The position numbers were made by a program, and so were the translations under genes. A DNA stretch of 64,000 nt from Romanomermis culicivorax (taxonomy: Eukaryota; Nematoda; Enoplea; Mermithida; Mermithidae): assembly GCA_963922205.1 (NCBI GenBank), contig CAWUHX010000021.1, positions 930,001 through 994,000 on the forward strand, given 5' to 3'. This document shows, in pieces, positions 1 through 64,000 of the stretch (position 1 is its first letter; each line of letters opens with the position of its first letter). Below the pieces are notes generated by a model. That model saw only the letters and a program-made list of their open reading frames with translations. It ran no database searches and was not told the DNA's origin.

Positions 1-3000
1 CCTGGGCCTCAACGACTAGTTGTCTGTTCGCAAACGAGCACGCCTGGGCATACCACCTACCAATTGCCGTTGGCGTGATCGGAGCGAAGTCCAACTGAAG
101 AAAAATCATTAGGGTCACATACCTAATGGCCGTGAAGACGTCTGAGGCATCGTAGTCCTGAAGCCATCTGGGGATGAGAATTAAAATTATCCATTCCCAG
201 ATCTCCTCAGGGATGCGCTCTCCGTCGAACATAAATCCGCCTTGCATTTCGAATTGCTGGCGGTAATTTTCGTGAATCTCGGCCATGGCATCATTGACCA
301 TTCTGTAAATTATCGGCCGTTCTTGCCGATCAAAGGCGAAATAATTGGCGACCTCTGGATTTTCAAATGAGATCGGCCCAATTAAGCGCCTTTGTTCCCT
401 TTGCCACTCCCAATAATCAATCAGAGTTTCGGCCAATTGACCAGGAGTGACAAACTGCTGTGGTTCCCTTTCGGGTCTAGTAGCTACCACATTCAGCTTG
501 ACCTTCTTGATCAATTTCTCCTCCGATTCAAGATCGGGCTTCACCAATACGCTTCCCGCAGGTTTGCTACTTCTTGCGGTATAGCTGGAGGGCACGGATT
601 TACTTTTGCCAGAAGTAGTACTAACCTCTCCGCCGGTTTTCGATACCGTTCGCGTCTGAGTGTACGATGTTGTCGCAGTGGACCCTGTTGTCCTATCCGA
701 TTTTGTCTGGCCTATGGAGGTCTCCGTTCGCGTCTGACTTTTTGAAGTCTCCGTTCTCGTTTGACTCTTTGAAGTCTCCGATCTCGACTTTTGGCTCGTC
801 GAGTATTGTGGGGTCGTCGTTTCTTCGGCCGTATCGTAGGCGTCGTTTTCGGATCCGGTGGCGGCCGCTCCTTGTTGCTGCTGTCCCTGAGCTGCAAGTC
901 TGCGTCGCTTGGCCTTACCTATCCTCTTTCTTCGCCTTACCTTTTCCTTGGCTAGGTGTCGGATAAATTTTTCCGACATCCCTTCAGCTAACATCTGCTG
1001 AACTTTGTCTGGGGAATAAATTCCAGGAATACCTTCCTCGGCAATTCTTCCCCTCCGCATCAGCTCTGTCGCTGCAATGGCTGAATCTGAGCTATCGTCG
1101 GCTAGTGCCTGCTCCTTCAGCTTTCTTTGGATTGCCCTCTGACGCAGGAATTCCTGCTGCGTCAGCCTTCTCTGTTCCTGAATTTTGGCCTGTAAGGCCT
1201 CTTGCTTCGCTTGACGGTCATGATCCTTAGGATCTTTGGCCTTCACAGGTATCTCCTGGGATGCTTCCTGCATCTTCTCCAGTCTGACATCTATTCCCGA
1301 CATTTTAGTGACTGCTTCGTCAATTTGAGTCTGGATTTTTTCCTTCTCAAGAGCCTGTTTCTGAGTTTTGGCCTCCATCGCATCCTTATTCTCTGATGTC
1401 TGGCCCTCAGATTCGAGGATTTCACCCTCTTCTTCTTCTTCTACATCCTCCTCTGAACTGGACTCAGAGTCTGAATTCCGTATCTTCGGCAACAGCTGCT
1501 TTACTTTAGCCGGCAAAACAGCTGGTGCAGGAGGTACTGATTGCATTATGGTGACAACCTCTGGCACAGGCTCGGCCGGTTGTTGTACTTGCGGTACTTG
1601 AGTCGGCTGTGCCACCGCTGGTTGGATTGGCGGCGGCACCACGACAACTACTGCAGCTGCCTGCGTAGCAGCAGTGTCCAAAGCTGGTGTAGCTTTGACC
1701 ACTGGCGCTAGCGCCTGCGGCTGCGCTTTGACCTGTCCCGTCCCTCCGGCTTGCACCGTTTGGGAAGTTGAGGGACGATTTAGCGGTACCTTAGAAATTA
1801 ACTCACCGGCTGGGGTATATGTAAGTGTATACCCGGGCATTTCCGAAGCGATTGTTCTCTCCCGGAAGCTTTTGCTGACAAACTCCGGTCTGAGCTCGAG
1901 CGGATTTCTCGGTGCGTAGGTAATCGGGTAGTCGGTTGGCGATGCGTCTTCCGTCATGGGATACCGCAGTCCCGGCGTTAAAGTCTCGAAGCCTACGTAG
2001 TAAAAAGTTACATAGAAATAAGGATTTACCTTGTAGGCTCCGTCCTTCAATAACGATTTGTCGTCGCCAATTTGTAGAATCTCCTCGGCTTCTCGAAATC
2101 GTAGCGGGACAAAACCGAACCGATTCTGCCATGCGTATACCCCTTTTTTAGATGGAAAGCGGGGTTCCGACGGCGGTAGCGTCGCTGCCAATTCTAAATA
2201 GTAAGCCAGGCGGTCGCCTGACTTCCAGGACATTTTCTTTATCATTTCCTGGCCTTCTTTAGTATAACTATTTAGAAAGTTATAATTTAGCAGAGCGCTA
2301 GTTTCATAATCGCACTCCGCTCTGGAATGAGGCCATGCCAAATGATAAGCCAATGGCATAAATTTGCAGATGACCTCTAACTCTGGGAAGTTTCGCTCAT
2401 CCAGCATACCTGAAATCTTTGCCAAGTTTGGCGTGTAAAAATTGGTCTTGTAGGCCTGTCTATGGCCCTCGATACCCACTGGGTAGTGGTTATTAGAGGA
2501 AAACACCTCTTGTGGAATGGTATCGGGCTTCCCGGCTTGTTGCCAGTATAGCTTGGCGTTTTCGTACAACGTTAAAGAAATTTTCCCGTCTAAATCCCAG
2601 TAGGCTCCGCCTGACTTGAGATTTTCCAGGATATCTTTTGAAATATTTATCCAGTCTGGTATCTGGACGTCCTGGATTTCGTCGGGATCGCTATCTGTGG
2701 TGTATCCGTCGTCCTTCAGTGGTTTGTTATCTCTTGGAAGTAGTGGGTAGAAACCACTTGGCAACTGAACTCCCTGCGGACGGACTGGATTACACTCCGT
2801 GGGCGCGGTATAATAACCTGTGCTATTTCCCTGCATCTGTACCGCCCAACGGTTATACATCTCACACTTCATCATGTGATAGACCATGTTTGGTTGAACC
2901 TGGTCGGTTTCCATAACTGGGGTACCTAGCCCCATTTCTCGATTCACATTGCCCGGAATCATTAGATATTGTTGATAAAAATGGAGGGCAATGGTGTTGA

Positions 3001-4644
3001 TCTGTTTGGGATCCACCTTGTCATGGTCGAAAATCTGCATTTGCATAAGCAGTTGATCGGCCATGCCATAGTGAATGGCGGCAAACATGACCAATAAGGA
3101 GTAATATGCGTCTAGAGCGGCGTATCTGAGCTCTTCCGGCAATATACCCCTTTTTGCAAACCGATCACGGTTCGCTTTTAACGAAAAGTCATATTGGTAG
3201 GGGCCCACGTCTATCAAATAAAATTCCGTGAACAGTCCCTTTAACCGAAAGGTTTCGGGACATATACCTGTCTGAAAGCATTTCTTCTCCAGGTTCACTC
3301 CTACCATGGTGAGGGCGAAACGGTCTAAGTCAAAGTATCGACCTTTGGTCTTTCTTAGAAATTCCCGTAAGGGGACAGTTTTGTCCCTGTCCTTATTATC
3401 TCGCCCTGCGCCACAAACGTTATAGATACTCACCAGATCTTCCAGCACGGCATATCCGGCGAACAGCATGTCGGAGTTCAAGAAGTCGTGGAGGCTGGTC
3501 CACTCTTTGATCATCATCGACGTTGTATCAATAACGTAAGTTTGACCGTTCGTTAGCGCGATGCTGATATATCGGGCAAACTGTTTTCCCATTGGATTGT
3601 CGACCTCCCTTGTTTTGAACAAGGCGGCGACCTTATCCTGGTTGACTTTTTCAACGTCGAAACCACAAACTGGTTGTCCTCTGAAGATTGACACTTCTCG
3701 GATAAAATGGAGTACCTGGCTGACCTTCCCGATGTCTACCATTCGAGGTTCCTTGGGATTGGCCGGCCAGTACCCAAATGTGGCTTTAAACCACTGATCC
3801 AGTTCGTGGATTCGTACGGCCCGTTTGACGTTATAATCTAAACATAAAGTACTATTAATTTTAGTGTTTTATTCCCCTTTTTTCAGCGCATTTCTAGGGT
3901 CTATACTACACCAGCACCACAACACCAAGCGGGTTAAGTTTCGCAGAAAATTAAGTTTAGTGCAGGTTGTTAGGTGAGCCACTGATATACAAACATTGAG
4001 CTGGTAGGCAACTAACACCTTACCAAATCTTACCCTTGCTACCTCTATATGTTGGGGAGGGTAGACCTGATCCGATTGTCCACCACTTGATCGGACACCA
4101 ATCTCTGACCAGCTGCTTGAGCGACCAACTACGCTCCATTTATGGCGCTGTATTTACAATTTTTATAGCGCTCGAAATTGATAATTTTTAATGAATTTGA
4201 TATCGAAAAAGTGATATGATTTGATTTGATTTGAAAATAAATAATTTTTGATAAATTTTTTGAAATGATAAAACTTTAAACGGGCTGAACCCAAGGTTCT
4301 AGGTTTCCTTTGAATCGTATAGCTCTCGGTGGTATCAGGTATATTTCCAAATTGGAAATTCCCTGCTTGGCTTCGAGCTTCCGTTTCTCAGTACTCCCAT
4401 TTTTCGTTCCCTCTAAGTTCTAACCTCGTCTGCCCTTTGGGGCGCCGAGCTGGTCTTCCAGTGACTTCTGGGCATTACCTGCGGTTTCCAAGAATATTTG
4501 ATAAAAATAAGTTCGAAACTTACCGTCGATAAAGAAAAAACGGTTGTCTTGGCGGTGCTGGGCCCTGCCGTATTCAACGTGGCGCTCTGTGTGCGACCAC
4601 TCGCGCGTCGGAGCTTGTTGGCGGTTCCGCGCGCCCTTTCCCAT
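1..4644 (-). CDS. ORF2: DEDDy 3'-5' exonuclease-domain protein of the retrotransposon (spliced; 3' end outside window)
   Basis: Predicted join: exon 4524-4644 (40 codons plus 1 nt) and exon 3837 to below 1. The second frame is open for 1278 codons, to the window edge. Residues about 95-300 carry the family's motifs. Exo I is GFDVE (D101, E103). Exo II is in [11 protein letters not shown] (D174). Exo III is YAALD (Y279, D283). Together these give the D-E-D-D-Y set of RNase D, WRN-exonuclease and Egalitarian-type proteins. Then follow a long unassigned region, a Pro/Ala/Gln-rich linker (~750), an acidic run (~840), a probable coiled coil (~860-950), a basic cluster (~1005-1025), 9-residue repeats of TSKSQTRTE type (~1060-1090), and a conserved Trp-rich block (~1170-1280). 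The right copy indicates a total near 1500 residues with a Gly/Arg/Gln-rich tail. It sits where env lies in errantiviruses but has no envelope features. The catalytic set is intact; substrate unknown. Confidence 0.85.
3838..4523 (-). other. Predicted intron inside ORF2
   Basis: 686 bp. The donor GGTAAGT follows the codons for FFID at 4524, and the acceptor TTTAG precedes exon 2. Joining restores one frame, a split GAT codon. In the right copy the acceptor is kept but the donor has become TTAAGC. The intron is AT-rich with no other feature seen. Confidence 0.75.
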
Positions 4645-4710
4645 TTCTTTCCTTTTCGAAATTTTTGTTTTCGAATAATAAATTGATAAATTTATTAAAA
4701 ATTTTGAACG

Positions 4711-4722
4711 CTGAAAAAGTTT
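4711..4722 (-). other. Predicted 3' splice acceptor upstream of ORF2
   Basis: On the minus strand the spacer after gag-pol holds AACTTTTTCAG, a strong acceptor, 67 nt before the ORF2 ATG. The same site is kept in the decayed right copy (ATACTTTTTCAG ending near 40143). With the GTAAGT donors in the LTR this suggests that ORF2 is made from a spliced mRNA, as env is in gypsy. This is inferred; no transcript was seen. Confidence 0.5.
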
Positions 4723-5076
4723 AATTTAGCAGTTCTGCTAATTTCCTTTTTATCGCGGTTCGGGGAATATTTTACTTCTTCCTTCCGATGGAAGTTTAGA
4801 ATTCAGATAAGCGGGGCAGCTATAATTTGATTTTGAAAAAAAAATGAAAAATTTGAAAGTTAATTTTTTAGAAAAAATGTCAGAAATTTTTTGGGTTGTC
4901 ACTTTGGTCTAAAATTCCGAAGAATTTTTCCCAAAGTCTGAAATAAATATGAAAAATTTACAAAATTATTACGAATACTACATAAACGCGATAAATATTA
5001 CAACTTAATACAATTTTAATTAAAATTAGTACTTACACGCGCGAGATATGTACACAAAAATAAAAAAAAAAAAAAA

Positions 5077-8000
5077 TCAGCGCGAGATCGCGCATAGATT
5101 CGCCTTGAGCGAATTTTCAAATGATTTAATTTGAATCGGCGCTCCAGTTGTAACTGTTTGTGCCATATTGGAAAGTGACGTGTTTTCGTCACGTGGCGCG
5201 TCCTGATTGGCTCGCGCTATTCGCGGCAAGACCCTAGTGGTCTCGTAACGAAAATGTTTCAACCTGCTGATTGAAACAGTTTGGCGATTTAGCGGGTTGT
5301 CCCAATGTACAATGGTGACAACGTTCTCTGCTTCTCGCGAAATGTCCGTAACTATGAACGGACCGGACCATGGTAGTCCAAGTTTTTTCTGCTTATCTAC
5401 TTTGAGCAGAACCCAGTCCTTTTCTTTAAATCCATTTTGCTTGGATTTTTTATCGAAGTATTTCTTCGATTTTTCAGCAGCACTCTGGATATTTTTGGCA
5501 ATATCCTCGTAAAGGTTGACTAAATGATTGGTCAACACAAATTTGTATGCCTCAGCATTGCTGTCCGGCATTACAATATCGTATGCTTTCGATAAGTTTA
5601 ACCCGAAGGTTGCCTCGTGACCTCTAAGCAACGAAAATGGGGATTGCCCCGTGGCTGCATGTGGCGTAGCATTGTAAGCAAATACCACAGCTCTCAAGTA
5701 TCTTGGCCAGTTATCTTTTTCCTCGATGGCCACCTTTCTGAGCTGTTTGATGAGTGTCTGATTAAACCTTTCTACCATACCATTTCCTTGTGGATGGTAG
5801 GCTGTTGTAAAAATTTTTTGACACTCCAATAACTTGCAGATCTCCTTCATTAGATCTGAGGTAAAACAACCTCCTCTATCGCTGAGTAGTCTCCGTGGAG
5901 TCCCGTGCCTGAATACAATGGCTTGTAGAAAAGTATCTACAACGGTGCTAGCTGACTGATCCGGGATCAGTTCAGCTTCAACCCACTTTGTAAAATAGTC
6001 CTGAAAGACTATGACATACGGTCTCTTCTCACTGAGTGGAGAAATACCCACGATATCCACTGATACAATGTCAAAAGGACCTTGTGGAATAATTGGTATC
6101 AGTGGTGGAATTTCTGTGTTTCCCTGATTAGCCATTTGACAAACTGGACAAAACTTGATCCAGTGCCTGACATCCTTTCCAATTCCAGGCCACCAGAACC
6201 GTTTTTTAATCATAGCAAGGGTTCTTTTGAACCCTTGATGAGTCATCATTACGGCACCGTGGTACTGGTGCAAAGTATTGTCCCTAAGGCAGGATGGGAC
6301 GACCACTTGATCGTCCGACCCCTGTCCGGCTTCGCGGTATAACACTTCATTTTGGATATAAAATCCACTATGATACTTGGTTGTCCCATTTGGACCCAAT
6401 CTATCAAAGTATGGCTGTAATACCTGATCTTTTCTCTGCAAGAGGGCCATGAGATCATCTCTAATTAGCCCTTTTGGTAATTCATCTTCTTTGGGGTCTG
6501 CCAAAGTAAACTCTTGTTCCTTTTCTGGGTATAACCAGGTTACTCTTTTTTCCTTACCTTTGTCCTGGTTTCCCCTACTTACCTTATCTTTGACCTGATT
6601 GCCGTCAGGCTGGATCTGAGCCTGATTATTCTTGTCCGCTTCTTTCGCCATGCTCCTTGTAGTTACGGCATTTACCAAGTCTGCAGGCGAGTTTGATTCT
6701 GGATCACCCTCAGAATCTTCTGGGTAAATCTTGGTGAATCTCGGACTCATGTCAGTCCTCTGATTCTTCTTACCTTTTGGCTCCGGATGTAACGGAGTAC
6801 CGTCTTCAGGATTCCGATCTGTCAGAATTCTGAATCTCTTTACCAAATTGAGATGTTTTTTCTCTATAAGCTGTGCCTCAAGATCTTTCAGATTTTCGGA
6901 CTCTCGTTTATCCTTTGAGAACATGTGTTCCCATTTTGGCGGTATTTTTTCCGCTTGATCGTCTGGTTCATCCATCCTGGACAAAAAGTCTGCCATGGCA
7001 TTTTGTTTTCCAGGCACATACTCTAGTTTATGGTTGAACTGAGAGATGAACGAGTACCATCTCTTCAACTTACCATTGGTCATGGCATTGACCTTCATAG
7101 ATAATAAAGGTTTGTGATCAGTTCTTATGATCACCTTATGACCCACTAAGTAGTGCTTGTATAACTTCAAGCCATACACAATTGCCAAGCATTCCCTTTC
7201 CGTGGCTGACCACTTTTTCTCATCCGCTTTTAAAATTCTGCTATTATAAGCAATTACCCAGCGGTCTGACTTGGTCTCCTGGTAAAGGACTGCTCCTAGT
7301 GCCGTTCCGCTGGCATCTGTCTGAAGGACAAAGTCCGCAGACCCGTCCAAAACCGGATACCTAAGGAATGGCACTGACAATAGTGCTTCTTTCAGGCTCC
7401 TAAAAGCCTGATGGTGAACCTCCGTGACTTCCCAAACACAGTTCTTCCCAGTTAGTTTGTACAACGGTTCGGCGTGTTTAGCCAAACCCGGTATGAACTT
7501 TTTACACCACTGCAACATACCTAGAAACCTTTGCAGTTTGCGTTTAGACTCTGGGAATGGGAAATCATTTATAGCTTTGACCTTTTTCGGATCTGGGGAA
7601 ACTCCATCCGAATTTAAGATATGTCCTAAAAAATGAACTCTCTCAGGCAGGAATTCACACTTCTCCGGCTTCAAGGTCAAATGAGCCTTTCTTAGAGCTT
7701 GCAGGACTAGCTCTAGATTAACTAAGTGTTCCTCAAACGTATTTGAGAACACAATTATATCGTCTATATAGACTAGACAGATTTTCCAAACATATGGATG
7801 CAAAACTCTTTCCATCATACGCTGGAACTCGGCTGGCGCATTTTTTAGGCCAAAGGGCATGACTTTAAATTGATAAAGCCCTTCTTGGCATATGAAAGCA
7901 GTTTTTTCCTTGCTTTCCTCATCCATTGGCACTTGCCAATATCCTGATTTGAGATCTAGGGTAGTATAAAATTTGGCTTTACCTAAACAGTCTAGATAGT

Positions 8001-11000
8001 CATCCATTCTAGGAATGGGATACTTATCATCCTTGGTAACATCATTTATACCCCTAAAGTCCACTACTGGTCGCTTGGTACCATCCTTTTTACCTACAAG
8101 GAATAACGGAGCTGCCCAAGGCGACTTTGATGGCTCAATTACACCCTTCTTGAGCATATCTTGCACATGCTCACGAACATGTGGCCGTAAATTTATGGCA
8201 GTCCTGTGGTACCTTTTTGCCACAGGTGCTGCATCCCCTGTATTTATTTTACAGGTCAAATAGGGTGTAGTAGTTGGAGGATCACTGGGCAAGCTGAACA
8301 CGTCTCTATATTTTGCGAGACACCGTAAAGCTTGTTCCAATTGTTCAGATGGTATGTTGGATTTAGCTAGCATATTGTACAGGGCTTCCTTGAACTCTTT
8401 CTCATCCACTTGAGTCGAATCAGGTCTAGCCTGGACTGCACAAGTTTGCAGCTTCTCCAAATCCTCAAGTATCTTCCCCTTAAGTTGATCTTGGTTATCA
8501 GTATCACACAACACTGAATTAGTATAGCCAATTATTTGATTTCTTTTCAAATGGCATCCTGATCCTGTGTTGTTGGATACCATAACAACAAAATCATCTT
8601 TTGTACCATCTACTACGGTACTATCAATGTGGAACCTTTCTTCATTGTCTTCAGACTCTATTATGATTCCATTAAGGCGATTTTCGCCTACCTTATCCCA
8701 AAGCTTTGCTCTCAGAAGTATATCAGTACCACTAGGTAAGTAGATTGGATTCACACTCACCACTGGTACCGAAACCTTTAGCAGGCAAATCTTTGGCTGG
8801 TATTGGTCGGCGGCGCTCATTGTGGATTCCGCGGCGCTCGTGGTCATGACCTCTCCACAATTTGATTGGGGCTGGTCCGGCGTCACGTATATCCGTTGTT
8901 GACGGTTGTTGAGCATCATCGTCCTATTCCTGAAATCTATTATGGCTCCTACCTGAGGATGAGCCAAAAAGTCTGTTCCTACAATGACATTTTCACCTGC
9001 TTCAGGGATTACAATTGCTTTAACGGGGAACTGTCCACACAATGTATCCATCCTAAATTGGATATACCCATGGGCTTGGACTGTCTTACCGTTGGCTACA
9101 GTGACATTTAATATCCTCGGATATTCAGTGTAATCTGGGCCCAAAGTTTCTTTCAGAAACTTAGCCGACATGACAGTGCACTGAGCTCCTGTGTCAATTA
9201 AAGCCATTGTCTTACGACCTCCTATAACAACCTCAATGTGGAATGGGGCTGTTCTGGGGTACGTATCCAGCAAATGTTGTTCCTGGGGACTAGCTGGTGT
9301 GCCTCTCCTTATTACTTGTACTGATGGTACTACAGGTTGTGGTGCAATTGCATTCATTTGCACAATACTACCTAATACGACATTTGGGCAACTCACTCTC
9401 TGGTTTACTTCACCTAAAGGACTCATCTGAGATTGCCTTGCAACCATAACACTCGAATAATCCTTCTGAGGTGGCTGATTTGTGAACTGACCTTGTTGAA
9501 GAGTCTGAGTCGGACCCATAATAGCCTGTGGAGGCTGAGGATGCTGTAATGCAGCTTGCTGTTGGTATTGCTGCATCTGTTGGAACTGCTTCTGCAGCTC
9601 CTTCTGTTTTTTAAACTCCAGAAATTCATTATAATCTGAATTCTGTTGGTAACTCTCGTGGCTATCCTGATAACCTGAATAGCCTACATTATAAGCACCT
9701 CTGCCTCTGCTATTAAAGTTGGCATTTGGGTAACCTCCTCTACCTCTATAGTTACCTCGAGCAAAAGTGTTGAAGCCTCCCCTGTTGAAGGTAGGGAAGC
9801 TGGCTCTACCTCTGCTCCTGCGCTCGGACAATACTCTCAGTGTCCTGCAGTCTGCAGTATTATGTGTTATGTTCTTGTGGAACTCACACCATGGCTTTGT
9901 CGGATCTCGGGAAACTTGACCTCCCTGACTTGTACTAGGTATGGCCACATCAGACCGATTTTCCGTTTGCCTATTATCAACCTTTTGCTGGAGCTGGTCG
10001 AACCTTTCGACCAGTTGTACCATCTCTTTAGAGATTTTCAATAGAAGAGATTCTTTCTTACCTTTTTCGGTCTGAGCCCTAGGGGCTTCCCGAACTGGAA
10101 TCTCCTCTATTTCAGGAGAATCACTCCTTGACCTTTGGGTTTGTGTCTGTACCTGATTACCTACAGTTTGATATGGTTGCCGAAACCTTTGCCTCTGGCC
10201 TTGTTGATATCCTTCTGACTGGTTCATAGCAACTACGGCAATTTCAGGATCATGCCCACTAGGCATACCTACTTCATTAATTACTATAGGATCCTGTTGT
10301 GTACCCTTGGGTCCATATCTCTGAAAGGCATTCCTATACCTGCGTTCGATGTCATGAACTTCAACTGCTAGATCATACCAAGTTCTAAAGGTATGTTTTG
10401 AATTCTTAAGTTCAGACTGGAACGTGGGGTCACTCTTATAAATGAAGGTTTCAATGATCAGTCTCTGTTTAGACTGATAGTCCAAATCACCTTTAACTAG
10501 TTCCACTAATATACTGACCCTTTTTAAAAACTCTACGGCCTGTTCATTGGGTCTTTGTTGGATCTCAAACAACTCCCTGGTTAACATTTCCAGGTTACAC
10601 TCAGGTGCAAAGACATTAATAATGGCTCTCCTGGCCTCCCTATAGGTCATGTTGTCTCCTGCAACAGCCTTCGGTCTACCCTTAGAAAGCCTCAGCAGTG
10701 CTTCATACTTAGCTGATTCGGGTGTATCCCTACGGAATTCCCCTTCAAGTGCTGTTAAGAAGCTAAGCACCTGCTGATTTACCATACCCTCATCTAAAAG
10801 TTTGGGTAACACACCTTTAACGATATTCCTTACTACAATCTCTTGTGCCAAATTATTTGATGGCACTTCCCTCTGATCATAAGCTGCTGTTAACACTGGA
10901 TCAAGATCAGAGTTCAGGGATTGCAGCATAACCCTATTTGGATCTCGTTGAGGTGGTACACCTCCTTGATATGATGGCATATTGTCTTTGTCAAACCTGT

Positions 11001-11913
11001 AATCCCTATATGGGAAACATGCCAATTGATCTGGTCTAAGGGTATTTGGATCAACTATATTTCCTCTACCATCATAGACCACTCTAGTTAAAGTTGGATG
11101 CTGCGGAGCTATCTGATTTTGATTCCTGAAGTCTGCCGATTGCTCAGCTCCTTCGAACCGAAGATCTCTAGCTGGACCTCTCCAACTTTTGGGCTCAAAG
11201 TTAAGCCTTTGCCCTTCATCAATATCAGGCCTATTACTAGGCCCTGCGCCTGCATTTATTTCAGCAGCGAGACGGTTGTCTCTTTCTGCACCCCTATTAC
11301 ATGGTCTAACCTGTCTATCCGGCTCCTGTCGGCGCCTGTCGGCTTCCCTTTTGTTGTCCTCTGTGGCGGCATTCGCGATTATGTCGAACAAGGCTTCGAC
11401 GGTCCCTTTCAACTCGCGTAGCTGCGTCGCCAACTCCTGATTGGACATCTCGGGAGCTCTTTCCTGCGGTTGGAATCGCTCTTGTTCCTGGGGAATCCTC
11501 TCTAATCTTTGATCGATTTCGGGGTCCCTTTCTTCGAAATTTGGTCGAATTTCGGGCGTAACGACGTCCCTTTTTGGTCCTGCTAATTCGACCTTTGGCG
11601 GTGGTGACCTTTTGAAATTTTGCTGCGGCGGTCCATCGGCGTCTGGGTTCGGATTCGCCGGGCCTGCCTCCTGCGGATCGATGGCAATCGCTGGCGGTCG
11701 GTCAATTGGTACGCCTGCATCTTGAGGCGTAAAATGCATTGCATTTTGTTGCAATGGTTGAACCCTCGCGGGAGTTTGATCTGGGATCACTGGGTCCGGA
11801 GCAGCCTGCCGTTGCTGATCTCCGTCTCCCAAATTGACTAGATTCCCAGCACTCGCCACTCTGGGTGGTGATCTACTTAAAGTATTACCTCTCGGTATCC
11901 TTTCATTAGGCAT
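5077..11913 (-). CDS. Gag-Pol polyprotein, 2278 residues
   Basis: One uninterrupted ORF. Gag: Pro/Gln-rich N-terminus, a helical capsid-like region about 355-540, then a C-H-H-C zinc knuckle (C676, H679, H684, C689) and an Arg/Gly-rich stretch about 700-740. Pol: aspartic protease with DTGA at 907-910; reverse transcriptase with YIDD at 1382-1385; RNase H beginning at D1533 (QTDASG); a charged linker about 1650-1815; integrase zinc finger H1885, H1892, C1922, C1925; DDE core D1953, D2012, E2048 (spacing 58 and 35); and a GPF motif at 2184-2186. There is no chromodomain and no gag/pol frameshift. The frame upstream of this ATG stays open and is conserved for 24 codons in the right copy, which begins at an ATG where this copy has ACG. 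The N-terminus is therefore uncertain. Confidence 0.97.
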
Positions 11914-11990
11914 TTTAAATCCTGCTAACTTTCTGTAGAAACCTGGAGGATTTTCTTTTCTCCTAGTCTGACTACGAAGTTCCGTGGTAA

Positions 11991-12007
11991 GGAGTTAAAA
12001 GCCACCA
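11991..12007 (-). other. Primer binding site (putative)
   Basis: Two bases after the LTR end comes TGGTGGCTTTTAACTCC. It starts with the TGG expected opposite a tRNA CCA end and is identical in the right copy (39261-39277). I cannot assign the tRNA species. Confidence 0.6.
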
Positions 12008-12009
12008 CT

Positions 12010-12626
12010 TGTTGTGCAGGTCTTTCCTTAAGAGGCGTAAGAAAAGATTGGGTCTGAACTGACCTGTTAGAACTGATACCTTGGCTAAGCCTCGGTGATC
12101 TGTGCAACAGTCCGTTTGTCCCCAGACCTACAACAACAAAGATAAACTTTGTGCTAAATACGGGGGCCTTACCAAAGACCTCCGCAGTCTCCTAGATGAG
12201 ACAAGGAATCCCCTCAGGGATAAACTTACTTGGGTATAACCCGAAAGGGGTTTCCCAAAACTTACTTGATGTAAGCCGGCGCCTGGGCCTCTGGCCCTCC
12301 GCCTTCGTCGATGCGAATTATCTAAACAAATAACCGAATATATTAAGCAATAAATCCGACGAAATATGTAAAACGAATGTGGGTACACCACAGTAGAATA
12401 CTCATAAACAAAAGACGTTGCTGGGAAAATTATATTTAGGGACGCCAGCAAATAACACCAAAAATATAATAAAAAACGTGAATGTAGTGAAGAATGATTT
12501 CACTTTCATTTTTCGTCTTTCTTTGGCGCTCCATTCTATGCAAATGTCTGCGCCGCTGGTCGTCCCTGTCGTCGATTTGCATGTCGATTTCCCCACACGA
12601 AATTGGCATCAACAGGGTGCCCAACA
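12010..12626 (-). repeat. 5' LTR of left retrotransposon copy
   Basis: 617 bp, starting TGTTGGGCACC and ending CTGCACAACA, so the ends form the inverted pair TGTTG/CAACA. The boundaries were fixed by alignment with the LTRs at 38678, 46174 and 63552, which share start, end and central blocks such as GGCCCAGGCGCC. It contains two perfect GTAAGT donor-like sites on the minus strand (G at 12265 and 12229) and a late pyrimidine-rich TTGTTGTTGTAG. This resembles a leader donor/acceptor set. Confidence 0.9.
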
Positions 12627-12971
12627 CCAGCTCCACTGATACCGGGAAGCAGTGTTTTTTACATGACCCATTTGCACATGTGTAAACGGCAGCCAATGTT
12701 TTATTGGTACAATTCATGCATAGCAAAAATTGATATAACTGAAGTAACCTGCGTTCCTGTACAGTCTATAAGTTTCCGATTTTCGACGGCTTTAAGGTGC
12801 GCTTTTCTGATTGACCATGATACTTCGAACCATCGTTTTTTCCTCGAAGATTTTTTCCGCATGAGAACCGAACTTCAATTTTTTTTTTCGTTTCACAAAA
12901 AATGTTTAGTTCCAAAAACGTTTACAATATGGCCACGGGTGCTCTTTTCTGCATTTTATGAGCATACCCAA

Positions 12972-13125
12972 CAGGGCCATGCGCGGGATTTTTTCATGGG
13001 GGGGGGCCGAACCAATTTTTTTGCTGAATAGTCCCAGAAAATGTTGATTTTACGCGGTACACTGTTTGCATGATGCCCCAATGGGGGGGCGCCGCCCCCC
13101 CCCCGCCCCCTTGTGCACGGCCCTG
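12972..13125. mobile_element. hAT-type MITE, family B copy 1
   Basis: 154 bp with ends CAGGGCC(A/G)TGCGC and GTGCACGGCCCTG inverted. It is flanked by ATACCCAA and ATACCAAA, an 8-bp target duplication with one mismatch that fits the hAT nTnnnnAn preference. The interior is C/G-homopolymer rich. Other copies: 33362-33512 and 58051-58208. Confidence 0.75.
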
Positions 13126-13329
13126 ATACCAAAGCATTCTGATGTTTTTGCAGTCAGTAACCTACAAAAATGAGAAAAAATTGAGAAAATTCTAGTCAGG
13201 TCAGTCAAATTGAACAAACTAGTAATATGTTTGCGTTCCAAAGAGCAGAAAGCATTTTAACGTCGAAGTTCTCAAGAATTTATCCGCTATTAACATTTCT
13301 GCGGTTCTGATTAGAGTTATCCAATTTTA

Positions 13330-13620
13330 TTCATTTCTCAGTCCGGCGTTGAGGGCCGGTAAAATTTTCGGATTTTCACTTTCTAAAACGCTAGAAAATG
13401 AATCTCTGCAACAAAAATTTTTGAACAGAAGTTCTAAAATTGCATTCTAGAATGTTTTTTTTATCTTCATCATCTATAAATGTTAGAAACGTTTCAAATG
13501 TTAAAAACGTTTCAAATGTTAAAATGTTAAAAACATGTTAAAAACGTTTCAAATATTTCAGGCTCCGAGAGAAAAAATTTAGAGAATTGATGAAAAATCT
13601 CAATTTTCGACGAAATACTT
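13330..13620. repeat. Partial copy of the foldback repeat family
   Basis: Matches the right arm of the element at 14067-15513 (shared blocks AACGCTAGAAAATGAATCTC and AGAAGTTCTAAAAT), with a short local GTTTCAAATGTTAAAAAC tandem repeat inside. Flanking 13688-13710 and 13856-13870 are C-homopolymer tracts. Confidence 0.6.
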
Positions 13621-14066
13621 ACACTAAACGATTACAAAATTTTTTAGGGTAGAGTAAATCCATACCATACCTGTACTTGGCGGGGGGATTGGGGGAGGAC
13701 CCCCCCCCCCCCAACTTGGCCAACAATGTACCAACATTAAACAACTTACCCCCAGTTTGGAAAAGTTAAAAAAATTTGCAAAAAAGTGTATGTTTTTTGG
13801 CCTTTTTTGGGGAAAACTTCGACTTTTTTCTACCCCCGCCCAAAAGTTCAGATTTACCCCCCCCCCCCCTCCCCCCAACTGGTCGGAGGTCTAACAGGTA
13901 TGTCTTACAGGTATGTTTAAAGACAATTCCTGTTTGCACTGCGCGGCAACAAATGATATTCTGTTGAGGCACTACGATCATTTTAAACGTTTAAAAATTT
14001 CTAGCATTGAACTGACGAGCAGTTGGTGACAAAGTGCTGATTGATCCAGGTAAAAGGCTTTCATAA

Positions 14067-15513
14067 CACCGTTTTTTCCTCAAATAGGGTCTTTTGAGGG
14101 AAAAAATTTCGGAATGAGGAAAAAAAAATTTGGGTATGGTTCTCATTGTGGAAAAAATTTTGGGGAATTAAAAACTGAAAAGATGCGTTTTGGTGGACTT
14201 AAAAGAGTCAAAATCTCAAAATTTTCGGCACTTCGCGCCGGTCACGGGTACAATCTTGACTATTTTCCATCAGGTGCGGCCATTAGCATATCTACTTCGA
14301 CTTACTAATTAATGCTCAACAGTTTCTATCAATCAAGTCAACTCGTTTCATTTTCTAATCGTTAAGAGTCAATTATGTCGCCCAAAATTGTAATTTTTCA
14401 TCAATTTTCTCGATTTTTTCTCTCGATGTTTGGAATTTTTTAAACGTCTGCATCCTGAACTTTTGCGTTTATTGAAGATGGAAATTGAAGACATCATTCT
14501 AGACTGCGATTTTAGAACTTCTGTTTATGAATATCTGTTGGAGAGATTTATTTTGCAGCGTTTTAGAATATAAAACAGGAAAATTTTTCTGGCGCCACGC
14601 GCCAGAATGGGAAACAAATTATACTTCATCAGTCGGATTTTAGTTTATTTCCCAACATTATGAAGGTTCAATTTCCAGCGTTTTAGAAAGTGAAAATCCA
14701 AAAAATTTTCCGGCGCTCCTGTTGTAGAGGAAAAAATATAACTTGACGATTTATCACGCGTGTTTTAGAAGCCTGTTACAAAATATGTAACCTGCGCTTC
14801 CTATTACCGTCACTAACTTGTTTACTGTAGCACATATTTTCGCTGCGATATTGTGTTTGTCGTTTTGTAATTTGAAGTAGCTGCCGATTGAGTTTTCGGA
14901 ACTTTTCTTCGTTTTCTTATTTCATTTTAATCGTTTGTTCTCGCGTTTTAACCTTTTTTTTCTTTTCTTGTGTTTTATTTCGCCTGACAGGTAATAAATC
15001 TTCTTCATTCATTCATTCATTCGTTCATTCATTCATTCAAAACGCTAGAAAATAAATCTCCAACAGACATTCATGAATAGAAGTTCTAAAATCGCAGTCT
15101 AGAATGATCAATTTCCATCTTCAATAAACGCAAAAGTCCAGGTTGCAAACGTTTAAAAAATTCCAAGCATCGAGAGGAAACATTGAGAGAACTGATGACA
15201 AATCTCAATTTTGGGCGACATAACGGACTGTTAACGATTAGAAAATGAAACGAGCTAACTTGATTGATGGAAACTGTTGAGCATTAATTAGTAAGTCGAA
15301 GTAGATATACTAACGGTCGCGCCTGATAGAAAAAAAATAGTTAAGATTATACCCATGACCGGTGCGAAGCGCCGGAAAATTTTGAGATTTTGACCCTTTT
15401 AGTCCACCAAAACGCATCTTTTCAGTTTTGAATTCTCCAAAATTTTTTCCTCAATGAGAATCATACCCAAAATTTTTTTCTCAAAACACCCCATTTGAGG
15501 GAAAAAAACGGTG
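14067..15513. repeat. Foldback element with about 480-bp inverted arms
   Basis: Arm 1 (14067-14568) and arm 2 (15038-15513) are imperfect reverse complements, starting CACCGTTTTTTCCTC and ending GGGAAAAAAACGGTG. The 470-bp centre is unrelated AT-rich sequence with an ATTC microsatellite near arm 2. There is no ORF of note. No target duplication was found, so mobility is inferred from structure. Confidence 0.75.
15004..15038. repeat. (ATTC)n microsatellite
   Basis: Eight to nine tandem TTCA units with one TTCG interruption. Confidence 0.9.
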
Positions 15514-17159
15514 AGATGAGATGCATGGACAACGAAACGAATCTCAAGAAATTCGAAAATCAAAGAAGTTTTACTTCTATTGTACAGTAAATTTGGGCAA
15601 AAAACTAAAATGCAAAGCCCATAAAAACTTGGCTTTTGAAAAATGACTAAATTCCGCTAAAATCGTGTCATCATGCTAAATTTAGTGCCAGATTCGAATA
15701 ATGCCAACTTAATCCTATAGTCTGTTTTTAATGAAATGCTTGGTAATAAAAGTGGAAAGCAAGTAGTATTTCTTATTTTTACGATTTTCCGATAAACAGT
15801 ATGTCATATAGGACTGGAAATTTGTGAGCGTACTGAACAAACCATTGAAAATTTTTCGAGTGGAAAATCTTACTATAAGAGCGTGATTTTACTATAAGAC
15901 TCTAAGAGCGTGATTAGAAGAGCGTGATGTACGTGATTTTGACGCCGGTGCTGATTTGTGTCTAGTGTTTTTTTTGCACGAGCTGAATCGCCAAAAAAGT
16001 TTTGCACGCCCAAAAATTTTTTTGTACTGTATTTTTTGTGCTACAACTATAAAACTACTAAAAATTAGTGATAAGTGAAGGTATACATGCTGAAGGCCGC
16101 GCCTGAGCTTGACAATAAATAATAATGATTATTAAAGCTTTTTTGACATTTGGACCTACTAAAATGCACCAAAATGCTCCTTTTCTGTATGAAAACACCA
16201 AATTTTTTTCTACACTTGATAAGTATTTTTTGCACGATGCAAAAAACCAAAAAAAAGTTTTGCACGAGCGGAAAAAGTTTTGCACAGTGCAAAAAAAACA
16301 CTGTTAGTGTCAGTTTTTAATTTGGAAGCATTTTATAAAAAACAGACTATAGATCATCGCAAACAGTGCCAGATCGGGCATCTAAAATGCCAGTCTGACA
16401 ACACTACCGAGCGCCCCGGATGTTCAATGATACTTCAGTAAGCTGAATCTTACGAATTAAAATGTCAAACCTGACTTTCAACACCACCATCGCATTCATC
16501 GAGCGCACCCAGCATGGGGGAGCGTACTATCAATCGAAATAACAGGTCTTCTGGTACAGAACGCCATTTTCAATGTCTATGAGAGCTATCTCTGATCAGC
16601 AGTAGTTTCATACTGCAATTATGCTTTTCCTGACCTCTCCAATGTATTGCTTATGTAAGAGCATTGAAAAATACGGACTGATTCAATGAATTTCTCATCG
16701 TTTCATATCACAGTTTACGTTCCAATGAACGTTTGGTCAAATCTGACTCTCTGTTGATATTGAAATAATCGATGCAGCGATCCCATGTTCAACACGAAAT
16801 GACTAAGACATATCATTGTAACGAATAGATAAAGTATATCATCCATAAGCGGTAAACAGAAAAACTGTAATTTCATGCCATAACCTTGTTAAATGAGTCA
16901 AACACAATCCTATTCGAACCAAAAGCAGACAACGTGATGGCTTTTCCATTATTTTACCGTCCCCATTGCCATAACGAAATTTAGCGTTTTTCTAGTATAA
17001 TGCATTAAAATATGTGATAGTACTTGCTCATTAAGAAAAAAACTACGTATATCGAAAATGTGTATTTTTGATCGTAATTATTTATGAATAATACATGACA
17101 ATACCATGATCACAAAACATGATTATCAAAAAGTGGTCAGTGAAATAATGTGTACGGAA
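15514..17159. other. Gene-free repeat-derived sequence
   Basis: No coding exon seen. Part (16020-16330) resembles 56700-57220, sharing a GTGAAGGTA(T/G)ACATGCT block and runs of TTTTGCAC/TCTGCAC. Confidence 0.5.
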
Positions 17160-17163
17160 AGCT

Positions 17164-17324
17164 GGGGCCGGCTTCATCAAAGAAATTCAAGGTACGACTG
17201 AGCTTAGGGCTTAAATTTCTCGATATGATTCGTGTATGAGTTAAGCTACAGCTGAGATACCTTACTGGCAATGGTATGACATGTGACTTAAGCTAAGCTG
17301 GAGCTCTTTGATGGAACCGGCCCC
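17164..17324. mobile_element. Short TIR element (MITE)
   Basis: 161 bp with inverted ends GGGGCCGGCTTCATCAAAGA and TCTTTGATGGAACCGGCCCC. It is flanked on both sides by AGCT, a possible 4-bp target duplication. No ORF. Superfamily not assigned. Confidence 0.65.
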
Positions 17325-18410
17325 AGCTCTCGTTTTGCAGTTTGGTATTCATCTTTTGTGATCATGGCATGTATACCAATGAATTTTTTTTCTTCAAGTT
17401 TCCGTCAGGCATCAAATCTTCGTTCGAATTTCTCTTTTTTTCTAAATTCCCAACCCGAAGCTTTGTTTCCTTCCTATAGTCCATTAATTTCAAAGGTCCC
17501 CATAGGCAGATTAAAAACCGAAATGCTTGTGGTTTCTCCCAAAGGTGTTGGCCTACATTTGTGAAAAAAGTGACCGCGTACGGTTTTCTCTGAGTAAAAA
17601 TCTGCTGGCGTTCCAAGGTCTCGCCGAAAAAGATGGTCTGTAGTTTGTCCGTCATTCCGTTTATCTCATTTCGCACTGTAACGCTCATTTCGGGTTTAAT
17701 GTAGTTTGGCGGTCTAATAACTAGAAATTCGGTTCAGTCGATAAGCCTGACAAGTTCATTCTGAATCAGAACTTGAAAAATATAGAAATCAGACCAATTT
17801 GCATCTAATTTCGTAAAAGTTTATGCACGGAAAACAAACGAATAATTGTTAAAACTCTTTTATCTACAATTCATAAATTATACGTCAGTCACGTGATACC
17901 AACTATAAACAACAATAGACTCGACTGTCGAACAATAAATCAAAAGGTGCATTATTAGCGAGCACGAAATTTACATATTGCGCATAAAAAATGCATATAA
18001 AAATGGCCATAAAAAACTTTACAAATGCAGAACGTGATATAAGAAAAATGCTGCTCTATAAATTTTGGTAAAAACAGAGTATAAAAATTGTGAGTAAAAT
18101 AGAAAATAACAAAATATATACACAATATAAAAAACTCATAAAGCAAGCGCGCCTTCTTTTTAAGCCGCGGATTTAAAAATCGATCAGCAACTTATCCAAT
18201 TGGCTATCTCACTGAAGCTCTTAGCGATTTATATTCGAAAGTCAGTCGAAGGAATATCTAACTCATAGCCTGTTTTTCCTGAAATGCTTATAAATAATAG
18301 AAGAGGAAAGCAAGTACTATTAGCTATTTTTACGATTTTTTGCTAATCTATTACGACACTGGAAATTTGTGAGCCTACTCAACCAAACAATTAGGTTACA
18401 GTAAAATCCT

Positions 18411-20363
18411 GCAGCCGGTTCCACGAATATTGCTCTCCAAGAGGCAAGTGGAGAAAGAGCCAGTTTTTTGGCACGACTGAGACGGTCTCTCGTGAGGCGG
18501 CTAAGTTGGCTCTGGAAATCCGTTCCATAAATGTGATTGCGAGCTTGCTCACGAAAGCCAAAAAGAGAGCACGATAAGGGCAAAAAGAGAGATAGCTCTG
18601 CGATAAAAATTTGTGTCATTTTTAACGCTTTAGCGCTTCCTTCATTAATTTCTTATCTCTTCAATTGGTTTAACGCAAAGTTTGCGTGCGTTTCTGTGTT
18701 TCTGCTAATTTTCTAAGGCTGATTATTTATAAAATAAACTTTTTCGGCGGAAAATTTTTGAGCAAAAACGGTGAAAAATGTCAACATTTAGTTGAAAACG
18801 GTGAGTTTTTAACAAAAAGCGGTGAAAAATCTTGATTCTTGGTAGAAAATGCTCATTTTTGAACAGAAAACGGTCAAAAATGTTTCGCTAGAATATAATG
18901 ATTTTTGAACGGAAAACAATTTAAAATATCAACTTTTGCTAGAAAATGGTGACTTTCGAACAAAAAATAGTGACTGTTGCCAATCTTTGCTAGGAAATGG
19001 TCATTTTTGAACAAAAAACCCTAGAGAACGTTATTTTTTCGGTGCAAAACAGAAATTTTCGTATAAAAAACAATCAATGATTACGGCTCGTTGATAGAAT
19101 GTGGACATTTCTCGGACATAAAACGATCAAAAATGTCAATCTTCTGGTAGAAAATTGTGGTTTTTGAACGAGAAGGCCAGAAAAGTAACTTTTTACTCAA
19201 CAAAAGTGTCAATTTTTAGTAGGAAATGGTAGGTTCTGAACATGAAATAGTCGACAATGTTATTTTTCTTAAAGTCAATTTTGATAATGCAACAAAAAGC
19301 GATCTAACAATACCTGTAGTTGGGTGATTGAGGGGAAAAGTACCCCCAAAACTAAAAATCGCATAGGCAGTTGTCGACGATTCCCTCCCCTAACTTCCAG
19401 TTGTCGACAGCTAACCCTTCAGCCGGCCGGAAGTCGACTAAAAATACGTTTTTTTGATCGAAAATGACTTTTTTGGGCAAAACAATCCGTTAGAGAATTT
19501 TTTTTTGCAAAAACGGCTTTTATCGTGTACCCAACGACCTCGTAGAATTTTATGGTAGAAATGTTTATTTTTTGAAAAAAATCAACTAAAATGTCAATTG
19601 TAGGTCATTTGAAAAATGTCAATTGCAGGTAATTTGGAAAAACTGTCAAAAATGTTAAAGTTTTATAGAAAAAACTGTGTTTTCTGAAGCAAAAAAGGTC
19701 AAAAACGTCAATTTTTGGGTCGTCGTTTTCTCATGCTTTTGTAGATAAAAACTACTTTTTGAAGTGATTTGCGAACTTTTTAGTCGGTTTTTTTTCTTCA
19801 TTGTACCAGCCCCTGAAATAATTTTTGTCTATTGATGACCGCATTTATAGAAAATGCCGTTTTACTGTGTCCTCGGTGCTCCGTTTTTAACAAAAATGTA
19901 AATTTTTGGATTTGAAAAGCTAAATTTAAGAAAATCAATTTTTTATAAAACCGTCTTTCAAAATTGCATTACGGAGAAAACATCGCGAAAGAGAGAAGCT
20001 ATGAACAACTTAGAACACGAATAATTACTCTACAGCATGACGCAGTCTTAATCTGCGACCTAATACGTAGTAAAAAATATAAGAGAAACAAAACAGAGAC
20101 CGTCGTAAGCCAACCCCTAGCAGGCTTACAACTTTTGGCTGTGCTCTTGCTCGCGTGAGCACTTTTTTTTGTTTCGTGGAACCCATTTGGCTCTAAACTG
20201 TCTCTTGCAGAGCCATTGCGCAGAGCCGACTCTCAGAGCATCTCTCCGTTAGAGAAAATTTCGTGGAATCCATTTTCTCTCTTTCGTAGAGCTAAAACAG
20301 AGCAAAAATCGAGAGATAAAGCAAATTTTCGAGCGAGAGACACTTTCTTGGAACCAGCTGCTG
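18411..20363. repeat. Composite repeat block with inverted ends and degenerate tandem repeats
   Basis: The edges read GCAGCCGGTTCCACGAA (left) and, inverted, GCAGCTGGTTCCAAGAA (right), each followed by CTCTC/GAGAG-rich sequence. Between about 18740 and 19730 lies a strongly diverged tandem repeat of roughly 45-50 bp built on TTTTTGAAC, AAAACGGTCAAAAATGTCAA and TAGAAAATGGT. It lies just beyond the receptor gene stop and may enter its 3' UTR. Confidence 0.5.
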
Positions 20364-20451
20364 GTGTGAACGACTTCGAGAGCGGTACTTACTCCAGACT
20401 TAAGTTTCTGATCACTTTCTAAAAACTTCCACATGCAACAATTCGTGTTAT

Positions 20452-20550
20452 CTAAGAATCGAATTCGTTGGCCGATATTTCATTCAAATCTTTCATCAAG
20501 TTATCCAAATTTCGCATTTGAACGCTCAACTCTTCAGTGCTGCAAGATCT
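20452..20550 (-). CDS. fra: fra coding exon 25 (P3 motif and stop)
   Basis: 99 nt, too short for a standard ORF cutoff. Acceptor CATTTTTAG, phase 0 as needed. It encodes [20 protein letters not shown], then [10 protein letters not shown] and TAG. This is the P3 motif that ends DCC/neogenin/Frazzled and mediates receptor multimerisation and FAK-type contacts. It lies 4.7 kb from exon 24. Confidence 0.95.
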   Translation of the reverse strand, partial: RSCSTEELSVQMRNLDNLMKDLNEISANEFDS

Positions 20551-23500
20551 CTAAAAATGATGAAGAAAATGGAAATGTAGGTAAATTATTATTCCAGATT
20601 TCAGAAGATGATTTCTCCCAAGGAAGAGCGTCATTTTTTGAATACAAGGAAGGTAAAATCCTTGTTTTGGAAATGTTTATACAAATTAAACGTCTATACC
20701 GTAACACAAAACTTTTCATAATGCACTAAAATAATGATCTAAGCTCATAAGCTACAAAAAATGTCATGAATCGAAAGTAGAGTAAACTTTTCAACAATTG
20801 CAAGATGTTGCGAAAAGTAGTTGCACAAACGAGGACGAAATAGATGTCGCCGACCTCTATTTTTGTAGTCAATTCCTATGCCCTTTATACTATATAAGGT
20901 GCAAAAATGTGTTTGCTTTTTCACGTCATTTTTATCGAAACATACCGTTCAAAACTCTTTGTAGTTCTGATATGAATTTATCAAATTTTGGAACATGAAA
21001 GAAATTTAAGGATGCGAAAAACTGAAAGATTTCTTAAAAATTGTATTCGGCACAAAATTATTTGAATAACATCGCAAAATAAAGTAACTATTCCAATAAA
21101 CTTTCAATAACTGAAATCAGAGGTCCCCAAGGTCAGATTTTTCAGGTAGGGGTAAAATTTAAAATTTGCGGGGGTAGTGTAGCTAAATGGCCACTAAACA
21201 CGTTATTTTGTCTCAAAATTAGGCAGCCAGTGATCGATTTTAAGGACTTCAGATAGGGGTAATACCCCCCTCATACCCCTCCCCATGGGGCACTCTGACT
21301 GAAATGCCTTTCTACAGTAAAATATATCATTTGTCAGATAGTGTTCATCAATTTGCAGAAAGCAGTGGTTTATTGCAGATAAGTCCAGCTCAAAAGCTAA
21401 TAGCCATGAGAAATTTTAAAACATCTTCGCAGATGAGGTATTGGAAAACAAAGTCAGTAAACGTGGCATGAATAGTGCCAGACATGCACTGCAAGAATTT
21501 TTCAGAGGAGGATCCTCGAAATTTTCAAGGAGGAGAAGTGAGTGAGCTGAGCAAAAAAACAAAAAGAGAGATCCACAAGCATGGTTATCATACATAATAA
21601 GCATAAAAATAATGAAAAAACTATCTTTAAAAAAAGTTCAAAGGGGTGTTTGACGATTTTTTTTCAGGCCAGGCGGGTGTTCAAGATCTCAGGTAGGAGA
21701 GTTTACCCCCTATCCGCCTATCTGCACGTATGAATGGTGTACTAAAACCTCTTTGTAGATCCTATATTCCATAAAATTTATAGTCAGAGTTTAGGCAAGC
21801 AATTTGCATCGAGCCTGATTCACAATAGCGGAAGCATGACTATATGACCTAAAAGATCAAATCCAAAAAAGCAATGTTTTCTGCCTCGAAGGAGATTCTT
21901 CTATTGCATTTTGGAAGGTCAATATCTCAAAATTTCAACAATCATCAATGTTCGTTATTCAGCCTTGGTGTGGCTGTTATCATATCTACCTTCACTCGTC
22001 ATTTGATCATTGATAGTGTTCATTATCTAAAACGTATTATATCACTTTTTAGTCCGTATCTTACACAATATTAAATAAAGAGAAATAAGCGTTTTAACTT
22101 TTTTGTAACAATACTTTCTAAACAAAAACCGAGCTTGAGTTTAGAAACATCGTGGAAGTAATTTTCAGGAAATTTTTTTGAACCGGCATCGGAAAATTCA
22201 TTTCTAGAATTTTGAATGTCAGAACTTGCAATTTTTTTAAGGGAGACATAATAAATGTGGTAGTAAAAGAACAATATTTTTTCAACAAATTTGGTCAAAA
22301 TCATAGTAGAAGCTCACATAGCAGATCAATCATTTTGAATACATTCTTAATCACACACAGAAAAGTAAGGCTCATATATTCAATCAGCCATTATTCAAAT
22401 CAATCAGCTGGGTTTTTTCACATAAGCCAGGTTGATCTGTAACTTGGAGAAAAAACTTTGTTGCACGGATAAATTTTTAATTCCTCTCTCTAAAATTCAT
22501 AAATTCGGTCAATTTCATCAGAAAAATGATTAAATGTTAGTTTCCTTGTATTTCATTCACTTCCTGACTTTTAAAATTGAATTTCCTGAGTTTCGGGTGA
22601 GAAATCAAAAGTCTGGCTAAAGTAACTTGTTCGGTGCCTAGCGCCAAAAATTTTGATTTCGAGGCCTCTAAAATGTCGAAAATTCATTTTTTCAGTACAT
22701 TCTTCTGCAACTGCCGATGATCGATCATGATCTTTTCACTATTTGATTAGCGGAAGAGGTCAAAAAATTTCACCTCCATTTTGGATCTTATATATCTGGA
22801 GTCAGTAATTTACAAATAACAATTATTCATCAAAAGTGATTGTTTTCAAATGATCTAAAGCATAAATAAGCGAGATAGGTATTTTACTTCGGACTTGAAC
22901 ATCTTCGGCGCTTGGCACCGGAAGGAAATTTTAGATTATGATATTCTATAGCGATGGAAAATGAATATTTTTAATATCTACTTATTGCATGAAGGGTATA
23001 TTTTTCATCTATTTTTTCCTCTTAAATGCACCAAAATTCATCTTTTTTGCTTGTCGAACCTCCACATTTTTTCCCTTCTTTCGAAAACGTTTCCCCCAAA
23101 AAGTTTGATTTACAGATGAGCAGCGAATAGACCAATCCGAAAAAATTATACAATGAAATCCAGCGCGAAGCACCGGAAAATTATCGGTGTTTTACGATTT
23201 TAGAGCCTGTAAAACACTCACTTTAAATCTAAAATAGAATGAAAATAACTATAATTCACTAAAATATTAATAAGTACGTCAAAATTTTAGGAGCCAAAAT
23301 GGCTCCTAGACCTTAAGTTTTAGGAGCCATTTCCAAATTTTTAGGGGCTCAGGTACCTTAAATGACTAAAAAAAGCCCGTATCGAACATGAATAATTTGT
23401 ATACAACACGTAAGTATTTCTAAGTATAAACAGTAATCATAACTCAGAAAGGAAATAAAAACAGTTACGTCGGTGAAAACATTCTAACAAGGCAACGGGA

Positions 23501-26500
23501 AACATCTGCTGACAATCTTGAGAAAATCTGTTCAGCCAAGCCAAACATTGCGTACAAAAATATCATGCGTGATCCACGGAGGATTCGTGAACTTTAATAA
23601 GTTCCAACTATCATACTATACTTCAAAGGTTTGACAGTGTCGTTAGGTCGGCACTAATGAACTTTATGGCCATATGGTCAATCGAATTTTTTCCTAGTTT
23701 TTTAACGTGTAAGGTATATGCAGCAGGCAACGTAGGCGGTATATACAACGTGCATGGGCCATGTATACGCGAAGTATGAGATAGTGTAAACTGATGTTAG
23801 TGTAAAGATGACTATCTGCCCCAAAGCAATTGTAAACTAAGGTATATTGCCTGCCATTTACCTACTTAATTCTTAGGCTTAGGCTTAGGGCGGAGCGAAG
23901 AGGAGCTTCGTAGACGGGCGGGTAGCGCCCGTCTCGTCTGAGGCATCTTCAAAATGAAATCTATTCTGACAGCTGTGCATGGAGTGTACAAGGATGGGTG
24001 CTTTTTTCTGCATTTACTGGTTTACACATCCAAGTTTAGACTTTGATTTTTACGGTGTCAAAACTATTTTTAGACTGAGTGGACGGGGGACCGTTGAAAA
24101 ACTAACTAGCGTACATTGCCTGTGCATACACCATCTACATACCATACATGTTAAAAAACTTGGAAAAAATTCGATAGGCCATGAAGTGCATAAATACCGT
24201 AAGGCCTATAATAATAGCATATTTCTCATACGCTTGACATTTTCCAAAAAATCCCCTGACTTTCCCAGTTTTCCCAGGTGCCAAAAAAAATCCCCGACTT
24301 TCTCAGGTTTCCAGGTTGTGTATGAACCCTGTTAGTCTTACGATAACTTTGCTATATTAGACAGAATTTGGCCTCAAACTCAAAAATTTCAATTTTAAAA
24401 TATGTTGGTGCTGATTAAATTCACTCAAAGATTTCACATACGCAAATGTTGAAAACATCTTCTCATGCTAATGAGAAATAGAATGAAAAACAGAAATTTT
24501 GAGAACTTTTACGTTTTCCAATTTTTATTAAACCAATTTCAACGCATTTCAATCGAAACATTCTAATTCTGAGAGATAATTTTACCATCGCCGAGTCAAG
24601 AAAAGGCAGATTTTTTAAGCACAAGTCCCATTAGCGCAGCCGCTAACTTTCCTTAATTTGTATTACTTTCTTAGCGCGACTAAAATTTTCATTACCGCAG
24701 GCCCAACTTCATTAGAGCCGCGCTTAAAAAACCCTGCAGTCAAGGAATAAGTGAATTCAAATGACAACCTAAAACATACACGTAACGGAGCCCCGAGGTC
24801 CGGGGGGGGTCAGACGACTTTTTTGGGCCGGGATCAGTAATTCTCAAAATTTCCTCAAGGAAAAAAAATTCGATTTTTTCACGAAAAAAGTCCGAAAAAT
24901 AGTACAAAAAATAGTAATTTTTCTAAAAATACCGAAAAAATGTATTTATGGCGCGAAACGCCCAGAAAATTCAGATGTTTGATCATTTTTTGTTCAAAAA
25001 TTGTCATTTTTCATCAAAAAATTAACATTTTTCAGTATTATCCCAACTGAAAGTATGGGGGTTCCTACAGCTCCATACGGTCGACGATTTCTGTGTGGGG
25101 GGTTCCCATGGCACTTCCCCGCCAATTACATGTATGACCTAAAAATACTTCGAGATCGTGTCGAAGCTTCGTACATATTGAAATTGAGTTTTTTAGTTTA
25201 GCGTTTCTCACAGAATTCGAATTCATTTTTCACATCAAATAAGCACTCACTTCTAACGGATTGAGCACCTCGTCGACGTCGAAATCTTTCACCGACCCAT
25301 ACAATGTTTGACCGGGAGGCGTCAATGAAGCGGTGTAAATTTCCGTGGAAGACGGCGTCGAAAGAAGTGGCTGCTTTTGCTGATGAGGTGGTGCTTCCTG
25401 CTGTTGTTGTTTTTTATTTTTCAACATCGTTACGCTGGCCGAACCCAATTTAGGAGCCGGGCTACGATTGTCGCTGCAAATCGGAGCTTGTCCAGGCGAC
25501 GATCCGTTAACTGTGCGAACTATAAAATATGATTCGAACTGAATGAAAATTTCTATTGGACCCGGAAGAATTTCGAAGGTTTTTGAAACAGTAGCTTTAT
25601 TTTAAATTTTTGAAATTTGAAACATGTCATGAAATTTTTCTTCAAGTTTGAGGAACTCTAGCTCCTCTTGAGAAAATTCATAAAAATACTAGAAATCATC
25701 CCATCAAATTACCTAATTTTTCATATTCGATATTTAAATTTTTGAACCGAACGTTTGAAGTGAGTAGTAAATGACTACTCCTTACTTTTGGAGAGATTAG
25801 CAAAACGATGCCAAGTGTGACTGCATTCTACATGAAAAGCGATTTATAAACAGTGCTATTGGCTTGACCAAAATAATATGAATGTTCAATTTCTCAGCAT
25901 CAACAGTATGAAATGTTTGCAGTCTATTTGACAATATGATTCTTTTCTGAAGTTTTATCTAGGTCAATTCTAAAACAGCAAAATTTTAGATTTTGATCTA
26001 CAATTGTATTTTTATCTTAAACCATAGCATTCAAATTAGGTTATACTTGATGGCAATGAAAAATCGAAAAGTTATCAAAAATTATGTAATGTGGAAAAAA
26101 ATTTTTAAGTGGGAAAAATTTTTTGAAGTGCGAATTCGATACTTTTTATCTCATTGAAAATATTCCCATCAAAGTAATTATCAATTACTGTAATGAAAGT
26201 TATATCCGCGTCAGACTTCAGCAGGGTTTTTCATTTTTTCTCGACAGGCCAATTGACTCCTAGGGTCAGAATTTTACAAGACAATACGAATTTCAACAAG
26301 CCCAAACTAAAAAGTTTGTAAAAGAAAAAAAACAATGTTTTTTTCAACAAATTTATTCAAAAACACTTTTCAAAATCACAGTAGAAGCCCACACAGCAGA
26401 TCAATAATTTTGAATACATTCTCAATCAAACACAAAAATAATAAGGCCCACATATTAGATCACTCATTATTCAAATCAATCATCAGGGTTTTTTGCTCAA

Positions 26501-29500
26501 GCCAAGTTGCGATGTGCAACTTGTTGAAAAAATTTTGTTGAGCAGATAAATTTTTAGTTGCTCACTCTATAGTTGATAAAATCGCTTAGTTTCATCAGAA
26601 AAATGATTAAAAGTTACTTCTCTTGTATTTCATTCACTTCGCGTCACTTCCAGACTTTTAAAACTGAATTTCTTGAGTTTTAGAGAAGAAATCAAAGGGC
26701 TGAAACTTCTTCGACGCCTAGCGCCGAAAAAATTGGATTTCGACGCCTCTAAAAGGTCGGAAAATTCATTTTTCAGCACATTCTTCTGCAACTATCGATG
26801 ATCGATTATGTTCCTTTTCACCATTTGGTTGGCGAAAGGGGTCAAACATTTTCCCTCCATTTTCGATATAATATATCTGGAGCCAGTAATTTACCAGTCA
26901 TAATTGTTTATCAAATGCGATTGTTTTCAAACGATCTGGAGCATAAAATGTATTTTACTTCGGACTTCAATATCGGTCATTAATGCTTGCGCTTAGCACC
27001 AGAAGAAAATTTTGTATCTTGATATTCTATAGCGTTAGAAAATGAATATTTTAAACATCTTTTTCCTGCATGGAAGGTCTAGTTTTTCAGCGAATACAAT
27101 GTGTTTTCAGTAGGGCAAACTAAAATTCAAAAATCAGGCAAGCAACAAAGAATCTAGATTTGTTCTTCAGGTAGCAAGAACTTCTGCCATTTTCCCATGC
27201 TGATGATATTTTAATCATTTTCCAAATGCAAAAGGCTATGTTCCCGAAAGCCGAAAATTCTAGAGGACCGCAAAACGATTTTGCAAATTTTTTCTTGATT
27301 TTTGCCAAATACATGAAAAAACAATACCAGGTCAAATGCTGGTTTTTAAAAGCTATACGCATGAGCTAGGCCGACATTTTCTAACCGCACAACAGAAATG
27401 ATACCAAGAATCATAAACGATTTGAAATTTTACGTATATTTCCCATTTCAAAACGTATGAAAATGCATCTCCGCACAGGAAACCATATACCCTAATCAAA
27501 AGGGTCAAACAGTTTTAATTTTTACAAGCCAATTTGGCTTGTTCCGCTAAATTTTAAGTAGCCAATCAGAATCTTTAGGAGCCATGGCTCCTAATAATTT
27601 TAGTTTCTCTATTCACAGTCAATGTCACTCCAACGTTTTGTCAACACTCCGTTTACGACCATGCAAAATTCGGTGATGAAGATTCAATTTTTAAATATTC
27701 GCTCTATTCTTCATCAGTTCGATTAGAATCTTTGAGGATCTCAGAGGAATAAATCCGGAAAATTCGACAAATTGTGCTAAAAATTTGAATTTTACTCTAC
27801 ATCAACGATCTACAGAAGACGCGAACAAGAATTCTCCGAAAATTATGACCGACGACGATTTTTAATCCATAAAACGAATTCTGCTCTATTCATTCCACTC
27901 ATTTTGAATGAAAAATGTGAAATTCTTCAATACGAGTTTTACCACCTTCGAAAACAATTTCAAAAGATGTGTTAAGAGCTACTGCAAGGTGTGCAAATTT
28001 ACGGAAGTAAAATTCACTGACAGAATATTAGTAAAAAGACAACTCACTTGAATGTATTTTGGCAATGGGAGGCGCCGGCGGCGGATTACTTAAAACGCTA
28101 AACGATTTTAACGGATTACTATTCCGATGAATGGGCGTTTGCTGTTTGGCGGGGTAAGTTTCGGCAGCGATCGATGCCACCGGCGTTATACTATTATTAG
28201 AAAGAACAACGTTGGCACTACCGTCGTCTTCTTGTAAAAAATGTTTATTAATTCCAATAGAATGAAACTTCAATTTAGATCTAGGTTACCTGGATTCGAG
28301 GTGATGTTTTTGGGTCCGGTGTACACGGCGTTGGGGGTGTTGCCTTGTTGAGTAGGGTAACAACGTGCGGATTGAGGAAGGAGCGGCGCATTGATGGCCA
28401 CGTTATCTATATTATTGCTAGCAGATGTGCTAAGCATGTTGTGGCGGTAGTTACGAGGTAGGGTACCGCACGAGGGAGGAGGCATCACTAAACATAAAAA
28501 TAAAAATAGGAAAAAATGAGAAAAGAAAAAATGTAATTATCTTGGACGATGGAAACAAAATAATTGCAGCTAAAAGAAAGAAGAAAAGAGCGAAAGCTGA
28601 CAGTGTTCGCTGCATTCACTGCCATTTCAAGAATGTTGAAAAGCAACTAAAATCTTTATAAAATTTACTAGAAAGATAGTCCGAGATGAAACAAAAGTAA
28701 ATTTATTACGTATAGATGGAAACACCTACCGGGAATACAATACTCCCTTCAAGGATTACTCGCGCATCATCAACGATCTTCAATACGCCACACAGAAGAA
28801 TTTTAAAACTGAATCAAGTTTTTCCGATGTGTTCGTGTACCTTTTCACTTCAATCGAAAAATCATCTCGCAAACGACAGTCGACGATAATTAAAAATTCT
28901 TGGGATAATCTAATTTCTTGAATTTTTAATTATATCAAGTTACGCTGCACGTTAAACTAGTCGAATAAAACTGATACAACTTTTCGGAACACGACGACAA
29001 AATGAACTAATAATTTAAAAAATAATATGAGGAGAATTTGACAAATCGGTCACAAAGCAATGAATATGAAAATTTCAAAATTTGATTCCAGGTTCGGAGC
29101 CATTAGGGTCAAAATTCACCCATCATTAACCAAAAAATTTTCCAATAGTAAAATTTTACAAAGTCTTACACCTGTAAAATGCTCAAGGCGAGACGCTATT
29201 AAATAAATGAGACAAGTAAGAAATTTCTGAGAAAGAATTAAGCAGAAAAGTGGTAGGATAGCAGCATAGGTTTACAAGGAAATAAATATCAAATTGTCGT
29301 ACTCTTATTTAAACAAAGTCTCGAAACTTACTCGCTAGGGAATGATAACGAGGCTGATTGTCTGACGGCGCGGGACTGGGACTTCGTCTGGCAGAGGACA
29401 ATTGCTCTAAATCTCGTAACGAAGGTGCGCCACTACTCGGCACGTGATTGCCATTCTTCGATTCTGACAATACAGAACCATTTCTTTTCGCACCTACAAC

Positions 29501-32500
29501 ATAAATGAAAAATAATTGAAGGATTTTAAAGCATATTCTTATATAAAGTCATACTAATTGAAAACAAGACGAATTTTAGAATCTAGATTTTCGTGCAGTG
29601 AACAGCTAAAGGTCCGACACATTTACTTTTAGACATTTTTTGACGTTCAAGATACAGTTAAGATTCCAAGTAATGAAAGAAAATCATTGTATCATCCAAA
29701 AGACTACAACTAGAGTCGAAAAAAAGAATCGAATAATTGCATAGCATAGCTGATATTTACCGACGAAAGATACGAGTAAGTCATTGAATATCTTTTCTTT
29801 CAAAACATTAATCACGTTAAGATATTGCAGAAAGTTTCAATTTAGCGTTTAGAATCTAGCACACACATATTTTACATAGAATAAAAAAGATAACGCAGAA
29901 AAATAGAAATTAAGAAATCTGAAAAACTAAAGGGAAACGTGAATTTAAGATCAAAACCACTAAAAATTTGACATTATATATTCTTCCCAGTATCTCTTGT
30001 TTTTATTCTTAGCCCTATTCATCTGAATCGAGCCTCAAAAAAATGATATGAAAAATGAACGCTACATTTTTAGATTTTTAGCTCGAACAGACTAAGACTA
30101 AAACAGGCTAATGGATAGAACATTATGCTAATCGATTGAACATGTGATAATTACAGAATAAAAAAAACTAAACAGAAAATCAGTGAAACAATAAAAACAT
30201 ACGAGTTACAATAGAACAAATCAAAATGTGGAAATAAAATCACATGTAAAATAAATATAAAACTAATGTTGCATTTTGGGTGTATAATTTTGGAGACGAC
30301 CCCGCTGTGTTTGAAGAAATTCAATTTGGATTCCAGGATATATTTATCACTAGATGTTAACTACCTTACTAAAATGCATACATATACCATTTTTTATTAG
30401 TTCTAAATTATGATCGTGATGAATCCACAAATCCGGTGGCGGTTTCAAATCTTTGCCGTTAGCGGCCAAAGGTGTACCGTCGACGGCTAAACCCAAAGAT
30501 CGAGCGTTATTGTGCAAACGTCGCTTGCGACGTCGATAAACGTAAGCAAATGCCAAAATCAAGCCGCAAGCTAGAACGGCTCCGAAAACGCCGACGAAAA
30601 CTAAAATGAGCGTGAAATGCGGCGGTTGAGTGGTGGTGACAATGTGACGCGACGTCGGTAAAAGATTATTCATACTGTCACCGTCGACTTTATTGATACG
30701 CGAAGCCGAGCCACGCAGGCCGGTTAAGGACGGTCCCAGGAAATCCGGAGCGCTGGGAACGGCATTGCGATATGGCGAGTTGAAAGGGCCAGCGTTTTTC
30801 AAATCTATATCACAAGAGTATTAACATGGAGATTTGTCAACAGGAATTAGAAAATGAGTAAAATTATATATGACAATTCTGCGAGCGAAAATTGGAAAAT
30901 TTGTTTAAAAAGGAACATTCGCAGCGGTACGGCAAAAAAGGTCAGAGGTAGAAGTAATGGTTAGTCATTTTCTGACTTGTTAAAAGCTTCGACGGTCCAG
31001 AGAATTCTTACCATGAGACTTACTCGATGTCGTCCGAAAAGTTCTTGGCGAAGAAACAGGACTATATCCTTTATCGTTAATGGCTTGAATTTTGAACGTA
31101 TATTCAATATCGGGCAGAATGTTATCGATCGTTGTAGTCATTCGATCGCCTCGTATTCCTTCGATTAACCATTTACTATCTGGTAATGCAGCATCGTTGG
31201 TGTAATAAACGAGGTATTCTAAAAATTAAAAAAAATGCTTTGCACTCAAATAAAAAATTGCATATATTCCCCAGATGTATACCAATTATGTGGGAAAAAC
31301 AGAACTGTATTCTCTGTCACATATTTCAATAAAATTGCTTGAATGATGTAGAAAACCGAAATGCTAACTGTTTCCATTTGGATCGCTGTCAACAAATGCC
31401 TTTTTTAACAAAAAATTTTTTACTGTAATCTATTTTATTCTTATATTAAATTTCTGGAATTGTACGGAACACTTGAGAAAACGAAATAAACTTCTTCAAA
31501 AGTTGTGGTTTGGATTTGATTTCTTGAAAAAGGAACAGACAGCAAACCATTTCTGTGCTTGGATTTCCGAATGTTCAGTGACAAATTAACTGAAACTGGA
31601 CAGCTAAAAAATTGATTGGGCCGTCGATGACCCTCCTTAAAATGTGGGCCGTTGACGACCCTATCCATAAAAAAGTGATCTGTCTCTCCATACCTTGGAG
31701 TTCTTTTCCATATAGGGTAATCAGTGGAATCCTTTCTTCTGGTGACTGTCACAGCTCAAATTATAAATTCAATGAAACAATATCTCCGAACTATCTTCAC
31801 GAAAAAATACTTATTTAATGCGGTCGTTTGAAAAAATGTGATTATGCCGTGAGCAGAAAATTGGAGGTCAATACGGTGCGGAGAAAACTCGTTTTGAAGC
31901 AACTTACTCGTGATGACTCCGTTGGCATGTTTTGGAGGCATCCAGTTGATGATAACACTGTTAGGATTATCGGGTCTCTGGGCGACGGTCAAATCCATGG
32001 GACTCGAAGTGGGTGCTATTAACAAATGATACCTCGTTAAATGACACCACACAAAGTAAAACTGGTGCATTCGGCAATTTTTTTAATGAAAATCTGTAGA
32101 ATGTGCACGCAAAAAGTTTTTCGTTGCCCGAGTACGACCGGTACCCGATCATGCAATGTGAGAGTCAAACTGCAGTCTTAATGACCAAGAGTTGAAGGAA
32201 GAATATGTCTCAAAGATTGAAAAAAGATTCAATATCATATGTCTACATTACCAGAACTGAACGTATGATTGCTGGCCGTCATACTCCATTCACTACGTTG
32301 GCCGTTTAAAACGACCTGAACGGCGAATTCATAACGCGTGTTCGGTCGCAGATGCTCGAACGCATGCGATGTGCGTTGAGCACGTATATAACGGAACCGG
32401 CTACCGTGCGTCGCAGGGCTGTTGTATGAGACGTTGTAAAAACGATTGTCTAGCTTGGACGAGCTCGAACTATGCAAGGCCTGAAAATCGAATACTGTTC

Positions 32501-35500
32501 AAACCATCAAAATTACGAATTGTACGTGAAGTGTCGGAAGTATATTTATGCATTTACATATTTACTTTTCACCTGAGAATGACTTGTAAATCGAAATCGC
32601 ATTATCACTCAAAATTATATAAATTAGCTACGAAAGTTCTGCACACTTTAAATTAGTATAACTTCACTTCAGAACGATGCGAAATGACAGATTTCACCAT
32701 GTGATTTAGTTTACCGAATCGGTATTGGATTTTACTCTTCAACTCCACTGTTGTAATAATTTTACCACAGTAGGCTAGTGTATGCATAAAGTAAAAAACA
32801 ATCATTCTGCAAAATTCATAGACTTCTTCGTTCAAATCTAATGTTTTCTACTGTTGAGACATTGCAAGAACACCAATAGCTCAAAATTGCAAACAAAACT
32901 GTTCGGTGGAAAAAGACTGTGTATTTCCATCGAGAATCAAATACGTAGGATTCCATACTTTCCCATAGGGTATTGGATTATTATACCCTGAGGCTTCAGC
33001 GAAAATTTACTATAGCCAATTTTTGAGCAAAAGATAAATTGCAATTGTAGAACAATCGAAAGAGGAAACTTACTAGCAGATTTTTTAAAAATCATACAAA
33101 TACATTTGTGAATAGAGAAAATAAAAGCCGCTATCCAGCCTTTTTCACAAGAAATTTACTTATATCTATCCACATTATTAAAAACAGTGTTCTTCTGTGA
33201 AGCATCCTCTGAAAATGATTTCACTTTTGATATTGTACGGAAAAAACGCTTTACCAGCACTTTTAGGGAAACATGTTACTATACAGCTTTTTGAAGAAAT
33301 TCAACAGCCTATGCAGCATTTGCCTGTCATTGTAGACAATTCTATTTTTTAGTGTGAGAGCCAGGGCCGTGCACAAGGGGGTTGGGGGCGACCGCCCCCT
33401 CCCATTGAGGCAGCATGCAAACAGTGTATCGCGCAAAATCAACATTTTCTGGGGCTATTCAGTAAAAAAAATTTAGTCCGCCCCCCATGAAAAAATCCTG
33501 CGAACGGCCCTGGTGAGACATATACATTTTTCACCCTACTTAAATTATAATCCTGCATTGCTTTGATAAATAGAAGGTTTACTATAGGTATTGTAGGTTT
33601 CACAGTAATGTATAAAAACACCTCAAACTACTTTAAACTATCGTGCTTTCTGGTAAATATGTAAACTTGTCATGGCCAGCCACCTCTAAATCTATTTCAT
33701 TGCGCTGCTTTTTCCTATTTTTTGCTCTCTCTTTGTAAAATTTACTATGCATCAAATTTTGGGATTTCTAATACCCTGACACACCTGATCGTGGGAATTT
33801 ATGTAGGATTCCGTTCGGAAAAAAAATCAGTTTAACTAAACTAAATTAATAGAATGTTAAAATTCTTATAAAGTTGCGGGCTAAGGATGCTCTAGATTTA
33901 TAATAAAGAAATCCCATTATAAATCGATATAAAAAGACGCAGTTCCAATATTTAATTTACCATTAAGTCTTGGTCCAACCAAGTTAACACTATATTGGAC
34001 GCCGACCTTGTGATGGCTCTGACTTCTATCGGCGGTCTCAAATCTCTACCGGCGATGGAAGCTTGTTGCGGTTGCGACACGGCAACTGTACGCACCGTTT
34101 CGTAGACAGGAAAGCCGTCAGCTTTATTGAAAGCTCTGATACATACCACATATCTAAAGAAAAAATAGGAAATCAGGGCTGATGCAACCGCTGTACGCAA
34201 AAAAGCCCTTACTCCCTGTTTGGTTGTAGATTCCGTATAATATGGAAACGATCGGCCGGTCCGACCAATTCGTGAAAAACGTCTGGGACGCCTGGACCCC
34301 AACTAATTTTGTAGCCGCGGATATTGCCGTCGGTGGTCGGCGGCGACCAAAATAAATGAATTTCGCTGCCATGACCTTCCAGCTTCAAGGCCGTAACGGG
34401 GCCCAAAACGACGTCGTCTACACAAAAAAATATCGAAAACAAAAAAATCTGAGAAATGAAATATTCGACATTGATAATTTTCTAGACATCCTATCCCAAG
34501 ATAGAAATGAATTTTAGAGTTTACCGTTCAGAAAAGTTATATTTCAAACGGATAGTGATGAAATTAGCACAAAAAAGACGGACATTAAAAGAAAATTCTT
34601 ATTTGACACGCATGCAATAAATTGATGATTCCGAAAATTATGTTGTTCAATAACAAATATGTATACATCTTTTTAAGAAGTTATACAAATCACAGGCAAT
34701 AGTTAATAGTAAAAATATGAGATTAAACAGAATTGAATACCTTCTTTGTCGCCGAATTTCAATTGAAATGTTGCCCATTCACAGTAAGGCCCCGTTCCAT
34801 TAATAGTGGCGGCAGCGATTGCAAAGTTATAGGATAAACCCGCTTGTAAGCCTAAAATACTAGCCAAAAGCTGCAAACTTTCAACACATTTAAATTTCGA
34901 ATCAAATCAAAATGAACAAACGCGTGAGTTCTTAAACATTTGCACGACCTTGACGTAGAAAAATGAGTATATACCCGTATTTTGGAAAATTTGAGAATCT
35001 CAAAACGGTTGAGTTAATCTGGCTGAGCCAATTTTATTAAATTTTAAAATACAAATAATCGAAGTACGTAAACTTTTCCTGTGAAATTATAATTTATGTT
35101 GTTTGAATGAAGAACAGTTGAGTACACAACTAATATTGTAAGTTAGAACCGATTTTTGGATTTTGATTGCCCGTTTCAAGTTTGAAATTGATATATTTGC
35201 TGTTTTACCCGAATTTGTCAGAAATAGTTGATTTCTAGCCAATTTTTTTTTCTTTTTGACGACTACGACTGATTGAAAACATTAGTGCATCAGCACATTG
35301 ACCTCGTCTGGCATACGGTACTTACAAAGCATAGCACTGTAAAACTTACAGTACCTGCAATTAACTTTTGACTTTCTTCCGCGCTTGCGTTTAAATACTT
35401 GACTTGTGATCCGCGAACTTTTTGCCTATATCTTATTTTATAATGCATGATTTGACCATTTCTATGTTTGTCGGTCGGCGGCGCCCACCGTATAACGACA

Positions 35501-38500
35501 CTCTGTAAATTAAATCATAATTACACGAAAAAACTAGAAAATCTGGAGGAATAAACTCACATCCTGAGTTAAAGCCGTTATGGAAACATTTCTAGGCGCA
35601 GCGGAAGGCACGTCGGAGTACGTTCTAACTGTGACGACGTCCGAAGTGGATCCAACGCCTTTTTTGTTGACAGCCTCGACTCTAAATTCGTAACTGGCGT
35701 CGGCTTGCAGTCCGTGCAAAGTGTATGATAACGCATGAACCTGGAAAATTGAACAAGTTTCTACCTCGTGACTAACTTGGATAAAAGTCAAAGGATTCTA
35801 AACAAAAAATACTAGTAGACTTAGTCGTGATCATGAAACCCTTAGGTCTAGAGTAAGGTTAGCGAAATTCAAATCTACATTAGAATTATCTGCTGTCGAA
35901 GCTAATTTGGCTGTTCTTTACCTTATAAAATCGGGCCAGAAAGCTTCAACTATGCGTATTTCATGTGAAATAATCAGCTCCGGGAAAATTTTACAGCAAT
36001 GATCTAACACCAAGTTGCTCTCATATTCACATTGGGCAAAAAATAACCTGAACTTCCGTTTCCTCCGAATCGTCTAAATCGATGTAATCGTCATCATCGT
36101 TATCGTTATTTTTCCGTCGATTGGTAGGAAAATCGCCGAAATTTTGTTTAGCGTTAACGGCGATGTAAAACAATTTATAAAAACTGACTGAATTACGATC
36201 TACCGGCGGATCCCAACGTATTTCGACGCTATTCGGGCTTACAACCACCGCTTGCAAGTTCCGAACAACGGAAGGTAAACCATCTAAATGCATGGAAAAA
36301 TTGAATGTTCATTTGAAGAATTAAAGAATATCATGCGACAAAAGCGTGTACCATAGTCAGCCGTATTAATTTTCAAAAAAGGCGAAGAAGGTCCGAAACC
36401 GTTCTTATTAAAGGCAACAATACGGAACGAATATTGAGAATTTGGCGTCAAATTTCCAACGAAAAACGACTTATGATCGGATAGTGTTGCATTAGAAAAC
36501 CTCTCCCTAAAACGGAACTAGATTGAAACACAATGTCAGGAGAGCAAAAGGATGTCGAGTGAGCTTACGGTAGATGATTTCGATCATTGAACTTTTCTAT
36601 AATTTTTAATATAATTTTATATTTTAGGGCTGTTCCGAAATCAAATTTTTGGAGAAGTCGAGATCGAGATCGAGAATGGAACTCCAGTATGTTCGAGATC
36701 GAGATGTAAATTTTATTTTATTCGAGATCGAACGAGATCGAGATTTTCTACGTACCATTCATACTATTTGTATCTAATGCTGTTTGTTTAAAAATTGCTA
36801 AACGCCTCACCAGTAGTGGCACACCTATGAGCCTATTGGTACATTGGAACGTTTGTGTTTCTCTATAATCGTTAGACGAAAGTCGTGTCGATTGAGTAAG
36901 CACCTACCGACTTCTACTACCTACAATTATGTATCATCACTTCACTACCTATCAATTCTTATGCGTTTTTTTAATATTGATAGGAGCTGGTTAGTAGTAA
37001 ATGGTTAGCAGCATCTAGAAAATAGTTACTCAGTATTATACGTTTGTTTATATCGTCACCTCTACATATATAATATATCAAACTTAATTTTACGCATCGC
37101 ATGCTTATCGATTGTTTTTCCGCACCTTTTCAGAAACTTTTTTATTGTAAAATGCCTAAAGCTAAAATTAGTTTAATTTGGTGTGATGACTTAATTGATA
37201 CTATTGTTGACACTGATGAATAAATTTAAAATTAATACGTCTTATTATTTTCTAAATTATGTAAAAAATCTCGAATAATATCTCGGATAAAATCTTAAAA
37301 AATACCGAGATCGAGCGAGATTGAGATCCGCAGAAATCGAATATCCGAGATCGAGATGTGAAAAATACCGAGATTTTGTCAAGATCGAGATCTCGGAACA
37401 GCCCTAATATTTAATCATTTATTTTATTTGTTATCTAGTTTTTTCTGGAAGTAATGAGGAGCGCATTGAAATTAATTATCTTACCTGTTGGATCCATCTC
37501 TTTTGTAATAAACCACGTAGCCCAACGAGCCGTGACCATTTAGAGGTGGGTCCCATGATAATGTTACTGATTTGCCGTCCATTTTTAATTGCCTGAGATT
37601 CAATGGTTGAGATGGTAATTGCAAATTCGATTGCAGAGTAGCCAAATCTGTCAGAATAAAAATTAAAAATGAACTTTAGAAAGCTGATTATGATTATAGT
37701 AGTTGAGCCAAAGAAACGCAGTCAAAAAGAAAAATCAGAAATTGTATTCAACCTGCAGCTTCAACGATAAGCTGTGCACTCGTCTGAATGTTGCCGACTT
37801 CATTTTCGGCGAAACATTGATAGACGGCTTCATCGAGCTTTACTAAGCCGTATATCTTGAGTCTATATTGATCGATCTAAAAGAAAAGGAATCGAAAATT
37901 AATGTAAAAATGAGAAAAAAGCGGAGCAAAATAGAACGTTGGTATGTATATTCAGTTTAGTGAACCATCAATGGCGCATGAAATGACCATTGAAAGTTAC
38001 AAAAAGTCGAATATTTCGCCCAAAAAATTAAAAAAAAATTTTTCTGCCGAGTTTTTTCGAATTGGAGGGAAGGTTAGGGTGTCCTTTGCCAAAATATGTG
38101 CCATTCATTAGCATGTATGTGAAAGAGACCACACCTATTATTAGAGATGCCAGCCTGAGATTGTTGACCATGTTGCAACCCTCATTGCTCATGATCGGCA
38201 AATAAACGTTACCACATTATCTTTTGAAGCTGGCGTCTCTGCTGAAGCCATTTTTGACATTATTCATTATTTAGCACATAGTTAGAGGTTCCAGGGTATG
38301 CAAAATGACTAAAATTGGTCCCATAGGAATTTTTTTCAGGAATCAGGTATATAGTAATTTTTTACTTTAAAATGAAATTTTATTGCTTTTTGTATCAATA
38401 ATTACTTAACAAAATTGTTTGCTGACGTTAATCATAAACTGTGTCCTACATTACTACACAAAAATTTTCACTTTGTGCACAAAATTCATGTAAACTTGAC

Positions 38501-41500
38501 AATGTTTTGACCAAATCTGATTTTTTGTACTGAAAGCTGCCATCACAAGTGGCTATTCAGCTGACACAGGGTCTCATTGGCAAGAACACGTTTTTACAAT
38601 AATATTCTCATGTTTGTTGCATTTTACTTCGCCAAATTTTTGGCCTGTAGAAAACTTTTGCCAAATTTTTGGCCTATTGTTGGGCACCCTGCTGCTGGCA
38701 AGTTGTGATGGGAAATCCACATGCAAATCGACGAGTTGGACGACCAGATGGAGCGCCACAGAGAGACAAAAATGATAGTGATAAAATCATTGTCATTATT
38801 ATTATATTTTTTGATAAACATTGTGCTGGCGTCCAATAAAACTTTCACCAGCGAATTAGTATCAACTTAGCATAAATTGTATGGTGGTGTACCTATCGTT
38901 TTAACATTCGCCTTATATTTTTTATTGATATATTATTTACTATTTAGATCCGATTAATCGTCTGAAGTGAAGGGCCAAAGGCTCAGGCACCTCGCTTGCT
39001 GATAGCAAGCACAGGAAGACCTACTAGGAATCCTGCAGGTAAGTTATCTGGGAAAAGAAACTTCTTCTCTCCTAGGAGACTTCGAGGGCTCTGCTGTGAG
39101 GCCCCTCGATTGGAAGTAAGTTATTTATTGTTGTTGCTAGGTCTGGGGGAACCGGACTGCTGCACGATTTCCGAGGCTTAGCCAAGGAATTAGCTCTAAC
39201 AGTTCAGTTCAGACCAGAACCAATTTTTTCTTGACCCTAAGGAAAGACCTGCACAACAAGTGGTGGCTTTTAACTCCTCATAATGGAACTTCATCGTCAG
39301 ACTAGGAGAAAAGAATATACTCCAGGTTTCTACAGAAAATTAGCTGGATTTAAAATGCCAAATGAAAGGATACCGAGAGGTAATACTTTGCATAGATCAC
39401 CACCTAGAGTGGTGAATCCAGGAAATTTACTTAATTTGGGAGACGGAGATCAGCAACCTCAGGCTGCTCTGGACCCAGCAATTCCAGATCAAACTCCTGC
39501 GAGAGTACAGCCATTGCAGCAGCAGGCAATGCACTTTACGCCCCAAGATGCAGGCGTGCCATTAGACCGCCTGCCAGCGCCAAATTGTTTCAATCAGCAG
39601 GTTGAAATATTTTTATTACGAGACCACTAGGGTTTTGCTGCGAATAGCGTGAGCCAATCAGGATGCGCCATGTGAAGAACGCACATCACTTTCCAATATG
39701 GGGCATACAGTTACAACTGGAGCATCAAATCAATCGCAATCATTGTGAAAATCTGCTCAAGGCGAATCTATGCACAATTTTGTGCAGATTTTCTATATTT
39801 TTTGTGTATTTCTCAAGCATGTAAGTACTCATTTTTAAATTTATTCTGTAAAATTTTGTAATATTTATCTCATTTATGTATTATTCGTATTAATTTTGTA
39901 AATTTTTTCATATATCTCAGACTTTGGGAAAAATTCTCCAGAATTTTAGACCTAAGTGACAACCCAAAAATTTTTAGATCTTTTCAAAAAGTTACAACTT
40001 TCAAATTTTTCATTTTTCCAAAGTAAATTATTGCTGTCCCCGCTCATCTGAATTCTATACTTCCACGAGAAGGAAGAAGTAAAACTTCCCCCATATAATA
40101 CATAAAAAGGAAATTAGCAAGTTGCTAAATTATACTTTTTCAGCATTTACAAAATTTTTGAAATTTTAAAATTTTACTATTTGAAAGAACAAATTTTCAA
40201 AAAAATCGAAAATGGGAAAAGGTGCCCGGAACTGCCAACAAGCTCTGACCTGCGAGTGGTCACACACCAAGCACCATGTAGAATATGGAAGACCGCAACA
40301 CCTGCAAGATAACCGGTTCTTCTTCATGGACTTTAAGCTTCGAACTTATTTTATTAAACACTTCTGGAAATCACAGGAAATTCCCAGAAGTCACTGGAAG
40401 ACCAACTTGGCGCCCCAAATAAGGGCAGACGAGGTCAAGACTTAGAGGAGACGAAAAATGGGAGTACCAAGAATTGGAAACTCATAGCCAATCAGGGATT
40501 TCCTAATTTGGAAATAGACCTACTATCAGCAAGAGTTCAGGGATTTCCTAATTTGGAAATAGACCTACTATCAGCCAAGGTTCTAATCAGGGATTTCCTA
40601 ATTTGGAAATAGACCTACTATCAGCCAAGGTTCTAAGTTTTCCTTTCAAGGAAAACTTAGAACCTTGGGTTCAGCCTGTTCAAATTTTAAATTATCAAAT
40701 TTCAACAAAAATTAATTATTTTCAAATCAAATTATATCATTTTTCAAAATCAAAATCATATAAAATTGTAAATACTGAGCACCGAAAATGGAGCATAGTT
40801 GGTTGCTCAAGCAGCTGGTCAGAGATTGGTGTTCGATCAAGTGGTGGACAATCAGATCAGGTCTACCATCCCCAACATATAGAGGTAGCAAGGGTAAGAT
40901 TTGGTAAGGTGTTAGTTGCCTACCAGCTAAATGTTTGTTATATCAGTGGCTCACCTAACACAAGCCTGCACTAATCTATCTTTCTGCAGAACTTAAGCTG
41001 CTTGGTGTAGTAGTGTTGGTGTATTATAGACCTCAAATAGATGCTGAAAAGAGGGGAATAAAACATTGAAACTTATACTATTTTCAATTATTTAGACTAC
41101 AATGTCAAAAGGGTCGTCCGAGTCCATGAGCTAGACCAATGGTTCAAAGGAACCTTTGGATACTGGCCAGCCAATCCCAAGGAAAAAATCCCAGTAGACA
41201 TACGGAAGGCCAGCCAGTTACTGGAATATATCTGAGAAGTATCAATCTTCAGAGGACATCCAGTTTGTGGATTTGATGTTGACAAAATAAACCAAGATAA
41301 AGTGGCCACCTTGTTCAAGATGAGAGAGGTCAACAATCCGAAGGACAATCAATTTGCTCGATATATCAGCTAGGTGCTAATGAATGGTCAAACTTACATT
41401 ATCGACACTACCAGCCTCATGGAGAAGGGATGGGTAAGCTTACATGAATTCCTAAATTCAGACATATTGTTCGCTGGATATTCGGTACTAGAGGACCTAG

Positions 41501-44500
41501 TAAGCATATACAATATATGTGGAGCAGGGCAAGACAATAAGGATAAGGACAAAACTGGACGAGGACAAAACTGTCCTTCTTTGATTTAGACTGCTTCGCC
41601 CTAATTATTGCAGGCCCAAACCTAGAGAAACAGTGTTTTCAGCTAGGCATTTGTCCCAAAACCTTTACGTTAAAGGGATTATTCATGTAATTCTACTTGA
41701 TAGACGTGGGGCCTTACCAATATGATTTCACACTCCGGGCAAACCAGGATTGGTTTGCCAAAAGATTTTGCCAGAAGAGCTGAGATATGCAGCTCTAGAT
41801 GCATATTGTTCATTACGAGTTATGTTTGCAGCAATCCATTATAGCATGGCTGATTACCTATTGATGCAAATGCAGGTTATCAACCATGATAGAATGGAAC
41901 CCAAACAAATTAACATGGTAGCTCTACATTTTTACCAACAGTATTCAACCATTCCTGGGCATGTTAAATATGAAATGGGACTAGGTTCCACAGTCATGGA
42001 AACTGATCAGGTACAGCCCACTATGGTGTACCATATGATGAAGTGCGTAATGTACAATCAATGGGCCGTGCAAATGCAGGGCAATGAAATAGGGTACTAT
42101 ACCCCAGCATCCAGGGGCAATCCTGCCAGAGGACAAGACATGCCCTTGCCAAGTTGATTTTTCCCCTTATTTCCAAGGTATAGTAAACCACTAAAAAGCG
42201 ATGGCTATACCAAGGACAGTGATCCTGATGACATACAAGATGTCCAAATTCCAGATTGGGACAACATCAGTGCTGATATACTGGAAAATTTTAGAAGCAG
42301 TAAGTCTTACTGGGATTTAGATGATAAAATCTCACTGACATTATATGAGAATGCTAAGCAATACTGGCTACAGGCCAGGAAGCCTAAGGATATTCCATGA
42401 GAGGCGTCCTTTAGTAACAACCATTACCCACTGGAGATCGAAGGCCATAAACAAACCTATAAGACCAATTTTTATATGCCAAATCCGGCCAAAATATCTA
42501 CGGCTTTAGATGAGCAAAACTTGGTGGAGTTAGAGCAAGTCTGTAGATTTATGCCATTGGCCTATCATTTGGCATGGCCTCATTCTAGAGAGGAGTGCAG
42601 CTTTGTAACAGCACAGCTGCTAAACTATAATTTTCTAAATAGCTACAGCAGGGATCCCCAAGAAGTGATGAAATGCATGTCCTGGAAGTCAGGCGACTCC
42701 CTGGCTTACTATTTAGAATTAGCTGCGACGTTACCACCATAGGAACCCCAGCATGCCTTAAAGACAGGGGTATACGCTTGGCAAAATTGGTTTGGATTCG
42801 TGCCTTTGTGATTTAGGAAAGCAAAAGAAATGCTGAAAATGGGTGAAGGCAAATCGATTTAGGATATGGAGCCTATAGGGTAAACCCTTATTATTATGTA
42901 ACCTTTTACTATATAGGTTTCAAGTCTCTAACACCGGGACTACAGTATCCCATGAGGGAAGATGCGAATCTAATGGATTATCCCACGGCATACACACGAC
43001 ACAATCCCCTCCAAATCAGACTGGAATTTGTCTTGAAGAGTTTCTGGCAGAGAATGCTAGCCTCAGACAGTTTCAAAGTTTCAAAGGTACCTTTAAATTG
43101 TCCTTCAATATCCCAGACAGTGCAAGCTGGAGGGTCAGGACAAGTCAAAACACAGCAGCAAGCACCAGTGCCAGTGGTCAAATCACAACAACCAGGGGTT
43201 ATCACCGGACCTACACAGCTGCAGTAGTTGTGGTGCCACTGCAAACGCAACCAGCAGTGGCACAGCCAGCTACAGTACCTCAACTTCAGCAACCAGTAGA
43301 GGTAGAACTGGAAGTAGTCACCATCATGCAATCCGACCCTCCAGCTCCAGCTGTTTTGCCAGCTAAAGTTAAACAGCTGTTGCTGAAGATATGAAATTCA
43401 GACTCCAAGTCCAGTTTGGAGGAGGAAGAAGAGGGTGAAATTCTGGAGTCTGCAAGCTGGACAGTCGAGGAGAAAGACTCCATGGAGGCTAAAATGCAGC
43501 AACAGGAAATAGAAGAGGAGAAAATCTAGACTCAAATAGATGAGGCAGCAACCAAAATCTCGGGAATAGATGTTAGACTGGACAAGATGCAGGAAACATC
43601 CCAGGAAATACCTGTCCAGCCTAAGGATGCTAAGGCTCATAACTTGCAGGCAAAATGTGAAGCCCTGCAGGCAAAAATTGTGAAACAAAAGCGCCTGGTG
43701 CAGCAGGAATTCCTGCCTCAGCAGGTGTTACAAAAGAAGTTGAAGGAGCAGTCATATGCTGATGACAGCTCAGATTTAGCAGTAGCAGCCACAGAGCTGA
43801 TGAAGAGGGGAAAATTTATGATGAAGGAATCCCTGGAGTTTATTCTCCTGAAAAAGTTCAGCAGAGGATGGCTGAGATAATGTCGGAAAGATTTATCCAA
43901 CAATTAGCCAGAGAAAAGGTAAGACGCCAAGTCGGATTAAGTAAAGGGCGTCAACGTAGACTAGCAGCTGAACAGCAGCCTCAAGGAACGCCTGTGACTG
44001 GTTCTGAAAATGATGCCTACAACACGGCTGAAGACACGACAACCCCGGACACCACACAACTCAAAAGTTGAAGACAGAGACTCAAGGAGTCAAATGAAAT
44101 TGAATAAACCCACAATATCTGCTGCAACATACACTCAGACGTGAACAGTATCGAAAACTGGCAGAGAGCTCAGTACATCATCTGGCAAATCTAAGTCTAT
44201 TCCCATGAACTATACCCCCAAAAACAGAAAACTTTATAGCGAAAAGGTGGGAAGCATAGTGGTAAATCTCGATTTTGAATCAGAGGAAAAGTTGATCAAA
44301 AATGTTGAATTGAATGTGGTGGTTACTAAACCCGCAAGTGAACCACAGAAATATGTCACTTCGGGTCAATTAGCAGAGACTCTGATCAATTATTGGGAAT
44401 GGCAGAGGGAGCAAAGGCAAATGATTGGCCCCATCTCATTTGAAAATCCAGAGGTGGCCAATTATTTTGCCTTTGACTGCCAAGAACAGCCAATAGTCTA

Positions 44501-47500
44501 TAGAATGGTCAACAATGCCATGGCTGAGATATATGATAACTACTTCCAGCAATTTCAAATGCAGGGTGGTTTCATGTTTGAGGGAGAATGCATACCTGAA
44601 GAAATTTGGGAGTGGATCATAGATCTCATTCCCAGATGGCTTCAGGATTACGATGCTTCAGATGTCTTTACCACCATCAGGTACATGACCCTGATGATAT
44701 TTTTACAGTTGGATTTCACTCTGATCATGCCCATGGCAATTGGTAGGTGGTATGCCTAGGCCTGTTTGTTTGTGAACAGACAATTGGCCATCGAAGCCCA
44801 GCGAAACTGTGTAGATGAGTACTACATTGCAGCCTTTCAGCAGTACATCTTTATGGGGTCGCAGAGGTTAAACCAAATGGGTGTGAAAAGGAAGGCACCG
44901 GGTGATGACAAGCTTAAGCCTGATAAATATCAGTGCATGGACGCCAAGAGCTCTGGTAAGTTTAAGGTGCCTAGACTCCCACCGGCTAAAAAACAGCAGC
45001 CGTCGACGCAGCAATCTTTGAGCTCGACCAGCCAGAGGTTGTATAGTGGAGCCGCTACTTCTTCATACAAAAGTCCACTTTCCAAATCTCAATCTCCATC
45101 ATCAAAATCTCTAAATTCAACTTTTCAACCACAAAAACAATATATCGGTTTCACAAGCAGCGGCTCAGTGTGGAGACAACAGGGGAGAGATGATGCATTC
45201 TCAAACTCTGCCCCTTACAGGGGTAGACTGGGGTATGGCGGAGGCCAAATCAGAGGAGGTTTTCGAGGGCAGCCTCAGTGACCCTATGGAGGCTGAGGAA
45301 ACTGGCAATGCCAAGGCCAAGACCCAGATGCATAGTTTTACAATCCAAATTTTGAACTGCTTGGCAGACGCGGTAGAGGCCAAGGTGGATAAAACCAAGG
45401 CCAAGATGGAGGTCAGACCCGAGGCCAAGGCCAGAGGGGATATTATCGAGGAAGGCCTCAAGGAGGCTATAGAGGTGGCGAGCAGCAGCAGTAATCAGCC
45501 GCATAATTTTGGCCCAAAATTCACTTTTTCGTATATTCTTTTACTTTTTCTTTTTTTAAAATTACAGAAACCCTCAAAAAATATAAAATCACAAAAATCC
45601 AAAAATATTATTTAAATTGTGGTGCTGCTGGCCTACAAAAATCTTCTTTTTGACAAACTAGTGCAAAAAGCATCCATAAAAATATTTTCAAAATTTTGGC
45701 CACATTTTGCTCAATTTTTAGCACATTTTTATTTTTGTGATACTCATACATTCCTGGGTCATCCTTTCTGTATCGTAAATATAACTTGCATTTTAGTCTA
45801 TTTTAGAAAAATAGAGACGTGAGAAAGTGGTATGCATGATCAGTTAGACCATTGACCAGCAACTTGCCACAACATGCAGACCATACAACTGAACCCGAAA
45901 TCGACCCAATTCGACACTGATGGCACCATCATACTCCTTAGGACAGGAGGTCTTTCCACCAAAGCCGAGGTCAAAATAGGTGTCACTTGCCAGCCATTGC
46001 CGGGAAGTCCTTGGTATTTGTTGTATCCAACGACCATTATGGGAGTTTGAGCCAAGACCGACTGGGAAGCCAGGAGTCCGCCAAACGGTAGACATTTTTG
46101 GTAATGTTTCTAATGCAGAAGGAACCAGGCCAAAAGTTTTTTCTACCTCCCATAGGTCGGTTTCGACATGGGACGTTGGGCACCCTGTTGCTGGCAACTT
46201 GCAATGGGAAATCGACGAGTTGGATGACCAGCGTGCAAACATTTGCATAGAGATGGAGCACCACAGAGAGACAAAAATGATAGTTATAAAATCATTGTCA
46301 TTATTATATTTTTTGATAAACATTGTGCTGGCGTCCAATGAAACTTTCACCAGCGAATTAGTATCAACCATACATGCAGGTGGGGGGTTTGACCCCCAGC
46401 AGATTCTTGCTGAGCCCCAGCAGATTTAACTTTTCCAGCAATGATTGAGAAGACGACGAAGGAAAATGAGCAAGAGAGAAAAGAGTCGTCATAAAAATGG
46501 AAATGACATTACAGTTTGACAATTTTTCTAAACAAATCATACTTGATCCCAAAAAAGTAACATGGAAACTTTAAAAAGTGGTGTTTAAGCAAATAGTTTC
46601 ACATATCTGACTAATGTAGGTTGAAGAATATGCTGCTTGGATGTTAGAAGACATTCTGAGACCTATCTTTTCATTATCAAGAATGAAAAAAATTTGTATT
46701 CTACCCCCCCCCCCCCCGTCCTGGCTGACCCCCCACAGAATTTCTATGCCGTGCATGTATGGTATCAACTTTGCAGAAATTGTATAGTGGTGTACCCACA
46801 TTCGTTTTAACATTCGCCCAATATTTTTTATTGATATATTATTCACTATTTAGATCCGATTAATCGTCTGGAGGGAAGGGCCAAAGGCCCAGGCGCCCAG
46901 CTTGCTGACAGCAAGCACAGGAAGACCTACTAGGGACCCTGCAGGTAAGTCTATCCCGGAGGGGAAACCTCTTCTAGGAGACTTCGAGGGCTCTGTTATG
47001 AGGCCCCTCGATTGGAAGTAAGTTTTCTATTGTTGTTGCCAGGTCTGGGGGAACTGGACTGCTGTGCGATCTCGGAGGCTTAGCCAAGGAATTAGCTCTA
47101 ACAGGTCAGTTCAGACCAGAACCAATCTTTTCTTGACCCTAAGGAAAGACCTGCACAACAATATAACTTCTGCCAAATTTTTTAGGGTGGGGTAAATCCA
47201 TAACCTGTCCATACCATGTGTGCATGTATGTTATTCACGATCATTTGCTGATGTCTAAGGTTGTGCCCATTGGATACACGAAGATATTGAAAAACTGAAG
47301 GAGACAAGGGGTTTGCTTTCAGTATAGAACTTTTGACCCTTTACCGAGCCGACCTCGTTGATTTTCATGCTCGTCTTGTTACTGAAGACGAAAATGGTTT
47401 CATTATGGGAATCTACAATGCAAGCAGGAATACATCCAGTGGAAGCATACCGATTTCTCACCACCTACGAAGTTTCCAACTGTAAAATCGGCTCGAAAAA

Positions 47501-50500
47501 TCATGGCCTCAGTTTTCTGGGTTTTATTGGTACGCTGCCAATTGATTACATGCCAACCAAGGCTAAAATTACTACCGATTATTATGCAAAATTAATCGTT
47601 AAGTTGCGGAAAGTAATAAAGGAAAAGCAACGTGGGATGCTGAGTAAAAACATCCTGCTCTTTCACGAAAATGCTCCAGTTCACAAGTCTCGAGCTGATT
47701 AGTCATCGATGACTGTGGATTCGAAACCCTAAATCAATCGCCCTAGAGCCCCGACCTAGTACTATGAGACTTTCATTTGTTTAACAGGCTTTCTTTTGGT
47801 CTGAAAATCATGAGCCAAATAGCTCCTAGGCCTACATTTCTAGGAGCCGAAAATTTTTACTTGAGGAATGTCGAAAAACGGGCTTGTAACATACTGCGGA
47901 CGTATATAATTAAATTATATGGACATTCAATCAGTTGATACGTGTTCAAAAAACTATTGTTCAAAAATTATACTTCCAACCAGCGTTTTTCGGTTACAGG
48001 CCTCTTTCTACATGTACAAAGGTCGGTCAAGAAATCTTTATGCAGAGAAAATTTATTTAATGCGAAAAACACGGTATTTCGTTTATTTTTGCACAAACCT
48101 TCTTCTAAGATAACACTTCAGTTCATTTCATCCTGGCACAAAAGTATAGTATTGAAAATGCAGCTTCTGTTCTAATTCTTCTGTTGTTTCCTATATCTTT
48201 CCAACACTACGCAACGAAAATTTACACATATATATATATATTTTACAAATTAAAAAATACTTAAACTTTCATGAGTCCGAAAAATTCAAATTAAACTTGG
48301 AATTCATGAAAATCACCTCTATTATGGTTATGAATTCAAACTCGGCTCCATATTTAAAATCATACTTTGACAAGTTGGAAAAATTGAGATTTTGACCTCT
48401 CAAATGCACCAAAATTTATCTCTTCTTGTCGAACCCCCGTACTTTTTTCCTTTTCGAAATTTTTTCCCCAAAAAATTTGACTTGTAGAAAAACAGTGAAT
48501 AGACCAATCCGAAAAATCATAGAATAAAATCCAGCGCGAAGCGCCGAGAAAGCTTCGATGTTTTATGATTTTAGAGCCTGCAAAACACTTAATTTAAATC
48601 TAAAACTGAATAAAAATAACTATAATTCACTAAAACATATAAGTCAAAATTTTAGGTGCCAAAATGGCTAATTTTAGGAGCCGTTTCCAGAGTGTTAGGG
48701 TCCCCGACCCCTAAAATATTGAAAAATGCCTGGTTTAGATATTTTAAACTATCTTCGTGGGACAAGATTTTCAGACAGTATCTTCGTGGGACCTGATTTC
48801 TGCAGGGGACTACATAAGCATGGTTTGAAGCCCAACCTGAAAGCTTTTATTTCCATGGCATTGAAAGTTAAGAACACAAATGAGGTAAATGTTTTAGTGC
48901 TAATGTATTGAAAAAATAAAATTGATGGGGCTGGAGGTCTGGTTGGGGGGAGGGTTGGGCTACTTTCTTCGGACCGGGGGACCCTGATTCCCCACAATTT
49001 TAGAGGAGGCGCCTCTGAAGAAAAAAAATGAGATTTTTTAACCAGAAAAATCCGAAAAACGGTTCGAAAAATAGTAATTTTTGTCTTTAAAAAACCGTAA
49101 AGATGTATTCATGGCGCGAAGCGCCGAGAAAATTGACGTTCTTGACCATTTTTTGTTTTTGTACAAAAATTTACAGTTTTCATCAAAAAATTAACATTTT
49201 TCAGTATTTTCACGACCAAGGGATTGGAAAATCTTGATGGGGTCTTATAGCACTTCCCCCAATTACATGTATGCTTCAGCTTAAGAACTTTTTGAACGCC
49301 CTTCGTATAGTTCTGTGTCGTACAGATTGTAAATCAAGAGTGCATTTATAATTAATTGGAAGAAAAAATTATTTCGTCGTTATTTCACCTCACACGACTT
49401 GAAGTAATGAAGTAAGACTTCGATTTGTCAAGTAAATGGTCAGCTACACGGTGCTGAAAAATTACAGAATTCACCGTGATGGATCCCAAATTTTCAACTA
49501 TCGGATGATATAAGAACCATCGGCCGATTACTGGAGATGCTGAGCGGCTAGTGCATTGATTGTTCGCTAAAATTTTTGTGCATGGATAGGTAATATCATC
49601 CAAATATTGTTAAGCTTTCATTATGAAAAAATGTAAAGCTGCAATCTTTTAAATCGCAAGCGCACAACTAAGAAATCGAAAAATTTATGTTATATTCAAC
49701 TTTTGACTTTCAATGAAAAAATTACATATAAAAAATGTAAACTTTCCATATCAAAACTAAAAAAATCGGAAACATCTAAGAACGGTCAGTTTCAGTTTAT
49801 AAATAGTTTTAGTTGTCTCAATTGGATACAAAAAAAACAACGTTGATGGCAGAGGTCCCCAAGGTCAAAAATTTAGGTAGGGGTAAAATCGTAAATTTTA
49901 ATGGTAGTACTTGAAATATACCGTGACTTTTTTTTTGCTCCCAACTTTTTGCGAAGGAGGGGGGGTTGTAGTACTCTAACCATTCACGTACAACTTTCAA
50001 AAATGGATAATGCCCCTACTTTATCCTTTTTACACCCAAAAAACATTTACTACTTCAACTCCATTTTTCACCTGTAACTTTAATGCACTAATTATACGTA
50101 CAGAATAGTCACACTTTGAAGACTGTTGTGCCAACTGATTCCTGCACATTTCAACAATCGGGCACAACATACGTTTGGAAACATTGTTTCAGCCAGCATC
50201 TTCAGCAGTATGGGCTTATCCCATCACTGATTAGGCTTGAAACAGTGCTTCCAATTAAAAGTCCTGATGCTGAATGTGGCTTTAGTATTATTAATCCCAT
50301 TAGACTGTGAACTATGAGTTTGAAACCAAGTACCACTCCTGATCCACATCAACAGACCTCACATGTCTCAACTCATAGCAGGAAAGTATGCCACAGCTTG
50401 GGTAACCATATGCGCACAGAACACCCAACGCAGAAGCGGGGAAAAGGAAAGGAGAGCATGAAGAGGAAGAATTTTAAGAACATAATGTTTTTCTTCCCAA

Positions 50501-52804
50501 GGGGCGATTTTTTGATAAATCACGTAAACATAAGTCATTATTTCATCTCCCAATTATATATATAATGATTTCCTACAAGTAGTATATATTAATGTGCTGA
50601 TATCCTTTCCTAAAAATCGCTATATGGCACAGAAGTTGCATACTTTCCCATTATCATTTGCTCAGTAAATGTGTCAAAAAGAGCAGTGAGTAATTCCTCA
50701 GAATCACACATTCTGCAGTTTTTCTCGAATTAGTATAACCTACTGGGGAGAAGATGAAGTCAACCAAAATTTTTTGCTATAGTGAGCTGTTTTTATGGGG
50801 GTAGTAAATGAATTTCCAAATCTAAGACGGGGGTAATACCCCCCCCCCCATGGGGTGCTCTGGTTGATGGAAATAAATTTTCGGTTTCAGAAGATTTTGG
50901 AACTCTTAATGTGAACACTCTGCAGTGAAATTGTATAACTCATATATTTAATTACAGATACACGAACCTGTGAACGATTTATGTCCACCACAGTTTTGCA
51001 ACTTGGCAAATACTTACAACGAAATAATCAGACGAAACGATCAATTCGCCATTTTTGAGCCAGGTTATACTGGGTGTAGGCTTGCCGCCGACTTTGCACT
51101 CAAATTCTACATCTTGCATTTCTTTCGCATAAACATTTTGAGGTTTAGTAATGAAATAAGGAGGCGCTTAAAACATGCGTTACAAATAAAAACTTTAACC
51201 ACAAATACTGAATGTCACGGAACTAACTTGTGACAATTATAGTAGCGCTAGCGTCGACAGAATCTTCTGAATTCGAAGCACGGCACGTATATAAGCCAGC
51301 GTCCTTTTGTTGAATATCCGATATGATCAAAGTTCCTTGACCGTGAATTTTTATTCTTTGGCTAAAAAAGAACGTATAAGTTTCAATGAAGAACGAAAAA
51401 GTTTCCACCAAAAAAATTCATTGATCATACTCTCAAATTGCATCTTCTAATGCTTCACTGTCTCTCGATAATTCTTTCGAAAAAAGGATTCTAGCATTTG
51501 AATCAAGTATGAAAAATTCAATTTTTGTATCTCTAAAACTCGACAAAGATAAAATTTTCTTGGAATAAATGATCATGTCAGAGCTTCAGTATGGAGAGGA
51601 CAAGTACTGATACATTATGTCGTACTCTGTCTCGATCAATATCTTATCTTTCAACCAGGAAATTTGAGGTTCTGGATGTCCATTTGCGGCGCACTCAAGG
51701 ATCAATAGATCTTTCATTCCGACAAATTTGCCTCTTGGAAGGACGACAAACTTTGGTTCACTAGCGTCTAAGGCAACTGCAAAGTATAAGTCAAATGCAA
51801 TAAACACTGAGAATTCAATTTATAACTGAAAAACATTACTAACCATCATTTTTCAAGACTTTCAGACGCCCTTCAGGACTCTCCGAAGTCCCAAATCTAC
51901 ACTGATACAATCCTTGATCACTACTTTGCACTTGTTTGATCTGTAGCGCATTTGACATGGGTATAACAGAAAATCTTTTCTGCGTGTCTAAAACAGAGAA
52001 ATGCATATGGAAAAATACGAATTTATTTTCATACGTACTCGAATCAATTAGAATATTATCTTTATGCCAACTAACGTTTACAGTTTGTTTAGTCGACGGG
52101 GAACAAGAAAATTGAACAATTTCGCCTTCGAGGACGCTTTTATTTTCGGGCTGCTCGTTGAACTTCGATTGAACTTTTAAAGAATAAAGGATAAATAAAC
52201 AAGGAAACGGCAAAGAATTTCTTTTATTTTATATTAACGTCGGTTTTCAAATTTACAATTTTTACGAGTTAGGTGCGCAATATGATGAGGGCGCGCAAAA
52301 CCTCACCTGTGACGTCAACTGTGGCCTTTCGGCTCACAAATGTCCACGTATTGTTGATGGTTACCACGCACTGATACACACCTTGGTCACTTTCGGTGTC
52401 TTTTTGCACATATGAAGAACCAATGATGGAGGAAATGATTAGAGATCCATTTGATGATATAGTTCTAAAAAAAGCCAGTAAAAAATAAGTTACTGCAGAA
52501 TCCTATTGTTTGTTTCCCATATTTCAGCACAATTTCAGGCTATCCTGGCCCGGAAATCGAATTATATACCAACTTTTATCGAAAGAGAATAGGCGTTATG
52601 AAGATCTACAACCTGTATCTTTAATTCCCGCTCACATTCTTCCTCTTGTCCTGTCGACGTCCAAAATAGAATCATTTTTCTTCCATTTTACATTCACGCG
52701 ACTATGATTGCCGCTAACTGTGCAATCTAGGACAATTTTTTGATTGGCAACCGACACGACGTTTACGGGCTCCCTTAGGAAAGCGAGTTCGACGGAATTC
52801 CGAC
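20452..52804 (-). CDS. fra: Frazzled/DCC/neogenin netrin receptor (25 exons; start exon unresolved)
   Basis: A single-pass membrane receptor for netrins, and in vertebrate relatives RGM, that steers axon growth and cell migration. I joined 25 exons by GT/AG borders and matching phases into about 1470 residues, against about 1375-1530 for Frazzled/neogenin. Approximate order: Ig1 1-109, Ig2 110-202, Ig3 203-297, Ig4 298-388, FN3-1 389-494, FN3-2 and FN3-3 495-719, FN3-4 and FN3-5 720-928, FN3-6 929-1029, membrane helix 1093-1119, then RRRKRR and a 350-residue tail. The tail has P1 ([10 protein letters not shown], one Pro more than the usual KPPDLWIHH) and ends in P3 ([16 protein letters not shown]). 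Ig4 ([13 protein letters not shown]) and FN3-5 (EWSMTA) are close to neogenin. The initiator/signal exon is not identified. Confidence 0.95.
21118..21297. mobile_element. hAT-type MITE, family A copy 1
   Basis: 180 bp, ends CAGAGGTCCCCAAGG and CCCCATGGGGCACTCTG. Perfect 8-bp target duplication ACTGAAAT on both sides. Lies in the last fra intron. Confidence 0.9.
22270..23390 (+). repeat. Dispersed repeat, long copy
   Basis: The first 740 bp match 26338-27089 in the same direction. The last 370 bp match 48390-48715. Shared blocks include GAAGC(A/G)CCG, TAGAGCCTG(T/C)AAAACACT and runs of TAGGAGCCAAAATGGCT. No ORF of note; class unknown. Confidence 0.7.
23391..24606. other. Intronic sequence without identified gene
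   Basis: Within the last fra intron. A sequence ending near 24343 with TGTGTATGAACCCTG resembles the end of a hAT-type element (CAGGGTTCATAC inverted), but the other end was not found. Confidence 0.4.
24607..24735. mobile_element. Small AT-rich TIR repeat
   Basis: About 129 bp with imperfect inverted ends (TTTTTTAAGCACAAGTC and AGCCGCGCTTAAAAAA). A second copy is embedded in the GGACCC repeat block at about 63060-63180. Confidence 0.55.
24775..25136. mobile_element. hAT-type MITE, family C copy 1
   Basis: 362 bp, inverted ends CATACACGTAA and TTACATGTATG. Perfect 8-bp duplication ACCTAAAA (24767-24774, 25137-25144). Its right end lies 114 bp from fra exon 24. Confidence 0.88.
25251..25519 (-). 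CDS. fra: fra coding exon 24 (cytoplasmic tail)
   Basis: Acceptor TTTTATAG; donor GTGAGT, phase 0. Gln-rich run, then [20 protein letters not shown] and [14 protein letters not shown]. Confidence 0.92.
26338..27089 (+). repeat. Dispersed repeat, second copy
   Basis: Collinear with 22270-23013 at roughly 75-80 percent by eye, same orientation. In the intron between exons 23 and 24. Remaining intron sequence (25520-26337, 27090-28047) shows no gene. Confidence 0.7.
28048..28230 (-). CDS. fra: fra coding exon 23 (cytoplasmic tail, proline-rich)
   Basis: The acceptor is ACAAGAAG, a NAGNAG pair giving one extra Glu or not; donor GTGAGT. Ends in [13 protein letters not shown], a proline-rich stretch in the position of the P2 region. 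Confidence 0.9.
28290..28487 (-). CDS. fra: fra coding exon 22 (cytoplasmic tail)
   Basis: Acceptor ATGTTTAG; donor GTAACC. It encodes [15 protein letters not shown] and an Asn/Pro-rich stretch. Confidence 0.9.
29332..29493 (-). CDS. fra: fra coding exon 21 (cytoplasmic tail)
   Basis: Acceptor TATGTTGTAG; donor GTAAGT. Ser/Pro-rich: [20 protein letters not shown]. Confidence 0.9.
30388..30804 (-). CDS. fra: fra coding exon 20 (juxtamembrane, membrane helix, P1)
   Basis: Contains an extracellular stalk, a 27-residue hydrophobic helix ([20 protein letters not shown] and on), the stop-transfer RRRKRR and the P1-type motif [10 protein letters not shown]. Donor GTATAT. Confidence 0.95.
31024..31218 (-). 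CDS. fra: fra coding exon 19 (FN3-6, rest; tandem donors)
   Basis: Acceptor TTTTTAG. It encodes [25 protein letters not shown]. Two in-phase donors lie 12 nt apart: GTAAGT after 31024 and GTAAGA after 31012. The distal one would add four residues. Confidence 0.93.
31908..32015 (-). CDS. fra: fra coding exon 18 (FN3-6, first part)
   Basis: Acceptor TTAATAG; donor GTAAGT. It encodes [13 protein letters not shown] and [14 protein letters not shown]. Confidence 0.93.
32252..32480 (-). CDS. fra: fra coding exon 17 (FN3-5)
   Basis: Acceptor GATTTTCAG; donor GTAATG. It encodes a Ser-rich stretch, [20 protein letters not shown] and EWSMTAS, the last matching neogenin FN3-5. Confidence 0.93.
33362..33512. 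mobile_element. hAT-type MITE, family B copy 2
   Basis: 151 bp, inverted relative to copy 1; begins CAGGGCCGTGCACAAGG and ends CGGCCCTG. Flanks GTGAGAGC/GTGAGACA agree at 6 of 8 positions. In the fra intron between exons 16 and 17. Confidence 0.75.
33961..34153 (-). CDS. fra: fra coding exon 16 (end FN3-4, start FN3-5)
   Basis: Acceptor TTTCTTTAG; donor GTAAAT, phase 0. It encodes [13 protein letters not shown], then [20 protein letters not shown]. Confidence 0.92.
34213..34417 (-). CDS. fra: fra coding exon 15 (FN3-4)
   Basis: Acceptor TTGTGTAG; donor GTAAGG. It encodes [20 protein letters not shown] and [11 protein letters not shown]. Confidence 0.93.
34741..34851 (-). CDS. fra: fra coding exon 14 (end FN3-3)
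   Basis: Acceptor GTATTTTAG; donor GTATTC. It encodes [20 protein letters not shown]. Confidence 0.92.
35355..35502 (-). CDS. fra: fra coding exon 13 (FN3-3)
   Basis: Acceptor AATTTACAG; donor GTACTG. It encodes [17 protein letters not shown] and YKIRYRQK. Confidence 0.93.
35561..35740 (-). CDS. fra: fra coding exon 12 (end FN3-2, start FN3-3)
   Basis: Exactly 60 codons, phase 0 at both ends. It encodes [18 protein letters not shown] and [13 protein letters not shown]. Confidence 0.94.
36048..36283 (-). CDS. fra: fra coding exon 11 (FN3-2, first half, acidic insert)
   Basis: Acceptor GCATTTAG; donor GTTATT. It encodes [12 protein letters not shown] and VEIRWDPP, then an unusual charged insert ([18 protein letters not shown]) before the later strands of FN3-2. 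Confidence 0.92.
36352..36506 (-). CDS. fra: fra coding exon 10 (FN3-1, second half)
   Basis: Acceptor CCGTTTTAG; donor GTACAC. It encodes [20 protein letters not shown]. Confidence 0.92.
36625..37406. mobile_element. Non-autonomous DNA transposon with GAGATCGA subterminal repeats
   Basis: 782 bp bounded by TAGGGCTGTTCCGA and TCGGAACAGCCCTA, with ATATTT on both sides. Both ends carry many GAGATCGA/TCGATCTC repeats. The centre has a 23-codon ORF near 37153 starting [10 protein letters not shown], reminiscent of the start of a BED-finger hAT transposase but too short to prove. Lies in the fra intron between exons 9 and 10. Confidence 0.75.
37485..37647 (-). CDS. fra: fra coding exon 9 (FN3-1, first half)
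   Basis: Acceptor TTCTGACAG; donor GTAAGA. It encodes [20 protein letters not shown] and [11 protein letters not shown]. Confidence 0.93.
37753..37876 (-). CDS. fra: fra coding exon 8 (Ig4, second half)
   Basis: Acceptor TTCTTTTAG; donor GTTGAA (weak). It encodes [20 protein letters not shown] and [10 protein letters not shown], a strong neogenin/DCC match. It lies 13.1 kb from exon 7. Confidence 0.95.
38678..39258 (+). repeat. 5' LTR of right copy
   Basis: 581 bp, TGTTGGGCACC to GCACAACA. Contains CTGCAG/GTAAGT (G at 39039) and a second GTAAGT, then TTGTTGTTGCTAG. Followed by the PBS-like TGGTGGCTTTTAACTCC at 39261-39277. Confidence 0.9.
39283..39790 (+). pseudogene. Remnant of gag-pol (N- and C-termini fused by deletion)
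   Basis: The frame follows the left copy's N-terminus (ATG at 39355 equals the left start; a further ATG 24 codons upstream) to about 39578. There it jumps to the sequence encoding the last part of integrase and reaches a stop at 39628-39630. The lost segment corresponds to about 5289-11690 of the left copy. The breakpoint shares a 2-bp CG microhomology. Confidence 0.88.
40212..45493 (+). pseudogene. ORF2 (DEDDy exonuclease-domain protein), disabled copy
   Basis: Full-length relative of left ORF2. The first exon begins MGKGARN at 40212. The intron donor is mutated (TTAAGC). The second exon begins after TTTAG near 41092. Premature stops include CGA to TGA changes (IREVS becomes I-stop-EVS) and frameshifts around 41570-41740. 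Exo I reads DVD rather than DVE; the exo III block YAALDAY is kept. The 3' part, absent from the left copy in this window, encodes a Gly/Arg/Gln-rich tail ([13 protein letters not shown], then GQG/RGR repeats) ending near 45493. Confidence 0.88.
40493..40636 (+). repeat. Three tandem copies of a 45-50-bp unit inside the ORF2 intron
   Basis: Copies start CAGGGATTTCCTAATTTGG at 40493, 40538 and 40588. The left copy has a single equivalent near 4350. Confidence 0.9.
45874..46050 (+). CDS. Small ORF between ORF2 and 3' LTR (58 residues)
   Basis: ATG to TGA, protein-like composition ([20 protein letters not shown], then [12 protein letters not shown]). The equivalent part of the left copy is outside the window, so conservation cannot be tested here. 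It could be a third reading frame, the end of a further spliced exon, or chance. Confidence 0.3.
   Translation: MQTIQLNPKSTQFDTDGTIILLRTGGLSTKAEVKIGVTCQPLPGSPWYLLYPTTIMGV
46174..47160 (+). repeat. 3' LTR of right copy, interrupted by a MITE
   Basis: 987 bp including a 393-bp insertion plus 8-bp duplication, leaving about 586 bp, as in the 5' LTR. Ends CTGCACAACA at 47160. The first base has decayed (CG for TG). Confidence 0.9.
46369..46761. mobile_element. hAT-type MITE inserted in the 3' LTR
   Basis: 393 bp, inverted ends CATACATGCA/TGCATGTATG. Perfect 8-bp duplication GTATCAAC, which fits nTnnnnAn. The 5' LTR lacks it, so the empty site can be seen directly. Inner ends carry GGGGGGT/ACCCCCC. 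No ORF. Confidence 0.92.
47370..47800 (+). pseudogene. Mariner/Tc1-type transposase remnant
   Basis: Two frames joined by a frameshift near 47520. The first gives [11 protein letters not shown]. The second gives [20 protein letters not shown], then [12 protein letters not shown] (the H-N-A-P-H-K motif of mariner). After a stop comes [14 protein letters not shown], matching the segment before the third catalytic Asp. Clearly dead. Confidence 0.85.
48390..48715 (+). repeat. Dispersed repeat, partial copy
   Basis: Matches 23020-23370, including GACCAATCCGAAAAA and AGCGCGAAGCGCC. Confidence 0.65.
48916..49273. mobile_element. hAT-type MITE, family C copy 2 (eroded)
   Basis: Collinear with 24775-25136. 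The right end ATTACATGTATG is intact; the left end is eroded and no duplication is visible. Confidence 0.6.
49850..50862 (+). mobile_element. hAT element, family A long copy with transposase remnants
   Basis: 1013 bp with family A ends (CAGAGGTCCCCAAGG and GGGGTGCTCTG) and a perfect 8-bp duplication GTTGATGG. The extra 830 bp is a decayed internal part of the parent transposon. Around 50240-50310 it encodes [16 protein letters not shown], the pattern of the hAT C-terminal dimerisation region. This links the 180-bp MITEs to a hAT parent. Confidence 0.85.
50116..50565 (+). pseudogene. hAT transposase C-terminal fragment
   Basis: Two short frames: 50116-50310, ending in the [11 protein letters not shown] motif, then a stop and 50314-50565. 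No N-terminal zinc finger or catalytic core remains. Confidence 0.5.
51018..51166 (-). CDS. fra: fra coding exon 7 (Ig4, first half)
   Basis: Acceptor GTTTTAAG; donor GTAAGT in phase 0. It encodes [35 protein letters not shown] and SSDYFV, close to neogenin Ig4. Confidence 0.94.
51228..51361 (-). CDS. fra: fra coding exon 6 (Ig3, second half)
   Basis: Acceptor CTTTTTTAG; donor GTTAGT. It encodes [20 protein letters not shown]. Confidence 0.93.
51626..51776 (-). CDS. fra: fra coding exon 5 (Ig3, first half)
   Basis: Acceptor ACTTTGCAG. It encodes [27 protein letters not shown] and ISWLKDK. The donor is ambiguous: GTACGA after 51626 (chosen) or GTATCA 12 nt further on. Both keep phase 2. Confidence 0.88.
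51844..51987 (-). CDS. fra: fra coding exon 4 (Ig2, second half)
   Basis: Separated from exon 3 by a 51-bp intron (52038 to 51988, acceptor CTGTTTTAG), the shortest in the gene. It encodes [14 protein letters not shown] and [11 protein letters not shown]. Confidence 0.92.
52039..52173 (-). CDS. fra: fra coding exon 3 (Ig2, first half)
   Basis: Acceptor TTTAAAAG; donor GTACGT. It encodes [14 protein letters not shown] and VQFSCSP...VNVSWHKD. Confidence 0.92.
52307..52464 (-). CDS. fra: fra coding exon 2 (Ig1, second half)
   Basis: Acceptor TTTTTTTAG; donor GTGAGG. It encodes NGSLIISS and [10 protein letters not shown], the second Ig cysteine. Confidence 0.93.
52636..52804 (-). CDS. fra: fra coding exon 1 (Ig1, first half)
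   Basis: Acceptor CTTTTTCAG; donor GTGAGC. It encodes [10 protein letters not shown]...IVLDCTVSG...VKWKKND, the first cysteine and tryptophan of Ig1. It starts with two bases of a split codon, so an upstream exon must supply the start. Confidence 0.92.
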
Positions 52805-53114
52805 CTGAAAAAGGTCAGAGATGGGGTCCAAAAATACAAATTTTGGTCTGACAAATCTGTAAAAACGGTTTTAAAATATGTGTCTCAGTTCCGAATAGCC
52901 CATCAAAACACTTTTTACGACACGAAGTGCAAAAAAATTTGTCTTTTTTGATTCAAATTGACAATTTTTAGCCATAAATTTACTGAGTTACGGTATCCTG
53001 ACGGACTATGCTAGTGGGGGTTACCAGATGTCATGGTTGTGATGACCCTTGGCCAAGATGAAATTATTGTTCCACTTCACATCCCCGATTCTATGTATAA
53101 GGTAGGGTGCATAA

Positions 53115-53295
53115 CAGACTACCCCATAGGGAAGGGTATGAGGGGGGTATTACCCCCACCTAAAGTCCTAAAAATTGATCACTGGTGGCCTAATTCTGAG
53201 ACAAAATCACTTGTTTAGTGGACATTTGGCTACACTACCCGGGACAAATTTTCAACTTTACCCCTACCTCAAGAATTTATCCTTGGGGATCTCTG
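53115..53295. mobile_element. hAT-type MITE, family A copy 3
   Basis: 181 bp, opposite orientation to 21118-21297, perfect 8-bp duplication GTGCATAA (fits nTnnnnAn). Upstream of the first located fra exon, probably in its first intron. Confidence 0.9.
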
Positions 53296-53303
53296 GTGCA
53301 TAA

Positions 53304-54153
53304 GCGGACCCAGTGGATCAGCGCTATCATAGTCAGAAGTACTACCACAAAAAAGAGATGAATCAGTGAAGATTTTTCCGTGTATGTCTGGTTGTTGTAT
53401 AGTTGTTGATAGAGTAAAAATCGTGCATATTATAAGAACAATGAGCCACAATCAAAGCACCTAGTGTTAGTAAAAATCACTTGAATAAAATCATCAAGAC
53501 GATCATTTCTGTACGAAAACTAAAGTACAGTGTACCTTGTGTGCAACATAGTTCAAAAAATGTTGCGTTTTCCACACGTTATTATGGCATAGAATTTGGT
53601 ACGCAAATTGCATCGCAATGTTTGTCTATCATTAAAAAAATAAGATTTAAAAAATCAGCCTGTTTAAATCCTATGTATATCACGACAAGAATCGCATCAC
53701 TGGAGCACCAAGTTAGAATTGATGAATTGAATATCCGTAAAACGTTATATTAAAGAAGTCTGAAATTATTATACCATTGTTGTAACCATTGGTTTCATAC
53801 ACTAAAGTAAAATGGAAAATTTTGGATCATTTTCAATGTAAAAATTATATTAGTTTCAGGAACCAAAGTTTCACTTATGATCAATATGCCAAATATTTCT
53901 CAAGGAAGATCAGCGTATGATTTTCGATTTTCATATGTTATTCTTTTCAGATTGTTGTTGGGCCTTCAACATGAGATGAAAACGCTAAAAACGAGTAGCA
54001 AGTACATACTATTGTTTCACCAGCCTTTCGATATTTGTGGACCTGTGGGCGTATTCATAAAAAGGCTAAAGTCTATCGACCAAAATTGGGAAAAAAACGG
54101 TTTTCATAAAAAGTCTAAAGTCTAAAAGTCGGTCTGAATCGGTCGACTTTTAG
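53304..54153. other. Upstream region of fra, start exon not resolved
   Basis: The minus strand 53451-53346 encodes a signal-peptide-like string (WLIVLIICTIFTLS) and a GTAGTA donor in the phase exon 1 needs. But it begins with TTG directly after an in-frame TGA, and no ATG is available. No promoter can be called. Confidence 0.35.
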
Positions 54154-54299
54154 ACCAAAAATTTGATCGTGCCCCAACTCCGCCACCGTCCCAACTCCGC
54201 CACTTTCGTGTCCCAACACCGCCACTTTCTTGTCCTAACTTTCGCAATCTTTCAAAAAGTTTGTTTTTTGTAACAAAGTTTTTTTTGTAACTTAACAAC

Positions 54300-54551
54300 A
54301 TGACATTGCTAATTCATAGGATGGAAAAAACTGATATTATCATTAAAGCAATAAATACATGGTATATCTATATAATCTTCATTTGTATAGTCGTACTTAA
54401 CTATACAAACGATTTTACCGAAATAACTAAAAATAGAACAACGAGCGTGAGACCGGAATTTACTTCATTAGCATATTACCAAAATAGTTGTGTGCTTTGC
54501 ACATTAAAATACAAATATACGTGTCTGTTTTCATTTCTTGTTGTCAATTGA
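54300..54551 (+). CDS. Hypothetical 83-residue protein inside the TIR element
   Basis: ATG just after the left arm. One hydrophobic stretch (WYIYIIFICIVVLNY) suggests a membrane segment. No family recognised. AT-rich sequence makes a chance ORF possible. Confidence 0.3.
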   Translation: MTLLIHRMEKTDIIIKAINTWYIYIIFICIVVLNYTNDFTEITKNRTTSVRPEFTSLAYYQNSCVLCTLKYKYTCLFSFLVVN

Positions 54552-54573
54552 TTCGAATTTGTGTAATCAAATC

Positions 54574-54846
54574 ATGGGTGACTTTGGTCCTATTGAAAAT
54601 TTTATGAATCAGGAATTAAAGAGTAATTTAGTGATAATTGCGGCGCGTAATGATCCGGATTTGTATTTTCTGTTCTGGAAGAAAAGTTCTAAACGTTTGT
54701 CAAACAATGAAACATCGCATTATTATGTAATGATGAATAAATATGATACATTGACACGGAAAAATTATCACTTATATCTTAAAATATTGTTCATTCATAG
54801 ATCTGATAAGCACATTTGGTTAAGTCTAACGTGTTACAAAAAATAA
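54574..54846 (+). CDS. Hypothetical 90-residue protein inside the TIR element
   Basis: Begins MGDFGPIENFMNQELK and stops exactly where the right arm begins; the same frame is open from before 54551. Mixed, protein-like composition (NDPDLYFLFWKKSSKR). No family recognised. Confidence 0.35.
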   Translation: MGDFGPIENFMNQELKSNLVIIAARNDPDLYFLFWKKSSKRLSNNETSHYYVMMNKYDTLTRKNYHLYLKILFIHRSDKHIWLSLTCYKK

Positions 54847-55226
54847 ACTTTTTGAAAGATTGCGAAAGTTGAGACAAGAAAGTGGCGGAGTTAGGACGGT
54901 GGCGGTGTTGGAACACGAAAGTGGCGGAGTTGGGACGGTGGCGAAGTTGGGATGGTGGCCGTGTTGGGACGGTGGCGGTGTTGGGATGGTACCAAAAATT
55001 TAGCCTACTACCCTAGCGGGTTAAATGTATTTAGACCGAAATTTTTCATCGCAATGACTGTTTTTTTAAATTTGGGTGTTGAATATCAAAGGGCGCTGAG
55101 GCGAGAAATAATTTTTCGAGATGTACGAGATCCCTTAGCTTTGTTTGATACGAAACTTATGCAAGAATTTCGTTTTGATCGTCAAGGTATATTGAACATT
55201 ACTGAAAAGATACTGACAGTCCGACA

Positions 55227-55659
55227 CATACATGTAATTGGGAGGGGGAAGTGCTATGGGAACCCCCCCCCCCCCAGAAGTCGTCGACCATATGGCTAGC
55301 CATTGGGCGACCGCCCCCAGGATTTTCCAATCCTATGGCTAGCCACATGGTAGCCGTAGGAACCCCCATACTTTTTGGTCAGAAAAATAAAGAAAAATGT
55401 TAATTTTTTGATGAAAAATGTCAATTTTTGAACAAAAAATGGTCAAAAATGTGAATTTTCTGGGCGCACGAATACATTTTTTGGTCTTTTTAGAAAAAAA
55501 TTACTATTTTTTAAAATATTTTCGGACTTTTTTCGCGAAAAAAAATCGATTTTTTCCTTGAGAGACCCCTCCCCCCCCCCTCAAAGTTTTGGGAATTACT
55601 GACCCCCGGCCAAAGAAACGTCGTCCGACCCTCCCCAGACCTCGGGGCTCCGTTACATG
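55227..55659. mobile_element. hAT-type MITE, family C copy 3
   Basis: 433 bp, inverted relative to 24775-25136. Flanks GTCCGACA/TTCCGACA match at 7 of 8 positions. It contains two long C tracts (55262-55275, 55571-55580) and a local CCATATGGCTAGCCATTGGG duplication. Confidence 0.8.
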
Positions 55660-55779
55660 TTCCGACACAGAGAAATCGAGCTATTCCTGTGGGAAATTTC
55701 AAATTATAATCGGTGACACAGTAGTTCAAAGCCGTTAATATTTCGTTCCAACCTTTATTTTTCTTTGTCTTTGTGCAAA

Positions 55780-56350
55780 TTGAGGAAAATTCTCCCCCTA
55801 TCGTTTTCCTCTTTCTGAGTACATTGCAATGATCATTGCTTCCTGATCAGCTGTAAATCTTGGTCTGGCACTCATTTTGCTCATAAAGGTCCAACGAGAT
55901 ATACGACAATGTCCGTTATTAGTTTTTGTGTTCTTTTACACATAGTAGAAACTATTTTTAACTTAATTTATTCAAACTTAGAGGTGAGGCAAGCGAAGCT
56001 TTGTTCAGTGATCGACATAATATTTTGGAGTATTTTTACTTCTATGCCTCATTTATGGTTATGAAGGGCATATAAATTTATCTTCCTTTTTTTCTTCATT
56101 GATTGAAAGTTGAATTTTTTACAAATAGCAATATTATCGTGAATACTTATCAGTGAGTAGACCCCAACGACTATTTTATCGCATATAAAAGTTTTTTCGT
56201 GATATAATGACGATAAAATTTGAGGAATTATTTATTCTCTTTATCGCATATTTTAACATTTTACATATAAATTTACGGTTAGGGAAACCTTTTATCTGGG
56301 CATATTGAGTTTTTTGTTCCAGAATGCGGCGAAAATCAATTTTCCGAACA
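55780..56350. repeat. Direct repeat, copy 1
   Basis: About 570 bp repeated in the same direction at 57460-58020, roughly 80 percent alike by eye. On the minus strand both copies begin with an ATG and share RPRFTAD-EA-I-A-YSE. Confidence 0.7.
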
Positions 56351-57459
56351 TTTATTTCAAGAATTAGATTCGAATTTTGTGTTCAAAAGTTGTAATTTCT
56401 AGAATTTTATTATTTGAAAAATTTTTAAACCGCAATTTATTTGTATACTCTCATGAACTTGGCCGAAAAGATATGAGTAAGAAGAGTAGAAATTTCTGAA
56501 AACTACTTCCATGAAGCTTTTGAATTTAATTCACGTTAAGAAAGGAATAATCGCCTCAAAAAGACTTGACATATTGATCTTTCTCAAAAAATGTGTCAAG
56601 GAAAAAATGTGAAACTTCATTAAATATCAAGATAAACTATTGAAGATTATCATTTAAAACATGAGATAATACGTTTAAGGTGATAAAATCTATTATAGAT
56701 TAGGTGATAAGTGAAGGTAGACATGCTAAAAGCCGCACCTGAGCTAGGTAATACATAATTGCGATTATTAAAGTCATAACCGGCACGAAGCGTCGGAAAC
56801 ATTTGAGATTATGACCTTCTGAAATGCATCTTTTCTGTATGCGCCCCCCAGAATTTTTTTCCCCAAATGAGGAAGGAGGCCAAAAATTTTTCTCTTTATC
56901 GAATTTTTCTCCAAAAAGCAGTGTATGTTACAGCCCGATAATAATGGTGAATACAGGAAAAATCAAATTAAATGTGTAATTCAATGTTGAATTTGAACGA
57001 CTTTATAGTTTTTGAACTAGACATTTTAAAGTCTTAAAAAAAGGAAAATAGTAATTGATTTTAAAAGTTCAGAATCAATGACTGACACATTATAGAAGAA
57101 CATAATGTGATCAAACATGACTCAAAAAATTCTGCACCAGTGCAGAAACCACAAAAAAATGCTGCACGAAGATTAAAAAGTCTGCACTGTGCAGAAAAAA
57201 TCACTGCATGTCGAACTATTCATAGAGTTACTGCCGCGATTTTATGTCATTTGCCACAGTATATCAGCTTTCCAAATTGAGATCAAATTCAAAAAGTGAA
57301 ATCTGATTTCAAACAAAATCTGGTTTACCTGGTAGGCATTCATGTTTTTCCCAAGAACTTTGGAATATGGGAGGAAGGAATTCGTCAGACATGCTCACTC
57401 TGCTGTTCTACTAGCTGAGTTTCAATGACAGAAGTTTAAAATTATTCCGTTATCTAGGT

Positions 57460-58020
57460 GTAGTCGTTGCTCTATTGTTTCCCTTCTTTCTGAGTATCTT
57501 GCAACGATTATTGCTTCCTCATCAGCTGTAAATCTTGGTCTGACTCTCATTATGCTGATCAGGGTCCAACGAGATACTGTTATGTCTGTTAGTTTTTGTG
57601 TTTTTTACACATGGCAGAACCTATTTTTACCTTGAATTATTCAAGCTTCGAGCTGAGGAATGGCGACGCTAACGTAATTTGTTCAAGGATCGACTATATA
57701 TTTTGGAGTATTTTTAACTTCTATGCATAATTTATAGATATGAAAGGCATGTAAACTTATCTCACTTTTCTCTTCATTGATTGAAAATCTAATTTTTTAG
57801 AAATAGCGACATTATTGTGAACATTCATCTGTGAGGAGACTTCAACGACTATCCTATCGCATATGAAAGTTTTTGGAAGATATAATGACGATAAAATACT
57901 TGGTCGAGCAATCAGGAAATATTGGTATTTTATCTCGTAGCATATTTGAACATTTTACATTTAAATTTACGGTTTGGGAAACGTTTTTTCTGGGCATATG
58001 AGTTTTTTGTTCCAGAATGC
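57460..58020. repeat. Direct repeat, copy 2
   Basis: See 55780-56350. Between the two copies (56700-57220) is a relative of the repeat at 16020-16330. Confidence 0.7.
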
Positions 58021-58050
58021 GACAAACTAGGCATCGATCTGTAGATCTCC

Positions 58051-58208
58051 CTATGGCCCTGCGCAGGATTTCTTCATGGGGGGCGGACTACATTTTTTTA
58101 CTGAATAGTCCTAGAAAAAGTTGATTTTACGCAATACACTGTTTGCATGCAGCCTCAATGGGGGGAGGGGGCGCGGCCGGCCCCCCGCCCCCCTTGTGCA
58201 CGGCCCTG
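58051..58208. mobile_element. hAT-type MITE, family B copy 3
   Basis: Collinear with 12972-13125. The right end CGGCCCTG is intact; the left end is altered and no duplication is clear. Confidence 0.7.
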
Positions 58209-60476
58209 CCCTGACACCAACCCAAAAATATCTTTCAAAAAATTATTTATAGAGTTACGGCTACTAATATTCGATTCTAATAGTAATATCACAGTTTCTA
58301 CCAGTCTTTTTCTAGCGGGCTAAGGTCTATAGACTGGTCTACATTTAGACAGCCAAAAAAATCTTTTATGAATAGACCTTAGCCCGATCTAAATGTAGAT
58401 CGGTCTATAGACTATAGCTTTCTTTATGAATACGGCCCTTGGCAACATTGGAAACCACCAAAAATGCCCTCATGTAAAGAATTAAGCCCAAAGTTGAAGA
58501 GTTTCTTCACAGACGACAGATCGCAAACGTTAACCTTTTAGTTCAAAACCCAAGATTGTTTCAAAATATTATCTACAAATGTTTGCATGACCTCCTTCGG
58601 ATTCCCGCACTTGTCTCAACTGTAAAGACGTCGAACAAAATAAACTTCCGATTGAATTTGCATCATATTCCAGCTCACTTGAAACACAATCCAAATTTTT
58701 TAAGGATGTTTCTCCGAAATAACGTCTAGACTATGCATTTTTTTCTTTAAAATCGATTTTTCACAATTTATCTTAGATTGCTTTTTTTATTACGTCTTGC
58801 AAAAAACCATTCTTTCAATGTTTCGTTAAATTCGTTACACCGTTGAACATAAAATTGAATTTTCTAAAAGAAGGTAAGTTGAGTTTTTAAATCTAATTAA
58901 GAGCCTATAATAGACCTGCGTATAAACGTGTAGAAAAATTTGTAACTACAAACGGTTTTGGACCGGTCTTTTGAACTGGTAGAATTGGACTGAGACAAAT
59001 AAAACCATGCGCTCAAATAACCACTCATTTGACGACACTGATTTCAGATTGCAGGAATTTTCCAACGTGCTTGACGGAATTTCAAACGCACATTGTATAT
59101 ATTACATCGAATCGGAACATGATTTTCTCAATTCCGATTCCAGCTGTTGTCAATAACGCATTTCGATTCTTAAATAGGCGAATAAATTCGTAATCGTATT
59201 TTTGCTTTTATATCTGTTTGAAACTTTTTGCCTTTCAACGATGGTGCAAATATCAAAAATGTTTCGATAAAGTGTCAATTTTTTCGAAATTTTCAACAAA
59301 AACGGACCTTCCTTTTTTTTCAAATATAGCATTCCTCCAACCTCAAATTTCTCGGCTACTTATTTCGAAGTGCATTACTTGAAATTATTGCCTACACTTG
59401 AAAGAAACCATTAGTTAGTTAACCCAGCCTTTCAGCATAATTAACCTAAATATAACTTTCTCTGGAGAAAAAGAAGGAAAAAGTGATTGATGGCTTAGAC
59501 AAATAATTTTTACTTTTTCGGCGAACCTGCATTTATTATTTATATAGCTAGAAAAAAGAAAAATGACTTGTTATAAAAATTTGAAATTAAAAAATAGTTC
59601 TATATCATAACGTTGAAACCCTTCGCCGATAATTTAACGGGTGGGACTATTAATATGTTTTTTCCGATTGAGTAATCCATTTTTTTGAATATATGAATAC
59701 AGCCGAGTCGAGAACTCGTTTTTTTCCAATCAGAAACCTATTTTATTGTTTTTTAATTGCAAACGCCCGTCTGGTGAGGATATTATGATGAACGATTGGT
59801 TTTCATACGTTCTGGATTGAAAATAGCCCAACTTTCAAAAACTAGAATTTTGCTCAGTTGTTCAGATTCCCTAAACAAAACAACTGTTAATTTTGTAAAT
59901 GCGCAACTTATAATTTGCGTAATTTTTCCTCATTCGTCAACTCATTTTTAGTGTACTCGGTTTTTCAGAGTTCGGTTTCGGAGATTCTTGGCTCGTCTAA
60001 CAAACAACGTGCATAATACATAATACACATTAGCCAACAAGGAAAACCTTTCAAAATATCGTCTGGCCGGAAAGAGCATCTCCATGAAGTTGGAGCTGAA
60101 AGGTTTAGCTCATGTTTTGTCGCATCGCATTTGCGCTGCTTAGAAAAATTATTGCAATACTGGGGAAAACGCATAACAGAACATGTGCAAGCGATTTTAC
60201 GGAGTGAAGACAGAAAATCTAAAAAGTACAGGATAAATGTCTTTCAGTTAAGTTATGTGACTGATAGACGAAATAGGATGACATTGAAAAATATAATTAA
60301 ACGCAGCACGGTTAATGTGTAGTCATTCCCCATTAAAAAGTGGATGACGGAGTTGATAAAATAATCGCAATCAGAGGTCGTTTTAAACGCCTCAACGTCA
60401 ATACGCGTACGTAGTAAGTCTCAATCGATTAGAATTATCCAGAACAGAATGTTTGAATATAAAATAATTGGACAGT
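58209..60476. other. AT-rich stretch, no gene recognised
   Basis: Apart from an inverted motif (TTTATGAATA..., GGTCTATAGACT) near 58320-58440 that resembles the sequence around 54040-54150, I see no feature. Confidence 0.4.
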
Positions 60477-60485
60477 CTAATGAAG

Positions 60486-61608
60486 GGTTTCACCCCTATT
60501 CAGCGAAACACACAACAGCGTTTCTCAAAACAGCGAGACTCAATACAGCGATGTCTCAAAACAGCGATTCTGAATTCAGCAAAGTCCCAAAGCAGCGAAT
60601 CTCAATTCAGCGAAGTCTCAATACAGCGATTCTCAAAACGGCGAAGTCTGAAAACAGCGATTCTCAATTCAGTGAAGTCTCAATACAGCGATTCTCAAAG
60701 CAGTGAAGTATCAGAACAGATTCTCAAAATAAAGTATTTTCGAAACAGTTATTTTTAGGATCAAAAAATTGAGATTGGGCGGGGTAGACGTTTTGGCACA
60801 TGGCCCATTTGGTCCTCCTTTTCGATCTGGTGGATGCTGGTTGTCACACATGTGTTTTCACGACATTACAGCTTTTTATTCTGGTTTGTTTATTCATACC
60901 CACGTGCATGTTTCTTGTCTCTTTTTTCTTTTATCGATCTATTTTTTTGAATATTCTTATTTCGTGTTAGTTTTTTATAATTTTTTAAGGTTGTGTACTT
61001 TTGTTCTATTTTCTACCTACTTTTTACTGCACTATTTTACTTCTCATGTCTTTATTATTCCTTTTACTGCTTAATTATTTTATTCACTTCATCTTATTTG
61101 TTTATTTCATTTTATTTTATTTATTTCATCAATTTAATTTTTTTGCAATGCAACTAAGCTGCCTACTAAACAATTTTAATGGAGAATCCTTAAGATAATC
61201 TTTTGCTTTTGTTTTTTTCAAACGTTTCGAAAAAATGTTTTTCTTACAGAAATTTTTTTGTGATTTTCGAGTGGTTCGTTCGTGCATGCCTACCACAACT
61301 GCAGCACAAAAGCATGTGAAATTTAGATGGCCAAATGCAATTAAAAATAGACTATCTCAACAAGCAAAAACGATTTTAATTTACCTAATTTGCATATTTA
61401 TCATAAAAAGGATGTGCGAGTTTACACTAATGCATAGAAATTTTTAGCATTCGCTGTATTGAGATTCGCTCTTTTGAGAATCGCCGTATTGAGATTACGC
61501 TGTATTGAGACTTCGCTGTAATGAGAATCGCTGTATTGAGATTTCGATCTAATGAGGAACGCTGTTTTGAGTCTCACTATTTTGAGTTTCGCTGTATTAG
61601 GGACACGC
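60486..61608. mobile_element. TIR element with CAGCGA minisatellite arms
   Basis: 1123 bp flanked by a perfect 9-bp direct repeat CTAATGAAG (60477-60485, 61609-61617). The left arm (to ~60730) is a tandem array of about 14-16 bp units, TCTCAATACAGCGAT-like. The right arm (from ~61450) is the same array inverted. The centre is T-rich with no convincing coding sequence. Confidence 0.78.
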
Positions 61609-61617
61609 CTAATGAAG

Positions 61618-62960
61618 AATGCAGATTGATTAAAAACATACATTTTATACAGGGGCCAGTTTGAGTGAGGGAGTATCGGCCCATGTAGGGCATAATGGAT
61701 TGGAAATTTTTTGCAAATCGTGTATACCATATTGGATATTTTTCAACATTCAATCCACTTGGAGGTCGCGTGGATGGGTAGAGGAAACCAAAATTTGTGG
61801 AGAATCTCCCTATCCACATCTTAAATGTGTGATTAAAAAGTTCATTCTATCAATTTCATAAGATTTGTAAACCCAAGTTTGATAACATGACATTTATCCG
61901 GATCATCACAGGACTACGGTCATACTGATGATTGGAAATCAAAGACAAGCACAAATTTGGTCGAGAGATATTCCGACAAAAGCAAATATTTTCTCATCAT
62001 TAGTTATAACTATACTCTACATTTGATCGGGATTTTAAACAATCTCTCGTGAGAGAGTCAGAACAGCAAGCTTTGCAGCGATATTATTAGGAGTTATAGC
62101 AATATAAGCACATAGAAACACTAACCAACACAATGCGATAAATTGAAAATTAAGGCAAGAATATATATTATAACGACGGAATGTCCTCGACGATAATTCG
62201 ATGTTATAATAAGATCGTGCATAGTCGATAATACAAATTAATATTGACCCGAGTAGTGAGTTAAGTGTTGTTAGTAAACGCTTGTTTCATGGCATAGTCG
62301 CTGAATTATGACCTAAGGAAATAAATAAAAGAAAATTATTACTTTTCAATATGCGGAACATAGTTTTTTTGTACTTAACAGACTTTTCGGCTTGAGTACA
62401 AACAAAAATTTGGGCCTTGTTTGTACCAGTACAAAGAATTTTATGGTATGAAAATTCAATTAGATATATTAATCACAGTGTAACCAATGAAGTACAAACA
62501 AATTTTAGAAAGTCGTTGGTACCAGTACAAACGGGTCGAGTACAAAAAAACAGTGATACGGAAGATTCAACAAAAATAACAAACGAACTGGAAAATTATA
62601 TTTTCTTTATTTAAGATTTAAGCCCTAATGGAGGAAGTGTTTTTCGGGACCTGTGAATAATAGAAATCAAATCTTCTTATCTATAATTACCGAAATTTTT
62701 CAGATAATTAATTTCATACTTGCTGCTCTGCTCTGGAGTCAGATCATCAGAGACCACATGTCCGCGTAGTTGGTTGACCTCACCGAAAAGTATTTGACTT
62801 CATCCGGATATGTATTTGACCTCATCCAAATAAGTGGTTTTACGAGGCGAGCAAAGATATTTTATGTCAAAACGCAAAAATCGGGTAGAAATTGACAATC
62901 GCGTTTAAATACATTCAAATATATCATCTAATTGGACATGAGGAATGTGCCATAAAAACT
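61618..62960. other. AT-rich stretch, no gene recognised
   Basis: Only short inverted runs of GTACAAACAAA/TTTGTAC (62360-62550) stand out. Confidence 0.4.
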
Positions 62961-62969
62961 AGAGATATA

Positions 62970-63400
62970 TGTGGACCCGGACCCAAAATTACCCGACCAT
63001 TTTGTAGGACCCGGACCCGATATTCCTAAAATTTCGGACCCGGACCCATGGTTTTTCTTTTTCAGCACAAGTCCCATTAGCACGGCTTCTAACTTTCCAT
63101 AATTTGTATTATTTTTCTTTAGCACGACTAAAATTTTCATTACTACAGGTACAACTTCATTAGCAATGCTAAAAAAAGAATCATGTCCGGACCCGGACCC
63201 GATATTTTCAAAATTTTGGACCCGATACATGTCTAAGGTATGTCACACAGATTATCGTTTTGAAAAATACAGTGGACACGGACCTGAAATGAGACCCGAA
63301 ATTATCCGACTATATTGCTGGACCCGGACTCGATATTCTTAAAATTTTGGACCTGGAACCGATATTCTTGAAACTTTGGGCCCGATACATCTTCAACAAA
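62970..63400. repeat. GGACCCGGACCCGATATTC repeat block with embedded MITE
   Basis: Several degenerate copies of GGACCCGGACCCGATATTC, split by a copy of the small TIR repeat also seen at 24607-24735. Confidence 0.7.
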
Positions 63401-63551
63401 AACCCCCTAAGAAATCGTGAATCGGTGACCATAGCTATATGGTGACCCTTTTCGAGATTTGCCAACCTATGGTTGTAATGGGCTAGCCATAGAAGTCCCA
63501 TCATTTTGGTCGAAAAAAGTAGAAAAAAATAAAAATATCGATTTATTTCGC

Positions 63552-64000
63552 TGTTGGGCACCCTGTTGATGGCAAGCTGCGACGGAAAATCGACATGCAA
63601 ATCGAAGAACTGGACGACCAGCAGCACAGGCATTTGCATAGAAGTGGAGCGCCACAGAAAGACGGAAATGATAATGACAAACCATTGTCATATTTTTATA
63701 TATTTTCGGTAAACATAATCTGGCGTCCAGTAAAACCTTTACCCAGCAAACTCGTATTTATTTGCATAAATTATATAGTGGTGTAACCACATTCTTTTTA
63801 ATATTCGTCGGATATTATTGTTTGATATACTGTTTATTATTTAGATTCGACAAGCCGTTTGAAGCGGAGGGCCAAAGGCCCAGGCGCCCCGCTTGCGGAC
63901 TGCAAATTCAGGAAAACCGCTTAGGGATCCTGCAAGTAAGTCTATCCCGGAGGGGATACTTTTCTCTCCTAGGAGACTTTGAGGGCTCCATTGTAAGGCC
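63552..64000 (+). repeat. LTR of a third retrotransposon copy (truncated by window)
   Basis: Begins TGTTGGGCACC and stays collinear with the other LTRs to the window end, including CTGCAA/GTAAGT. Solo LTR or full element cannot be told. Confidence 0.88.

What the first reader, a model, noticed from the sequence alone, without database searches (positions are those of the whole stretch)
1..4644. Ty3/gypsy element carrying a DEDDy 3'-5' exonuclease as a second ORF
Seen: exo I GFDVE, exo II in AGYAVLEDL and exo III YAALD lie in order and at family spacing in an intact ORF after gag-pol. Known: D-E-D-D plus Tyr defines the RNase D/WRN/Egalitarian exonuclease class, and Ty3/gypsy elements normally carry env or nothing in this slot. 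Inference: a captured exonuclease that may trim RNA or cDNA ends, degrade host silencing RNAs, or proofread.
Basis: partly seen in the sequence, partly recalled or inferred. Interest (0 to 1): 0.88.

Follow-up and report, generated by a model that had tools for sequence, protein, structure and literature searches.

The report
Worm retrotransposon with probable exonuclease gene
A jumping gene, most likely of a mosquito-parasitic roundworm, carries after its usual genes an extra, well-conserved gene whose beginning looks like an RNA-trimming enzyme; such extras are already known from rotifers, so this is a further and somewhat different case rather than a wholly new kind.

Summary
On the minus strand an intact Ty3/gypsy gag-pol (5077-11913) is followed by an open frame (3742 to the window edge); read with a GT-AG intron from 4644, the motifs fall at D101/E103, D174 and Y279/D283. 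The frame belongs to the element: a second copy in the window (38678-47160, + strand) holds it between two LTRs, and 15 of 41 related gene models also hold gag-pol pieces. Between the two copies, 1209 codons give dN/dS 0.137.

The exonuclease call is probable, not proven. Pfam offers one family, PF01612, at 12.6-13.6 bits against a cut-off of 23.6; family profiles match one PDB chain at E<=10, a mut-7 homologue. Against it: weak scores with bacterial RNase D profiles, unusable AlphaFold models, and catalytic Asp residues no better kept than average among mostly broken copies.

It is not a first: bdelloid rotifer LTR elements carry DEDDy ORF3s (PMC5408684). New here: probably a nematode host (Romanomermis), a spliced, very long protein, and evidence of long purifying selection.

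The parts
12010..12626 (-). Copy 1: 5' LTR (the 3' LTR would lie beyond base 1, outside the window)
   Evidence: Alignment to the LTRs of copy 2 and to the piece at 63552-64000; limits approximate
11991..12007 (-). Copy 1: primer-binding-site-like TGGTGGCTTTTAACTCC directly after the LTR
   Evidence: Sequence printed, the same bases after the 5' LTR of copy 2; reading it as a PBS is recalled knowledge
5077..11913 (-). Copy 1: gag-pol, one intact frame of 2278 codons
8959..9237 (-). Aspartic protease domain (PF13975)
   Evidence: E 5.4e-10
7615..8094 (-). Reverse transcriptase domain (PF00078)
   Evidence: E 7.7e-40
7036..7341 (-). RNase H domain (PF17917)
   Evidence: E 1.2e-31
5791..6300 (-). 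Integrase: H2C2 zinc domain (PF17921) and rve core (PF00665)
   Evidence: E 5.6e-19 and 1.9e-15
4711..4720 (-). Splice-acceptor-like CTTTTTCAG upstream of the ORF2 leader exon
   Evidence: Present in both copies; splicing itself not observed
4524..4644 (-). ORF2 leader exon beginning ATG GGA AAG
   Evidence: GT-AG intron in frame; leader-like residues in 3 of 41 gene models (P0002, P0004, P0016); P0004 joins it at the same place
3838..4523 (-). Predicted ORF2 intron, 686 bases, donor GGTAAGT, acceptor GTTTAG
   Evidence: in copy 2 the acceptor is kept but the donor is altered
2..3837 (-). ORF2 main exon (ATG at 3742 if unspliced); runs off the window
3095..3565 (-). Part of ORF2 matched by PF01612 (DNA_pol_A_exo1), below its cut-off
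   Evidence: 13.6 bits, E 0.061, residues 60-216 of the 233-residue query
3650..3664 (-). Exo I motif GFDVE (D101, E103 of the spliced reading)
3437..3439 (-). Exo II Asp (D174) in VLEDLV
3110..3124 (-). Exo III motif YAALD (Y279, D283)
38678..39258 (+). Copy 2: 5' LTR
   Evidence: 89.4% identical to the 3' LTR over 405 columns and 82.4% over 199 columns
39355..39742 (+). Copy 2: what is left of gag-pol, 75 codons of gag joined to the last codons of pol (large internal deletion)
41092..44801 (+). Copy 2: broken ORF2, 5 tblastn pieces with 16 stop codons and frame changes
46175..47160 (+). Copy 2: 3' LTR, with about 390 extra bases at 46369-46761

Best explanation
This is a Ty3/gypsy LTR retrotransposon, most likely of the mermithid nematode Romanomermis culicivorax, that carries between pol and its 3' LTR an own accessory gene, ORF2. 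Inferred from sequence: ORF2 is made from a spliced mRNA, as env is in retroviruses, with a donor in the LTR region, an acceptor before the leader exon and a second 686-base intron. Its protein (1319 residues to the window edge; about 1480 or more if the broken copy's tail is a guide) begins with a DEDDy-type, RNase D/mut-7-like 3'-5' exonuclease domain and ends with a basic and RGG-rich, RNA-binding-like tail. Shown: membership in the element, and past purifying selection. Inferred: the fold, the activity, and the most likely mechanism, namely that the tail binds RNA in the element's RNP and the domain trims RNA 3' ends there (of the element's own transcripts or of RNAs paired with them), in trans and apart from the RT. 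Sub-odds: DEDDy-derived fold about 0.8; catalytically active in intact copies about 0.55; RNA rather than cDNA as substrate about 0.7 if active.
For: Element: PR-RT-RH-IN order; second copy with ORF2 inside two LTRs; 15 of 41 gene models with this domain also hold gag-pol pieces and 21 of 41 hold more of ORF2. Selection: 1209 codons, pN 0.185, pS 0.655, dN/dS 0.137, differences 257/223/555 at codon positions 1/2/3, although copy 2 is already broken. Fold: PF01612 is the one Pfam family offered, over 157 residues; family profiles A2 and A4 each match one PDB chain at E<=10, 7jw2 'Exonuclease mut-7 homolog', in register over Exo III (E 1.7 and 1.6); motif residues D, E, D, Y, D in order. Splicing: in-frame GT-AG intron; GTAAGT in 4 of 4 LTR sequences and CTTTTTCAG before the leader ATG in 2 of 2 copies. 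Tail: KRKAPG and RG/RGG-rich end in copy 2; KRKAPG also in P0006, P0021 and P0030.
Against: No match reaches a cut-off: whole frame 0 Pfam families at E<=1; 0 NCBIfam; 0 of 10 related gene models hit PF01612. Single-sequence PDB searches gave no exonuclease. Bacterial RNase D profile: 2.3 bits, 16 of 2000 shuffles reach it (1135 of them were scored); glocal score reached by 5 of 400 shuffles and exceeded by 1 of 30 control segments; hhalign probabilities 0.45% and 2.4%. AlphaFold pLDDT 36 and 46. ExoI Asp kept in 11 of 18 and ExoIII Asp in 5 of 9 related sequences, against a mean column identity of 0.75; 3 of 9 have Glu at the last Asp. No transcript data were available.
Confidence: 0.7

Rival explanations
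1. ORF2 is DEDDy-derived but works without catalysis, as an RNA-binding or RNA-export accessory protein, in the way of Maelstrom/EXD1 (inactive DEDD derivatives) or of CERV of the C. elegans element Cer1.
For: ExoI and ExoIII Asp are no better kept than average columns. [quoted passage not shown] ORF2 has a basic and RGG-rich tail. Rodriguez et al. note inactive DEDD derivatives in piRNA biogenesis (PMC5408684, passage).
Against: The one intact copy keeps all five motif residues. The related sequences are mostly broken gene models, where loss of a residue says little, and the ExoI codon lies in CpG-rich TTCGACGTT. CERV was reported to have no obvious homology outside nematodes; no sequence comparison with it was made here.
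Confidence: 0.25
2. The exonuclease is a counter-silencing factor that destroys or trims host small RNAs, or their precursors, aimed at the element.
For: DEDDy enzymes act in small-RNA pathways (nibbler, mut-7: recalled; the one PDB chain matched is a mut-7 homologue). A separately spliced gene suits a protein acting in trans. Strong selection.
Against: R. culicivorax was reported without piRNAs/PRG-1 and without 5'-triphosphate siRNAs, keeping RRF-3-type RdRP at clade level (PMC4323106, passages), so few known targets remain. Nothing here links ORF2 to small RNAs.
Confidence: 0.12
3. The exonuclease proofreads or trims cDNA ends made by the element's RT.
For: The DEDD class includes proofreading subunits (PMC5408684, passage).
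Against: ORF2 is a separate gene, not part of pol; nothing recruits it to the RT in sequence; copies differ widely (pS 0.655), which neither supports nor excludes fidelity.
Confidence: 0.05
4. ORF2 is not an exonuclease at all; the motifs are a chance likeness in an unrelated accessory or env-like protein.
For: All profile matches are below cut-off, and bacterial RNase D profiles hardly separate it from shuffles. Structure prediction gave nothing.
Against: The pre-named family is the one Pfam hit and spans 157 residues; two family profiles find one PDB chain, of that class, in register; for env, the most hydrophobic 19-residue stretch of the spliced reading averages only 1.5 (Kyte-Doolittle) and lies far from the end of the protein.
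Confidence: 0.18
5. The frame is a neighbouring host gene, not part of the element.
For: None found; the 3' end of copy 1 is outside the window.
Against: Copy 2 has it inside two LTRs; 15 of 41 gene models link it to gag-pol.
Confidence: 0.02

Closest known systems
Bdelloid rotifer LTR retrotransposons Juno and Vesta with DEDDy ORF3 (Rodriguez, Kenefick and Arkhipova 2017, PMC5408684)
   Same: LTR retrotransposon with an extra gene after pol that encodes an RNase D-like DEDDy exonuclease; catalytic set partly altered there too (DEDD to DEED)
   Different: Rotifer ORF3s show strong homology to DEDDy enzymes by HHpred and their elements have a dUTPase domain; here the match is sub-threshold, no dUTPase family was found, gag-pol is one frame, ORF2 is far longer and apparently spliced. 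No sequence comparison with the rotifer ORFs could be made. The paper reports no significant departure from neutrality in the intragenomic evolution of its ORFs; here dN/dS is 0.137 between two diverged copies.
Bdelloid Terminons / Athena Penelope-like elements with DEDDy ORFs (PMC6431247 and PMC5408684, passages)
   Same: Retroelement with DEDDy accessory ORF
   Different: Another class of retroelement, with no LTR-type integrase
Cer1 of C. elegans with CERV (PMC10309623)
   Same: Nematode Gypsy/Ty3 element with a spliced accessory gene between pol and 3' LTR and a basic signal
   Different: CERV is 517 residues and is not described as an exonuclease in the passages seen; no homology was tested
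RNase D / mut-7 (nibbler) DEDDy exonucleases (PF01612)
   Same: Motif set D-E-D-Y-D in order; match to the Exo III region of PDB 7jw2
   Different: Below Pfam cut-off; ExoII-ExoIII distance 109 against 70 residues in E. coli RNase D; fused to a long unrelated protein in a mobile element

Membership tests
Ty3/gypsy LTR retrotransposon | Pol order PR-RT-RNase H-integrase | tested here: met
Ty3/gypsy LTR retrotransposon | Two LTRs around the coding part | tested here: met
   Copy 2. Copy 1 shows only its 5' LTR because the window ends
Ty3/gypsy LTR retrotransposon | Place in an RT phylogeny | not tested
   No reference element sequences were gathered
Ty3/gypsy LTR retrotransposon | Target-site duplication | tested here: not met
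   Flanks of copy 2 (CCTAT and ATATA) do not match; the copy is old and broken. Copy 1 cannot be tested
DEDDy 3'-5' exonuclease (PF01612 class) | D-x-E, D and Y-x3-D motifs in order in an intact frame | tested here: met
DEDDy 3'-5' exonuclease (PF01612 class) | Profile match above the curated cut-off | tested here: not met
   12.6 and 13.6 bits against 23.6
DEDDy 3'-5' exonuclease (PF01612 class) | RNase H-like DnaQ fold | tested here: inconclusive
   AlphaFold pLDDT 36 and 46
DEDDy 3'-5' exonuclease (PF01612 class) | Catalytic residues conserved across relatives | tested here: inconclusive
   D 11 of 18, E 17 of 20, D 8 of 9, Y 8 of 10, D 5 of 9; relatives are mostly broken copies
DEDDy 3'-5' exonuclease (PF01612 class) | Metal-dependent 3'-5' nuclease activity | not testable with these tools
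   Needs the purified protein
LTR element with captured DEDDy ORF (rotifer type) | DEDDy-like ORF after pol within the element | tested here: met
   Position and linkage met; the DEDDy nature only as far as the rows above
LTR element with captured DEDDy ORF (rotifer type) | Common descent with the rotifer ORFs | not tested
   No rotifer protein came up at E<=10 in the word-based search; rotifer sequences were not at hand
Env-carrying (errantivirus/retrovirus-like) element | Membrane-spanning segment in the third gene | tested here: not met
   Best 19-residue hydropathy 1.5 in the part seen; the end of the copy 1 protein is outside the window

The most novel reading that the evidence does not exclude
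Nematode retrotransposons have independently recruited a mut-7-like exonuclease and fused it to a giant RNA-binding protein expressed like env, as a counter-silencing or RNA-end-processing weapon; together with the rotifer cases this would mean repeated, convergent capture of DEDDy nucleases by unrelated retroelements for one shared step of their life cycle.
Probability: 0.15. Interest if true: 0.8.

Novelty: new variant of a known kind. Interest (0 to 1): 0.5.

Why it matters
DEDDy ORFs in LTR elements were described in bdelloid rotifers with unknown function and no clear sign of selection (PMC5408684). A further case, probably in a nematode, with 1209 comparable codons and dN/dS 0.137, says that such an ORF can be kept by selection for a long time and is worth testing. 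Its spliced, env-like placing gives a clean experiment: remove or inactivate ORF2 and see which step fails (RNA stability, export, cDNA, small RNAs).

Tried and rejected
Led nowhere: AlphaFold on the domain alone (pLDDT 36) and with 13 relatives (pLDDT 46); no fold search was run on these models because their confidence is too low. Bacterial RNase D as bridge: 80 enterobacterial loci (13 sequences used in A5) and 13 plasmid loci, profile and glocal tests with shuffles, hhalign: weak only. PHROGs: one family of unknown function at E 0.16-0.17 over 18 residues. Phage records: no match. Viral contigs: 2 stretches matched a pattern, none confirmed. Protein search with the whole frame's first 600 residues: none at E<=1 among 3826 candidates. 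C-terminal 200 residues: no Pfam match in the last 599 residues and no convincing PDB match.

Rejected: host neighbour gene; env protein (no membrane segment in the part seen); 'never seen before' (PMC5408684). PMC6338049 (one passage) calls a DnaQ-like exonuclease a well-known accessory domain of LTR elements and cites three papers; the word exonuclease does not occur in the main text of PMC5348765, which is probably one of them.

Prior-art searches for a nematode case: (PMC open-licence library, listings only, 8-20 rows each); no listed title or abstract start reports one. That is not proof of absence.
Full report
What is there. The minus strand of the window's start holds a Ty3/gypsy element. 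Gag-pol is a single intact frame of 2278 codons, 5077-11913, with protease, RT, RNase H, H2C2 and rve domains; gag matches PF03732 only below its cut-off (E 0.0078). An LTR of about 617 bases ends at about 12010, followed by a primer-binding-site-like stretch. After pol comes the frame of the finding: 1247 codons from ATG 3742 to the window edge without a stop. Its end and the 3' LTR of this copy are outside the window.

How ORF2 is probably expressed. The gene model P0004 joins leader and main part at the same place, and 3 of 41 gene models contain leader-like residues. A CTTTTTCAG acceptor lies upstream of the leader ATG in both copies, and a GTAAGT donor occurs in all four LTR sequences examined, including the piece at 63552-64000. 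In copy 2 the intron's donor is altered while its acceptor is kept. This resembles the splicing of env in retroviruses; no transcript was seen, so it is inference.

It belongs to the element. A second copy lies at 38678-47160 on the + strand. Its LTRs are 89.4% identical over 405 columns and 82.4% over 199 columns. It has lost most of gag-pol, joining gag codon 75 to pol codon 2210, but keeps ORF2, broken by frame changes and 16 stops, between its LTRs. A word-based search of 5.8 billion proteins gave 23 relatives with one sequence and 40 with a profile, 41 in all; 40 of these names show Romanomermis culicivorax and one (P0007) is cut off before the organism. Of the 41, 15 also hold gag-pol pieces and 21 hold more of ORF2. 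The host is therefore inferred to be R. culicivorax or a near relative: identities are 46-88%, so these are other copies, not this one. The published GC of 36% (PMC3890508, passages) fits the 32-45% of the bins from 12 kb on.

It was under selection. Between the two copies, 1209 codons of ORF2 give pN 0.185, pS 0.655 and dN/dS 0.137; differences at codon positions 1, 2, 3 are 257, 223, 555. The two pieces covering the exonuclease region have pN 0.125 and 0.155; the later pieces have 0.163 to 0.218. Since copy 2 is already decaying, the true constraint was stronger.

Is it an exonuclease? Taken as a test of that one model this is about 2.5e-6, with the caveat that I cut the query to the domain and tried two lengths. 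Family profiles A2 and A4 each found one PDB chain at E<=10, the same one, 7jw2 'Exonuclease mut-7 homolog', E 1.7 and 1.6, with Exo III in register. RNase D has E-D-L at Exo II (invariant E84, D85, L86), as ORF2 has. Of 10 shuffles, none hit PF01612 and one hit another family at E 0.1 over 21 residues.

Against: no Pfam family at E<=1 for the whole frame, none in NCBIfam, none of 10 relatives with PF01612, no exonuclease in single-sequence PDB searches. With a profile of 17 bacterial RNase D-like sequences the domain scores 2.3 bits, which 16 of 2000 shuffles reach; a full-profile score is reached by 5 of 400 shuffles and exceeded by one of 30 control segments, from ORF2 itself. hhalign gives 0.45% and 2.4% probability, aligned at Exo III. 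Both AlphaFold models are unusable. Across the relatives, ExoI Asp is kept in 11 of 18, Glu in 17 of 20, ExoII Asp in 8 of 9, Exo III Tyr in 8 of 10 and Asp in 5 of 9 (3 Glu, 1 Asn), against a mean column identity of 0.75. Most of these are fragments of broken copies, so this weakens but does not exclude catalysis. I put the fold at 0.8 and activity in intact copies at 0.55.

The rest of the protein. No Pfam match in the last 599 residues seen. In copy 2 the tail carries KRKAPG and an RG/RGG-rich end, and KRKAPG is in P0006, P0021 and P0030. The best hydrophobic stretch averages 1.5 over 19 residues, so there is no clear membrane segment in the part seen.

Mechanism. I favour an RNA-binding accessory protein made from its own spliced mRNA, whose N-terminal domain trims RNA 3' ends in the element's RNP. 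A catalytically dead RNA-binding or RNA-export role, as for CERV of Cer1 (PMC10309623, abstract and passages), is the main rival. Anti-silencing is possible, but R. culicivorax was reported to show no piRNAs and no 5'-triphosphate small RNAs (PMC4323106, passages). Proofreading is the least likely, because ORF2 is not part of pol.

Against what is known. Rodriguez et al. 2017 (PMC5408684: abstract, first part of the results and passages) describe DEDDy ORF3s in rotifer Juno and Vesta LTR elements, acquired at least twice, shared with Penelope-like elements, with DEDD changed to DEED; they suggest RNA 3'-end processing and do not show function. What differs here: probably a nematode host, one gag-pol frame, a much longer and apparently spliced ORF2, and a clear sign of purifying selection. 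I could not compare with the rotifer sequences, so common descent is open. Seven literature searches listed no nematode case.

Verdict: a real, element-borne, selected accessory gene with a probable DEDDy exonuclease domain; a new variant of a published kind.

Noticed in passing
39355-39742: Copy 2 lost gag-pol by one large internal deletion (gag codon 75 to pol codon 2210) yet kept ORF2 and both LTRs, a candidate non-autonomous derivative, now broken.
   Followed up: partly
63552-64000: Start of a third LTR of the same family, 75% identical to the 5' LTR of copy 2, running off the window end.
   Followed up: partly
3743-5290 against 39574-41200: DNA between pol and ORF2 is 81-83% identical between copies although 46% of ORF2 third positions differ (555 of 1209); either a constrained non-coding stretch or exchange of ORF2 between subfamilies.
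   Followed up: no
46369-46761: About 390 extra bases inside the 3' LTR of copy 2.
   Followed up: no
34212-34481 and 30353-36308: Host gene exons on the minus strand like neogenin/DCC (best PDB match neogenin, E 1.5e-5 for one exon); a [10 protein letters not shown] stretch at 30353-30820 recalls the DCC/UNC-40 tail.
   Followed up: partly
13351-15479: Large inverted repeats, up to 226 bases at 90% with 619 bases between the arms, like a foldback element.
   Followed up: no
60494-61608: Cluster of short direct and inverted repeats of one unit.
   Followed up: no
47337-47699: Frame with [11 protein letters not shown], which recalls a mariner-type transposase end (from memory; frame).
   Followed up: no
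P0002, P0007, P0031, P0038: Pieces of this element are annotated in UniRef under misleading names (DUF4216, Tsr3, 'Phage protein', mitochondrial carrier), some fused to real host domains.
   Followed up: no
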